In this document: one piece after another, positions 1 to 64,000 of the stretch
How positions within the stretch are numbered: position 1 is the first letter of the stretch
How the letters are laid out: each line of letters begins with the position of its first letter
Origin: Annona cherimola
Taxonomy: Eukaryota > Streptophyta > Magnoliopsida > Magnoliales > Annonaceae
DNA length: 64,000 bases
Assembly (NCBI GenBank): GCA_030490835.1
Contig: CM059973.1
Coordinates: 50,038,008 to 50,102,007, forward strand
Reading direction: 5' to 3'
Notes under the pieces: model-generated
Seen by the model: the letters and a program-made list of their open reading frames with translations, nothing else
Databases searched by the model: none
What the model was told of the DNA's origin: nothing
Program-made: the position numbers and the translations under genes

Positions 1-2440
1 TGAGAAAAGACTAAAAGTACTCACTTAGCAAGTACTTATAAGGACATAGAAAATGATAAGGAAACTACGGGTGGTCCAACATAAAAGAAACCAAATAAGA
101 AATTTGGCTATTACTTTTGACAAGCTCTTGGACACATAGAGGAGAATTGTACCAATAAGGGTACATTTTTTACTTTGGTTTGTTTAGTGCTTAATTTAGC
201 CTTAGCCCCAAGAGACATTTTTATGAATAGATTTGGTGTTGTTATTCATGTAAGTGTGTCAGTGTAGGATTGCTTGAGTTGCTAAAAGGCCAAATGATAA
301 TGAAAGATTTATCGATGGAGGCGATAGCAAATCAGATACTATTGAGACTATGTGGACATTTAAGTTATTGTTATTAAAAAATCAACTTTATTTGAATTTG
401 AAAAAGACATATGGTACCATTTTTAATGAAATTTTGTTTCTATTTCTATATTGAATAAATTTGGTTATTCTTATTCATTTAGAAATTTTAATTTAGTCTT
501 TTTTAAATTCGAATATTATTAGATATGCTGAACAATTTCATGATATAAATCCTATGATCCTACATTCAGTTGTTTTGAGGCCAAAAATGTCAAGCATTTG
601 AAGATATTAAGCTTGAGAGGGAGATAAAGTTAGGGACTATTTCTTTAAAGAGAAATCTATAAGACATCGTTGATAAATAAGTTATTTCTGATGATCAAGC
701 TCAACAACCTCAAGAATAGATGACATTGAAAATATCTAACTTTTAAAGAGAAATCTATAAGACATCGTTGATAAACAGGTTATTCCTAATGATCAAGGTC
801 AACACCCTTAAGAATGGATGTCATTGAAAAGATCTACTAGAGAATGGATCCCATTGAAGAGATCTATTAGAGAAAGGAGAATGTGGTTTCCGATGGTTAC
901 ATCAGATTTCTCCAATACATCAGGATAATATTGGATTGGTGGAAGTGATTCCGTCAAGCAATACAAAGTAAAAACTCTTAAAAATATATTGATGTCATAA
1001 ATATGTGATTAAGTTTGTGAAAGACAATGACAATTTGGTAACCAGTTTCATTACCTGAAGGTATAAAGCTGATTGGTTATAAATGGATATTTAAAACAAA
1101 GAAGAACGTGAAAAGGCATAAAGTCTGTCTTATCACAATGAACTTTACTCAAAAGGAAGGCATAAATTACAAAGAAATTTTCTCTCCGATTTTATTAAAA
1201 GTTTCTTTCAAGATAAATGACTTTAGTGTCAGGTTTTAACCTTGAGCTGTAGTAGATGGATGTAAGGATAACATTCATAATAGACTTTCAGTTTTTAAAA
1301 TAAAAATCCATCTACGAGCTCAAGAAAGTTTTCTATTAATGGTATTGCAAATTTTATCAAATTGTGATCTCATTCGGTTTTAAAATGAATTCAGTTGACA
1401 ATTGCGTATACTATAAGTTTAGTGGGAGTAATCATAGGTTCGGTGGGAATAACACACAGACATACAGTTTTTCAACATCAATATAAGTTTATTGCATAAA
1501 ATTAAGATATTTCTGTCAAAGAAATTTAATGAAAAATCTTAAAAATATGTCTTTTGTATTAGGAATTCAGATATATCAGGATTATTCTTGGCGTATTCTT
1601 GGATGATCACAAAAGACCTATATTAAGAAAATACTCAAGATACTTGGTATGCAGGATTGTAAATTAGATGATACCTCCTTGCTAAGGGAGATAAATTTTA
1701 TCTCCATCAATGCCTTAAGAAAGATTTTAAATCTAAGAAAATGTAAAAAACTCCCTATGCTTTAGTAGTGGAAAGTTTGGTTGATGCTCAGGTTTTGAAT
1801 CTCAAACTAGTATACTTTTGGATATTGCGCACATTGTTGGGATGTTTAGCAGATATTTAAGTAATTTAGGAATGGATCTTTAAGAAGTAGCCAAACAGTT
1901 TTTTAAAGCACTTTTAGAGAACAAAATACTACATGTTCACATAAAGAAAATCAGGTAAGGTAAAGATCATTTGGTATTTAGATTTTGACATTATTGGATG
2001 CAAATACAGTTTTAGATCCACTTCATGCTATATTTATCTGCTTATTGGAAAAACTATATCAGGAAAAAGTGCTAAGCAGACACTTATAGTTTTTCAACCA
2101 TGACAACAGAGTTTATAGCATATTATAAGGCATCCAATTATGGAATATGACTACAGAGTTTTATCATAGGGTTACAAAATATAGACATCATCAAAGACAA
2201 CTTAAGTTATTTTGTGACAATAAATTAGTAGTCTTATATTCCAACAACAACAGGAGTTCAGCGATGTTCCTAGTTGTTAAGGGAATGATTCAGAAAAATA
2301 AAGTGTCTATAAAGCATATTGCAACAAACTTCAAAGTTACGGATCCGCTTACTAAGAGCAACACCTCATGGTCTTTCATGAGTGTACTACTCATATGGAT
2401 GTTGTATCATTTAATGATATGCTAATTAAGTAAGAGTTTG
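1..2440 (+). mobile_element. Decayed Ty1-copia element, pol remnants
   Basis: No long frame survives, but copia pol blocks are readable. Around 1060-1200 is the RT start (IGYKWIFKTKKN ... FTQKEGINYKEIFSP). Around 1815-1880 is DIAHIVGMFSRYLSNLG from the region after RT. At 2190-2360 is the RNase H end (LKLFCDNKLVVLYSNNNRSS ... SIKHIATNFKVTDPLTK). Frameshifts and stops break it throughout. A roughly 105-bp segment between the integrase and RT regions is tandemly duplicated (about 640-745 and 742-845). The element runs off the left edge of the window. Confidence 0.8.
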
Positions 2441-2805
2441 TATTTATTTACTTTTCTGATTTGGACACTTTACTATAGTTATGGATATTTTCTACAGAAA
2501 TAAAGTATTCAGTATTTTGGTTTTGATTTGATCTCACCAAATAAGTTGGACCAGTTGGAAATAGGCATGTTAGACCACATTACATGTAATTTTCATGCTA
2601 CGCATCCATACTTGATCTATGTCATTTGGTTATGTTTGATATATGTGATCGTAGATGGGTTTAGTTACGATAAATGTGACAAAGGCCGCTTTGATCCTAT
2701 GTTGGCATAACTAATAGACGATATTGTTCGGAGATGATTTTTGATATGATAGTAAAAGGTTTTGAACTCATAAGGTTATATATAATTATAAAATACATGT
2801 AGTCC

Positions 2806-2816
2806 AAGTGGGAGAT
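2806..2816 (+). other. Polypurine tract of the copia element
   Basis: AAGTGGGAGAT immediately precedes the TGTTGA start of the LTR, the usual copia plus-strand priming arrangement. Confidence 0.65.
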
Positions 2817-3279
2817 TGTTGAAATTTTTGACACACATATATATTAATTATATATACACTATCATCAATAGTGGCACAATTTTTTAAAGTGATTCTATAA
2901 GGTTTTATGGGCCTAAATCATCGAATAAAGTATAGGTCTCCTATGCGTAGAAACCCTACAGCCTAATTTCTAATTTCTATTTTTATGATGGGCTAAATTA
3001 GAAAGACGAAAGATAGACTTCCTATATAAATGATTATGGTCCTTAGGTTATGCACCGATTAGGGTTTCTTTTCTAACATCCCATCATTGAAAAAGATGAG
3101 TCACCTTCTCCAAAAAACCCTAGCATATTAATTTGGAAGATCAGAAAACCTCCGGATTAAACAATAACTACTCTTATAGATTTAGGTACGCTTCCGCTTA
3201 TGATTTTATTTTCTTGGTGATTTAACATGGAGGATCCTGGGGTGATTATTGATTTTTAATCAATAAGGTTTTCCCAACA
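2817..3279 (+). repeat. 3' LTR of the decayed copia element
   Basis: 463 bp beginning TGTTGAAATT and ending TTCCCAACA (TGTTG...CAACA ends), directly after the polypurine tract and downstream of the copia RNase H remnant. The 5' LTR lies outside the window, so identity and target duplication cannot be checked. Confidence 0.7.
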
Positions 3280-3937
3280 TTTTTATTTATTAAATTTAAT
3301 TACAACTTTTTTCTTGGAGATAATATCTCTTATACATAATCTTTGCTTAGGATTTTCACTTTGTATTGTCTAGTATTGAACACGTAGAACACATGGTTAT
3401 ACATATAACTATCTAAATTGCATTAGAGTTGATTGTTCAAAGTCGTGTATATCCACGTGGTAAAACAAATTTATTTATTGACCATTGAAGATTTGACCAT
3501 CTTACATGGATCATTAACCTTTTGATCATTGAATATTTGACCATCTTATGATAATCATTAAATATATTACGTTAATAACAACAGAAACAATTATATCTTA
3601 TTAAAATTTATCTTAATAAATTGCGGGACTTGGGTGGTTAAAATTGCTGATTTGGTTGTGAAGGCTAAAAGTTCAAGTTTTGAAATTAATGTAGAGACTG
3701 TTAAGACAATAAGTGAGATTTTATCTGAAGATTGAAGTATGCTCTTAATCCTATAATTAATATTTTTGAAGTTGAAATATCCATCTGATTATTAAAATTT
3801 TAGTTGAAAAGTTATGCATAATTTTTGTGGAGCCCGCTTCTATGTAATCGGGTTGCATAGAAGTGGTTCCATGTGACTATTTCCATTGTCATTCATTGAT
3901 TATTAATGTAAAAGCTAATCCATTCTTTGTAAGAGAT
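3280..3937. other. AT-rich intergenic DNA, no gene seen
   Basis: No coding frame is recognisable. A short phrase (TTGA[A/T][G/T]ATTTGACCATCTTA) is repeated near 3485 and 3533. Confidence 0.5.
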
Positions 3938-4310
3938 GATCCCATGCAGTCGGTGGTATGGAACCCCTCATGCATCTAGGCGTGGGAACCTTTTTTAATT
4001 TTTCATAAACATGTAAAAATAGGTGTATTTAACTTATAAACTAGGTTTTACCATTTTTGGATGCTTTTAAGTATTTTTATTTTTAAACACAATGACATTT
4101 TTCATAATTTTTTATTCAGAAAATTATGAACATGCAACTGTATTTAAAAATAAAAAAATTTAAAAGTATCCAAAAATGGTAAAACTTGGTTTATAAGTTA
4201 AATACACTTAGCTTTATATGTTTATAAAAAATTAAAAATTTTAAAAATAGAATTTTTGGCCAGACGCATGGGGGTAGTCGTGCATCTGGCTGCACCCAAT
4301 GACCCCTCTT
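3938..4310. mobile_element. MITE, hairpin family 1, copy A
   Basis: Large imperfect inverted repeat. The left arm contains GTGTATTTAACTTATAAAC then TTTTACCATTTTTGGATGC (about 4020-4072); the right arm contains the reverse complement (about 4160-4215). Outer ends resemble each other (ATGCATCTAGGCG / GTGCATCTGGCTGCACCC). The same core recurs near 11.8, 12.3, 31.7, 43.2 and 58.8 kb. Confidence 0.6.
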
Positions 4311-4359
4311 TTTTGTATTTAACATCATTTATTTTGCTAAGTGATCAACTGTCATCTAA

Positions 4360-4620
4360 ATCAAATATATGCATGAGACATATTCGCTTAAAAATAGATA
4401 TGTGTGTGTGTGTAAAGCAGGAAAAATGCTTAGATTCATTCACATGTATATTAGAATATACCAGTACTTTATAAAATCATTTATCCACATAGTAATGATA
4501 TCTTACATAGTTTACATGTTCAAAATACTATTTTAAAATTTATATTTAAATGTTAAATCATTTTATTACTTTGATTGTACATATTTGTAGATGGGGTCGT
4601 GCACATTGATATTAGGTAAG
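4360..4620. mobile_element. MITE-like repeat, family 2
   Basis: Shares with 23340-23600, 23880-24120, 42240-42480 and 42700-42900 a core of the form AAATCATTTATC.A.ATA.TAATGATAT followed by TTAAATRTT..AAAT and ATTTTRTTA. It is AT-rich and non-coding. Ends were not resolved. Confidence 0.4.
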
Positions 4621-5797
4621 TAAAAGGGTTCTTATAATATTATAAATGTTGCTAAATATAATAGACGAAATGAATTTTTCATCAATTATCAAAACATTTA
4701 AAATGAGGTAGATTATATAGAAGAGAAGTTCCATAGAAACATTTCCAAATTTTAATTATATAGTAGGATTATTTTGAAGTAACCAAATATTCATTCATAC
4801 TTGATTTAATAAAATTTTAAGATTTTATTTTAAATAAATTCTTGTAAATGTTATGTGATTAAATCTTATGAAGATGATGAGTTTAAATCCTTATGTAGTT
4901 GTATGATTTTAATTTTATGTCATAATGGTTATGTGATTAAATCTTATGAAGATGATGAATTTAGATCCTTCTCTTTTGGTGACTGTGACCAGGGGTGCAA
5001 CCAAATCGAATTAGGCAAGTAGGAGCATAACCCTAATCCTAGTTTATTTATGAAATTTCAATCTTAATCTATTTATTTACCATTCTATAAGTCTGTAACC
5101 CTAAATTACTTATGATCGAAAATGATAATTCAACGGAAACATGTGCAATTCACCTGTGCTTTTAGATAGTAAAAAGGCATACATTGTTGGGTTAGGATCC
5201 AACACATGCTCAACTCATCATCAATAATCAATTCAGAACAATTAGTTTGTCAACATAGCTATTATCAAGTTGACTCAAAGATTCATGCTGAGCACAACTC
5301 TACCTCATGAGATTTTAATTCACCATTATCGTCATTATGAGTAAATTTAGAACTGGTTACGAAGGTAATTTAATACTTTTTATAATGCAACTGTTGTCAA
5401 GCTACCTTAAGGACCTACACTAAAGTCAACTTGATCCATTTTGCAAAGATTTCTCAATTAAGGAAAGCTAATAACAACAATAATATCAACTATATTAAAC
5501 TAGCTTGATAAAGAAAGAATTGTAGCGTTATCAGCTTAGTGGCTAATGCATTTCATTTGTCTCCATCTCATATATATGATATATCCGGTTCTTGATCTTT
5601 CCCAGATCTATAACAAAAGTAGAGATTGCCTGTGATTTAGATTTTTATGGGTCGATTGTGAATATCAATGACACTTTGGATGTATTTATCTTTCCTTCCA
5701 ATTGAGGTTGTTCTTCTCAGAAAAAAAAAAAGAGAGAGAGAAAGTATAATTAGGGATCACAATGTGATCGAGGACGTAAAGGCCTTTTTTTTGTGAA
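4621..5797. other. AT-rich intergenic DNA with one short tandem duplication
   Basis: No gene seen. ATGTGATTAAATCTTATGAA plus the following 15 or so bases occurs near 4852 and again near 4929. A GA-rich run lies at about 5718-5743. Confidence 0.5.
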
Positions 5798-6514
5798 AAT
5801 ATTGTTGGTCCCGAGTTAATGGCAATTACCCAAGAGGGGAGGGGTGAATTGGGTATTTAAAGATTTTCAACTTAAACAGAAATTTTACCTCAGATTAATC
5901 TAGTCCCCTTTATGAATAAACAAATGGAAAGCAATATAGTGCTGAGAGCAGAAATATAAATCAACAAGCAAGATTTTATAGTGGTTCGGGCAACCCTCCC
6001 TACTCCACTCTTCCAAGCTCACACCTCTTGTGACTTGGGTTCCACTATGTATTTCACAAATACAACTAGAACCACTGCTCTTTTCTAGATTCCAGCTCTA
6101 GGGGACATCAACAATTCACAGTACAAGTAGGTGACGAGTTCCACTCCAATCACACACTACTTTGCTTACACTTGATCTTAGTTACCCAAACTAAATCAAG
6201 TTTAATACAACAAGAAAAAGTAAAAGAAAGTTTCTACACGTTACTGGTGTGTAGAGGCAGATTTGGCACAGGGAAGAACTTGTAAAACAGTCTGAAAGAT
6301 TCAACGAGCAGCTCTTGGCAGTTTGAAAGCAAGGTTCTTCTTCTAGATGTTGGCTTGATCACTTAATGCTCTTAGAGATGGGAGTTATGCTCATTCAATG
6401 AATTCTCAGCTACCCTCCATGTTCATATTGAATGCCTTATATAATTGTTGAGGGAATCCGAATGTTTGGAAGTAGGTGGCGCGCATTTAATGCACCAACG
6501 TTCGAAAAATTTCT

Positions 6515-6710
6515 GACCATTGCAACCCAAGTCGCAAGTGGAGTCAACTTCGGGTGCGACTTCACCCAAGTCGCAGATGGAGTCGACTTCGAGTGCGACT
6601 TCGCCTGTCCGCAGCTTCTTCAAGTTCCAGTCTGGGTCGACTTGGTCCTCGACTTGACCCAAGTCGCAGGTGAAGTCGACTTCGGGTGCGACTTCACTTC
6701 CTCAGCTTGT
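6515..6710 (-). repeat. GTCGAC/AAGTCGC palindromic array (solo LTR U3)
   Basis: Repeated CAAGTCGCA ... AGTCRACTTCG ... TGCGACTT units, equivalent to the array at 53425-53610 of the young 5' LTR, in inverted orientation. Confidence 0.75.
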
Positions 6711-6854
6711 TAGTTGAACTTGAAATTCTTTGGAATGTCTTGCTTGCTTGAATTTCTTCATGTTTGATTGTTCTTCTACCATTTTATGTAACTTAAGACT
6801 CTTTATGTTTCTTCTATCTTAAAAACATTTGATACCATGTCTTGAGTCTTGAAT

Positions 6855-9800
6855 TGTCAAACCCCGATCTTAGATACATGTATGAAACCCTGAGGTTGTA
6901 AACTTTAGGTAATATATTAATATATATTCATGAGTATGAAAAATATATGGGAATAGATGTTAAAATAATTAATTATGAAATTCGGATGAGTAGTGCATAG
7001 TGCACGTGAATAGTGAAATGTGAATAGTAAACGTGGGATTAAAAAAATATTAAGTTAATCACTTTGGATTAATTTAATCACAAAAAGACAAAAAAGGAAG
7101 CTTCCCACAAAAGGACAAAATAGCAACTTTTTGATTTATTTAGTATTTTCGGATTTTTAATTGATTTTTGAAGAAAATGAAGAAAAATTCATATCTTGCA
7201 ATCCGGACATCGGATCAAGATGTAATTTTTTATGGGTGGCCAAGATATGATGATGGATATGATGAATGGTCCAAGATTAATCAAGGATCATGAATTAAGG
7301 GTCAAGATTAAATGTCATTTGAAAAGGGAAAAAGTAACTTTACTTTTTCATTAATGGCATTTGACTTTGATTAATTTTAATTAAATAAAATTAATGCAAA
7401 GCCTGCAATTGCTGCTGGAGCATGGACTTTTGGGGCATGATCCAATGGCCCATGATCATCCTCATCAAGAACCAACGGCTAGGATTTAATTTTCTTAAAA
7501 TAAATAAATTTTAATAAATAAAAAAGCTAGAAAAATAGGGCTGCAATAGGGGGGATGGAGCAGGCCTAGGGTGGGCTGCACAAGGCTCCATGCACCTTTT
7601 GGAAATTAGAAAAAAATACATTTATAATTTAATACCTCAAGCAAGGGGGGTAAATTCCAATTTGATGAAAAATCAAAAAGTATAAATAGGGGGCAGGGGT
7701 GAACGTCAAAGGCACTTCATCCCAGCTCCATTTGAGCATTTTTTCACCCCCACCACGTTTTAGCCTTGAGGAGAAAGAAAAGGAGGAAGTTAGAGAGAGA
7801 AAGTGTGAGAAAAAGTGGGATATCTTCACTTCGGGTAAGTGATTTCTTCCCAAATTTCTTTTGAATGTTAATTAGGGTAAAACCATGCTTAGATAATGCC
7901 TAAGCATGAGAAAATAAGTAAATTTATAATGATTAATCGGAATCATGCCGAAACATCGAAAATTTGGAGCAAAGATGGAGCATTCGGGAAGATAGTATAT
8001 GATATGTGAAAATAATGCTCCAAAATTGATAAATGATGATTTGGGATGTATGATTATGATGAATATGATGTTGGAATGATGATATATTAATTTCATGATT
8101 TTCGGAATTAAGGATTATGCTTAAGTGAATTTATGTTGATTTTTAGTACATGGAGAAAATGATTTATTTAACCAAGTAAATGATGATAAATTCAAAATGT
8201 ATGAAATTTCCCATGATATACGAAGCATAAGCTATGTCATGGTATTTTTTATTTTTGGGAAAAATGTCAATTTTTGGAACCCATGAACAGTAACCACGTT
8301 GCTGTGAACAGTAACGTGAACAGTGATGATGAACAGTAATATGCTACAGTGACATGAACAGTAATTATGAACAGTGAACAGCGTATTTTGGGAAAAAATT
8401 GAGATTTATTTTTGTATATTTATGAGGATATATGGATGGAATTTTTAAAGGATTTATGGATAAAAATTCATATAAATGAGTAATGACCAAGTATTTATAA
8501 AAGGAAAACATCTATAAAAATGAGGTAATATGTGATCGTAAAGCATGCATGGGAAGCAAGCTAAGCATGGAATAGATGGATAAAATATCCAATTTCCTTG
8601 TATAGGAAAATGAAAGGAAAGGATAAAGGAGTCAGATTGAAGCAAAGCAAAGGTAAGCAAGCAAGCTTTTTAAAATATGATTTTATTGTTTCATTGTAAG
8701 CAAGCAAACCCTTTTGAAAATGTGATTTTATTCTCAAGTATTTATGAAATGTGTTTTAAGGATGATCATTCTTATAATGTTTTGAAACGATGAATGTTTA
8801 TAAGTTTTTATGGAAAGTCATGCCGGCATATTGATATCATGTGATGTTCATGGACATGTGCACATGTATAATGTATAAGGAAGAGGCTTTGGTGGAGGTA
8901 GAAAGCGGATCAGAGGGTCCCCCTTCACTATTGCCGAGTCGTATGGGCTGTGTGCCGACGGCGTCCTCCCCAGAGGTGGAGGCAAATGAATGTTATGTGT
9001 GAATGGATGCATTGCATTTTCATACATGAATTGAAAAGAAAAGCATGGATTTGAAATGATATTTTTAAATGAATTGTGCAAATAATTCTCTACATGAGAA
9101 TGACAAGCCACCTAGTGTAAGAGGCATATAATGCCGGGATAATCAAAAGTCATGCATGTAGGAACCATGTAGGCGTCAAGAGGAAGAGAGGTTCCCCTTG
9201 ATGAGGCCAAGTCGGAGACAGCCGGCGTATTGGACCATGCTATGTGAGATGTTCCCTGGACTAGCATACCCGCGCACGAAGGTTTATGTCAGAAGTGGAA
9301 AGGAAGCATTTGCACATCCAATGTTTATGAAAAGATTTCTATTCCATTGATAGTTGATCACTTGCTAAGTGTCTCCTATCGAATGGAGAGAAATGCATTT
9401 ATGAATGATTTTCATGAGTGGTTTATAAAAGGTTTCCAAAAATGGTTTACGAAAAGGTTTCTATTCAGTTGGTAGTTGATCACTTGGTAAGTGTCTTCTA
9501 CCGTATGGAGAGGAATGCATTTAAAATAAAAAAATGCTTGCTTATTGAGTTTAGACTCATGTTTTGTTTTCCCAACCTCAGACAGGTGTAGGGAAAGCCA
9601 AGAAATGAAGGACATGTGTTGCTAAAGGAAAAGAGGAATCTACAAAGGTTAGTAGATTTTTGTATGAATAGATTCCCTAATGGGATATGATGAAAAAGAC
9701 ATAGGTTGTATGAAATTATGAAGTGATGAATAATATGAGAAGTTGATGATTTATGATGTTATGGATAAGTCCATTATGAATGATGATGAGTATATGTTTA

Positions 9801-9950
9801 TATGATGAAAGAAAAAGAAATGAAAAAAAATTGGACGAGATCCAATTAAGTACCTGCCGCGTGATCAGGGCAACAATCCTGATTCACACTTACCAATCGA
9901 TAAGATCCCGGAGTAAGGACAAATGTGACGCCTCGGTTCAGGGCACCACA
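6855..9950 (+). repeat. 3.1-kb solo LTR (family Y), probably Gypsy type
   Basis: Begins TGTCAAACCCC and ends GGGCACCACA. A perfect 5-bp target duplication TGAAT flanks it (6850-6854, 9951-9955), and it sits inside the inverted solo LTR 5803-10584. A TATA box (TATAAATAGGGGG) lies at 7681 and its copy near 63664. The second copy at 62814 onward is readily alignable. Inside are GTGAAYAGT motif clusters (about 6985-7035 and 8283-8385) and a roughly 125-bp tandem duplication (TAGTTGATCACTTG near 9350 and 9472). No reading frame is meaningful. The Gypsy assignment is inferred from length and the GACGCCTCGG-type end. Confidence 0.85.
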
Positions 9951-10139
9951 TGAATCCTTGAGTATTGGAGTGTATAAGAGAGGTCCAAGTGATGATCTCG
10001 ATTCTCCATGAAAATATGCAACTTTGCTTGCTTTGGACTTTATTTGATTTTCATTTGAGTGTTTGAGTTGTCTTGGCCTTCATCTTCACATGAATCTAGC
10101 ATTGAGCCGTCTTGATCTGCAAGTTCCGCACTAATGTGA

Positions 10140-10452
10140 AGCTGGAGTCGACTTGGTCTGCGACTTCACCCAAGTCGCATGCGGAGTCGACTTCGTTTGC
10201 GACTTCGGCAGCTCTCATCCCCGATTTCAACTCTGGACAGAATTGACGCCTCGAAATCGAAGTTGAAGTCGACTTGGTCTGCGACTTCACCCAAGTCGCA
10301 TGCGGAGTCAACTTGGGATGCAACTTCGGTAGCTTTGCTCCTCGATTTCAATTCTGAATAGAAATAACGAGTCGAAGTCAATGCTGGAGTCGACTTGGGG
10401 ATCGACTTGGCCTAAGTCAATGCTTGAGTCGACTTGGAAATCGACTTAACCT
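10140..10452 (-). repeat. GTCGAC/AAGTCGC palindromic array, second block
   Basis: At least five units with GAGTCGACTTGG or GAGTCAACTTGG cores flanked by TGCGACTT or AAGTCGCA arms, equivalent to 52816-53112 in the young 5' LTR. The two blocks are separated by the inserted LTR. Confidence 0.75.
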
Positions 10453-10589
10453 GTCGTGCTTCATTTTCTTCATTTGTATAACCTTTAATCATTTTCACAA
10501 ATATGTTAGTAACCAAAACTTACTCAAATTAATATATTAATCATCAAAACATAGACTTGGCTTATTTTCCACATGTTTCCAACAAATAT

Positions 10590-11806
10590 GACTCATTTAT
10601 TGCAAATAGACAAAAATACTTTAATCTCGTCCCCTTAAACGAAACACATCAATAATTTTCCCCAGAGTGAAAAGAAAAAAATAGAGTTTGGGACATTTAT
10701 TTTTCATAAAAGGAATATTCTAAGAGCACACTGACAAAAAAATTTACCTTAAATCGGTCATTCCTTGGGTGGGAGGATCAAAATGGCAAGTTATTGAAAC
10801 TTGAAGCCATGTAATGTAAATTTGAAGCTCACGGCTTAAATAATATAAATATAAATTTGATAAATTTGCAGTTTGGAGAGTAAATAGAACTATCATTCTT
10901 TCAAAGAAAATCAATTTAACCCAAAGCGGAAATGCTTTTTGAGCCCCGATTAAAAAATGAGCAGAAAAAATGCAAATTGCGATAAAAAAAGATCAATTTT
11001 AATTTATTTCATTACTCGTTTAGCTAACATTATTTCTAACATTTATTTTATTTGTCTGATAGCATTACCAGTTAATAGTGGAGCCAGACCTTCAAACTCA
11101 TTTGAAGGAGGGCACAATATTATTTAGGAGGGGGTGCGTAACCATATAAAAGTAAATTACATTTTTAAATATTTTTAATAATTTGAAGAAGGTTTTTTAA
11201 ATGTTCAAAAATTCAGGGGCCATTGTGCCCCTTAACTCCATGTGGCTATGCCTATGTCATCGGTAACCTTGTTTGTCACTCATTTATGTAAAAAATTTAA
11301 TGTTTCACTACAATGTGATCAAAATTATTAAAAGATGGTTGAAAATTAGTACGTCACAAAGGAGAAATAACCCTTCTTCAAAAATTAACTTCGGAAATCA
11401 ACCTATGGCACGAATGTAATTTTACAGTACATAAAGTCACAGAACATTCCAAATGTTTGTGGCCTCGACATTTTATAAAAGTTAGAAGAAAGCTGAAAAC
11501 ACGAAAGAGAAAGCATGTCAGGAGAAGGCATGGGCAAGCAAGGTATGTCATTTATCTCACGGTAAAAAGCGAAAAGAATATCAAATGGATCTAATCATCT
11601 TTATCCAGCTAATCTAGTGCTTAGTACTATCGAGATCAAGGGGGTTTTGTATCTGTCGTTACATAGGTTAGGAAAATTGCAGATATATCTGTTCGTTTCA
11701 TGAAATTTCAAATCATTACGCCACGTTTTCAATAAAATTGAACGGCTTATCTCTTCTGTTAGATTTTCAAGGATGACCTATAAAATTTTTAATGAAACAG
11801 TAAAAA
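10590..11806. other. AT-rich intergenic DNA, one TE trace
   Basis: No gene seen. About 11075-11265 has ends TAGTGGAGCCAGACC and AACTCCATGTGGCTATGCC around a GGGGGTGCGTAACC interior, resembling a decayed small DNA transposon. Confidence 0.4.
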
Positions 11807-12135
11807 TGAGACCGGACTCTATAAGTCAGCCCATTACCCTACATTTAATATTTTTTGGTCTTTTAATAAAATTGTTATTCTTAGTAAGTTTAATTCATAT
11901 ATCAAGTTTTATCATTTTTTAAAGATGTGTATATTTATATTTTCAATTCTAATATAGGGGTATTTTAGTCCTATATTTGAAATTTTAAAAATATATATAC
12001 ACATCTCTAAAAATGATAAAACTTGAAATATGGTTTAAATAAACTTAGACGAGGAATTTTATTTAAAAAAAAACCAAAATTTTTTAAAACAAAATAAGGT
12101 AATGGAACCTTACTGCCGGTTGCATGGTATCATGA
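11807..12135. mobile_element. MITE, hairpin family 1, copy B
   Basis: Inverted arms: TTTAATTCATATATCAAGTTTTATCATTTTTTAAAGATGTGT near 11890-11930 pairs with ACACATCTCTAAAAATGATAAAACTTGAAATATGGTTTAAAT near 12000-12042. Ends ATGAGACCGG...CCCATTACC and GGTAATGG...CCGGTTGCATGGTATCAT match imperfectly. Confidence 0.55.
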
Positions 12136-12164
12136 ATCGATAACAATACACCTATGAAAAAGGA

Positions 12165-12510
12165 TTAGAATCAAGGATCATAATACAGTGCACCTAGATG
12201 CAAAAACCTATTTTTTATATTTTTTTGAAATTTTTTTATAAAACTGTTAAACTACATATATTTAACATGTTTATCAATTTTTACCATTTTTTATGCTTTT
12301 ATATTTTTATTTTTTATTTTTTAAATCAGTGGCATTTTCGTAATTTATGAATCACAAAAATGCTACTGATTTTAAAAAAAATTTAAAATATCTACAAGTT
12401 TCCAAAAATAGTAAAAAATGATATACATATTAAATACACTTAAATTAATAATTGTATAAAAAAATTAAAAAAATAGATAAAATGCACATGGGTGCACTAA
12501 GGCTTTAGTT
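12165..12510. mobile_element. MITE, hairpin family 1, copy C
   Basis: Ends AGTGCACCTAGATGCA and TGCACATGGGTGCACT are imperfect inverted repeats. The interior has ATTTAACATG...TTTTACCATTTTT and its complement, plus the family's AATCAGTGGCATTTTCGTAATTT centre. Confidence 0.6.
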
Positions 12511-12734
12511 TCGTTAGAATCAAAGTTAAAAAGAAATGATGAAATGAAAATATCTTTGCAAATATAGGCAAAAGACTCAAAATTAAAGTAAAAGGGAAGA
12601 TGAAAATTCCTCTCATGTCAATTGTAACCATTATTTTTGTTGCAAATATTATAAAAGTTGTTGTGACAGAAAAATATATTATTGAATAATAAAATATAAA
12701 AATGAATATTTTAATTTCATTAAATCAAAAAGTG

Positions 12735-12970
12735 AAAATTTTGCTAATGGGCAGTTGGCTCAGTAATAAATCCGGATGGCTAGCATGGGGGCAATCGGGT
12801 TTTGAATGTCCTCCTTGTTGGGAGGAGTTCATCCTCTAAAATCCGGGGGGGGGGGGGTCGGGTCTAGAGATTTCTCCCTGATATGGGGTGTTTATAAAAA
12901 ATTTCCTATATAGCGTGAGGGTTATGAATGTGTTTCATTGTAATATTTAGATGTTGCATTGTATAACTGT
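12735..12970 (+). mobile_element. SINE-like element (tentative)
   Basis: Starts near AGTTGGCTCAGTAAT (box A-like) with GGGTTTTGAATGTCC (box B-like) 40-50 bp downstream, then a GC-rich body with a run of 12 G and a T/A-rich end. The overall plan resembles 14448-14715. Box matches are weak. Confidence 0.3.
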
Positions 12971-14447
12971 CGATAAAAAAGTAGAAATTTTTACAATAAA
13001 ATAATTTTAAAAATCCGTTTTTAATATTATGAAGAATATATACTTTTAAGAAACAATTTTTTTGAATTTTTAGACAGGAGATAATTTTTAAAATTATTTA
13101 TCATGAAGAGTTCCAAAAATTTTTCGATCGCACTAAAATTTCCAAAATCAAAAACCACAAAAGGTACCTATTTATGTGAAGAAGTTTTTTCAAACAAATC
13201 TACTATATTTTGATGGTCTTCTTGGATTTTCTATTATAATATCGGAAATCAAATTTCAAATTATTTATCGCTCGACAAACATGAAATTAATCTCTTTGAT
13301 GTGAAGAATTATTTGTATTTTAAAGTGTTTTCTTGTAATTTTATTTTAATGCAAAAATATTTAAATTGATTGTCTTTATTTTTGTCATTAAAATATTTAT
13401 TTGCATATTTCAGGTTATAAGTTTAGTTTCAATACATGCATATGTGCAAGCGTTCAAGCATGCATTTAATTTCTTTGTTTTCTTTCCATTTTATGTAGGC
13501 CCGCATGTAATCTTTCAAAGTACAAAAGCCGCCATTTTAAAAAAATTTATGTATTTCATTATTTAAATATATTTTATTTTGCAATGATTTAATTTTGTGA
13601 AAAATATTTTGTATTAGAAATAATAGTTGTAAATAATACTTTTAATTGTCATCTCCGTTAACAAGACATTTTCCTTAATTTAATTGTCATCCCTATTCAC
13701 AGGGGCACGTTTGTGATTTCATTAAAAAATTTAATTCAACTCTAACCGAAACGATACACCTACAATTTCATGCAAATATTGTAAGATAATTTATAATTCC
13801 GTGAAACTAAGGGATATAGATGCAATTTACACCAATGAAAACCAAACCCCACCCCCACCCAACCCAACCAAGATAGATTCCCACCGACAATGCATTGAGA
13901 AAAGACCCACAAAAGAACAAAAGCTGATGGCTCGTTTAGCTAGCTAGCTAGCTAGCCATTGTTTGTGGATACAGATGCATGACAGCTAGTATTATGAATG
14001 GATGCATATCATTCAACCACCGCCAAACCTTAGTTATTGTGGAGATTCAAGATCTCAGCTTCGATGTCAATCACATCCATTCCATAATAATAAAGGAATG
14101 AAAACGATCTTTTAGACATTGAGAGAAATGCTGCGGTTTGACAATTAAAAGAGGATTGAATGAAGATTTTTTGCTTCCTGATAGCCACAGAAACATGCAG
14201 TGTTTTTCCATTACTGGTGTTGAGGTTCACCCTTTTCTTCCTTATCCTTTTATGAATTCTCCAACCAATCTAATGGAATTAATTCGGGAACCCCTTGATT
14301 TGGGTTGATTAATTAAAAATCATTTCATTTAGAATTAGTTGTTCAAGTAAGAGCCTAAGTTTCACCAATCAAAATAATAATAATAAGAATAAGTAGGAGC
14401 CCAAGTTTCATCTAAACCAAACCAAAGGTTGATAAAGGTCATGATCA
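12971..14447. other. AT-rich intergenic DNA, no gene seen
   Basis: No recognisable coding or element ends. A (TAGC)n/(CTAG) run is at about 13937-13956. Confidence 0.45.
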
Positions 14448-14715
14448 GTTAAAAAGAGCTCGTCTGGTCATCGGCTGCGGAACGGGATTTCCGTTCGCAG
14501 CCGGTGCTGGTTCGAATCTCATGTGAGATTCTGAACCATATTTGGGGTGGGGGCATGTGTGGTTCCCCTTTATACTTGGATGGGAGCTAGTGGTCTCCCC
14601 ACTTGATTGTGGAAGCTTGTTGTCGTCTTTCATTGTAAGCTTGTTAGAATTGTCTTAGGGTTTGAATGTAATATGAATTGAGACATGATGTAAAATATCC
14701 TCCAATAAAAAAACA
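14448..14715 (+). mobile_element. SINE-like element
   Basis: GAGCTCGTCTGGTCATCGGC, then a box B match GGTTCGAATCTC at about 14510, a roughly 100-bp non-tRNA body, TTTGAATGTAATATGAATTG and a terminal AATAAAAAAAC. The box B plus short A-rich tail suggests a tRNA-derived SINE. Box A is not canonical and no target duplication was found. Confidence 0.4.
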
Positions 14716-16682
14716 ATGGATTAAAATTCTTTGATTGTAATGTTAAAGCTTTTAATCAAACATGTATCCCTTCTAAGATATTCTTCCAGAGATGAATGAT
14801 TTTATATATGATTACAATATTTTAATGCTTATATACAGAGAAGTAGGCGAGTTTGACATTTTATATAGGATTTTACCTCTCTTCGGAAATTGGACAAAAA
14901 TGGTTTTTTTGGCATCTTAGTATGTTTGGGAGCAAGGGAGGGAAAAAAAAAATAGGGAAAAGACGAAAAGTAAGAAAAGAGAGAGGAAGTGATGCTATAG
15001 GTGGGAGTAAAGTCACAAAATATGGAAAAATAAGGAAAAAGGAGTGATTTAATAGAGAAGGATTTGGAGTAAAGATATACCTTTCAGAGATAATAATAAA
15101 GAAAAAGTAATTTATCTTCTCAAACTGGTTTGAGATGAGGCCATCTCATACAAGTCTAAAAACTTATTTTTTGTTTTCTTAAATTTTTTAATAAGATGGT
15201 TCATCTATATATATTATTTATAAATCAAATTTTATCAATTTTGGGTATGTGTATATATTTATTATATTTCTAAACACATGTACATCGTGGTCATTTTTAA
15301 TATGTGCATATATTTATTTTGTATTTTTAACATAGGAGTAAGGTAGTCATTAGGCATTATGACCGGTCATATATGATCGGGAGTCAAGGAAAAATCAAAT
15401 AGGTAAGTAATTAAGATGTTAAGTCATGTCAAAGATGTAAAAAGGGTGCAAAATTCCTTGTAACAAATGCTAGCCAGATTGGATTTTCGTTAATTATTAA
15501 AATGGACATAAACTAAGAGGTCTAACGCTCAACTTAATTTCATGGAACGGGAATTATAATTTGTTTGGATTTCTTAGCGTTATGGCCCAACTGCATAGTC
15601 CAAAGTAACTGACGAAACACGTATCATGAAGGTTCAAATAGCCATTTCACAAGAACTCCCACACGCTTTTTATCTTTATTTTCAGGGTTTTTTGCGTTTA
15701 CTTCCTTCTCTGCAATTTTGCAATTTGTACACGAAACAGTTATCTTCCAAAAATGCCCCATATAAATTTTATTAACCCGCAATGTCCATTTCTAGCAATT
15801 CAAATTTGATAAATCAAATAATAACCCACTCTTCATGAAGATCAAACGAGAACTCATCTAAAAATACTATTATATGACTTAATTTTATTTAAACGGGCTA
15901 TAAAGTTTCAATCAAAGTAGACAATTAGAATGTTTTTGCAGAATTTCCACAAAATTATTAGCTACAGGTGAGAATTTGCAAATTAACGAGAGGATGGGAA
16001 GGCAAATGCAAATGACCCCATCTTTGAAGGACAGTTAAATGGTGCCTGAGACATTAAACATTAAAGGACCAGGCCAAAGACCATCTCCTATGAGCTCAAT
16101 CACCCTATCAATCTACTATGAGCTCAATAACCCTATCAGTGAGTGAGATTGTGAGAACGACTACAAGGAATAACTAGACTTCCACGAAAATATAGACAGT
16201 TGCAAAAATGCACGCCTCGCTCTAATTGCCAAAGCAAAGGCTTTTGAGTTACAATATCCGCATGCAGCACTCCACCCAAACGAATAGGAGAGAAATCATG
16301 ATAATGCAACCCCATCAATCCCTAGTTATGAGTCTTATGACTGCAACTATTTCAATGATGCCTCCAGAAGAATTTCTAACACATCCTTCAACTCCTAGGA
16401 AAATAAAAAATAAAGCGAAATTAAACGACTACAAATCATGCCAAGCAATTCGATAGCGACGGCAAATAGGCCCATGAAAATACAATCATTTCCCAGACTT
16501 TCTTTTACTGGATGTGCATGAGACAAATTGACATGCATGGGTATCAGGACAGCTCTTATTAAGCCCCATGCATTTGCATCACAAAAGGCTGTAGTACCAG
16601 CAAAAAGCAAAGTGGCAACATCAAAAGGCAAGGACGACAAAAACATTGAAAAGAAAAGAAAAAAAAAAAAAAAGCAATAAAA
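14716..16682. other. Intergenic DNA and 3' flank of FTHFS
   Basis: No gene seen. About 15160-15390 resembles a half copy of MITE family 1 (ATAAATCAAATTTTATCAATTTTGGGTATGTGTATAT). A roughly 30-bp phrase (ATGAGCTCAATCACCCTATCA) is repeated at 16090 and 16119. The final part, with an A-rich run at about 16658-16672, is probably the ligase 3' UTR; no clear AATAAA on the gene strand was found. Confidence 0.4.
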
Positions 16683-16958
16683 TCAAGAAAGACCGCGTAC
16701 TCTTCCGGTGGCAACATCGACATCAATGTCGTAGAAGCAAGGCCGCGTCGGAAGACCAGGCATTGTGCTCATTGTTCCGACAAGTGGATATATGAATCCT
16801 GCCCCAATACTGGCTCTGACATCTCTAATTGGCAAAACAAATCCACTTGGAGCACCTTTTTGAGCTGGTATGTGAGAAAACGAATACTGGGTCTTAGCCA
16901 TGCAGATAGGTAGCGCTGAAAAACCTTGTTTGCTGTACATCTCGATCTGCTTCTCAGC
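16683..16958 (-). CDS. FTHFS: FTHFS exon 5
   Basis: 276 nt including the TGA stop (complement of 16683-16685), residues 547-637. It begins [13 protein letters not shown] after acceptor CAAAG and ends GRVRGLS. The C-terminal KTQYSFSH and [13 protein letters not shown] blocks are intact. Confidence 0.95.
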
Positions 16959-19900
16959 CTTTGACAAACCAAAACTAAAATTAGAAGAATGACCAAAACT
17001 CCAAAATACTCTGACATAATATAGTAGAGAAACAAAAGTACAGTAATCATTGAATGCTTGAATTGAAGCGAAGAGCATTGACCCTGTATGACTTGGAACT
17101 CAATTGCCAAATTGCTAATACAATTGACATCACTAGGCAACATCAGAGCAGGTCTTAATAAAATACAGCAACACTGCTGATACCACATTTGATATTCTCG
17201 CTAAAAGTCAATATCCGGAGAACAGAGACTATCTAGTCATAAGGGACTCAATTCAGTCAGTCATGCGAACTCAATCAAGTCATACAGACAAAGTAAGTGG
17301 TATCACACATCTACCACCTCAAAGGAATCAGATTGGGCCTGGGGAATTACCTGTTCTGAGTATTCAACCCCACCGGCACCATAGGACTTTGCAATTGCCT
17401 CTATCTTCTCTTTGATGCCTATGTCCAAAGGGTATAGAAATTTCAGAGGCTGTGGTTGACTTTCACATGCTTTCTGAACTGCAATTCCAAGGTCAACCTG
17501 GAGATCACAGTGAACAGCCACAGCAAACACAAGACAGTAAGTACACTCAGGTTGAAAGAGCAAGAGTAGATCATACAAATGATCATCAGTTAAGATTAAC
17601 AAACATATGATATAATACACATGACGGCGCAAGAATTGAGGACATATCAATTGACAACCGTGGATAAAATCCCATTCAATGGAGGCACTGTTGACCCAAC
17701 TGAAAAATATACTAACATTTCAAATGCATTCAAGTGCTAGCATGGATTAGACCATCATTAGGAAATAAAATCATGTGATCTCTAAATTGGTCATTTCTTT
17801 CATACATTTTTTTGAGCACTTTCATACACTATTGATTAGCAGTTTAGCAACAAATGTAAGTTCATTGTTAGCAGTTTCACCAAGCTCCCTGAAATTATGT
17901 TTATTGTTGTCATTGCGATCATCAAGGTCACATAAGAATCAGTTGGAATCAGCTACGAAAAGCATTCCATGCCATTATTGGCATGTCCTCAAGATTCATA
18001 GCAAAAAGTCATGACACCAGCTGCCAACGTCAAGCAACAACCTTTTCCTGGGTTTTTGAACGTCTGCCAGAGAGCACAAAACTTCCACAGTAACATTGTA
18101 AAAAGCTATTGCATCATTCGATTAAACTCATTTGAGTTATAAACAGGTTCTGTAGCATAAACTATGAAGTACATTGAAGAGATAAATGCCAAAAAATTCT
18201 TACTGACCGCGCCCTTTCCACCATGTGCATGATGAGTGCACACAACTGCATCAAAAGCCCCAGCAGCCAATGCTGCATTTTTTACTGCAGTCAGCTCAGC
18301 ATCTGAATCAGTTGCAAACATATTGATAGCTACAACAACATTAACTCCGTATGCCTTTGTATTTGAGATATGCCTAGCCAAATTCACACATCCAGCTTCC
18401 ACAAGTGCCACATTTTCAGATAAGTATGCATTGTCAAGAGGCCTGCCAGCAACAACCTCAGGCCCTCCCCCATGCATTTTTAAAGCTCTAATAGTCGCCA
18501 CAATAACAGCACACTGGGGTGTTAAGCCACTGTATCTGCATTTTATGTTCATGAACTTCTCTGTGCCAATATCTGCACCGAAACCAGCTTCAGTGACCAC
18601 AAATCCACCTGGTCCAACCAGCTTTAGTGCAATCTTATCAGCTACTATGGAAGAATTCCCATGAGCAATATTAGCAAATGGCCCCGCATGAACAAGGACA
18701 GGGGTTCCTTCAAGAGTCTGCATCAGAGTAGGGTTAATTGCATCTTTCATCAGAACAGTTAGAGCACCACCAATACCAAGATCATCAGCCGTTATTGGGT
18801 CACCAGTCTTGCTGTTCCCTATTACCATTTTGCCAAGCCGCTCCCTCATGTCTGCCAGAGAAGTTGTGAGCGCTAAAACTGCCATGATCTCACTGGCAAC
18901 AGATATGTCAAAACCAGTCTCCCTAACCATCCCTTTTTCTTCAGGACCTTGTCCTATGGTAATTTTCCTAAGAAAACGATCATTGACATCCATAACCCTT
19001 CTCCAGGTAATTGAATCTGGGTCAATATCAAGTCTGGCAAACTTCTTTATCTCATCAGGAGTAAGATCATCAGGATTGGTCTTTGAGATCCCAAGTTTCT
19101 TGAGACGCCTGAACATGACATCAGAAAAGCTCCGCTTGCCTTCCTTGTTGGGTGGGCACAACCTGTTGAAGAGTGCCTTGTCTGATTGTGATGCCTCATG
19201 GAAAATCCGTGTATCAATGGCAGCAGCCAAAAGGTTGTTTGCAGCTGTGATAGCATGAATGTCACCAGTTAGATGGAGATTGAATTCATCCATTGGAATT
19301 ACTTGACTATAACCCCCGCCAGCAGCACCTCCTTTAATTCCAAATGTTGGTCCTTGAGAAGGTTGACGAAGGCAGGTGAAAACCTGAACATGAGTAACAG
19401 ATGTTTAGATATGCATAACAGCACTAGATATATACAGAGTAGAAAACCAGTTTGCAGGATGGTGAACCACACCAGCTCTCGTGGATATTTCAAACCATTA
19501 AAATGGAAAGCAAAAAACATGGAACTTCTTTTATTTTATTTTTATTACAACCATGGGACTATTTGGTTCCATGTAAAAAAGGCGAAAAGTAAGAGAAAAT
19601 GAAATATATAAAATGATGTAAAAGGAGAGATACAAATGCCAATATGACGGGTAATGTTAGCCATAATGTCTACAAAGACAAATGAGATCAGTTTCTTCAA
19701 AACTTAACTAAAAAAAAGTACTGATGTGGAAAAAGAAAATTAGAATGAGTGGTCAGGCATAGTTAAAGATTGAATCAAAGAACAGAAAGGGGGAAAGTAG
19801 ATCTTTACATACTTTTTATTTTATTTTATTTTTGAAGCTTTTACAACTCTCTTTACCAATAACCAAACACACCTGAAGAAATGAATATCGACTGCAGAAC

Positions 19901-22900
19901 AGTCAATGCAAAATGAATGGGGTTAGAGTATAGAATGTGAGCTGCATGAGAAATAAAGAATGTGGTTGGGGGCTATAGGCAACAAGAACCCGCCAAAAAT
20001 CAAGGCATTTCTAAATATTATGGTTCATTTTAGCATTAGGTAAAAAAAAAAATTTCCTCCTTTCTTTACACCTTTTAATTTGATTTGACATTTTAACTAA
20101 ACTACTCAACCTTTTTCCTTTATTACATAATATTTCTAATCATTTTTTAATGTTCTTCCATACAACTACCCTATCTCCTTTATCTTTATTTCGTTAACTC
20201 ATAATCATTACCCTTATCGTGTTACAACACTGGTTCTCAAAATTCTCCTCTCTTTTGTCCACAAACTTTTTTCGTCATTACCAAACATGTCCTAAGATTA
20301 CATTTATTGCATTTAGAATGAGATTTATTACTGTCATAAAGCTGAGGGTTGAGCTAATGGCTCAATCAGATTATGTCCTTCAAACAGTTAGGCAACTGGT
20401 ACAATCGTGTTTTAAAAAGCAGTAGTAGCTGCTGAGAAAATAATTCATTCCTCAGCAACAATGCATGTTTTTAATTGTTGCAAATCTTCTCAGTAGCAAA
20501 GACTAGGTTTCCACTTCTTAACTCCAAATCACTGCTGTTCACATGATTATACTCATTATAATTTTAAGCAAACAACTAGAGAGGCCCTTTTCAATCACTT
20601 CCCTTTATGCTTCTGATGAAAATATGTAACAGATCATATGGAGTTGGGGCATCACCCACACGACAGCAAGGTTCTTTGCCTGTGTCATTGATGGCACAGC
20701 TCGAGCAAACAGTGAGTGCCTTTGTGCAATGGGGACACCCCTTTTTCATTAGAGAAGAAGGAAGAGAAGTGTCAGCCCTGGAATTGGAAAAAATCTTATA
20801 CCCCTTAAGTGTATACTCCTATAACACATCCACATAAGGACATGCCTACTTTGCCTAGAGAACTAATATTAATGTACAGCTGTATAATATTTAAACCATC
20901 TCAAGGTGATTTGGTTGAATGTAAAATGAGAGGAAAAATCTCTTTTTGCTTAACAAGACATTTTTGCTTCTATCTGCTTGTATCCTAATAAACTTCCTTA
21001 GTTGACTCCACTTTTTTGCAAATCACAATCACGCTTATGTTTTCCATAACCAACCTTATATTCTTTGTAGAAATCATTGAACATACCATTTAAATTTATT
21101 CCATTTCTTTATTGTTCCATCCCATGATCTCACTAGTATCGGCTTCCAAATGTTCACATTATTTATCTGCCTTTTAGATGACCTTCTCCCTTCTCCCTTC
21201 TCTTCTGTTGCATCAAATCAAACACACTTTACTATTTTGTTAAATGCTGTGTATATAATATCAGGCTACACCCTTGACCTTGACCTAAACTCTATCAATG
21301 GTAAAAGTTAAAGTAGATTGCTTTCCCAAATTTCACAATAATAAACAATAAATTATATGAAAGAAATAACTTCTGAAATGTGTCAAGGCTGTCAGTCAGG
21401 CTATAGGACAAAATGCTGCAACCTAGCTCTTTTTCCTGAGTAAATAAGACTAAAAAATCAGATCAGAACAATCAGATTGTATTGAGCTCTTCTGGTATTT
21501 CAGAGTGAAGCTTAGCTAGAGAAATAAGAATTAAATTCGTATGCATTGCCAACCTATATCTGGTATATATCTGGTATAAATGCAGTATTTAATTTCACTC
21601 CAAGACCAAAACTAGTATGAGCATGGGCATTTTATTACTTCATCAGTATCTGCCCATTGGCCTCTTATTTACAATAGATGTTTGTACATGGATGATTAAA
21701 AGGATAATGAGAGGAGCATTTTAGTGCTTGAGAGGAGCAGCAACTAAAGTGAACTTCATGTATAATTCCAATAAGTATACCATGCACTTTTTCTTTCTTC
21801 ACAAAAGAAGGGAAAAATACATTGCAATTGCTGCAGGCTTAAGTCAAAATTTAAATTGAACACCCACAAAAGGAAAAAAAAATAATTACCTTTTTATCAA
21901 GACAAGAACCTAAAGCTTGACAGAGACCAACAGTAGTAGTTGATTTCCCTTCTCCAAGAGGAGTTGGAGAAATCCCACCAACAACAACATAATACCCATC
22001 ACTGGATCCTTTAAGCTCGTCAAGAACAGGCAAAAGAACCTAGTAAACAATAGAAATTGGAAAAATAAAATGAGCATGGTAAGTTCATACGTCCATCAAA
22101 AACGAAAATATTCGTAGGAAAGTTTTGATAACACAGATGTTATTACCAATTCATTTGGCAATTAAAAAAAGTAAAAAGAAAAAGTTTTAGAGCAGTATTT
22201 GAACCAATGTAAGGAGTACATATGGAATTGTTTCCTTACATATCCACAAAATGAACTTAGCATTTATTGTTTCCTTTATTGTCTAAAATCAGATTTCCAG
22301 ATTAGCTATCACAAAATCAAACTCAGCTAAATCAAAACTCCTTTGAATTTTCTCTTGGAAAAAAAACTCCTATGAGATTGTGTGTACATGAATTTGCAGC
22401 AAGTCTTTTTTGTTTTGTTTTTTTTTTTTTTTAAGATTCATGAATTCGCTCCAAGTTGCTAGACCTAGAAGTTAGGAGAAAGTGGATGATTATAGAGGTA
22501 GAAAGGAGATGAAAGAAACAGATGAAATGAAGGCCACAAGATATATTGAAGTAGGGGGTTCAGGAGATGAGATCTAGGGGAAGAAGCCAGAGAATGGTAG
22601 AAAATTTTACAGAGGAAGAGAGTGAGGGTGAAAAAGGATGGAATTAGACAAAGTAGGATATATATAGATATAATATGAGAAATGCTGCAACACAGCCAGT
22701 TGTATTTTACAACCATGTGAGTTTTTTTTTTTCACATCCAATCTATCCATTGTATTTAAATTTATTTGTTTAGCCTATATAAAAAAATCAAGTGAATTGA
22801 AAACTTCTGTAATCAATTATGTTTAAAAAATATAATTATAAATAACCTCATGCATTTACGCTTGTTATGAATTATATACAACTCTAAATAACATGATTTT

Positions 22901-25900
22901 TCATGTCATGCAGATAAAAATAGACTAAAAGATGATGGATGGCTTGGATTTCAGACAAATATTAGAAAATAAAAAATTTCAATTGATTGCATCATGCACT
23001 ACAACCCCCCCCCCCCCCCTGCACATTTAACAAATAAAGTAGTCCATCGTCAAGTATCTAACACTATCCCTTGCAAATGCACCCTCTTTTTTCTTCTGGA
23101 TTAATGAATAATGTACTTCCTTTGAGAGATTTCATGCATCTAGTTTATAAAAGTGTCCTATGTCTGTGTAAACCGGGTTACACTAAAGTTTTTCAGTAAT
23201 CCCATGGATGGGGAGTCCATTTTCATGATAGAACAAAAAACATTGTTCTCATTGTTTAACATCATTTGTTTTACGATGGGGCTAAAAATCATCTTGATCA
23301 TAGTTTTTTTTTTTTTTTAAGGAATCTTGATCGTAGTTGTGGTTGTGCACATTTGCTTGGAAATATATTCAAGTGCAAATTGTGACAAATGCTTAAATCC
23401 ATATACAAATACATTAGAACACCATAATTCTTTACAAAATCATTTATCTATATAAGAATGATATTTCAGATGGTTTAAATATTGAAAATACAACTTCAAA
23501 ATCATTACATAAATCAAATAATTTTGTTATATTCATTTTGCACATTTTTCAGATAGGAGTCATGCACATCTTTGACATAGATGAAACTTACTTTCCTCAC
23601 TAATCATAGTCCTAAATTCATGAATGAAACTTACTTTCCTCACTAATCATAATCCTAAATGCAATGACAAAGTGGATTTCATAACATCATAATAGTGGGC
23701 CAAACTAGACAGGATTACACAAAAAACTTTAGCATAACCCATTAATATAGAAGCAGAGCTCATATCAAGTGAGTAAAACATTATTTGAAAGGCATCTATG
23801 TACTATATATACGTATGAGAAAGAGAGAGAAAGCTCTTCATGTGTGCAGATAGACTACACCATAATCACAGTGCAGTCCTCTTAAAAAGGGCTCCACATA
23901 TATTAAAATGTAATAATACATTATCTAATCAGTTATCTATATAAAAATCATATTTTAGACCATTTAAATATTAAAAATGCAACTTTAAAATTGATATTTA
24001 CGCTAAACTATTTTATTATGTTAATTTTGAACTATTTTAAAATGCCACCCGTGCATGTGTTTGATTTGGATGAAAATTGATACATTATTAAAGAAAATTT
24101 TAAATATAGTGGGTGGGATATATGCTAATTTCATAATCAAGTGGGCCACATTTTGCATCAGACTGCACCATAATTATAGTACAATCTGAATGCACTTGAA
24201 CATTATCCATATATATAGAGGGCTGATTTTTCAAATTCAGTTCTCCATTTACTCGTCCTGTTGGATCTCTTCTCAAAAACAGTTGTTGACCACCCATTTA
24301 ATGTGCTCAAAAGATTTGCAAAAACCCACCTGTTAGTGAATACCTCTTTTGCGGGTTGCACTACCATCATCGCATCTCTCCCCCCTCTCCCTCTTCTCAC
24401 GTCACAGCTCCTCTCATGCTTAGGAAAATGCTAGTCGCCAACTCAAATCACACAAATCCCATTTGCAGCTGAATTAGTTGATGTGAGTGTGGGATCCCAG
24501 TAAGAAGATGAGGTTTGAATAGAGGCATGGAGCCCACATGGGTGATCTAAGCGAAAAGGCGGCGCCAAGTGGGGCGGTCTGAATTAGGATCTGAGAGGGT
24601 ATAGGATTCACATGCTAGAGTTGTAGGTGCCCCTCTAGCCTCCTCTCATTCTCCTTTTCTCTCACACTCCTCCATCTCCCACATGCGACCGGCTTTTCGG
24701 TTGCTAGCTGCAGTCTTCTCTTCCAGCAACAACCGCAACTCCAGATTCTAAACTTTGGCATCTTCTCTAGTCATCCCCATTAAAAATTGGCATCTTTGAT
24801 TTCAACAATATCTCTATTTGCAGATCCAACTGGTGATTTTCCAAATCGCCTCGCCCACAGCATTGTCCCTTTCCAAATTCCATCGACTCCGAGCAAGCAA
24901 GATGTGTAAATTGGCAAAACTCCTTTGAAGCAGCATTGGCCATCCAATCTGGCATACCCTCTCAGCTTTTGCAAAATTCCGAATTCTTTAAAGTGACTCC
25001 TACAATGAAATCAATGCATCATCGAAGACAAGCACCTCTTTCAACTTCTACAAAATTCTAGAAGTCGGCATCCAATTGATCGAAGATAAGCAACAAGGCC
25101 CATTAGCGAGGACAAGTTTGCTAGATGGTGGAAAAAAAGACATAGTAAAAGGGAGATTTCCAATTCCAACAACGAGAGGAAAGACAAGAAAAGGTGGAGC
25201 TTTTGTAATGCTACCATTGACTGCGGCAACAACCAGCTCCCGGCAAGGAGACCATCTGAAGCCATTACAGATTGGATGTTTACAGGAAGCCAAATCAGTC
25301 CACGACATCCAACGAGAGGCTAAGATAAAAAAAAAGGTGCATAAGTGTGTCACAAATTCCTTTTGGGCATTTGCATGGCAAGCCAAATCAATCCACAGCA
25401 TCTAGCTAGATTCCAAGGTCCTGAAAAGTCCATCGGATCTTTGAAAATTGCATTATGTTATTCCGTTGCAAATTCCATTTATAAGCCATAGTGAATTGAC
25501 TATTCCAGTTAGGAAGTTAGTTAGGGTTCGTAAATCTCATGTATAAAGCTGTGATACCAGAATGAAAATGGGAGTGTGAACCTTTCAAATTTTACAAAAT
25601 CACCTTACTATTTTCTATAATTGCATTTTGGTCCTCTTCTTTAAAATTGCAAAACAACCTCACATTTTAAATTGCAGAGGGGTCCTAATTTTAAAACAAA
25701 TCAGAATCTATCATGGTTAGTTGTGATGAACTTCATTTTTAAGATATAAGCCTCTTCCAAAAGTCAATCAGAATTCAAGTTTTATGAACTGAAATACAGG
25801 TTATGCATAATAAAACCAAAGCTCGACGGCAAGACCAAGAACATCCCACAACAGAACTTACAAAAGTTTTTCATCGAGTAGCATGGGCAAAAAACCTATG

Positions 25901-28900
25901 GAAGACTATAACATGAAAAACTAGGAAAGAGTTCAAGTCATGACGTAGAGTTAACTGTCAAGAAATTTTTCATCAGAAATTTCTGTGGATACAAAATTTG
26001 TTCAATCTTCATTGATTATTTTGGAAGATAAAGGGTGATTTTATTTCTGCGGAAAAAGCAACCATTGATACACTTGGATTCATTAAAGATTTTGTTATGA
26101 AGGAAAATCCATGTGTTGACAAGAGTGAAATTTCAGGGCTATAGGAAGACTTGGAGTTTACATGGGATTCAATGTTTCAAGATTTGAAGCCATGAAACAT
26201 GTAAGGAAGGTCAATGAAAACAGAGAAACTAAACAGTATTGCTCAATAAATCAGATGCCAATCCAACATGTAGGATTACATCATCAGTTGTTTCCCAAGT
26301 TGAAAACGCCTATTAAAAATTTGCAATACAGACGAGTTCCTTACAACTCAATGACATTTTTCCAAGCCAAAGAGAATAATAGAGAACACAGTTGATGTTT
26401 ATTAAGTATTGTGGCTTGTTTTATTTAAGATTCTCTTATTTTAGGAATTTGAGGGATTTACCTTGATTAATAATTATAGTTTAGATTACCCTTATGCTAT
26501 ATCCATTTTTGGCTTTGTTATTGCGCAAGTTCCCTTGGCATGCAAGTTTATCTATTACTTGTTGCTGAAGTTTAGGATTTTATTATTTTTCTTAAAAATT
26601 GTTTTGCTTTGTATTGTTTTGCTTCCAATTGCAAGGCAGAGGATTTATGGAGCTCATGAATTAAGATTTCTTTGGTGTCTTTCTAGCCTGATCTCCTTCT
26701 CCTAATCCATTTGCGGTTTCTCCCTTTTTTTACTATTCTATTTCGAGTATCTTCCTTTCTATCAATTGGGACATTTTTTAGATGCAATCTATAATGCCAT
26801 AAATCAATAAAAGGAAAAACTGGAAGAAAGAGAGAAAATCCTCCCAATAGATAAAGTAGGAAACAAAAGGAAGCAATCACATATAAATTAGGAGAAGAAA
26901 ATAAGAGAAGAAAGACACAAAAGAAATCTGAATTTACAAACTCTCTTATACTTGAACAATCATTAAACTTAAGCAGAAAGAAATACATAAACTTACGCAA
27001 TAAAAAACTTGCATAATAAGAAAACTAAAAATAGAAGTAACCTAAAGCCCTAAATAAAACAAGTGAACACTAATATGAACCAATCATAAAACTAAACCAA
27101 TTTAATCTCTAAAATAACAAAATCATAATAAAACAACCTTAAAAATGAGTAACCCTAAAAAACCTAATCATATTCTCTATCATTCTCCTCGGCTTAGAAA
27201 AATCATCCTAGAGTTTTGAAGAAGACTAATCGCATCGCAACTTGGTGTTTTAAGTTGCGCGCACCTAAATATGGATGTTTTATGATTTAAATCATGATGT
27301 TAATGCATACATCATTTTCATACAAACTATGAAGCATAAGTACTAAAGTTTGATTGTTTGAAGAGTGAATTGGTGTTTGGTAGTGGTTGGGAAATTTGAA
27401 ATGACCAAGGGTAGCACTGAAGATAATGCAAATGTTGGATAGAAATATAGGGAAAGGATTTCGGAAAATAGGCAACAAGTAAGATGTAAATTTTGCAAAA
27501 GAGAACTAAGTAGTAGAATAATAAGATTGAAGAACACTTGGCACATCAAAAGGGTAATAGAGCTCTCTACTCTCAAGGCCTAAAGAAGTAATAACTTTGA
27601 TAAAGGCCAACTTAAATGGCATAAAGGGTAAAAAGGCATCAAGAAAGAAAACAAAAAAGGACTACTTCGAATGCGTACAACAATAAAGTATTTAGAACAC
27701 TCGATGATGATGGTGATGATGATGATGACGACAATAATGATCATATGGAAATTAGGATAGTTAGAAGGGAAAGTTTAACAACTACTCAAAAGGATAAATA
27801 TACAAATAATCATTTGCTAGATCTCAATCAATTTGCGAAGTTTTAGGAATAGAGGGGGTTGTTTAGAAATTCAAGTTGTGCCTTCAATGGAAAAAAGCAA
27901 TCTAATAGTTCAAGACCTGCAGGGTCATAAATATTGATAACGATGAGACTTTTATATTGAGTCATGAGCACCTACTAAGGATAAACAATATTTAGAAAGA
28001 GTACTGCAAAAAAATTGAAGCAATTGTGCAATTAATTCGTTATCAAGTAATCTAGGGAAAGTGGTAGCAAAGTTGTTCTCATATAAAAGCATTCCTCCGC
28101 AAATGGTAAATTTACCATATTTTCGTGTTTTGTTAATGTAGCTGCAGAAGCTTGAGTGGTGTGAAAGAATCCTCATTTTATGAAATTGATAAAAAAATAT
28201 TCAAACACATTACATGAAAAGATTAAGAAAATGTATAGGACTTTAGGAAGATTAGGCTGCTTGAGGGTGCACTACTTTTTCTTCTTCTTCCTTATGAGCC
28301 TCAACTTCCTCTCTTATAATAGGACTCTTTTCATGATCACCAGTTGCATGTTGTGAATGTGAGGCATAAGGAGATGGATATACGCTTGGCACAAAAGATT
28401 CACTTGTGGCTCCTAATCCCCCACACCGTCCCGTGTACATTACTTCCATCATCAACATTTCCAATGCCAATATGAATTTCACCACTACCCTTGTCATAAT
28501 CTCTTGATGACATTCTTTAACCCAATAATTATTTCATCTGCCTTGGTATAAGTGCTCGCATATTTAAATTGTGACTTAAGAAATAACCTACAAGTGGAAG
28601 AACTACCACACCATAAGTCAACAATTTAGCACGTGAATATAGAAGTTTCAAAGTTTAAATAACACTTACATGGTATTAACTACTACATACAAATCATGAT
28701 GAAGTTACTCATCTTATCGCCGATCAATCAACTTCCAATATTCTTTTTAATGTTTGTAACTACTTTTCATGGGAAATTTTGCTCTATCTATTGTTTCATA
28801 AATAAATCTTATTATAAGACAATCATCATTTTCACATGTTTTAGTACATTTATCAACAAATTCATTACCTTCATAATTTGTAGCAAAACGAATAGCTATC

Positions 28901-31900
28901 AGCCTTAGCAACTTACAACCATTAGTGAACTTTTTGTTCAAAGCAATTATACAATTACGGTTGTAGATGAACGAAGTCACAAGTCTTGCTTACTTTACTA
29001 TTTTTGCACATTTTTATGCCTAATGTCCTCAAACATAAAATCATATGCAATGTGTTGCACATGAAACCCAAAATAAATGTGGTCTCTTATCCATAAGTAT
29101 CCTTGTTGTCTTATACATGCTTCATTATCTATAACTATTAGCATCACATTACTCTCCCCAACTACATCCATCATCTTGCCCATCAAGCTAAAAATGTAGT
29201 TAGCTACTTTAACTATTCCAAATTGCTAGTTGTATCAACAATTTTAAAAGAAATGAAGACTGAGTGGTAGTCAACCACAAAGTTAATTACACTCAACCTA
29301 GTTGGGTTAGTTCATCCATCATGCATAATAGTACACCCTCAACCAATCCAAATATTCCCAAAGCTTATACATACTTTTTAACTTTTTTATTGACTGCTTC
29401 TAAATGTTTTTCGTCAATATTATAGGACAAGGGCGCCTTCACACCATTTGAAGTTTTTGCAGCAGCATCATCAACAAAAATTCGAATATAGTTACTACAT
29501 GCAAGGGAATATTATTACATAGGAACAACTTTTCTATCACCTTCCCTAGATTATCAATGTAGATTTATTCCACATTTACTTCAGTTTTTTTTTCGCACTA
29601 CTCTTTCTAAATACTTATTCCTCCTCAGTGAGTGCTCATGGCTCAACAAACTGTCTCCTCGTCATCAATATCTACGTAATTAACAAATCTTGAACTATCG
29701 CAAAGTTTTCTTCCTTTGAAGGCATGACTGAAACTTCTAAACAATCTCCCTTTACATTTAGGACTAGCTAATCTACCTCCCCTACTTCCCCCAACTTCAT
29801 AAATTGAATGAGATTTAGCAAACGACTATTATGATATTCAACTTTCTAAGCAGGTCTTAAACTTTCTTTTCTAGATGTCCTCATCTCCATATCATCATCG
29901 TCGTCGTCGTCGTCATCATCATTAGGTGTTATGAATACTTTATCCCCCCCATGCATTCAAACTAACTTTTTTTTTTCTTGACGCATTCTCTCTCATTACA
30001 TCCTTCATGTTAGCCTTCATCAAAGTTATTACTTCTCTAAGTACTTGAGAGCAAGGACATTACTCTTTTCATGTGTCAAATATTGTTTCAACCTTGTTAG
30101 TCTACCACTAAATTCTCTTTTACAAAATTCACATCTTGTTGCCTCTTTTATGCAATCTTTTCCTCATACTATTATCCAATATTTGCATTAGATTCAATGC
30201 TACCTATCGCCAACTCTAATTCCCCACTACCACAAAACATCAATTCACAGGTTATTTACAATAATAACCCGCTAAGTTTACTTATAGTTTTAACCTCGGT
30301 GTTTCAATATTTATATATATGACTCTCTAATTTTTAACCCTACACAAAAATGACCCAACAATCAAACGTAGTGCTAAACAATCGTTTGTTAAATTCAAAT
30401 CCCGAAAGAGCCTCCATGCTTCCAAACTAGAATGAAAATCCTAAAAGATCTACTATTCCCATTTGCACTTCCTGCTCTGCGCAAATCAAATTCGCATTTC
30501 TCTTCTTAGACATGTAACTCACCATTGGCATGTGATTTGGTTGGGCTTTGTTCATTGTCTTCTTCAGACTCGTCACTGGTCTTGATGAAAAGGCAGATCC
30601 TATGGTTGGATCTAGAAAGGACAGCCGAGCAATCAGTTCTTAGTGCTGGGGTTGTCAAGAGCGATCAATTATTCTGGGTTTCTCCCATGGTAGCATACGC
30701 TAATGATTTTTTTCAGCTATTTTGATCAAAACAAGCCCTAAAAAAATTTCTTAATTTTTTTAATTACAAAACTTCTTAAATTGAACATGCTATAGTTGTC
30801 GACTTCATATCGTTTGGGTTAAGCTTAACCAGGTCTTACACTTTTTTCATTCTTAAAAAATAACAACCTATTTTTTCATTCTCAATACAATTTTTCCCAT
30901 TCTCAATACACAACAACATTTTTTATTGGGTTAAGCTTAAGCAATTCTTACACATGTTAAGATTACTGCAAGCAATGTGGCAAAATTCATAGCTAAGATT
31001 ATTGTTATTAATTTGTTTATTTGTGTATAGAATTGTGGATTTCTTATTTTGGCACATTTATGGCAACCTTCTGGATTCTCTTAACTTTGGTTTTCCCCTA
31101 ATTTTCTTATATATATTTTGCTTTCAATGCGTGCATTCCAACTATTTGAAACTGCACATTTGATTAATGTATTGACTGTAAAAGAAATTAATTATTGTAT
31201 CACGATTATCAAAACCCTATTGCTTTGTCAATTTTTCTAGAGCTAGCAGCTTAGATTTCAGGTCAGCAGCCATGGCCAAGCTCAAAGTGGAAGATGGGTT
31301 TTTGAGGGCATTTTCGTCCAATTAAGGTTGGAGGTCTTTTAACTCTGTTTGTGCTAAGGGTTATTTTTAAAGAATTTGAAAACTTTGAGGGTTATTTTAT
31401 AAATATTCAAACTACAAGGTCAAATTCCAAATCGGTAAAATTAGAAGGTTATTTTTGCAAATAACCCACCAATTCACTCTTCAAACAACCAAACTTCAAT
31501 ATATATGCTTCGCAATCTATATGGAAATGACATATGAAATTGCATTAACATCATGGTGTAAATCATAAAACATCTATATTCACGGGCACACAACTTAAAA
31601 CCCTAAAAATATCGGCCCCTGGTTGTACGCATCCAGATGCATTGAGCCTTCAATGCACCCAAGTGCATAACCCATTTATTTATTTATTTATTTTGAAATT
31701 TTTTTTACATAGCTGTTAGTCTAAGTTTATTTAACATGTATATTAATTTTTACCATTTTTAAATATTTTGTTGGGATTTTTAAACATCAATGGCATTTTT
31801 AGTAATTTAAATATCTAAAAGTCTCCAAAGATGGTAAAAATTAATACACATGTTAAATACACGTATATTAACAGTTTCGTGAAAAAAAATTTAAAAAAAG

Positions 31901-34900
31901 GACACAAATGCACCCGGGTGAATATGACCAAGCACCAAAAATATATTGTCAATTATTTTTTATTTGCAATTTTAAATCCAATAAATTATAAAATAAACAA
32001 AAAGACATGATAAATGCATCGTTTAAATCATAAAACAGCCATATTCACGTGCGCACAACTTATAGCCCAAAAAAAATATATCTTTTCAATCAATTTTTAT
32101 CTACACATTTTAAATCTGAAAAAATATAAAAGCAATAAAAAGACATCAATAACTGCATCAACTTTACAAACACCAAACTCAATAGCACAAAAGAACTGTT
32201 AATTATTTTAATATTTTTGGTTTTGCGTAAATATTTTTTATTTTTAATTTTCATAAATTCAAAAAATATGAAAGTGTTTTCAAACTTTACTCAAAATATA
32301 AGGTGAAAACAGAGAAAACTATTCTAAACAGCAACCTTGAAAGACATCAAGAGTTTTCTATTTTTAAAATTTTCAGATAAAATAATAATAACAGAAAATT
32401 CACAAGTCTAGCAACACTCATCCTCTATGCGTCAAATCTAAGTTAGATCTAGAGATTTAACCCATTAAATTTATGTGGAAAACCCTTGCATCAAAGTTAG
32501 AGGAAAAAACTATGGGAGAGAGATGCAAAGATCCAACAAATATTGGCCTATACACCCTGTATTAGCCATCTCTTACCTGTACCGATCATCTCCGATATTG
32601 TATACAGGGGACAGGGGTATTTCAGCTAGGTTTTATAAAACTGGAAGCCCAACATAAAATGAAGTAAGAGATAGGTGGCGCCCACATTTTTAATTTGTAT
32701 TTTGATACCGAAAAATGATTTTTTTTAATTCTAGAACATCTAAGAGCGACAAATGGTCCCATTAGATGATGACTTTCCGAATAACATAACGGTCATGATT
32801 GATACAGTATGTTTTAATGCTTTGATGAAAATAGAAAGAAATTTTTCAAATCTGTCTATTCTAGGCGCAAGAATTTTGTAAAAGGGAAATAATCCTAGGA
32901 TATTTTAGAAAGATTTTATTTTGCTATTTTTGAAAGATATTAGAATATTCCTATGATATTTTAGAATCTGTTTAAAATAAGCATGTATCTATTTTAAGTT
33001 TACTTCCTTAAGAAGTTTACTTAAAATATACAACTTCCTTTTCTAGAAGAATTTTCCTATGATATTTTAGAATCAATTTAAAATAAGCAAGTATCTATTT
33101 TAAGTTTACTTCCTTAAGAAGTTTGCTTAAACTATATATTTCTTTTTCTAGAAGGATTTTATTTGCTAAGATTAGGTGGTATGTTCACCTATAAATACAG
33201 CTCTTGTAAGCTCTAAAGGGGCATCAATTTTGAGATTTATAAAAGTGTTCTCTAGTTATTCTTCTACTTGTTCTTGTTCTTCTCTCATTATTCATCTCTC
33301 ATTATTCATCTGTTCTTTCTACCTTCTTTCTTCACTTCTCATCTCTAGAGGTTCCTTCCTCTTTCTTCTATTTTCTTCTCTACCCATCCTACATCAATTG
33401 GTATCAGAGCCAAACCTGGTACTACTTTCACCCAATTTCTATTACTGTTTGCATAAAAAAAAACTACTGTTGTCCATTCTATTGCCATTTTGTTGTCCAC
33501 GAACTGCTGCCGTCTACAAAACACTGTTGTCCATTCTATTGGAGTTTGCTGTCCACAAACCGGTGCTATCATTGTTGTCCATTCTGTAGCTGTTTGATGT
33601 TGCCTACTGCTGCCAGTACAACAACCTATTGGTCATCGCAAAAATACTACTAAGAAGTTGCTGAAATTACTTTCAAGTTGTCTCTTGCTAAACTTGATAA
33701 TATTTGACCTCAATAGGTACATTTTCTCTAGTTGAAAGTACTTAATTCATATTTGTTTCAATCAAGTTCTTTGCTTTCAAACCTTTTAAAAAAAGAGAGA
33801 GAGAGAGGAAAAAAAAATTCATTCTTAGTAGTAAGTCTTTTCTATATCAGCATAAATTGAATTTTTGAGCCACCATGCCTACTAATGCTGAATTAAATGC
33901 CGAACTCGAAGCTTTATCCAATTCTATTGATAATCGATTTGAATCTTTTACAAACCTTTGTGATACCTTGGCCCAAAAGCAAGAAGATTTCCAAGAAGAA
34001 ACCACCTCTTCCATTCAATCTCTCATTTCCTCAGTAAACAGGTTGACTGAAATTGTTAGAAAATGTCCTATGACTGAGACAGGACATTCATTTCGAAATG
34101 GTCAATCACACAATACTCATGCTTCTAGCAGCTCTCCTATCATAACTGGTCTTCTCCCAAATCCAAACATGCATGCTAGAGGTCATCATAACCCAGAGCA
34201 TTCACATATTCCAGAAATGCATACAAATTCAGAAAACCATGAAGACGACAATAATTTTTATGAAATTAGTTTTGCAAACAATCTTAGATATGGGAACCAC
34301 CAGAGAAATTATAATATACTTTTTCCACAACAACAACAACGGCGTGTAACTGATAATTCTTTGGTGGTAAAACAAGTCAAGGTAGATGTTCCTAGTTATG
34401 ACAGTCGTCTAGACCCTAATGCTTTCTTAGATTGGTTGGCAGACATTAAAGATTTTTTTGTTGGTATGATATGAATGATGCACAACGATTGAGATTTACA
34501 AAAATGAAACTTGTTGGGTCTGCCAAACGCTATTGACAAGAGGTTCTAGATGAAAGTCGACACTTAGGAGTACCTATCACTACATGGGCTGAAATGAAAG
34601 CTAGATTGAAAGAGAAGTATCTTCCTGAATATCATCAGACTCAACTATTGGAACAACTGGTTAACTTAAGACAAGGATCATTAAGTGTAACTGATTATCT
34701 TAATAAGTTTGAAGATTTAAAAATGAAATGTGGAATACAGGAAGATCCTTGGGTTACACGAACAAAGTTTATCAATGGCCTGAAACCAGAAATCAAAACT
34801 TAGTTGAAATTGCATTCAGTTGTTTCTATGGAAGACGAACAAAGCTCTAGAATTGGAAAATTTTCAAAAATCTTTCACTAACAAACGTTTGATTCCACAA

Positions 34901-37900
34901 ACTGGAGAGATGAGGGTATCCAAATTAAATTCTAATCTAACATCTTTTCAAGGAACAACTAAACCATTGCTTGAACAATACACAAGTAGGGAAAAGAGTA
35001 ATCCAGTTTCTCGATTTGATGTTTTCGTTGTGGGGGTAAAGGTCATATTGCATCACAATGTCCTCAGCACACACTCACAATTAATCATGTAAAGGATCAT
35101 GAAAATGTGACCATTGATCAAGTTGCTGAAACTTTTGAGGAACCATCGGATTGTGAACTTGATGGAGACTATAGCTATAATGAGGACTCACAATTAAATA
35201 TTGCGCGTTGCATTTTGACTACTTCTTCAAATAGTGATTGGAGACGTACAAATATATTTCATCAATATTTTAAATGTGGGAATACAGTATGCAAGATTGT
35301 TATAGATGAAGGTAGTTCTATGAATGTGATTGCCAAATCAGCTATAGCCAGATTGAATTTGAAAACTGAACCACATCCTCATCCATATCGTATAGCATGG
35401 GTAGACAAAACTGCACTTCCTGTTAATGAAAGATGCTTGGTTCCTATATCGATGGGTGATTATTCTGATCATATTTTGTGTGATGTGCTACCCATGGATG
35501 TGGCTCATATTCTTCTTGGTCGTCCATGGCTATATGACTTAAAAGTAATCCATTATGAGCAACCAAACACCTATATTATCAAGCATAATGGAAAATCTAT
35601 CCTTTTGAAGCCTGCTAAACCTAAAGAAAGTGATAGATCCCACAAAGAGTCTCCATTTGATTCATCTGAAAAACGACATTTGCATATTCTTACAAGAAAA
35701 CAATTTGAAAAAGAAAGACAAGATTCAGGACTCATTCTAGCTATAGTAGCCAAAGAGGACACAAATACAGCTCAAAAGAGAAACACTGGACTATACACTT
35801 CTCTGCCTATACCACATATTCTTTGGCTAAACATTAGTATGGACTTTATTCTCGGATTGTCTAAAACCTCTCGAGGATTTGATTCAATTCTTGTGGTAGT
35901 TGATAGATTTTCAAAAATGGATCATTTTATCCCATGTACTAAATCTGCTTATGCTTCATATATTGCAAAATTATTCTTTAGAGAAATTGTTAAGCTTCAC
36001 GGGTTACCAACTTCCATCATTTTTTATTGGGATGTTAAATTTGTAAGCTATTTTTGGAAAACCTTGTGGAAACTTTCTAGTACCAAATTGAAATTTTCAT
36101 TTGCTTTTCATCCACAAACTGATGGCCAAACTGAGGTAATCAATCGGAGTTTAGGAAATCTGCTTAGGACTTGGTGGGAGAACATATAGAAACTTGGGAT
36201 TCTGTATTGGCTATTGCCGAATTTGCATACAACAATTCAGTCAATTGTTCTACTGGGAAATCTCCTTTTAAAATTGTCTATGGTTATATTCCTCGAGCTC
36301 CCATCGATTTAATTCCTTTACCCATTGATACCCGTTCATCTGGTACTGCTGAATCTTTTGCTCAACACATTCGAGATATTCATGCTGATATTAGAAGAAA
36401 GATTACTCTAAGTAATGAAAATTATAAGCTTGCTGCAGATGTTTATAGAAGAAAACAAGAGTTTGATGTTAGGGATTACGTCATGGTTCGTGTCCGTCCA
36501 GAAAGATATCCTAAAAATTCTTTTAAAAAGTTGCATGCACGAGCCAGTGGACCCTTTCGTGTTTTAAGAAAATTGAGATCCAATGCATATGAACTTGATT
36601 TGCCTTCAAATATAGGAATTAGTTGTATTTTCAATATAGAGGATTTGTTTCCTTACCGAGGCACTTTTGAGCCTCCAAGTTTGTCTGCAGGAATTTCAAC
36701 AGATAACAGTTCAACATCACCACATGTGCCTATACTTCCACGAGTATCATCTACTTTTTCAGATCAGATAAAGAATATCCTACAAGATGAACTTGTCACT
36801 ACTGGATCGGGCATTATGCAAAGATTTCTTGTCAAGTGGAAAAACAAGTTTGATTCTAATGCTACATGGGTTACTAAAGATGACCTACGCCACTTGGATC
36901 CGAATATTCTTGAGCAGTATCAAAGTCAGAACTCTCCGGTGGCGAGTTTTTCGAAGCCGGAGAGAATTGATGAAAATAGAAAGAAATTTTTCAAATCCGT
37001 CTATTCTAGGCGCAAGAATTTTGTAAAAGGGAAATAATCCTAGGATATTTTAGAAAGATTTTATTTTGCTATTTTTGAAAGATATTAGAATATTCCTATG
37101 ATATTTTAGAATCTGTTTAAAATAAGCATGTATCTATTTTAAGTTTACTTCCTTAAGAAGTTTACTTAAAATATACAACTTCCTTTTCTAGAAGGATTTT
37201 CCTATGATATTTTAGAATCTATTTAAAATAAGCAAGTATCTATTTTAAGTTTACTTCCTTAAGAAGTTTGCTTAAAATATATATTTCTTTCTCTAGCAGG
37301 ATTTTATTTGCTAAGATTATGTGGTATGTTCACCTATAAATACAGCTCTTGTAAGCTCTAAAGGGGCATCAATTTTGAAATTTATAAAAGTGTTCTCTAG
37401 TTCTTCTTCTACTTGTTCTTGTTCTTCTCTCATTATTCATCTGTTCTTTCTACCTTCTTTCTTCACTTCTCATCTCTAGAGGTTTCTTCCTCTTTCTTCT
37501 ATTTTCTTCTCTACCCATCCTACATCATGCTTACTGTGGCACAATCACAATATTTCAACCAAGGGACTAGGAGGGTAGTCTACCTAGCAGAAGGATAGAC
37601 CTTTATATAGGCACAACATGTACACATGGATAACATCATCAACATTTAAACTCATCATATGTGCAACTACCATCGTTGGCTACTTATAGTTTGACACAAG
37701 GGTATAGGTGACTGTGATCTAGGACTCATGGACCCCTAAAGTCACAATCTCCATGAACCAATCCAATATCCACTTCATGTTGGTCCATATTCAAGACTCC
37801 TGCTGTAAACAAGACTGTCCTGTGGATGAAGAAGTGAAGGGGTAGCAAACCCATAACAGTAATGGCAAGTATGCAAGGAGGGGTACTTTGTTGAGGACAA

Positions 37901-39870
37901 TCTGGGATGCTGTAGGGAAATATCAAAACCCAGACCATCAAAACATACAAGCCAGTGTAAAAGAGAACTGCAGAAGCATGGACTGAGTGGTTAAAAAAGC
38001 AATATGGGAACCTCTAACCATCATCACGAACTCCTCTCTAGATACTGACCTACAGGACCAAGACGACCTTCTAGCAGGGAAGGATGGTATAGAAGGCCCT
38101 GTAGTCCAAGAGTAGCACGTATTTGAAAATTTGTCCAAAACCGCACTTAGGAAAATAGTAAAATGGGCAGGATCTTAGAGGGTAGAGCATGAGATTGTCA
38201 GCAACCATGAGTAAAGTACACAAGGGCATTGTACAAATAGAAGAGCGATGTAAGATCTGATTGTGGCCAATCAGTTTGATTCCTCTCTTTCCCTTCCCTT
38301 AATTTTCCTAGAGTAGCTTAAGGAAAACCGTCTTTTCAGTTCTTCAATTTCTTTCTTGAATTCCATTTCATAGTTTAGAACAATGTTTGATCATGCTGAT
38401 CAGTAAATCATACAGCCATCTCAATCCATTATAAATCAGGTATTAACATGGCAAGCCAAACCAGTAAACAATATTAAGAGGGATGCGAAGGTTGAGCAAG
38501 GCATATAGGCGCATTACAGATACAGTTGGATCCAGAGTGGGAAGTGGGAACCAGCAGATGCCACATCTAGCTGTAAAAGAAACCCAGATCAAGGAGGCCT
38601 CATAACAGTTCTCTTCTTCCAAGACCATCATCGAATGACTGGAAGGGAATAAGTAGTTAGTCAGGTGATTTGGAAAGTAAGGTGGGTTAACGGTCAAGAA
38701 TTAGCCAAACCAGCTGGTGGGTCTTTGGATTTTTAAAGTCCAGAGGACTGGTTGGATTAGTAGTGTAGGAACTGAGATCAGTTTAGATGCGGGTGATGAA
38801 GGTTACAGAGTAGTTTTAAGATTAAGATATGCCCTTTCTTATTGTAAGAGAGCTGGTGCTCATGGTTGGAGAAGAAGCTCTAATAGATCCAGAGCTTGTA
38901 AGTTACACATTTCTTTCAAGATTCTGTTAGCTCATATGGTAATTAATTCCATTTGTTAGCCATAATTAGTTGATAGCAATAGTAAGGAAGTGGGTAAATG
39001 TCACACATAAACTATGATTATTTGAATGAGAAAGAGAGGACTGATGTTTCCATCAACTAAGATAGCTTCTAGAAGATCTATGAGATCATCCATCTCTAGA
39101 TGGATGCAAGTGCAACACTTCCAGCTTCTCCACTTCACCTAACATTAACTGAGGATTCCTCGATTGCCACTTTATCATCCAATGAAACCAGCTAGGCACG
39201 ATGCTGATTTCCAGTTCTAAATGAAGCCACAAGAATATACCGGATCTATCACTAAGTTTCACGTCCAGTGATTGCGCTTTCACAGATGAGAAGGCTTAAA
39301 ATTAAGTAAATTGGAACATCCAATAGGATCTTCAATTTCAGCAAAACAGACTACGAAATTGATGCCTATATACCAAGCTTTCAAAATAAAATACAAGAAA
39401 CAATTTTAAAAAAAAAAATAGACTAGGATAGCTTAATTAAATAACGACAATTATCATGATACCTCACCCATAAAACTTTTTTCCCCAAACCAAAAAAAAA
39501 AAAAAAAAAGAAATAGAGAGGCAGAAAAGGCAGTATAAATGCTTCAAAAAATAATTTTTAAAAAAAAAGTAAAACTTTACTAACTTTAGCCAAGCCTGCC
39601 ACGAAGATCAATGAAGATAAGTAGTGAAACAAAAGGCAATGAATAAGAGAAAAACGAGAAGGACAAAGTGAAGAGGATAAATAGCTGCAGCAGTAGGATA
39701 AACACCTTGGCCTTGTATTTTCCATAAAGATCGTAGTGTTGGGGGCTGAGATTAAGATCTTTTGCAATCTCTGCGATGTGCAGTGGCTCGACTGAATTAG
39801 CAATGTCAATGTCAGCTGGAACAGGCGACACCACCTCTAATCTCCTCCTCACGCCTTTTGATCCCTCCAT
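16683..39870 (-). CDS. FTHFS: Formate-tetrahydrofolate ligase (10-formyl-THF synthetase), five exons
   Basis: CDS = complement of 16683-16958, 17351-17497, 18208-19383, 21890-22039, 39706-39870; 1914 nt, 637 residues, matching the about 635-residue monofunctional plant enzyme. It joins formate to tetrahydrofolate with ATP to give 10-formyl-THF in one-carbon metabolism. Seen: the phosphate-binding motif TPLGEGKST at about residues 81-89, the [17 protein letters not shown] block, [23 protein letters not shown], and the closing [22 protein letters not shown]. The start is the ATG at 39868-39870, leading into the conserved [18 protein letters not shown]. All introns are GT-AG and phase 0; intron 3 has a weak donor (GTCAGT). 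No transit peptide is evident, so I infer a cytosolic enzyme. No stop or frameshift was seen, so it looks functional. Intron 1 is exceptionally long and packed with transposons. Confidence 0.97.
17351..17497 (-). CDS. FTHFS: FTHFS exon 4
   Basis: 147 nt, residues 498-546, [11 protein letters not shown] to GGVEYSEQ. Acceptor CTCCAG, donor GTAATT. Confidence 0.95.
18208..19383 (-). CDS. FTHFS: FTHFS exon 3
   Basis: 1176 nt, residues 106-497, the bulk of the catalytic domain. It begins [19 protein letters not shown] after acceptor TTCAG and ends HHAHGGKGA before donor GTCAGT. Reading through the donor gives non-family sequence (VSKNFLAF...), which fixes the exon end. Confidence 0.95.
19384..21889 (-). 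other. FTHFS intron 2
   Basis: 2506-bp phase-0 intron. It contains two pieces with ends typical of small hAT/Harbinger-like MITEs: about 19550-19880 (CTATTTGGTTCCATG ... ACCAAACACACC) and about 20925-21235 (GTGATTTGGTTGAATG ... CAAATCAAACACAC). No coding sequence other than shadows was recognised. Confidence 0.6.
21890..22039 (-). CDS. FTHFS: FTHFS exon 2
   Basis: 150 nt, residues 56-105, beginning VLLPVLDEL after acceptor CTAG and ending CLDKK before donor GTAATT. It carries the ATP/phosphate loop TPLGEGKST. Confidence 0.95.
23340..23600. mobile_element. MITE-like repeat, family 2
   Basis: Core AAATCATTTATCTATATAAGAATGATATTTCAGATGGTTTAAATATTGAAAAT (split here for description) is shared with 23880-24120, 4360-4620 and 42.2-42.9 kb. 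A phrase ATGAAACTTACTTTCCTCACTAATCATA is directly repeated just downstream (about 23581 and 23625). Confidence 0.45.
23860..24190. mobile_element. MITE, family 2, with terminal repeats
   Basis: Left end AGACTACACCATAATCACAGTGCAGTCC and right end AGACTGCACCATAATTATAGTACAATCTG are near-identical and themselves near-palindromic. The core is the family 2 ATTTAAATATTAAAAATGCAACTTTAAAAT segment. Confidence 0.5.
24200..27240. other. Intron 1 DNA without recognised features
   Basis: Contains several short open frames on both strands (for example around 25048-25405), none with recognisable protein motifs. About 25570-25690 has TE-like text (TTTACAAAATCACC ... AATTGCAGAGGGGTCC). Confidence 0.4.
28000..30134 (-). 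pseudogene. Broken hAT transposase (BED finger plus DUF659-like)
   Basis: Read on the minus strand: BED zinc finger [21 protein letters not shown] at about 30065-30134; an Asp-rich run at about 29890-29925; [16 protein letters not shown] and [15 protein letters not shown] at 28998-29170 (family pattern VGE.NVV.VVTDNA ... AHC.DLMLEDI); TSFIYNR ... [16 protein letters not shown] at 28860-28980. Frames change repeatedly and stops intervene, so no active enzyme. The C-terminal dimerisation region is not clearly recognisable. Confidence 0.65.
30249..31469. mobile_element. Non-autonomous TIR element (MULE-like) inside the hAT relic
   Basis: Ends GGTTATTTACAATAATAACCC and GGTTATTTTTGCAAATAACCC are inverted repeats. 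The 8-bp sequence CAATTCAC flanks it on both sides (30241-30248, 31470-31477). The about 1.2-kb interior has no transposase. A GC-richer patch (30430-30720) could be captured host sequence but matches nothing I know. Confidence 0.6.
31613..31936. mobile_element. MITE, hairpin family 1, copy E
   Basis: Flanked by AAAAATAT on both sides (31605-31612, 31937-31944; a ninth position differs C/A). Ends GGCCCCTGGTTGTACGCATCC and its imperfect complement. The interior has ATTTAACATGTATATTAATTTTTACCATTTTTAAA and its inverse. Confidence 0.7.
32823..33396 (+). repeat. 5' LTR of the chromovirus derivative
   Basis: 574 bp, TGATGAAAATAG...CCTACATCA. TATA box (CTATAAATAC) at about 33190. It carries a 14-bp tandem duplication (ATTATTCATCTCTC) missing in the 3' LTR. 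Confidence 0.9.
33399..33411 (+). other. Primer binding site, initiator tRNA-Met
   Basis: TGGTATCAGAGCC, two bases after the 5' LTR: complementary to the 3' end of plant initiator tRNA-Met. Confidence 0.9.
33875..35085 (+). pseudogene. Gypsy gag, broken
   Basis: Starts [14 protein letters not shown] (33875). The gag domain follows ([23 protein letters not shown]), then [21 protein letters not shown] and [16 protein letters not shown] zinc knuckle [14 protein letters not shown] lies near 35021-35062 in another frame. A frameshift near 34460, a TGA at a family Trp position near 34534 and a TAG at 34801 disable it. Confidence 0.8.
35107..36189 (+). pseudogene. Fused aspartic protease and integrase core (RT deleted)
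   Basis: 360 codons. Residues about 55-160 are the retropepsin domain ([13 protein letters not shown], catalytic D kept but D-S/T-G replaced by [14 protein letters not shown]). After a roughly 70-residue linker, INTGLY-type integrase text starts ([15 protein letters not shown]) and runs through SMDFILGL (first acidic residue), [12 protein letters not shown] (second) and [13 protein letters not shown] (Glu). In chromoviruses more than 600 residues of RT and RNase H separate these domains; here they are missing. The frame ends at 36189 and the integrase continues in another frame. Confidence 0.85.
36171..37037 (+). pseudogene. Integrase C-terminal part plus chromodomain
   Basis: 288 codons in a shifted frame overlapping the previous one by 19 bp: [25 protein letters not shown], the GPF/Y-like [16 protein letters not shown], then a chromodomain-like end ([23 protein letters not shown]). 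The last 70 bases lie inside the 3' LTR, which therefore supplies the stop. Confidence 0.85.
36968..37527 (+). repeat. 3' LTR of the chromovirus derivative
   Basis: 560 bp, preceded by purine-rich AGCCGGAGAGAA. About 98% identical to the 5' LTR by eye. Confidence 0.9.
37533..39705. other. Intron 1 DNA next to exon 1, no feature recognised
   Basis: Several short open frames (for example 37938-38138 and 38717-38959) without known motifs. A-rich runs at 39406-39418 and 39493-39509. Confidence 0.4.
39706..39870 (-). CDS. FTHFS: FTHFS exon 1
   Basis: 165 nt, residues 1-55, from the ATG to ...YGKYKAK. The donor is AAG|GTGTTT at 39705. The first ten residues ([10 protein letters not shown]) are variable in the family; the conserved part starts at [10 protein letters not shown]. 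Confidence 0.95.
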
Positions 39871-40140
39871 TCCTTCCTCCTCTATTTCTCCTCTTCAGTC
39901 AATCTCTCTCTCCCTCTCTCACTCTCTGCTTCCTTTTTCGTTTCTGGGATCGAAGTAGGTAGTATCAAACCAATCTCCTTCTTCCTGCTGCCTTATCCCT
40001 CCCCATGCCCCACCGGATGTCACCGTGGATCTTATCTGAGGGCTGCTGCATTTGCGAACGAGCTAAAAAGAAACGGTAAAACATTTATTAAATAAATAAA
40101 TAATAGTCAAATCAATGAATGCCTCCGATTTGAGCGAGAA
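39871..40140 (-). promoter_or_regulatory. Probable FTHFS 5' leader and core promoter region
   Basis: Directly upstream of the ATG the gene strand is strongly GA-rich to about 39930 (CT-rich on the plus strand: runs of CTCTCTCT and CTCC), typical of plant 5' leaders. No convincing TATA box was found, so the transcription start is not placed. Confidence 0.45.
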
Positions 40141-42090
40141 CTTTATTGAGTGCATTGCCGAGGAGGAAAGAACAAGCGAAAAATATTAGAAGGCTGCGAC
40201 GGTTGCCGCAGCTCGTGGGCTGTTCACGTGGGATCGATAAATTGGAAGAATATTCAGGCGTAACATGTGCTGAGACGTACCACCGTAAGAGCGATCTTTT
40301 ATTGTTGCCCGTGATTCCCGCAATTTATGGGCACAAAAAATATATTTTATTTTTTAAAAAATTATATATACACACATGGGATAAATCTAATTGGTAATTT
40401 TTTATATTTATATTAAACAAATTCACAAAAATAATTTAAAATAAAAACAAAATATTAAATAAATTTAAAAACATTTAAATGTAATAAGATTGAAGATTTA
40501 GATTGAACCAGGGTGTATTACATTGTGTGTTGTGTGTGAATGCAATAAGTCCTGATATTCTCGAGGGAAGCGTTGTCTTCTTATAAGGTAATTTTAAAAA
40601 TTGAAGATTTAGATGAACTCCTGTAAATTTCAAAAACTTTTAAAATTAATAGATATTTTTCAATCAATTATACATTAAGCCGGCATACAAATGGAGCCTG
40701 ATTACATACATTTAGTTGTATTTTAAAATAAAATACATTATTCATTTATTTTATTTTATTTTTTAATTCTTCATAAATATTTTTCTGTGTATTTAATTTA
40801 TGTACCAAATTTGGCCTTTTTGTAATACTTTTACATTTTAATTTTTTATTTTTAAAAACTATCAATTTCAAGGGCCTGTAAGCTGAAATGATGAGTGTCG
40901 TTCTTTACATCTTATTTTATAACTCAAATTTTTTTTGACAAAAATTTTACAACTCAAATTATCCCAAGTATATTTGTTAATTTCTTACTCAAATGGGTGT
41001 AAATCTAACAATGTATTGATAGGATATATTATTCCACATAATAGAAGTTAAAGCTCCCCACACCAGAATCAAATCTAGGGTTTTCAAATACCATGGTTGA
41101 GAAATTACCAGCCGCACTATGCCCGTGTTGAAGATATTAAATGCTATTGAACGGAAATCATGTGGATTTCCTTAGGTGATTTTTTTTCCAAATACCATCT
41201 TCCCCAAAAATTTTAGAGAAATTATCACTATTCTCTATATATTTGAAATACAACATGTTGCTCTATAAGTTAGTATGTCATGTGCTTCGATCAGCATGTT
41301 GCTTAGGAATAAATCGAAAATCCTATATCAAAAATAAAAAAATTCATGATGTTGTAACATTGGATGGAGGAGCTTTTCAAAAATTGGTGATAAGAGAGGC
41401 ATGTGATTGGAATTCACATATGGTGTGCTGATCTCAACATACAACATGTTATTAAATAGCTTCTTTGATTTTTTCATAGTAGGAATTTTTTAGGGGGCAG
41501 ATAGTTGGAACAAAATTTCAAGATGAATTGAGGATTCAAATTGCAAAATGAAGATGCATGGGCACAATTTTTTGTGCACTAGTGAAATATCAAAAATCCA
41601 TGTTCTATCTTCGAATCTTCGTCTTTCCTCAAATCTCCATGGCCACCACCAGGGGCGTAGCCTAGCCAGATGACATTCTAGCCCTCATGCTAATTGACCT
41701 AGTTTTAGATCAGGGGAGCGTTTGTCTCTTATTCATTAGGAGGAGCTTTTGTCTTCTATTTGTATTATGAGAATAGTCTCCTACTATTTTGAATGAAAAT
41801 TTGCTAAGCAAAATTTTTAAAAAAAAATGTACTTTTGGATAAGTTATAAATATAACATTAAAAAAAATATCCTCTAGGGCCACAAGGACCTAATGTTTGC
41901 ACCTTCTTCTTCAATAAAAAAAATGTACTTTTGGCGCCACTTGCGATTGTGCACAGCTTAGTCAAATGCATCACCATTTTCTGCTCAAAATACCCACCAA
42001 CATGAAAGTGGGATGGGCAGCATGCACCATAGTTTGGGTGTAGGTTGGCTACACTTGATCATCTCCCATATGGTATATATTTTAATCGAT
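40141..42090. other. AT-rich intergenic DNA upstream of FTHFS, no gene seen
   Basis: Only short shadow frames. No element ends identified. Confidence 0.4.
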
Positions 42091-42139
42091 CATAGTTGGG
42101 CCCACATATACATTCACGCTAGATGTGTATGAAAAATAC

Positions 42140-42480
42140 TAGTGTATTCTGTTTGCACCATAATTGAAGTGTAGACTACCCTAAAGGAGACCCACTTGAT
42201 TACAAAATTAATAACTAACCTACTAATTGTATTTAGAATTATCTAGTAATATGCTAATTTTTATCCAAGTTAAACATATGCACAAGTCTCATCTTAAAAT
42301 GGCATAAAATTAATGTAACAAAATAATTTGATATAAATATTAATTTTAAAGTTGTATTTTCAATATTGAAACCATCAAAAACTTGATTTTTCCATGGAAA
42401 AATGATTATATGAAATATTATTGTATTCTAATACATGTAAGGCCTATTTTGTAGGGAACCGCACTTTAATTATATTATTT
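42140..42480. mobile_element. MITE, family 2
   Basis: Left end TTGCACCATAATTGAAGTGTAGAC and right end CCGCACTTTAATTATATTATTT resemble the ends at 23860-24190. The core TTAATTTTAAAGTTGTATTTTCAATATTGAAACCAT is the inverse of the copy at 23460-23520. Confidence 0.45.
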
Positions 42481-42639
42481 GATCTACACATGAAAGATTC
42501 TCTATATGTATATATATTCTAAATATATATATATATATATATTGAGACACATGTAAATCATTGCATTTGCCCATACATAAATAAATAATGGGCTTTGTTT
42601 TTATTATGATCACTTCTAGTTTTAACATCTCCGTGTTTA

Positions 42640-43020
42640 AAGACCACTCCATCTATTGTATTTAATATTATTTAAATTATCATAAAACTATTTTTTTCAA
42701 TATTTCTGTACATGGGTCTCATCTACAGATATGAAGAAATCAAAATAACAAAATAATTTAATATTAAATATCAGTTTAAAGTTATATTTTCAACATTTAA
42801 ACCATTTAAAATGTCATTACTAGGTGAAAAATAATTTTATAAAATATTATTACATTCTAATATTATGTAAATAGATCTATACATTTTTTATAATTTAAAC
42901 ATGAATATATATATATATATATATATTTTTTCATCAAATGTAGCCTATGCACATATTTTATTTAGATGAAATTTGATATCCTAACTAAACAGATAATGTT
43001 AAATATAATGGATGGGGTGA
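42640..43020. mobile_element. MITE-like repeat, family 2
   Basis: Shares AAAATAACAAAATAATTTAATATTAAATATCAGTTTAAAGTTATATTTTCAACATTTAAACCATTTAAAA (described in parts) with the neighbouring copy. An (AT)n run lies near 42904-42926. Confidence 0.4.
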
Positions 43021-43074
43021 ACTTCTTATCAAACATCAAGATATTAAAAACATAAGGGGTTACACGGAAGCAAC

Positions 43075-44150
43075 ATTTTTAAATGCCCTCGGGTACAGTT
43101 AGCCTCGATGCACTCGGGTGTATTTAATCTATTTTTTAAGTTTTAAATTTTTTTTATACAATTGCTAATCTAAGTGTATTTGACCTGTGTATTAAGTTTT
43201 ACCATTTTAGAGATTTTTAGATATTTTTGAATTTTTTAAAATCAGTGGTATTTTTGTAATTTACAAATTACGAAATTGCTATTCATTTTAAAACATTCAA
43301 AAAAATCTGTAAATCTCCAAAAATAGTGAAAAAAGATACGCATGTTAAATACACTTAGATTGACAATTGTATAAAAAAAAATTTAAAAATAAAAAATGAG
43401 TTTTTGTACCCGATTGTACCTAAACTAAGTGCACTCGGATGCACTTAGGGGGTGCAACTTGGGCCGGGTTGGGCCCAAACCCGGCCCGCCGAACCCGATG
43501 AACCCGATTTGTAAATATAATATAGTGAGGATTCAAGCAAACCCGAGCCCAATTTCTCATTTTATATTTATTATAAAATATATTATATACATACTATTTA
43601 AACAATATTTCTTTATATTCTATATATTTTATGTTATTATATCTATATTTGAATACATATTTGGCATATTATAATTTTATTGTAAATAAAGTATATTATT
43701 TCATTTATATTTATCTTTTATTTCTATCGTTTACTTTTACACTTATTAATTTTTTTCCTTTATCTTAGTTTTGATGTTAAATTTTTCTAGAAATATTTTT
43801 TATATTATTATTTTTTAAAAAATATGTAGTTTGATTATATATTATTATGTTTACTTACATGATTTGTTATTATTATTTATTCATATGAAATTCTAAACTT
43901 ATCACTTTTAAATAAAATGTAAATTCATCAACACAAATTTCAACCCGAAACTCAACTTGAACGCGATTTTCAAAAATACGGTTAGGGTTCAGATTTTGCA
44001 AATAAGGCTAGGGTTAGGGTTAGGATTAGGGTTCAGGTTTTACAAATAAGGTTAAGGTTAGGGTTGATGTTTTACAAATAAAGTTAGGGTTAGGGTCGAA
44101 ATGAACCCGAGTTTCATGAGCCCAAGTTGCACTAATAGATGCACTAGATT
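43075..44150. mobile_element. MITE, hairpin family 1, copy F (split by a hAT-like element)
   Basis: Arms CTAATCTAAGTGTATTTGACCTGTGTATTAAGTTTTACCATTTT (about 43166-43208) and the inverse at about 43320-43370; centre AAATCAGTGGTATTTTTGTAATTT. The right end (GTGCACTCGGATGCACT) is interrupted at 43446 by a 692-bp element and resumes at 44146. Confidence 0.6.
43446..44137. mobile_element. Non-autonomous hAT-like element with TTAGGG-type repeats
   Basis: Inverted ends GGTGCAACTTGGGCC / GAGCCCAAGTTGCAC and an 8-bp duplication GATGCACT (43438-43445, 44138-44145), the hAT target length. 692 bp, no transposase. Left end rich in CCGGG/AACCCG words; right half (43980-44095) holds degenerate GGGTTAGGGTT repeats. 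Confidence 0.7.
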
Positions 44151-44834
44151 CTCTTCTGCATAACTTAGTTATATAAAACTATTTTTACATAACCTGGTCA
44201 TGTAGAAGCAAAACCATAAATAATAGTAACAATGACATGACAATCAATTAACAATAGCAAGAAATGGAAAAATCCCTCTACTTCCTTCTCATTTTGATGT
44301 AATAAAATATCTTAACTTATTAACAATTATTGTTTTTATAATGTGCTTGATATTTAATAAAATTTTTGAATAAAAATTTTTCGAAAGAAAATTTTTAAAT
44401 AAATTTTTTTTAGAATTTACCAAACACACCCTAAATAATAATATTATTTTATTTTTAATTCTTTATTTCTAATTATTATTCTTATCATATTACATCATTT
44501 TCTTGTTCTCTTAATTTTTTAAATTATAATTTTATAAAACTAGAACCCTTTGTTATATTAGTTAAATATATTTTTCTAAATACAATTTATTTTCTTTTTC
44601 AATTCGAGCTCCCTTAGCTTGTCTTTCCCTTTTATCTTATTTACTTTTTTTTTCATTTTCAATGCGAGCCACATAACAAATTTTTACATGATTTTCAACA
44701 TTTTCTTCATCCCTTACGCATTTACTGTAATTAATTGACGGATCTTCATTAACATAGACATCAACTTTTAGACCATTCAATTCCTTTGCCTGCTAAATGG
44801 ATGTGCTCTTTTAATTCTACGATTTTTGCCAGAC
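44146..44834. other. AT-rich intergenic DNA, no gene seen
   Basis: No reading frame of note; probably includes the decayed 3' part of the gag remnant that follows. Confidence 0.4.
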
Positions 44835-45085
44835 TTTTAAAACTTTCATGACCTTCTCATTTTCGGAAACTTCTCTTTCTGAACCTTTGAGATTTCTAGT
44901 GATAATTAAAATTTTATTATACATCTCAAAAATATTGTCATCTTATGGCGTTCTAAAATTTTTAAGTTCTCTAATAAGAAGATGCCTCTTTGTCCCCTAG
45001 AATTTGGAGAAACCCTCATAAATGGACATTAACTTGTCTCATATATCCTTCATAGTATTTCATAATGAAAATTTATCAAAGTCAG
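44835..45085 (-). pseudogene. Decayed copia-type gag (UBN2-like) fragment
   Basis: The minus strand reads DKLMSIYEGFSKF.GTKRHLL then IRELKNFR ... EMYNKI ... SEREVSENEKVMKVLK, the same order as WDTLTSIYEGTSQVQGTRRN ... ISEMFARFSKI ... SESEQVMKILRALP in the intact gag at 54491. Stops and frameshifts are present. Confidence 0.6.
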
Positions 45086-45192
45086 AAGTTGAAAGGGCAC
45101 AATGGTAAGTTCATTACTTTGACATTAGTTTTGATGACTTTGGTTCGTTCCTAAGTCTAATTGCTAATGTCATCGCTTTCTAGTAATACAAA

Positions 45193-45483
45193 GGGTGTGT
45201 TTGGTTGGGGGTAAAACTTTTGATGAAAAGTTTTTGAGATAGAAGTTGTCACATTGATAGAAAATGATGTGATATAATAGGAGTAATGATAAGAAGTAAA
45301 GAGAATAAAGTTAAAATAGATAAGTTAGTTGTATAGATAGTTGTGTAGAAATGATTGAAAAGTAGGGTAGTTTGTATAGGAAAATGTGAAAAAATAATTA
45401 AAAAATAGAGTAGTTATGGAGAGTAAAAAGTTTTAGATTGAAAAGTTTTGGTTGATATATTTATATCCAAAACAAACACACCC
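45193..45483. mobile_element. MITE with GGGTGTGTTTGGTT ends
   Basis: Left GGGTGTGTTTGGTTGG and right CCAAAACAAACACACCC are inverted repeats about 290 bp apart, with AAA on both sides (possible 3-bp duplication). The type is common in plants. Confidence 0.6.
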
Positions 45484-45652
45484 AAAGTAGCTTGTATGCT
45501 CTTCTACCCATCCAAATTGTTGGCCATAATAAATTAAGATTATCAAACCAATAAGTAAAGTTAATGCCTTCAAACATTGAGGTCAAGTAGATGATCGCCT
45601 CTGGACAAACACAAAGCTAAAAGATGATTAAACAATCATAGATCACTTCTTG

Positions 45653-46830
45653 TGATAAGAAGTTTGTGACAATTTGTGACAATAATATATTTTGTAGACA
45701 TTTTATACTAATTTGGTGGGTAATTAATTAAGTTTAATATGAAATTTAGTTTAAAACATATATTTACAACATTTGAGCCTTAAATATTAATTTGAAGTTA
45801 GTTAAACAATTTTTTGTAGTCTTTTGACGTGAAATTATATTTTATTTGTTATCATAAATTGAATGGGTTTGAAATATTTTTTTTATAGTTGTAACCCGTT
45901 AATAAAATTTAACGAGTTTATGATTTAAATATGTTTTATGCAGATTAATAAGTCCCCCCGTGGGGTCCACCAGGTAGATCATGTCCATACAAATTTTTAA
46001 AGCTTTGACCGGATTTTCCAGCAAGCATTCAATTACGTTCTACAGCCATATTAAATCTCAGTCGTCCATTAATCCAAGCTGCATCCTAGCTGTCCACACA
46101 TGCAAGACCGTCTGACAAATCCAGATCAGCCGTCCACCATCAGAAATCCAACGTCCATAAGGAAATCACATTTCCAGCCATGCAAAACAGCAATCCAGGC
46201 CGTCCATTTCTTTGATCAGCTGCTATTAAATCCTGTCCGTTCAAAAAAATCACAGCTGTTAACTAAATCAAGATCAACCGTCCAGAATTTAATTTCAGCA
46301 GCTGCCCATTTATTATAAAATGTCCAAATCTCAAGCTGAAAAGTCCACCGCTTAAGCTGATTTGAAGTCGTCCATCTAGCCGCCCTTCTGAAGTAATCAC
46401 GTCCAACAAATCAGGCCGTCCAAATTTTCTCCCTTGCTGATCGTCCAAAGCAGAAATCTAGCCAACCAAAAAAAGATTGCAGCAAAGCTTCCACCGTCCA
46501 TTGATATGGACCCCACCAGAAAACATGCAGAGTCAGATTTAATTCCTACAAACCTGACTGCCCTTGATCATGCATGTACCGCTCATGTAAGTTTCCTAGC
46601 TTTAGTAAAATGCCAAAATCTCCCATCTGAAAAATTAAATGATAGAAATTCATGCATCTAAGCCATCCAGCGGCTGAATTAAGTGCAGCAGCGTAAAAAA
46701 TCCAACCACAAGACCTAAGCAATATGATTGTCCAGCAAAATTCAAGCCATCCAGGGAGCGAATTCCTTGACGCAATTCGATTTGTGGCAGAAGACATGCG
46801 CAATGCGTATGACCAACACTAATAAATAGG
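45653..46830 (+). repeat. LTR X copy 1, first segment (U3)
   Basis: Starts TGATAAGAAG, the counterpart of TGATAATTGG at the minus-strand start of copy 2 (61862). Homology is readable along 45653-45960 and through the GTCC-rich array (46050-46700) to a TATA-like ATAAATAGG. The LINE target duplication interrupts it. It resumes at 59119 (GAGAGAGAGA leader) and about 62490-62813. Confidence 0.7.
46050..46510 (+). repeat. CCGTCCA motif array in U3 of LTR X copy 1
   Basis: About fourteen CGTCCA/TGTCCA cores spaced roughly 15-45 bp, usually preceded by ATC.AR..C. It is the reverse complement of the GGACGG array at 61065-61525. Confidence 0.75.
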
Positions 46831-47033
46831 GAAGTACCTCCCGCTTCTCTCCAAGTGTGGACCCGATTGGCGATTTTAGTCGCGCTCGTGGTCCGGGTGT
46901 GAGTATAGGGGGCCGGGGTTTGACGCCGGGAGTCCAGTCTTGACTCGCCGCCAGTCGTGCTGTGTTCAGGGAAGATATAGCCTCTGTTCTGGAACTATTC
47001 TTCTCCTCTGCATTGTGAACAGAAGTTCGAACT

Positions 47034-48965
47034 GTGGTTATGAATATCAGCACTGAGGAGCTGCTGGGGTCCGAACTCCAGACACTGTCTATCAATTGTA
47101 ATGCGATCAGGAAGGTTGTTCCAGGTGAGGAGCCTGCATTGTTATGCACTCTTTGGGCGTCGAAAACCTATAACAAAGAGCAGTTCAAGGGAATGTTGTG
47201 GAGGCTATGGAGAACAAAAGGAAACCTTCACTTCACGGAGGTGGGAGAGAATCTGTTGAAGGCTTCCTTTTCTGTACTTGAAGATAGAAATCGGGTTATG
47301 GATGGTAGGCCTTGGCTGTATGAACGTAATCTGATCATCATCGAGGAATTAAGGGAAGAGACGGACTATGCACACCTCCTGCTCGTCAAAACGCCGATGT
47401 GGCTTCACATACAAGGCATCCCATATTTGGTTGATAAACACTGTCTGGGAGAGATAATAGCTCATACTTTTGATGATGTCCTTGAGATCAAAGGCTCGGA
47501 AGATGAAGTCAAGTTAAAAGTAATGTTGGACTGTAGGAATCCGCTTCGTCGGGGGATGTTCATTCGTGTGGGTGATCAGCAAAAACGGTGGATCAGTTTT
47601 CAATATGAGAAGCTGCCGTTGTTCTGTTACTTATGTGGTTTGATCGGGCACGCACACAAGGACTGCAGGAATGTTTCTCTGGAGAAACGGTGTCCGGTGG
47701 AGGCGGGATATGCCTTACGGGAGCTGGCTAAGGGCGGGCTCAAGACCGCTGAAACTGAGAGGGGAGCTGGGGTCTGCTTTCAGAGCTGCACCGGTGAAGT
47801 ATTTGGGCATGTATGGGCAGGGTGTGGAGGAAGGGGAGGAGTTTTCGAATGCTGCAACCGGTAGCGGGACTGCTTTGGGTGGAAGTCTGGAAGGCAGTGG
47901 CAATGGGTGCAGTGTGGAGCCGTGGAGGGTTATTGATATGGACACAGATTTGGGGGCAGCGACAGCATGGGATGCATCTGGCCAATAATTCTTTTCATCC
48001 AGTTGGCTCGGTCTCTCAGCTGGGAGCTAGTGTGTCCAGGCCAATTGCTGCAATGTCGTTGGGACCTGTCTTGGCACCCGATGACCAGCAGCAGGGTGCT
48101 CTGCCAGTTCTTGCGGGGCAGGGGCAACAGGGGGTGCACCTGGCCAACGATCCTGCTCATCCAGATGTCTCGGTCTCCCAGTTGGGCGTGGATTCAGCTA
48201 GTTTGCACCTCCGGGGGGTGGAGTGTATGGCTAGTGTGACCAGGCCAATTGCAGAATTGAAGGTAGGATCTGGTTTGGAACTACTTGTCTTGCTGCAAGG
48301 GGCTCCGTCAGTTCTTTCGTTTCCTCATGTGGGTGTGGACACCCGGGGGTGTGATGCATGGGGTGGAGTTGGGATCGGTTTCTCAAAGCAATGGGGGGAA
48401 TGGGGAGGGAGATGATGGTGATGCCAGTGGTAATGGGGTTGAGGGGCACCTAAGCATGGGGAAGGGGGGGGCAGCTGCTGCAATGGGAGGGGTGGTCCCG
48501 GGAATGTCGGGGTCGTGTATGGGGTTGTTGTCCCAAACCATGGGGGATCATTCTCATACCTTGGGAAACCATATTAAGGGCGGGATGGGGGCTGAAATCA
48601 CTCAGTGCGGGGAAAGTGAGGGGGGGTTGGTGGAAGTGGAGGTGCGTGGGGTGAGTGGCGGATCTAAGGGGCTTTCCTCTATATCTCTTGGGAGTAGGGG
48701 GAAGGTACCGGGGAAGCCATCTGTGGGGGGTAGTGAACATGGCTACTCCCCGGGGGGTAGGGGCAGGTGGAAACGGAGGAATAGACAAGTGAAAGGCATG
48801 AGGTTGAATGAGGCGGCTCCTATGGTCGGTCTACATGGGACAAAGAGAGGCCGCGATATGGACCCGGGGATAATGACATATGTCAACAAGCGGGCAAAGG
48901 ATATGGGCACGCAACTTGAGGGGGAGGTGGTAGCTTTGGGGACTCCCAAAGCCCACCTCCAGTGA
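47034..48965 (+). pseudogene. LINE ORF1: DUF4283 plus CCHC zinc knuckle
   Basis: Starts MNISTEELLGSEL. The DUF4283-type nucleic-acid domain (residues about 30-190: FKGMLWRLWRTKG, NLIIIEEL, PMWLHIQGIPY) is followed by knuckle CYLCGLIGHAHKDC at about 47626-47667. Downstream the frame shifts near 47700, 47985 and 48400 through a Gly-rich region with an internal repeat (HLANNSFHP... / HLANDPAHP...). The stop TGA at 48963-48965 is followed after one base by the ORF2 ATG. Confidence 0.85.
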
Positions 48966-48966
48966 T

Positions 48967-51900
48967 ATGGCCATTTTGGCTTAGAATTGCCGTGGGCTTG
49001 GGAATCCACGCGCAATTCGCAATCTTTTTGATCTTGTTAGACAACAAGCTCCCATATTAGTCTTTTTGTGTGAAACTAAAGCAAATAAGAAGGAAATGGA
49101 TCGGGTTAGATGTAGAATACATTTTGATTCCTGTTTTGTGGTGGAAGCAGCCGCTAGGAGCGGGGGTTTGGCTTTATTTTGGAATGATGACCACCCGGCG
49201 TCGGTTCGGAGCTTCTCGGCACATCATATTGACGCGGATTTTTTGGGTTGGCGGTTTACGGGGTTCTATGGTCACCCCGTGACTCACTGCCGCCATATTT
49301 CCTGGAATATCCTCAATCAGCTGGCAAACAACAGTGTTTCACCTTGGCTTGTGTTGGGTGACTTTAACGAAGTGTTGGGGCCAAGCGAATATCATAGTGA
49401 GAGGATGCGCAATCAATCCCAAATGGATTCTTTCCGTCACACTATGGATTTATGCAACTTGCAGAATCTTGGTTTTTCTGGGCCGTCTATGACATGGTGT
49501 AATAATAGGAGGGGTGCTCAGAGAGTCGAGGCTCGGCTAGATAGGGGGCTTTCAACTTCTTCTTGGACTGATCTATTTCCCTATGCTCGGCTGACCCACC
49601 TTGCTGCGGCCTCGTTCGATCATTGCCCGCTCTTGTTACTTCTTGATCCTGCGCGGGGGAGGAGGAGGCCCCCAAAGGAATTCAGATACGAGTTATTCTG
49701 GGCTCGTGACTCCGAGGCCACAAATATCGTCGAGAAGGTTTGGATGTCCTCCGGCTCTGGGGAAGCAAATATTTATGAGTCTATGAGTGGCAAAATACGG
49801 AGGTGTGGCGCAGAGCTTTCCAAGTGGAACAATATGAAAAGGGGAAATATCAAACGGGCACTCGCAAGGAAGCAGCGGGAGCTATCAGAGTTGGTGACTG
49901 TGCCATATTCTGCGGCACGGGAAGAAAAAATCAGGAGAACCAAGTTTCAGATAAATCTTTTACTGGAGGATGAGGAGATGTTGTGGAGCATTCGTGCAAA
50001 GGCCCACTGGCTTAAGGATGGGGACAGGAATACACGTTTTTTCCATCGGATGGCTTCCAACCGGAGGCGAACAAATTTTATTGAGTCTCTCATTGGTTTG
50101 GATGGGAAACAAGTTTGGGACCAAGAAGAGATGCTGAACCTGTCAGTTTCCCATTTCTCAGAATTATTTACATCCTCAAACCCTCATGATTCGAACTGGG
50201 TCCCTAGCCTCATTCAAAGGAAACTTACTGAGGAACAGAGCTTGGGTTTGATTAGGCCTTTGTGTATGGCCGAGGTTGAGAAGGCTGTCAAGGGTATGGG
50301 CCCAACCAAGGCTCCGGGGCCGGACGGTTTGTCTCCGGGTTTCTTTCAGCGGTATTGGCACATTGTTGGTCAGGATATCTTCTGTTGGTGCAAAACTTTC
50401 ATGGAGGGGAGGGATCACAATCAGTTGACGCGTCACATCCGGGAGACAAATGCTACTACTATTGTGTTGATTCCTAAGATGGCGGGCGCCCAAACTTTGT
50501 CGCAGTTTAGACCCATTAGCCTATGTAATGTGATTTATAAAATTTTGGCTAAGGTTTTGGCGAACAGGCTGAAAGTTGTTCTCAACGACGTCATTGGAGC
50601 GGAACAAAGTGCTTTTGTGCCGGGGAGGCTTATCACTGATAACATGTTGATTGCATATGAGGCAATTCATTCTCTCAGGCAGCGTATGGGGGGTCGACGG
50701 CGCGAGTTGGCAATCAAGTTAGACATGTCCAAGGCGTATGATCGCGTAGAGTGGAGTTTTCTGAAAGTGGTCACGGAGGCTATGAATTTTTGCCCAGTCT
50801 GGATAAACTGGTTGTTATGTTGCATTTCCTCTGTCAGCTACAGGGTTAAGGTGAATGGCTTCACTTCCAGACTATTCTACCCGGGGAGGGGTCTGCGGCA
50901 GGGGGATCCCTTGTCCCCGTATCTTTTCCTTCTGTGCGTGGAGGGTCTATCGGCGCTCATTTCTTCTGCGGTAACCCGGGGTTCTTTGCATGGGATAAGG
51001 CTTAATTTCAGGGGGCCCCAAATTACCCACCTCTTGTTCGCTGATGATGCTCTTATTTTCCTCCGGGCGGATGATGTGGATATCACGAATTTCTTGGATA
51101 TTCTCAGAATCTACTCTGCCTCCTCGGGGCAGATGGTAAATGTTGACAAAACGTCGCTATTCTTCAGTGCCAATATGGACAGGGTGGAACGTGAGGCGTG
51201 GGCGAGCAGATTGGGGTCTTCGGGACTCGAAGTTCAGAATTATCTTGGTCTTCCGGCGTGGCTTGGGAGATCAAAATGCAGATTGTTCAGAGGCATCAGG
51301 GATCGCATCGGGCATAAAATCCAAGGATGGAAGGGCCGGCTCTTATCCTGGGGGGGGGAAGGAGGTGCTCATAAAAGCTGTGGCTCAAGCTACCAACCTA
51401 CGTGATGAGCATCTTTTTGCTTCCCAAGTCGTTCTGTAAGGATATAATGGGGTTAATTAGAAAGTTTTGGTGGGGTGAACATGGGGATAAAAAGAAGATG
51501 TGTTGGGTTGCTTGGAATGATATGTGCAAGGCCAAATGTGTGGGGGGTATGGGGTTTAGGGACCTCCACGACTTCAATTATGCCCTCCTCGCCAGGCAGG
51601 TGTGGCGTCTCTCATCAAATCCTGATTCTTTTTGCTCAAGGGTTCTCAGGGCTAAATACTTCCCATACTCGAACATTTGGGACTGTGTGTCTCGTCAGTC
51701 CGATTCTTTCACATGGAAGGGCATTCTCAAGGCACGGGACAGGTGTCGGGATGGGTGCAGGTGGAGGATTGGTGACGGTAGAAGTGTTCGCTTCTTCTTG
51801 GACGATTGGTTGGAGGGTGGTTTGCGCAAGGCGGGGCCGCTTCCCCTATCTATCCCGGAGGATGTTTCGGTTAGTTACTTCATTGTGGCGGGGGCTGCTA

Positions 51901-52692
51901 AATGGAATAGGGACAGGGTGTTGGCGGCTGTTGGTGAGGTGGGATGGCAGGCTGTGAGGCGTGTTCCCCTTCCCCGCCTTCCCACGACGGACTGCATCTT
52001 TTGGAAGAGCGAGGCAAGCGGTCAGTTTTCTGTCAGGTCTGCTCATAGATGGCTTTCGGGTGAGCATGATGTGGCGCCGCCATCTTGTTGCTACAGGGCT
52101 ATTTGGAAGTCGGGGCTCCCGAGCAAGATTAAGATCTTTGGGTGGCGGCTATTTAGGGATTCTCTCCCGACTTTTTGCAATCTTTCAGGGAGGGGCCTGG
52201 ACGTAAACCTTCTGTGCCTCTTTTGTTCTGGGGAGGCCGAGGATGTTCACCATTTATTCCTTAGATGTGATAAAGTGGTAAGTTGTGTAAGGGGGCTTGT
52301 CCCTGCGAATCTCTGGTTATCCTCCGTTCAAGATATCTTGTGTCACCTGGCTTCTAAGTGCGGGGGAGGCGTGTTCACTCTTTTCATTGTCCTATGCTGG
52401 CGTATTTGGTTTATGAGGAACAAGCTCCATGCTGAGGGGGTCCATCCCGCGTTTGCGGATCTTCTCCCTTAGTGTAAGGACTACATTGAGCAACTGGTGC
52501 GTGTCAGGCTCTTGGATTTTGGGTCCGCATTGGATAGCCAGCTCATCACCAAATGGACCATGCCACCGGCGGGTGTGTTCAAGATCAATGTGGACTCTAG
52601 ATGCCCTGTGGGGCGTGATGTTTGCTGTGTTGCTGCTGTTATTCGTGACGAGCGTGGTTATTTTATTGCGGCCCGTGGCATGAAGTGGAGGG
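48967..52692 (+). pseudogene. LINE ORF2: endonuclease, reverse transcriptase, zf-RVT, RNase H (first part)
   Basis: ATG at 48967, with an in-frame TAG at 48982 where the family has Trp before NCRGLGNPR. The AP-endonuclease follows (CETKA, GDFNEVLG, FDHCPLLLL), then RT (FRPISLCNVIYKILAKVLANR, SAFVPGRLITDN, KLDMSKAYDRVEW, GLRQGDPLSPYLF, catalytic FADD near 51040). Two frameshifts at a run of G (about 51351-51359) and near 51390 lead into the frame 51402-52472 with the zf-RVT module. A TAG at 52470 precedes the RNase H start (KINVDSR ... CVAAVIRDERGYF), which is cut by the LTR element at 52692. Confidence 0.92.
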
Positions 52693-52815
52693 TGTTGGAA
52701 ACAATGTTCAAAATAATCTAAATTGACCAAAGTCTGAGTTTTGATGATTAACAAGAACTTATTTGAGTATATAAAGAGTACTAACATGTTTGAAAAATGT
52801 TTAAGGAAAGCAAAG

Positions 52816-53112
52816 AGGTCAAGTCGATCTCCAAGTCGACTTGGACTTCGACTTGGGTGAAGTCGATCCCAAAGTCGACTCAAATATCGACTTGAGAATG
52901 AATCTCAAAAGGCAACAGGTCAAGTCGCAGGTCAAGTCGACTCCACTTGCGACTTGGGAAGTCAAGTCGCAGACGAAGTCGACTCCAGCATCGACTTGGA
53001 GTATCCAGAGCTGAAAAGTGGAAACGAACATAACGAAGTCGCAAACGAAGTCGACTCCAGGTGCGACTTGGGTGAAGTCGCAGGCCAGGTCGACTCCATC
53101 CACGACTTGAGA
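52816..53112 (+). repeat. GTCGAC palindromic array, block 1 (U3)
   Basis: Six GTCGAC cores, mostly as AAGTCGACT, flanked by CAAGTCGCA on the left and TGCGACTTG or ATCGACTTG on the right, so each unit can fold back. Identical at 56658-56954. Confidence 0.85.
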
Positions 53113-53424
53113 TGTTCAAACTTTCAAAGATGCTGTTTTCAAGATATTCAAGAGGATTTATCACTCAAGTCCAAGGAATCAAGATGAAAAACAAATGAGT
53201 CAACTTCAAAGTTAAGAATCATGTTCTACATTCAAATCAAGTCTATCAAGCTCAAAGCAAATCTTCAAGCTAGCTTCCAAATGAAGTAAAATCCAAGTCA
53301 TGAAGACCAAGTGAGTCCAAAGCAAAGCAAGGAACATACATATATTGTGCAAGAACTCAAAGCTTTCAAATGGTTTGCAAGATTCAAGACATTTCAAGAA
53401 GATCAAGGCGTTTCTGCAATAGAC

Positions 53425-53610
53425 CAAGCCAAGTCGCAACCCAAGTCGACTTCAGGATCGACTTGAGTTGAAGTCTGAAAGCCAAGTCGACCCAAGTCTC
53501 AGACTTGAGTTTCTGAAGAACCCAAGTCGCAGGCCAAGTCGACTCCATGTACGACTTGGAAGCCAAGTCGTAGGCCAAGTCGACTTCATCTTCGACTTGG
53601 AGTATAACGG
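53425..53610 (+). repeat. GTCGAC palindromic array, block 2 (U3)
   Basis: Four GTCGAC cores with the same arms, about 70 bp upstream of the TATA box. Identical at 57267-57452. Confidence 0.85.
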
Positions 53611-53681
53611 TCAAATTTTCGAACGTTGGAGTTCATTTATTGCACGCCAACCACTTCTACAACGTTCATATTTTCCTCAAT

Positions 53682-53691
53682 CTATAAAAGG
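53682..53691 (+). promoter_or_regulatory. TATA box of the TR-GAG 5' LTR
   Basis: CTATAAAAGG between the second motif array and the transcribed leader; copy at 57524 in the 3' LTR. Confidence 0.7.
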
Positions 53692-54026
53692 ACATTCAAA
53701 TGAACGTAAGAAGAAGCAAGAGACACTACTCTAAAGATCAAAGAGAGAAAAGAAGTGCAAGAAAGATTTTCAAATACCTTTTCTTCATACTTGAGTGTTT
53801 CAAAGGAAGAAAGAGCTTCAAACTGCAAGTTGCTTCAACAATCATCATTCAAGCTACTTTTGATTTCTTCCTCGAGCTCAAAACTGCCTACACAAATCTG
53901 TAAAGTGTAGTTTTTATTCATTTCTTTATTTGGTTGTATAAATCTTGATTTAGCTTGGGTAGCTAAGATCAAGTGTATGCAAAGTAGGGTGTGATTGGAG
54001 TGAGACTCATCACCTACTTGTGCAAG

Positions 54027-54180
54027 TAGTTGTATATGCCCCCTAGAGCTTTGAATCTAGAAGAAGAGCAAGTGGCTCTAGTTGTATATGCCCCCTAGAG
54101 CTTTGAATCTAGAAGAGAGCAAGTGGCTCTAGTTGTGTATGCCCCCTAGAGCTTTGAATCTAGAAGAGAGCGGTGACTCT
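54027..54180 (+). repeat. Three-fold tandem repeat in the LTR
   Basis: Units of about 52, 51 and 50 bp beginning AGTTGTATATGCCCCCTAGA. Repeated exactly at 57869-58022. The solo LTR at 5803 has a single unit (6064-6115, inverted). Confidence 0.9.
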
Positions 54181-54444
54181 AAGTGTATTCTTGGAATACA
54201 TAGTGGAACCCAAGTCACAACGGAGTGTGAGCTTGGAAAAGTGGAGTAGGGAAGGTTTGCCCGAACCACTATAAATCTTGTGTTCTACTTATTTTTACTG
54301 CTTTATCTTATTTGCTCTCCATTCGCTTAAAAAGGGGATTAACTTTTTCAAGGGGTTAAGATCTTTGAGATTATCAAAGAAATTTTAAAGAACCCAATTC
54401 ACCCCTCCCCTCTTGGGTTTAGCCATCAACTCGGGACCAACAAG

Positions 54445-54457
54445 TGGTATCAGAGCA
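54445..54457 (+). other. Primer binding site, initiator tRNA-Met
   Basis: TGGTATCAGAGCA, two bases after the 5' LTR end. Confidence 0.9.
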
Positions 54458-54490
54458 GGTCTTTGAGTTTATCAAAGAGATCTTATTGAA

Positions 54491-56095
54491 ATGGCATCCC
54501 AATCTACTTCCGTTCCCGCATTTGCTGAAGGCCAATCCTTTACAAGGCCACCATTGTTTGATGGGAACAATTTTGGATATTGGAAGCTTCGTATGAAGCA
54601 ACTCATCATGGCTACCGACATGGACTCTTGGATTGCTATCCAAGATGGAGTAACCTTGCCTACCGATGAAAGAGCTTCCAAATGGACCGATGAGGAAGTA
54701 AGAATAGTGAAGAGCAATGCCAAAGCTATGAACTCCTTATTTTGTGCTCTCACTGCTTCTGAGTATGATAGAGTATCCTCTTGCTTAACCGCCAAAGAGA
54801 TATGGGATACACTAACCTCTATCTACGAAGGAACTTCTCAAGTCCAAGGGACGAGAAGGAATATTTTGATTGGAGAACTAGAGAACTTTAGAATGCTAGA
54901 AACAGAAAATATTTCTGAAATGTTTGCTAGATTCTCTAAGATTACTAATGCTTTAAAAGGTCTTGGAAAAGCAATATCTGAATCTGAGCAGGTCATGAAG
55001 ATTTTAAGAGCTCTACCCGAATCATGGACTCCAAAGATCACTGCAATTGAAGAAGCCAAAGACCTCAACACGCTGAAGCTTGAAAACTTAATTAGCTCAC
55101 TTATGTCACATGAGCTAATTAAGAAAAGGAATGAAGATCAACACAGGGGCAAAAGAGCAATTGCCTTAAAAGCCGCACAAGACATCGATGACACATCTTC
55201 TTCTCAAAATGACGACGAGATTGCTCTACTCACAAAACGATTTAGAAAATTTGTGAGGAAAGGCAAAAATTTCAGAAGCTTCAAAGAAAGAACTCCCCGA
55301 GAGAAGAAGAAAGAATCAACCAAGTGCTACCGATGCGGCGGTTCGGGACATATGCAAGCCCAATGTCCAACTCCCGAAGAAATTAAGGCAAAAGAACAAA
55401 GAAAGGATAATCCAAGGGGCGTCCTTCCTTACGGCACTTGGATCACAAAGATCCTCGAACATTTTGAAGTAGACATTGAAGGCGAGCCATTCGAAGTGCT
55501 CAAGTCCACAAATGCAATCAACAAGGCACTAATTCAGAGGATGAAAATCAATGTACTTGAACTCCGACCCGATGCTCCAGAAGAAGAGCATCAAGAGGAC
55601 CAAGCACAAGCTGAGGGGGAGCAACCTCCCGAAGCACCGGCTGCTCCAGAAGAGCCACCATCACCTCAATCCCACGACTCCTACTCCCCACAAGGATCCG
55701 TTGCACGAGAACGGGTACCTCCAACCGCTTCTGAGGAGGTCACCCTAAGGGATCTCAAAGATGAAATCATTGCCATGAGGGCAGAAATGGGCTATCAAGA
55801 AAACCAGATGACAAGTCTTGTCACCAGTGTCCTTAATGCAATTGAAGATATGCATTCCCGACAAGATAGAATCGAGCGGGAAATGCGAAAAATCAGATAT
55901 CATCTTGCATCAGGCCATCATAAAAAGAGATCCATGCCTGAACTCGATCCCTACGAGTCGGGTTCAGTTCATAGAGAGGCAACTCCCGATCACGCTTCTC
56001 TTGTTTACTCCTCGGCCCATCATTGTCCCATCAAACCTATTCCATATCCCATCTCTCAATTTCAATTTACCAAATCTTTGGTACTTTTTGAATGA
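54491..56095 (+). CDS. gag: Copia-type Gag (DUF4219-UBN2-zinc knuckle) with a C-terminal extension
   Basis: 534 residues, uninterrupted; ATG 48 bp after the 5' LTR. Residues 14-40 are DUF4219-like (FTRPPLFDGNNFGYWKLRMK). Residues 60-225 are the UBN2 gag domain (WDTLTSIYEGTSQV, ISEMFARFSKITNALKGLGK, ILRALPESW, LISSLMSHEL). A basic stretch KFVRKGKNFRSFKER leads to the knuckle CYRCGGSGHMQAQC (about 278-291). From about residue 310 it departs from ordinary copia Gag: LPYGTWITKILEHFEVDIEG...STNAINKALIQRM, then a Glu/Pro/Gln-rich spacer and a likely coiled coil (EVTLRDLKDEIIAMRAEMGY ... RQDRIEREMRKIRYH). No pol domain follows. Inferred role: capsid protein of a non-autonomous element. Confidence 0.88.
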   Translation: MASQSTSVPAFAEGQSFTRPPLFDGNNFGYWKLRMKQLIMATDMDSWIAIQDGVTLPTDERASKWTDEEVRIVKSNAKAMNSLFCALTASEYDRVSSCLTAKEIWDTLTSIYEGTSQVQGTRRNILIGELENFRMLETENISEMFARFSKITNALKGLGKAISESEQVMKILRALPESWTPKITAIEEAKDLNTLKLENLISSLMSHELIKKRNEDQHRGKRAIALKAAQDIDDTSSSQNDDEIALLTKRFRKFVRKGKNFRSFKERTPREKKKESTKCYRCGGSGHMQAQCPTPEEIKAKEQRKDNPRGVLPYGTWITKILEHFEVDIEGEPFEVLKSTNAINKALIQRMKINVLELRPDAPEEEHQEDQAQAEGEQPPEAPAAPEEPPSPQSHDSYSPQGSVARERVPPTASEEVTLRDLKDEIIAMRAEMGYQENQMTSLVTSVLNAIEDMHSRQDRIEREMRKIRYHLASGHHKKRSMPELDPYESGSVHREATPDHASLVYSSAHHCPIKPIPYPISQFQFTKSLVLFE

Positions 56096-56520
56096 TTGAC
56101 AAAAAGGAGGAGGAAGATAGGTTAGATTTGAGTGTTTTTTGGGTTGGGTAGTTTGTATCTAGGATAGTTTCATTTATGCTTCATTGATGAATGTAATGAA
56201 ACTTCATATATATATGAAATGATGTCTGGTATGATAATTGTTTTATGATTAATTGGTTTATGATTGATATATGATTGATATTAAAACAGAGTTTGAATGA
56301 ATGATATATTTGATCAATGATTACAATACAAAGTATTCTTAATGATTAATACTCAATATGTGGCTTGTAAGATATTCAAGCATACTCTATGCCAAAATGA
56401 TTAAATGTTCTCAAAACTCTAAATTATATGTTCAACGATACCTATATGCTCTGTTTTCTCAAATGAATATGTTTGAAATTTTTGAAAGGTATCAACTCAA
56501 ATGAAGTTTTGTCAATCATC
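56096..56520. other. Non-coding interior of the TR-GAG element
   Basis: 425 bp of AT-rich sequence between gag and the polypurine tract. No trace of protease, integrase or RT was found. Confidence 0.7.
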
Positions 56521-56534
56521 AAAAAGGGGGAGAT
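56521..56534 (+). other. Polypurine tract of the TR-GAG element
   Basis: AAAAAGGGGGAGAT immediately before the 3' LTR. A similar AAAAAGGAGGAGGAAGA lies just after the gag stop at about 56100. Confidence 0.85.
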
Positions 56535-58284
56535 TGTTGGAAACAATGTTCAAAATAATCTAAATTGACCAAAGTCTGAGTTTTGATGATTAACAAGAAC
56601 TTATTTGAGTATATAAAGAGTACTAACATGTTTGAAAAATGTTTAAGGAAAGCAAAGAGGTCAAGTCGATCTCCAAGTCGACTTGGACTTCGACTTGGGT
56701 GAAGTCGATCCCAAAGTCGACTCAAATATCGACTTGAGAATGAATCTCAAAAGGCAACAGGTCAAGTCGCAGGTCAAGTCGACTCCACTTGCGACTTGGG
56801 AAGTCAAGTCGCAGACGAAGTCGACTCCAGCATCGACTTGGAGTATCCAGAGCTGAAAAGTGGAAACGAACATAACGAAGTCGCAAACGAAGTCGACTCC
56901 AGGTGCGACTTGGGTGAAGTCGCAGGCCAGGTCGACTCCATCCACGACTTGAGATGTTCAAACTTTCAAAGATGCTGTTTTCAAGATATTCAAGAGGATT
57001 TATCACTCAAGTCCAAGGAATCAAGATGAAAAACAAATGAGTCAACTTCAAAGTTAAGAATCATGTTCTACATTCAAATCAAGTCTATCAAGCTCAAAGC
57101 AAATCTTCAAGCTAGCTTCCAAATGAAGTAAAATCCAAGTCATGAAGACCAAGTGAGTCCAAAGCAAAGCAAGGAACATACATATATTGTGCAAGAACTC
57201 AAAGCTTTCAAATGGTTTGCAAGATTCAAGACATTTCAAGAAGATCAAGGCGTTTCTGCAATAGACCAAGCCAAGTCGCAACCCAAGTCGACTTCAGGAT
57301 CGACTTGAGTTGAAGTCTGAAAGCCAAGTCGACCCAAGTCTCAGACTTGAGTTTCTGAAGAACCCAAGTCGCAGGCCAAGTCGACTCCATGTACGACTTG
57401 GAAGCCAAGTCGTAGGCCAAGTCGACTTCATCTTCGACTTGGAGTATAACGGTCAAATTTTCGAACGTTGGAGTTCATTTATTGCACGCCAACCACTTCT
57501 ACAACGTTCATATTTTCCTCAATCTATAAAAGGACATTCAAATGAACGTAAGAAGAAGCAAGAGACACTACTCTAAAGATCAAAGAGAGAAAAGAAGTGC
57601 AAGAAAGATTTTCAAATACCTTTTCTTCATACTTGAGTGTTTCAAAGGAAGAAAGAGCTTCAAACTGCAAGTTGCTTCAACAATCATCATTCAAGCTACT
57701 TTTGATTTCTTCCTCGAGCTCAAAACTGCCTACACAAATCTGTAAAGTGTAGTTTTTATTCATTTCTTTATTTGGTTGTATAAATCTTGATTTAGCTTGG
57801 GTAGCTAAGATCAAGTGTATGCAAAGTAGGGTGTGATTGGAGTGAGACTCATCACCTACTTGTGCAAGTAGTTGTATATGCCCCCTAGAGCTTTGAATCT
57901 AGAAGAAGAGCAAGTGGCTCTAGTTGTATATGCCCCCTAGAGCTTTGAATCTAGAAGAGAGCAAGTGGCTCTAGTTGTGTATGCCCCCTAGAGCTTTGAA
58001 TCTAGAAGAGAGCGGTGACTCTAAGTGTATTCTTGGAATACATAGTGGAACCCAAGTCACAACGGAGTGTGAGCTTGGAAGAGTGGAGTAGGGAAGGTTT
58101 GCCCGAACCACTATAAATCTTGTGTTCTACTTATTTTTACTGCTTTATCTTATTTGCTCTCCATTCGCTTAAAAAGGGGATTAACTTTTTCAAGGGGTTA
58201 AGATCCTTGAGATTATCAAAGAAATTTTAAAGAACCCAATTCACCCCTCCCCTCTTGGGTTTAGCCATCAACTCGGGACCAACA
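56535..58284 (+). repeat. 3' LTR of the TR-GAG element
   Basis: 1750 bp, offset 3842 from the 5' LTR, with two transitions: A to G near 58085 and T to C near 58207. Confidence 0.93.
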
Positions 58285-58289
58285 GAGGG

Positions 58290-58678
58290 GAGGTGGGGAT
58301 ACTCTGTTTTGTGAGGCAAAAGCTTTTATTTTTGGCGTTCGTTGGGCTCTCCACCTCGGGTTTCGTAGGGTCCACATCGAGTCGGACTCGCTTATCCTCT
58401 GCACTTATCTGGCAAATGACGGCCACATCGCATCGCCGGCGGGTCATATCATTGATGAGATCAGGGGCGTGCTATGTGAAAATGATCACATTTCGGCTCT
58501 CCATGTTCTTCGACAGGGAAATTCTGTGGCTCATACTGTTGCGGATATGATTTCGGTTTCTCCTAGGAATCATCTGGAATGGTGGGGAAATCCCCCACAT
58601 GATATTGTTGAGAAACTCTGTACTGATAACTTTATCGCTATGAATTCTGTGGATTACTCTATCCCGACCCCTCTTTAA
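58290..58678 (+). pseudogene. LINE ORF2 RNase H, second part
   Basis: After the LTR element and one copy of GAGGG, the RNase H domain continues in frame 2: GDTLFCEAKAFIFGVRWALH, HIESDSLILC, HVLRQGNSVAHTVADM, ending at TAA 58676-58678. Removing the LTR element and one GAGGG joins the two parts without a frame change, so the insertion alone breaks this domain. Confidence 0.88.
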
Positions 58679-58742
58679 TGGGGGTTGGTCGGGGTAGGAG
58701 TTATTCCTTTTCATCAAAAAAAAAAAAACACTAATAAATAGG

Positions 58743-59118
58743 AGCCTTGATCTTTTACGGCCGTACGCGCGGGCCCAAAACCTATTTTTGTCATTTTTTC
58801 CATGGGTAAGTAAATCTATGTGTATTAAATCTATAAACCAAGTTTTACCATTTTTGGATGTTTTTAAGTATTTTTTTGAATTTTTAAACACTGTGGCATT
58901 TTTGTAATTTTTGGAGCTCAGAAAATTATAGAAATGCCACTGTGTTTAAAAATCCGAAAAAATACTTAAAAATATCCAAAAATGGTAAAACTTGGTTTAT
59001 AGATTTAATACATCTAGATTTACTTACCCATGAAAAAATGAAAAAAATAAAAAAATGGGTCTTTTGGGCCAGACGCACAGAGCAGGTCGTGCGTCCGGCT
59101 GTAAAAGATCAGTTGGCT
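58743..59118. mobile_element. MITE, hairpin family 1, copy G (MULE type)
   Basis: Ends AGCCTTGATCTTTTACGGCCG and CGGCTGTAAAAGATCAGTTGGCT are inverted repeats. Flanking 9-mers ATAAATAGG (58734-58742) and ATGAATAGG (59119-59127) differ at one base, the target length of Mutator-like elements. Inside are the family arms (GTGTATTAAATCTATAAACCAAGTTTTACCATTTTTGGATG and inverse). The left 9-mer overlaps the LINE target duplication. Confidence 0.75.
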
Positions 59119-59250
59119 ATGAATAGGTGGTGCAGTCGAGGAGAGATTACATAACAAAATAGGAGAGAAAATTGTGTGTGAGAGAGAGAGAGAGAGCAAG
59201 GGGTGAAGACGAGGTGAAGAGCACAAGGCAAGAGGCGGACTGCGAGTTAT
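59119..59250 (+). repeat. LTR X copy 1, second segment
   Basis: The GAGAGAGAGAGAGAGCAAGG...GAGGTGAAGAGCACAAGGCAAGAGGCGGACTGCGAG text (quoted in part) is the counterpart of the complement of 60740-60880 in copy 2. The end point is approximate. Confidence 0.6.
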
Positions 59251-59908
59251 GTTGTGATAGCTCGTAAAAATGGAGTTATGACGGCTCATTTCAGACTAAT
59301 TTTGAGTGTTAGTCCAAGGTAATTTGGTTAATGTATGCCCGTTCAGCTTAGTTTTCATTCATTTTGCATTTCATGCACAACATTGAGTTTTCATGCATTT
59401 TTAGTGTAAATTGGGGCGAATTTTGTGGTTTTTGGTTTTTCGTATTATCATCTCATCATTTATAAGTACATTTATTTGTTTTAGATTGTTTTTGCGGGAA
59501 AAGAAGGGTAGCTAATCACTTTGGAGTGTGATGGGATGAAGAATGGAGCTAATAGAGTAAAGTAAGGTCGCAACAATATCCAAGAACACTAGCGCCTCGA
59601 CGTCAACTTCTGGCACCTACGCGCCACTTCACCGCCTTAGAAGAAAAAAAGAAAGGTCGTGGCTACTGCTGAAAAAGGAGAAGCAAAACCAAGGCTTCAA
59701 GGAAGGAGAGGAGTAAGTGGAGACACAAGCTATCACTGCAAATTTGTTGAGTTTCATCTCCTCTTCTCATCTCTCTCTTCATTTTTGTTATTCACCTTAT
59801 TTGGGATTGAGAATTGAAGTCATGTTTATGGGTTGAATCTTCCTATGGTGGGAGATATGTAGGATTGGAACTCATAACCTATGTTATTTGGTTTTCTTAT
59901 GCTTGAAA

Positions 59909-61862
59909 TGATAATATATTCACAATCTCACCGAAAGTGCACGGGTCGTAGATTGTAGTATATAAATTATCGATCCACATGGAATTCGGGACTATAAATT
60001 TTGTTTTAAACGCTTTCATGTCGAATATGGAGAGAATATAATAAATAAAATAGAAAAATGAGAAGAGAATATAGTAAAAATATGGAAAAGAAATAAAAAA
60101 ATGGGAAGAAAAAATTACAAATTAGAACGAGTAGAGAAAACGAAAGTGCGAGTACCTAGGGTCTAGGATTTCACATGCATCTTTTGCAACGGGTAGTGGT
60201 ATAATTATTTAATCTGGATATTGTTTGTTAAAGGAGAACAAACACTAATTTATCCTTGCACATTCTTTCGAAACCTACAAGGCGTACTCTAATTTTCTTA
60301 ACCACTTATTCTCATACGATTAAGTTAATTAGAATTCATTAAGTTATGTGGTTCGTTTATGGAATTCCTCAAGGTCATCATGCCTATTTTCATGGTCTTA
60401 GATTTCCAGGTTTAATATCTTGATTATCGTATATTAGGTTTCCACCTCTCGGTTCCATCACTTAATATATAGAATCATGCCAAAGTACGGGCCCATGCAC
60501 AAAGCAAGCATTAAAGTTACAAGATATTAAATTAACAACAATATCCGTCATGAATAAATTAAAAACCACACCACACTACATTGTACGCACGCTACATCTT
60601 AAACCTTAGATTTAGGATTTAGCCAAGCATGTTTAAGTCCAAAATAAAACTAAAATCAAAATTAATCTTAAACAAGACAATAAAAATTAAAAAAGGAAAA
60701 GATAGGAAAGCTTATTGGTTTGAAGCCTCCGATGGTGTGTCGGCCGCTCCACGCAACTCGCCGGTCCACCTCTTACACGTGCTCTCCTCCTCCTTGCTCC
60801 CTCTCTCTCTCTTTCTCTCTCTAAATTCTGCCCAAATTTCTGTATCTAAATTTCTGTTTTGCCAAATCTGCTGCTGCTCGTCCCCTTTATATAATGGCTT
60901 GAAATTGTGTAATTTGGTTTGCGTAGATCCTATACGCTCTTTTCAGCATCACGTCTCCTAATTGGATTAGCGTGAGGATTTCTTAAGCATCCTAATTGCT
61001 AATGGGTAGACCTGCTAAAAATTGAACGGTGTAGATTGGCTTAACGTTGTTTCGCTGCACATGAATTAAATGGACGGTCCTGGATGAGTTGCAACACCTA
61101 GATGCTTTGGATTTTCTTTCAAAGGCTGCCTGAATAAATTAAACGGCTAGGAGATTTACTGATTGTGGTTTGGATTTTTGGACGGCTGCAAAAATCTTGT
61201 TGGATTTAGATGGTCCTGATTTAATTAACTAGACGTGATTTATGTGGGGGGCTTCACGACTGGACGGCTTAGATTAATGGACAGCTTTGAATGCATGATT
61301 GGGCGGTTAGGATCTTGCATGGGCTAGACGGCTTGGATTCTTTTCTGCATAAAATTCAGCCGGACGATGGCTGATTGCTTGGACGGTCTTGATTTGAGTG
61401 ATTTGGACGATGCTGATTTGGTGATTTTCTGGTGGATTTTTAAACAAAAAATCTGGACGGTAATTAGCTGAAATAAATGGACGGTTTGGATTTTATGATT
61501 TTGTTGAAATTCTGGACGATCCAATTGCTGCTGGATGAATGGCTTTGATCTGATTTACTTATAGGGCCCACATCTAGATTTGCAAACCTGCAAAAAAATA
61601 TTTAAATCGTTAATTCATCAAAATCATTATTGGGTTATTACTATAAAAATTATTTCAAGCCCATTTAATTTCATGGCAACAAATAAAATGTAATTTCAAG
61701 CCAAAAGACTATAAAAATTATTTAAATAACTTGAAATTAATATTTAAAAATCAATTGTTGGAAAACACATATTTTCAATCAAATTTCACATTAAACTCAA
61801 CTAATTACCCACCAAATTGGTATAAAATGCCCAGAAAATATATTACTAATTTCCAATTATCA
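59909..61862 (-). repeat. LTR X copy 2 (solo, inverted)
   Basis: 1954 bp. The minus strand starts TGATAATTGG (61862) and ends TGAATATATTATCA (59909). It has a TATA-like ATTATATAAAGGGG (complement of about 60887-60900), a GA-rich leader and a GGACGG array in U3. The flanking 5-mers TGAAA and TAATA do not match well. The piece 60465-60762 is an inverted repeat of 62513-62813. Confidence 0.65.
61065..61525 (-). repeat. GGACGG motif array in U3 of LTR X copy 2
   Basis: About fourteen cores of the form TGGACGGYTTNGATT or TGGACGATNC at roughly 15-50 bp spacing on the plus strand. Confidence 0.75.
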
Positions 61863-62489
61863 TAATAAAATTATGCTATGACTTGAGTTGCTTGAGATTA
61901 CCCTTATATATCATGTTTCTTGTGGATTGATTGAATATTTAGATTTATGCTCGAAAAAGTGGAATTTGAAGAAATTCCATATATAAGGCATAGGTGTTCT
62001 AGCTCTTGTTTGTGTTGGATGTTAATATGGATAAGAATATACCTATTAATCCTGTGTAATCTTGATTAGGTTATATGGTTATCAACCTTGTTTTACTTAT
62101 GTGCATGGAACATAACACATAACTAAAACTTAATTAGGTTTGTATGTGTTGGAAGACATATATGAATATGAATGAACTTAGATTAGTAATCTCTGCACAA
62201 CTAACTTAAATGAGACATTGTTATGATTCAATGAGTTCATATTCTCACTTATCTTAATCATTTCAAAGCAATCTCAACAATATCCACTCCACTTTGGTCA
62301 TTTATTGATTTGCTTAGTTTAGTTTAATTCAATTCTTTGAGAATAAATTCTCATTCCCTTTACCAACTCACTTTAGATATTTGAAATTTAAGGTGCTAAT
62401 TTGTTTAACACAATCCTCGTGGGAACGATACTCTACTCACTCTTTATTACTTGATCGGCACATATACTTGCGTTAAAATGAGCATTTTA

Positions 62490-62813
62490 ATTAGACATAT
62501 AAGCAGCTTGTCGTGGAGCGACTGACACACCATCGGGTCTTCCAACCAATAAGCTTTTCTATCTCTTTTCTTTTTTAATTTGAATTGCCTTATTTAAGTT
62601 GAGTTTGATTTTAATTTTATTTTGAACTTAAACATGTTCGGCTAAGCGCTAAATCTAGGGTTTAGGATATTGCATGCATATAATATAGCATAGTGTGTGC
62701 TTTTAATTTATTTATGATGGATATTATTGTTAATTTAATATCTTATAATTTTTAATGTTTACTTGTACATGGGCCCGTATTTTGGCATGATTCTATATTT
62801 TTGGTGATAGAAC
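62490..62813 (+). repeat. LTR X copy 1, third segment
   Basis: Complement of 60465-60762 in copy 2 (shared CACACCATCGG, ACCAATAAGCTTT, TAAACATG, GGGCCCGTA.TTTGGCATGATTCTATAT). It stops at AGAAC where LTR Y begins. Confidence 0.7.
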
Positions 62814-64000
62814 TGTGAAACCCCAATCTTAGACACATATATGAAACCCTAGGGTTGTAAACCCTAGGTAATATGTTAATAAAATATATATTCATGAGTA
62901 TGGAAAACATGTGAGAATAAAGGTTAAAATAATTATTTATGAAATTCGAATGAATAGTGCACGTGAATAGTAAAACGTGAATAGTAAAACGTGAATAGTA
63001 AACGTGGGATTAAAGAATATGTTAAGTTAATCACTTTGGATTAACTTAATCACAAAAAGACAAAAAAGGAAGCTTCCCACTAAAGGACAAAAGTGCTTTT
63101 TGGATTAAAATATTAATTTTCGGATTTTTATGGATTTTTGTGAAGAAAATGAAGAAAAATTCATATCTTGCAATCCGGATGTCGGATTAAGATGAAATTT
63201 TTTATGGATGGCCAAAATATGATGATGAACATGATGAGTGGTCCAAGATTGATCAAAAATCATGAATTAAGGGTCAAGATTAAATGTCATTTGAAGATCA
63301 AAAAGTAGCTTTACTTTTTCATTAATTAGCATTTGACTTTGGATTAATTTTAATTAATTAAATGGATAAATAATTAATGAAAATCTGCTATGGCTGCTGG
63401 AGCTTGGACTTTTGGAGCCAAATCCAATGGTCCAAATCCATCATTATCAAAAATCAATGGCTAAGATTGAATTAGCCTAAAATAATTGATTTAATAAATC
63501 GAAAAATTATAAAAAATAGGGCTGCCATAGGGGAGGCGTGAACAGTATCTAGGGTGGCTGCACATGGCTCAAAGCACCTTTTGGAAATTAGAAAAAAATA
63601 CATTTATAATTTAATACCTCAAGCAAGGGGGGGTAAATTCCAATTTGATGAAAAATTAAAAAGTATAAATAGGGGGCAGGGGTGAACGTCCAAGGCACTT
63701 CATCCCAGCTCCATTTGAACATTTTTTCACCCCCACCACGTTTTAGCCTTGAGGAGAAAGAAAAGGAGGAAGTTAGAGAGAGAAAGTGCGAGAAAAAGTG
63801 GGATATCTTCACTTCGGGTAAGTGATTTCTTCCCAAATTTATTTTGGATATTAAGTAGGGTAAAATCATGCTTAGATAATGCCTAAGCATGAGAAAATAA
63901 GTAAAGTTATAATGCTTAATCGGAATCATGCCAAAACATCGAAAATTTGGAGCAAAGATGGAGCATTCGGGAAGATAGTATATGATATATGAAAATAATG
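62814..64000 (+). repeat. LTR Y, second copy (runs off the window)
   Basis: Begins TGTGAAACCCC and is collinear with 6855-8030 to the window end, including GTGAATAGT repeats (62955-63005) and TATA box TATAAATAGGGGG near 63664. Whether it is a solo LTR or the start of a complete element cannot be seen here. Confidence 0.8.

Follow-up and report, generated by a model that had tools for sequence, protein, structure and literature searches.

A young gag-only LTR retrotransposon with Sirevirus-type signals inside a decayed LINE

We wanted to know what kind of LTR element lies within a LINE in a 64-kb window (the whole stretch of DNA that was analysed), and how it could have moved with a gag but no pol. 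A preliminary description had proposed a very young gag-only element of the plant TR-GAG plan. Exact alignment of the two 1750-bp LTRs gave, as in that description, only two differences, each of them a transition: A/G at 54239/58081 and T/C at 54364/58206. The exact 5-bp duplication GAGGG, the primer site and the polypurine tract (PPT) that it had listed were all located, the primer site AGTGGTATCAGAGC abutting the 3' end of the 5' LTR and the PPT AAAAAGGGGGAGAT abutting the 5' end of the 3' LTR. The element is 5.6 kb long, with an internal domain of 2,092 bp. Its borders, its host and the related remnants in the window are the following.

52688 to 52692, no strand: target-site duplication GAGGG, left copy
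52693 to 54442, plus strand: 5' LTR, 1750 bp, TG...CA, 2 differences from the 3' LTR
56535 to 58284, plus strand: 3' LTR, 1750 bp, TG...CA, 2 differences from the 5' LTR
58285 to 58289, no strand: target-site duplication GAGGG, right copy
47034 to 58728, plus strand: decayed host LINE split by the element (47034 is the start of the first frame)
5803 to 10584, minus strand: older solo LTR from a family related to that of the element, target-site duplication ATATT, split by an insert of about 3.4 kb
44760 to 45101, minus strand: decayed related gag remnant (tblastn 46% over 114 aa, E 1.4e-22)

The element sits in the RNase H region of a plant LINE that has decayed. The Pfam domains DUF4283, zf-CCHC_4, RVT_1 and zf-RVT were found upstream of it and RVT_3 downstream, the LINE frame runs uninterrupted across the reconstructed empty site, and an A-run lies at 58716-58728; the insertion inside a LINE proposed earlier is thus borne out. 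The pieces of the solo LTR are 67-80% identical to the LTR of the element, and a poly-C signal is present at 5846. Since this older relative has the same U5 end, poly-C signal and termini, related elements integrated earlier in the genome. The gag remnant contains stops in all three frames of the minus strand. Two substitution rates are used for LTR dating, 1.3e-8 and 6.5e-9 per site per year. With the first, the insertion is 44 kyr old (Poisson 95% range about 5-159 kyr), and with the second 88 kyr old (11-317). The recent insertion claimed before is supported. Comparison with the solo LTR assigns one of the two changes to the 5' LTR. The element integrated cleanly and recently.

We then looked at the coding capacity of the internal domain.

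54491 to 56095, plus strand: single ORF of 534 aa, of which a copia-type capsid and zinc knuckle make up the first 305 residues or so
55406 to 56092, plus strand: 229 C-terminal codons for which no relative was found, with a long predicted helix at residues 413-479 (full-length model)

Pfam recognised Retrotran_gag_2 (E 3.2e-32) and zf-CCHC (E 6.7e-5) in the ORF. The stop-free run holding gag is 542 codons long; when the internal domain was simulated 2,000 times with a first-order Markov model, the longest run per copy had a median of 100 and a maximum of 244 codons, and the probability that the 229 C-terminal codons stayed open by chance is about 1.2e-5. The N-terminal half of the Gag matched a profile of 18 aligned homologs, taken from 41, with an hhalign E of 2e-82. 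It is 25-48% identical to copia-type Gags, relatives which we take to be Sirevirus Gags going by their long C-termini, second CCHC and WVPK. A fold search with the structure model gave a capsid match over residues 16-215, the effective query being residues 15-215 only. No pol was found in the internal domain, where stop-free runs outside the gag frame reach at most 116 codons and the two other ORFs (at least 80 aa) had no Pfam match at E <= 1. A search for the gag in viral_contigs, a collection not built from plant genomes, gave eight pattern matches, none of them confirmed. Judging by these comparisons, the resemblance to copia Gags appears confined to residues 1 to about 305. Of the claim of an intact gag without pol, the open 534-aa frame and the lack of a pol therefore stood, while "intact gag" holds for the capsid and zinc-knuckle half only.

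LTRs, target duplication, primer site, PPT and a single Gag ORF with pol absent make up the TR-GAG plan, as had been recognised. In the accessible part of PMC8704663, TR-GAG elements (Chaparro et al. 2015, through citing papers) are described with two LTRs, a single Gag ORF and no pol, and transposition in ddm1 is reported for a gag-only element of Arabidopsis, AT5TE33540 (ATCOPIA63, 562-aa GAG). The element shares with them, as far as that text goes, the LTR pair and the single Gag ORF without pol; it differs by its Sirevirus-type signals and by a tail matching no Gag C-terminus tested, the likeness being one of description only.

The non-coding signals are given below.

54443 to 54456, plus strand: Sirevirus-type junction AGTGG and 9-nt primer site TATCAGAGC, matching the consensus of PMC2829016
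55614 to 55621, plus strand: AGGGGGAG octamer within the C-terminal part of the ORF
56105 to 56112, plus strand: PPT-like variant AGGAGGAG where the 3' linker begins
56495 to 56524, plus strand: inverted repeat, left arm, bordering the PPT
56525 to 56534, plus strand: terminal PPT AGGGGGAG and AT attachment dinucleotide
56581 to 56610, plus strand: inverted repeat, right arm, beginning 46 bp inside the 3' LTR
56663 to 57440, plus strand: ten palindromic boxes with GTCGAC core (AAGTCG...AAGTCGACT...CGACTT), 3' LTR
57524 to 57533, plus strand: TATA box CTATAAAAGG, 989 bp past the start of the 3' LTR and 83 bp past the last box
58242 to 58254, plus strand: poly-C signal for integrase, CACCCCTCCCCTC, close to the end of the LTR, a Sirevirus feature

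The junction of the 5' LTR with the primer site reads CA/AGTGG/TATCAGAGC, as in the Sirevirus consensus, and at the 3' LTR the PPT AGGGGGAG is followed by AT/TG, exactly as in Sireviruses (56525-56536). This exact PPT/LTR pattern had no match in viral_contigs or genome_contigs, neither of which is built from plant genomes. The arms of the inverted repeat, another Sirevirus feature, match at 23 of 28 positions, plus AA up to the PPT. Their score is 15, whereas none of 1,000 Markov controls exceeded 12; the right arm begins on average 28 bp inside the LTR in published Sireviruses (PMC2829016). Palindromic boxes upstream of the TATA box are found in 13 of 21 published Sireviruses, Tnd-1 also being without CGG-CCG (PMC2829016), and here their core is GTCGAC, not CGG-CCG. 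They fall into two clusters, one of six and one of four, separated by a gap; all ten are also present in the 5' LTR, and the GTCGAC hexamer occurs ten times per LTR against a mean of 0.22 and a maximum of 3 in 1,000 Markov sequences. The first cluster starts 128 bp into the LTR, compared with the usual 200-400, and the box region has CpG at expectation and a GC near or below 0.52. A second CTATAAA was seen at 58111. Exact PPT octamers number two, one of them inside the ORF, plus the variant at 56105, fewer than the three to five clustered in the linker of published Sireviruses (PMC2829016), though the element would be a derivative. As read from the sequence, most of the Sirevirus signals described in PMC2829016 have a counterpart here, at the expected places. 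Because those targeted by reverse transcriptase (RT) and integrase match the ones described for the genus, the earlier proposal of "another copia's enzymes" can be narrowed to those of a Sirevirus (SIRE/Maximus lineage). This placement would rest on non-coding signals, the genus being defined by RT phylogeny and pol being absent here.

Altogether, we favor, with a probability of roughly 0.7, a non-autonomous gag-only LTR retrotransposon of the TR-GAG type, descended from Sireviruses and mobilised in trans by an autonomous relative. It probably arose from a pol-bearing Sirevirus that lost pol and the Gag C-terminus. Pol II would transcribe it from the LTR TATA box, and its capsid/zinc-knuckle Gag would package the RNA, alone or co-assembled with the Gag of the helper. 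The RT of a helper Sirevirus would start synthesis from tRNA-Met at TATCAGAGC and from the AGGGGGAG PPT, both signals being present, and the helper integrase would join the AT/TG and CA ends and make the 5-bp duplication, of which the product is observed. Like BARE-2, LARD and TRIM, it would be a non-autonomous plant LTR element of the kind thought to be moved in trans; unlike BARE-2, in which functional gag is missing and pol is kept, and unlike LARD and TRIM, which have no coding capacity, it keeps gag only. The terminal PPT, attachment sites, primer junction, inverted repeat, LTR boxes, TATA box and poly-C signal are those of autonomous Sireviruses (SIRE/Maximus), from which it differs by the lack of pol, the fewer PPT copies, a Gag C-terminus unlike those of the relatives compared, and a length of 5.6 kb versus an average of 10.55 kb (PMC2829016). 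Barley RLC_Giselle, which has a gag and lacks RT and INT, likely depends, according to the accessible text of PMC5738225, on the autonomous RLC_Inga; Inga, tied to RLC_Inga by name only, is listed as a Sirevirus (PMC2829016). By description only, and within that partial account, Giselle is similar as a copia element lacking RT and INT, with a potentially intact gag and a Sirevirus partner, and likely differs in host and family.

Alternatively, a full Sirevirus could have inserted recently and then lost, in one local deletion, its middle, from the 3' end of gag through pol into the beginning of the 3' frame, being a one-off that never moved as a gag-only element. The tail without a Gag relative does run into a 3' linker with Sirevirus-like PPTs, as at a deletion junction, and no further copy of the internal part was seen within the 64-kb window. 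However, such a deletion must date to the last 5-160 kyr or so and leave an uninterrupted 534-codon frame, and gag-only elements are a recognised class, with 3,147 TR-GAG among 520,194 intact elements in PlantLTRdb, according to the portion of PMC10025401 available. We consider this origin unlikely compared with trans-mobilisation of a gag-only element.

The mismatch between the tail and the C-termini of Gag relatives was absent from the preliminary description. No relative of the tail was found among 905 candidates at E <= 1, nor among 21 candidates at E <= 10, and its helix is predicted to span 56-67 residues in the full-length and tail-only models. The whole ORF might be the ordinary Gag of its lineage with a C-terminus that merely diverged: the C-termini of the relatives also appear, by eye in the alignment, rich in heptad-like helical sequence, as the tail is helical in the models, and WITK at residue 317 fits the loose pattern W[VI]xK. 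This seems rather improbable, since against a profile of the C-termini of 17 relatives (P0005, with fewer than 100 residues there, was left out) the tail reached an hhalign probability of 0.1%, versus 100% for the N-terminal halves, and the ORF lacks both the second CCHC and the GP...WVPK present in 7 and 9 of the 18 relatives, respectively. Least credible by far is an older insertion whose LTR differences were wiped out by LTR-LTR gene conversion, a process known in general, as the 534-codon ORF and the target duplication are likewise undecayed and one difference is polarised as a 5' LTR change, as ordinary decay predicts.

Weak Pfam matches of the tail to RBD_SIN1, GCN5L1, DUF16 and TTRAP lay far under the curated cut-off and were taken as chance helix matches. 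A resemblance of the tail to Transposase_32 (PF20167), a domain that the accessible text of PMC11728184 gives for an extra ORF of Athila, was not supported, there being no PF20167 among the Pfam rows at E <= 10, a negative weakened by HMMER filters, which drop most matches above 0.1, and by the fast divergence of such frames. The Sirevirus 3' frame evolves fast: from what the available part of PMC6317226 gives, it is present in 74% of SIRE elements and falls into 19 groups that share little or no similarity with one another. It is plausible, if on the doubtful side, that the ORF is a chimera joining, in one frame, a Sirevirus capsid/zinc knuckle to the C-terminal portion of the env-like eORF-3'F, with a new coiled-coil tail as the result, and that a helper Sirevirus spread it as a gag-only family. 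If true, it would be a natural Gag-Env-like fusion; no description of a fusion of Gag with the 3' frame was found in the part of the TR-GAG and non-autonomous Sirevirus literature surveyed.

The kind of element described here is already known, and the Gag tail is the part for which no match was found. As a clean, young gag-only element with readable cis signals, in which pol is the missing part, it makes helper dependence testable, and its unmatched tail raises the question of whether the fast-evolving Sirevirus 3' frame could be co-opted as a Gag domain.

Alignment of the two LTRs of the gag-only element revealed only two mismatches, 54239/58081 (A/G) and 54364/58206 (T/C), both of them transitions, and the target duplication GAGGG was found on each flank. 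The 1750-bp length, the two transitions and the GAGGG duplication claimed in the preliminary description are thus exact to the base. The LTRs and the related pieces found in the window are:

52693-54442, 5' LTR, 1,750 bp, begins TGTTGG and ends CCAACA
56535-58284, 3' LTR, 1,750 bp, begins TGTTGG and ends CCAACA
10584 to 5803, minus strand, solo LTR with target duplication ATATT, its pieces 67-80% identical to the element's LTR, with an interruption of ~3.4 kb
45101-44760, minus strand, decayed gag piece

At a substitution rate of 1.3e-8 per site per year, the LTR divergence gives an age of 44 kyr (Poisson range about 5 to 159 kyr), and at half this rate 88 kyr. At the first differing site, the solo LTR has G like the 3' LTR, indicating that the 5' LTR changed there, while the second site falls in an ambiguous stretch of the solo-LTR alignment. 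A tandem repeat of ~52 bp (about three copies) is present at 54027-54188 and at its 3' LTR equivalent, downstream of the LTR TATA box. The solo LTR and the decayed gag piece point to earlier insertions of related elements nearby, and neither is an autonomous partner. A 1.2-kb repeat (88% identical) occurs at 6851-8017, inside the insert splitting the solo LTR, and at 62810-64000.

The insertion into a LINE was also borne out by Pfam searches. Upstream of the element, DUF4283 and zf-CCHC_4 mark a LINE ORF1-like frame, which is followed by RVT_1 and zf-RVT, and RVT_3 (E 7.5e-14) lies downstream; the 57 residues immediately upstream, searched alone, gave no Pfam match. When the empty site was rebuilt by joining the flanks minus the element and one GAGGG, a single unbroken reading frame crossed the insertion point. 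The host LINE is also broken apart from this insertion, its RT frame stopping at 51405 with the following segment in another frame, and the zf-RVT segment ending with a stop codon.

Other repeats were observed in the window. Two palindromic repeats of the same family, 58783-59049 and 3991-4268 (91% and 85% self-complementary, about 80% alike), resemble foldback or MITE-type elements; one of the two directly follows the LINE tail. The region 32822-37527 is probably a decayed chromovirus-type gypsy element, judging by an LTR pair 95.8% identical across 575 bp, TGGTATCAGAGC as primer site at 33399, and one frame containing both SH3_Tf2-1 and a chromodomain. A 395-aa open frame at 18106-19293 (minus strand), probably a host-gene exon or pseudogene, aligns with positions 119-417 of the 556-position profile for formate-tetrahydrofolate ligase (PF01268, E 4.7e-141).

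Non-coding features marking Sireviruses, a copia genus, are listed in PMC2829016, and both junctions of the element carry such marks, AGGGGGAG-AT/TG at the 3' side and CA/AGTGG/TATCAGAGC at the 5' side (PMC2829016). An inverted repeat has its left arm adjoining the polypurine tract (PPT), with 0 of 1,000 controls as good. Each LTR contains ten palindromic boxes; its 10 hexamers compare with an average of 0.22, and never more than 3, in 1,000 Markov sequences. A TATA box lies 989 bp from the LTR start with another CTATAAA beyond, and a poly-C signal is located close to the LTR end. In contrast to the CGG-CCG boxes of the Sireviruses published in PMC2829016, those of the element have a GTCGAC core, although Tnd-1 boxes are likewise described there without CGG-CCG. 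The boxes start at 128 bp in the LTR instead of 200-400, and only two exact PPT octamers are present, one within the ORF, instead of 3-5 (PMC2829016). Across most of the box clusters, CpG is at about 0.9-1.3 of the expected level, but with GC at about 0.35-0.52 a formal CpG island is not established. We place the element as putatively Sirevirus-derived, by these non-coding signals and not by a reverse-transcriptase tree.

The cis signals required by a helper are present in the element, the enzymes are absent, and the Gag shell domain is predicted to be complete. The most likely route of movement would be in trans, by an autonomous Sirevirus. In Arabidopsis ddm1, a TR-GAG transposed, and its subfamily also includes a potentially autonomous partner (PMC8704663). 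RLC_Giselle of barley has no RT or INT but a gag that may be intact, and PMC5738225 reports that it likely depends on RLC_Inga; the Sireviruses of PMC2829016 include an element called Inga. Together with the helper signals, these precedents narrow the "another copia's enzymes" of the preliminary description to those of a Sirevirus, without proving it.

In a protein search with the 534-aa ORF, the 7,990 candidates with the most words in common with the query were scored, and 41 of them were relatives at E <= 1e-3. Identity was 25-48%, and query coverage was at most 59% in all 41, which are presumably Sirevirus Gags given their long C-termini. Eighteen of them were aligned and split at the first zinc knuckle. 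By hhalign, the query matched the profile of the 18 N-terminal parts with an E of 2e-82, and that of 17 C-terminal parts with a probability of 0.1%. A second CCHC (7/18 C-termini) and GP...WVPK (9/18) are absent from the query, and the loose W[VI]xK pattern (12/18) occurs in it only as WITK, at residue 317. Direct searches of protein candidates and Pfam with the C-terminal tail alone found no relative. Since this tail is open over 229 codons (chance about 1.2e-5) whereas the other five frames hold 5 to 16 stops, its ancestor was probably a coding sequence.

According to PMC6317226, 74% of SIRE elements have an extra frame downstream of pol, and these frames form 19 groups that share little or no similarity with one another. 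Deletion of the sequence between the gag zinc knuckle and a point within such a frame could have produced the present ORF, and would be expected to leave a Gag front, an unmatched tail and a Sirevirus-like 3' linker. A PPT-like AGGAGGAG lies shortly 3' of the ORF stop, in a Sirevirus-like 3' linker. We infer that the ORF may be a Gag front joined to a Sirevirus 3' extra frame. The element is real, correctly described at the outset and ordinary in kind, and its one uncommon detail is this foreign-looking Gag tail.
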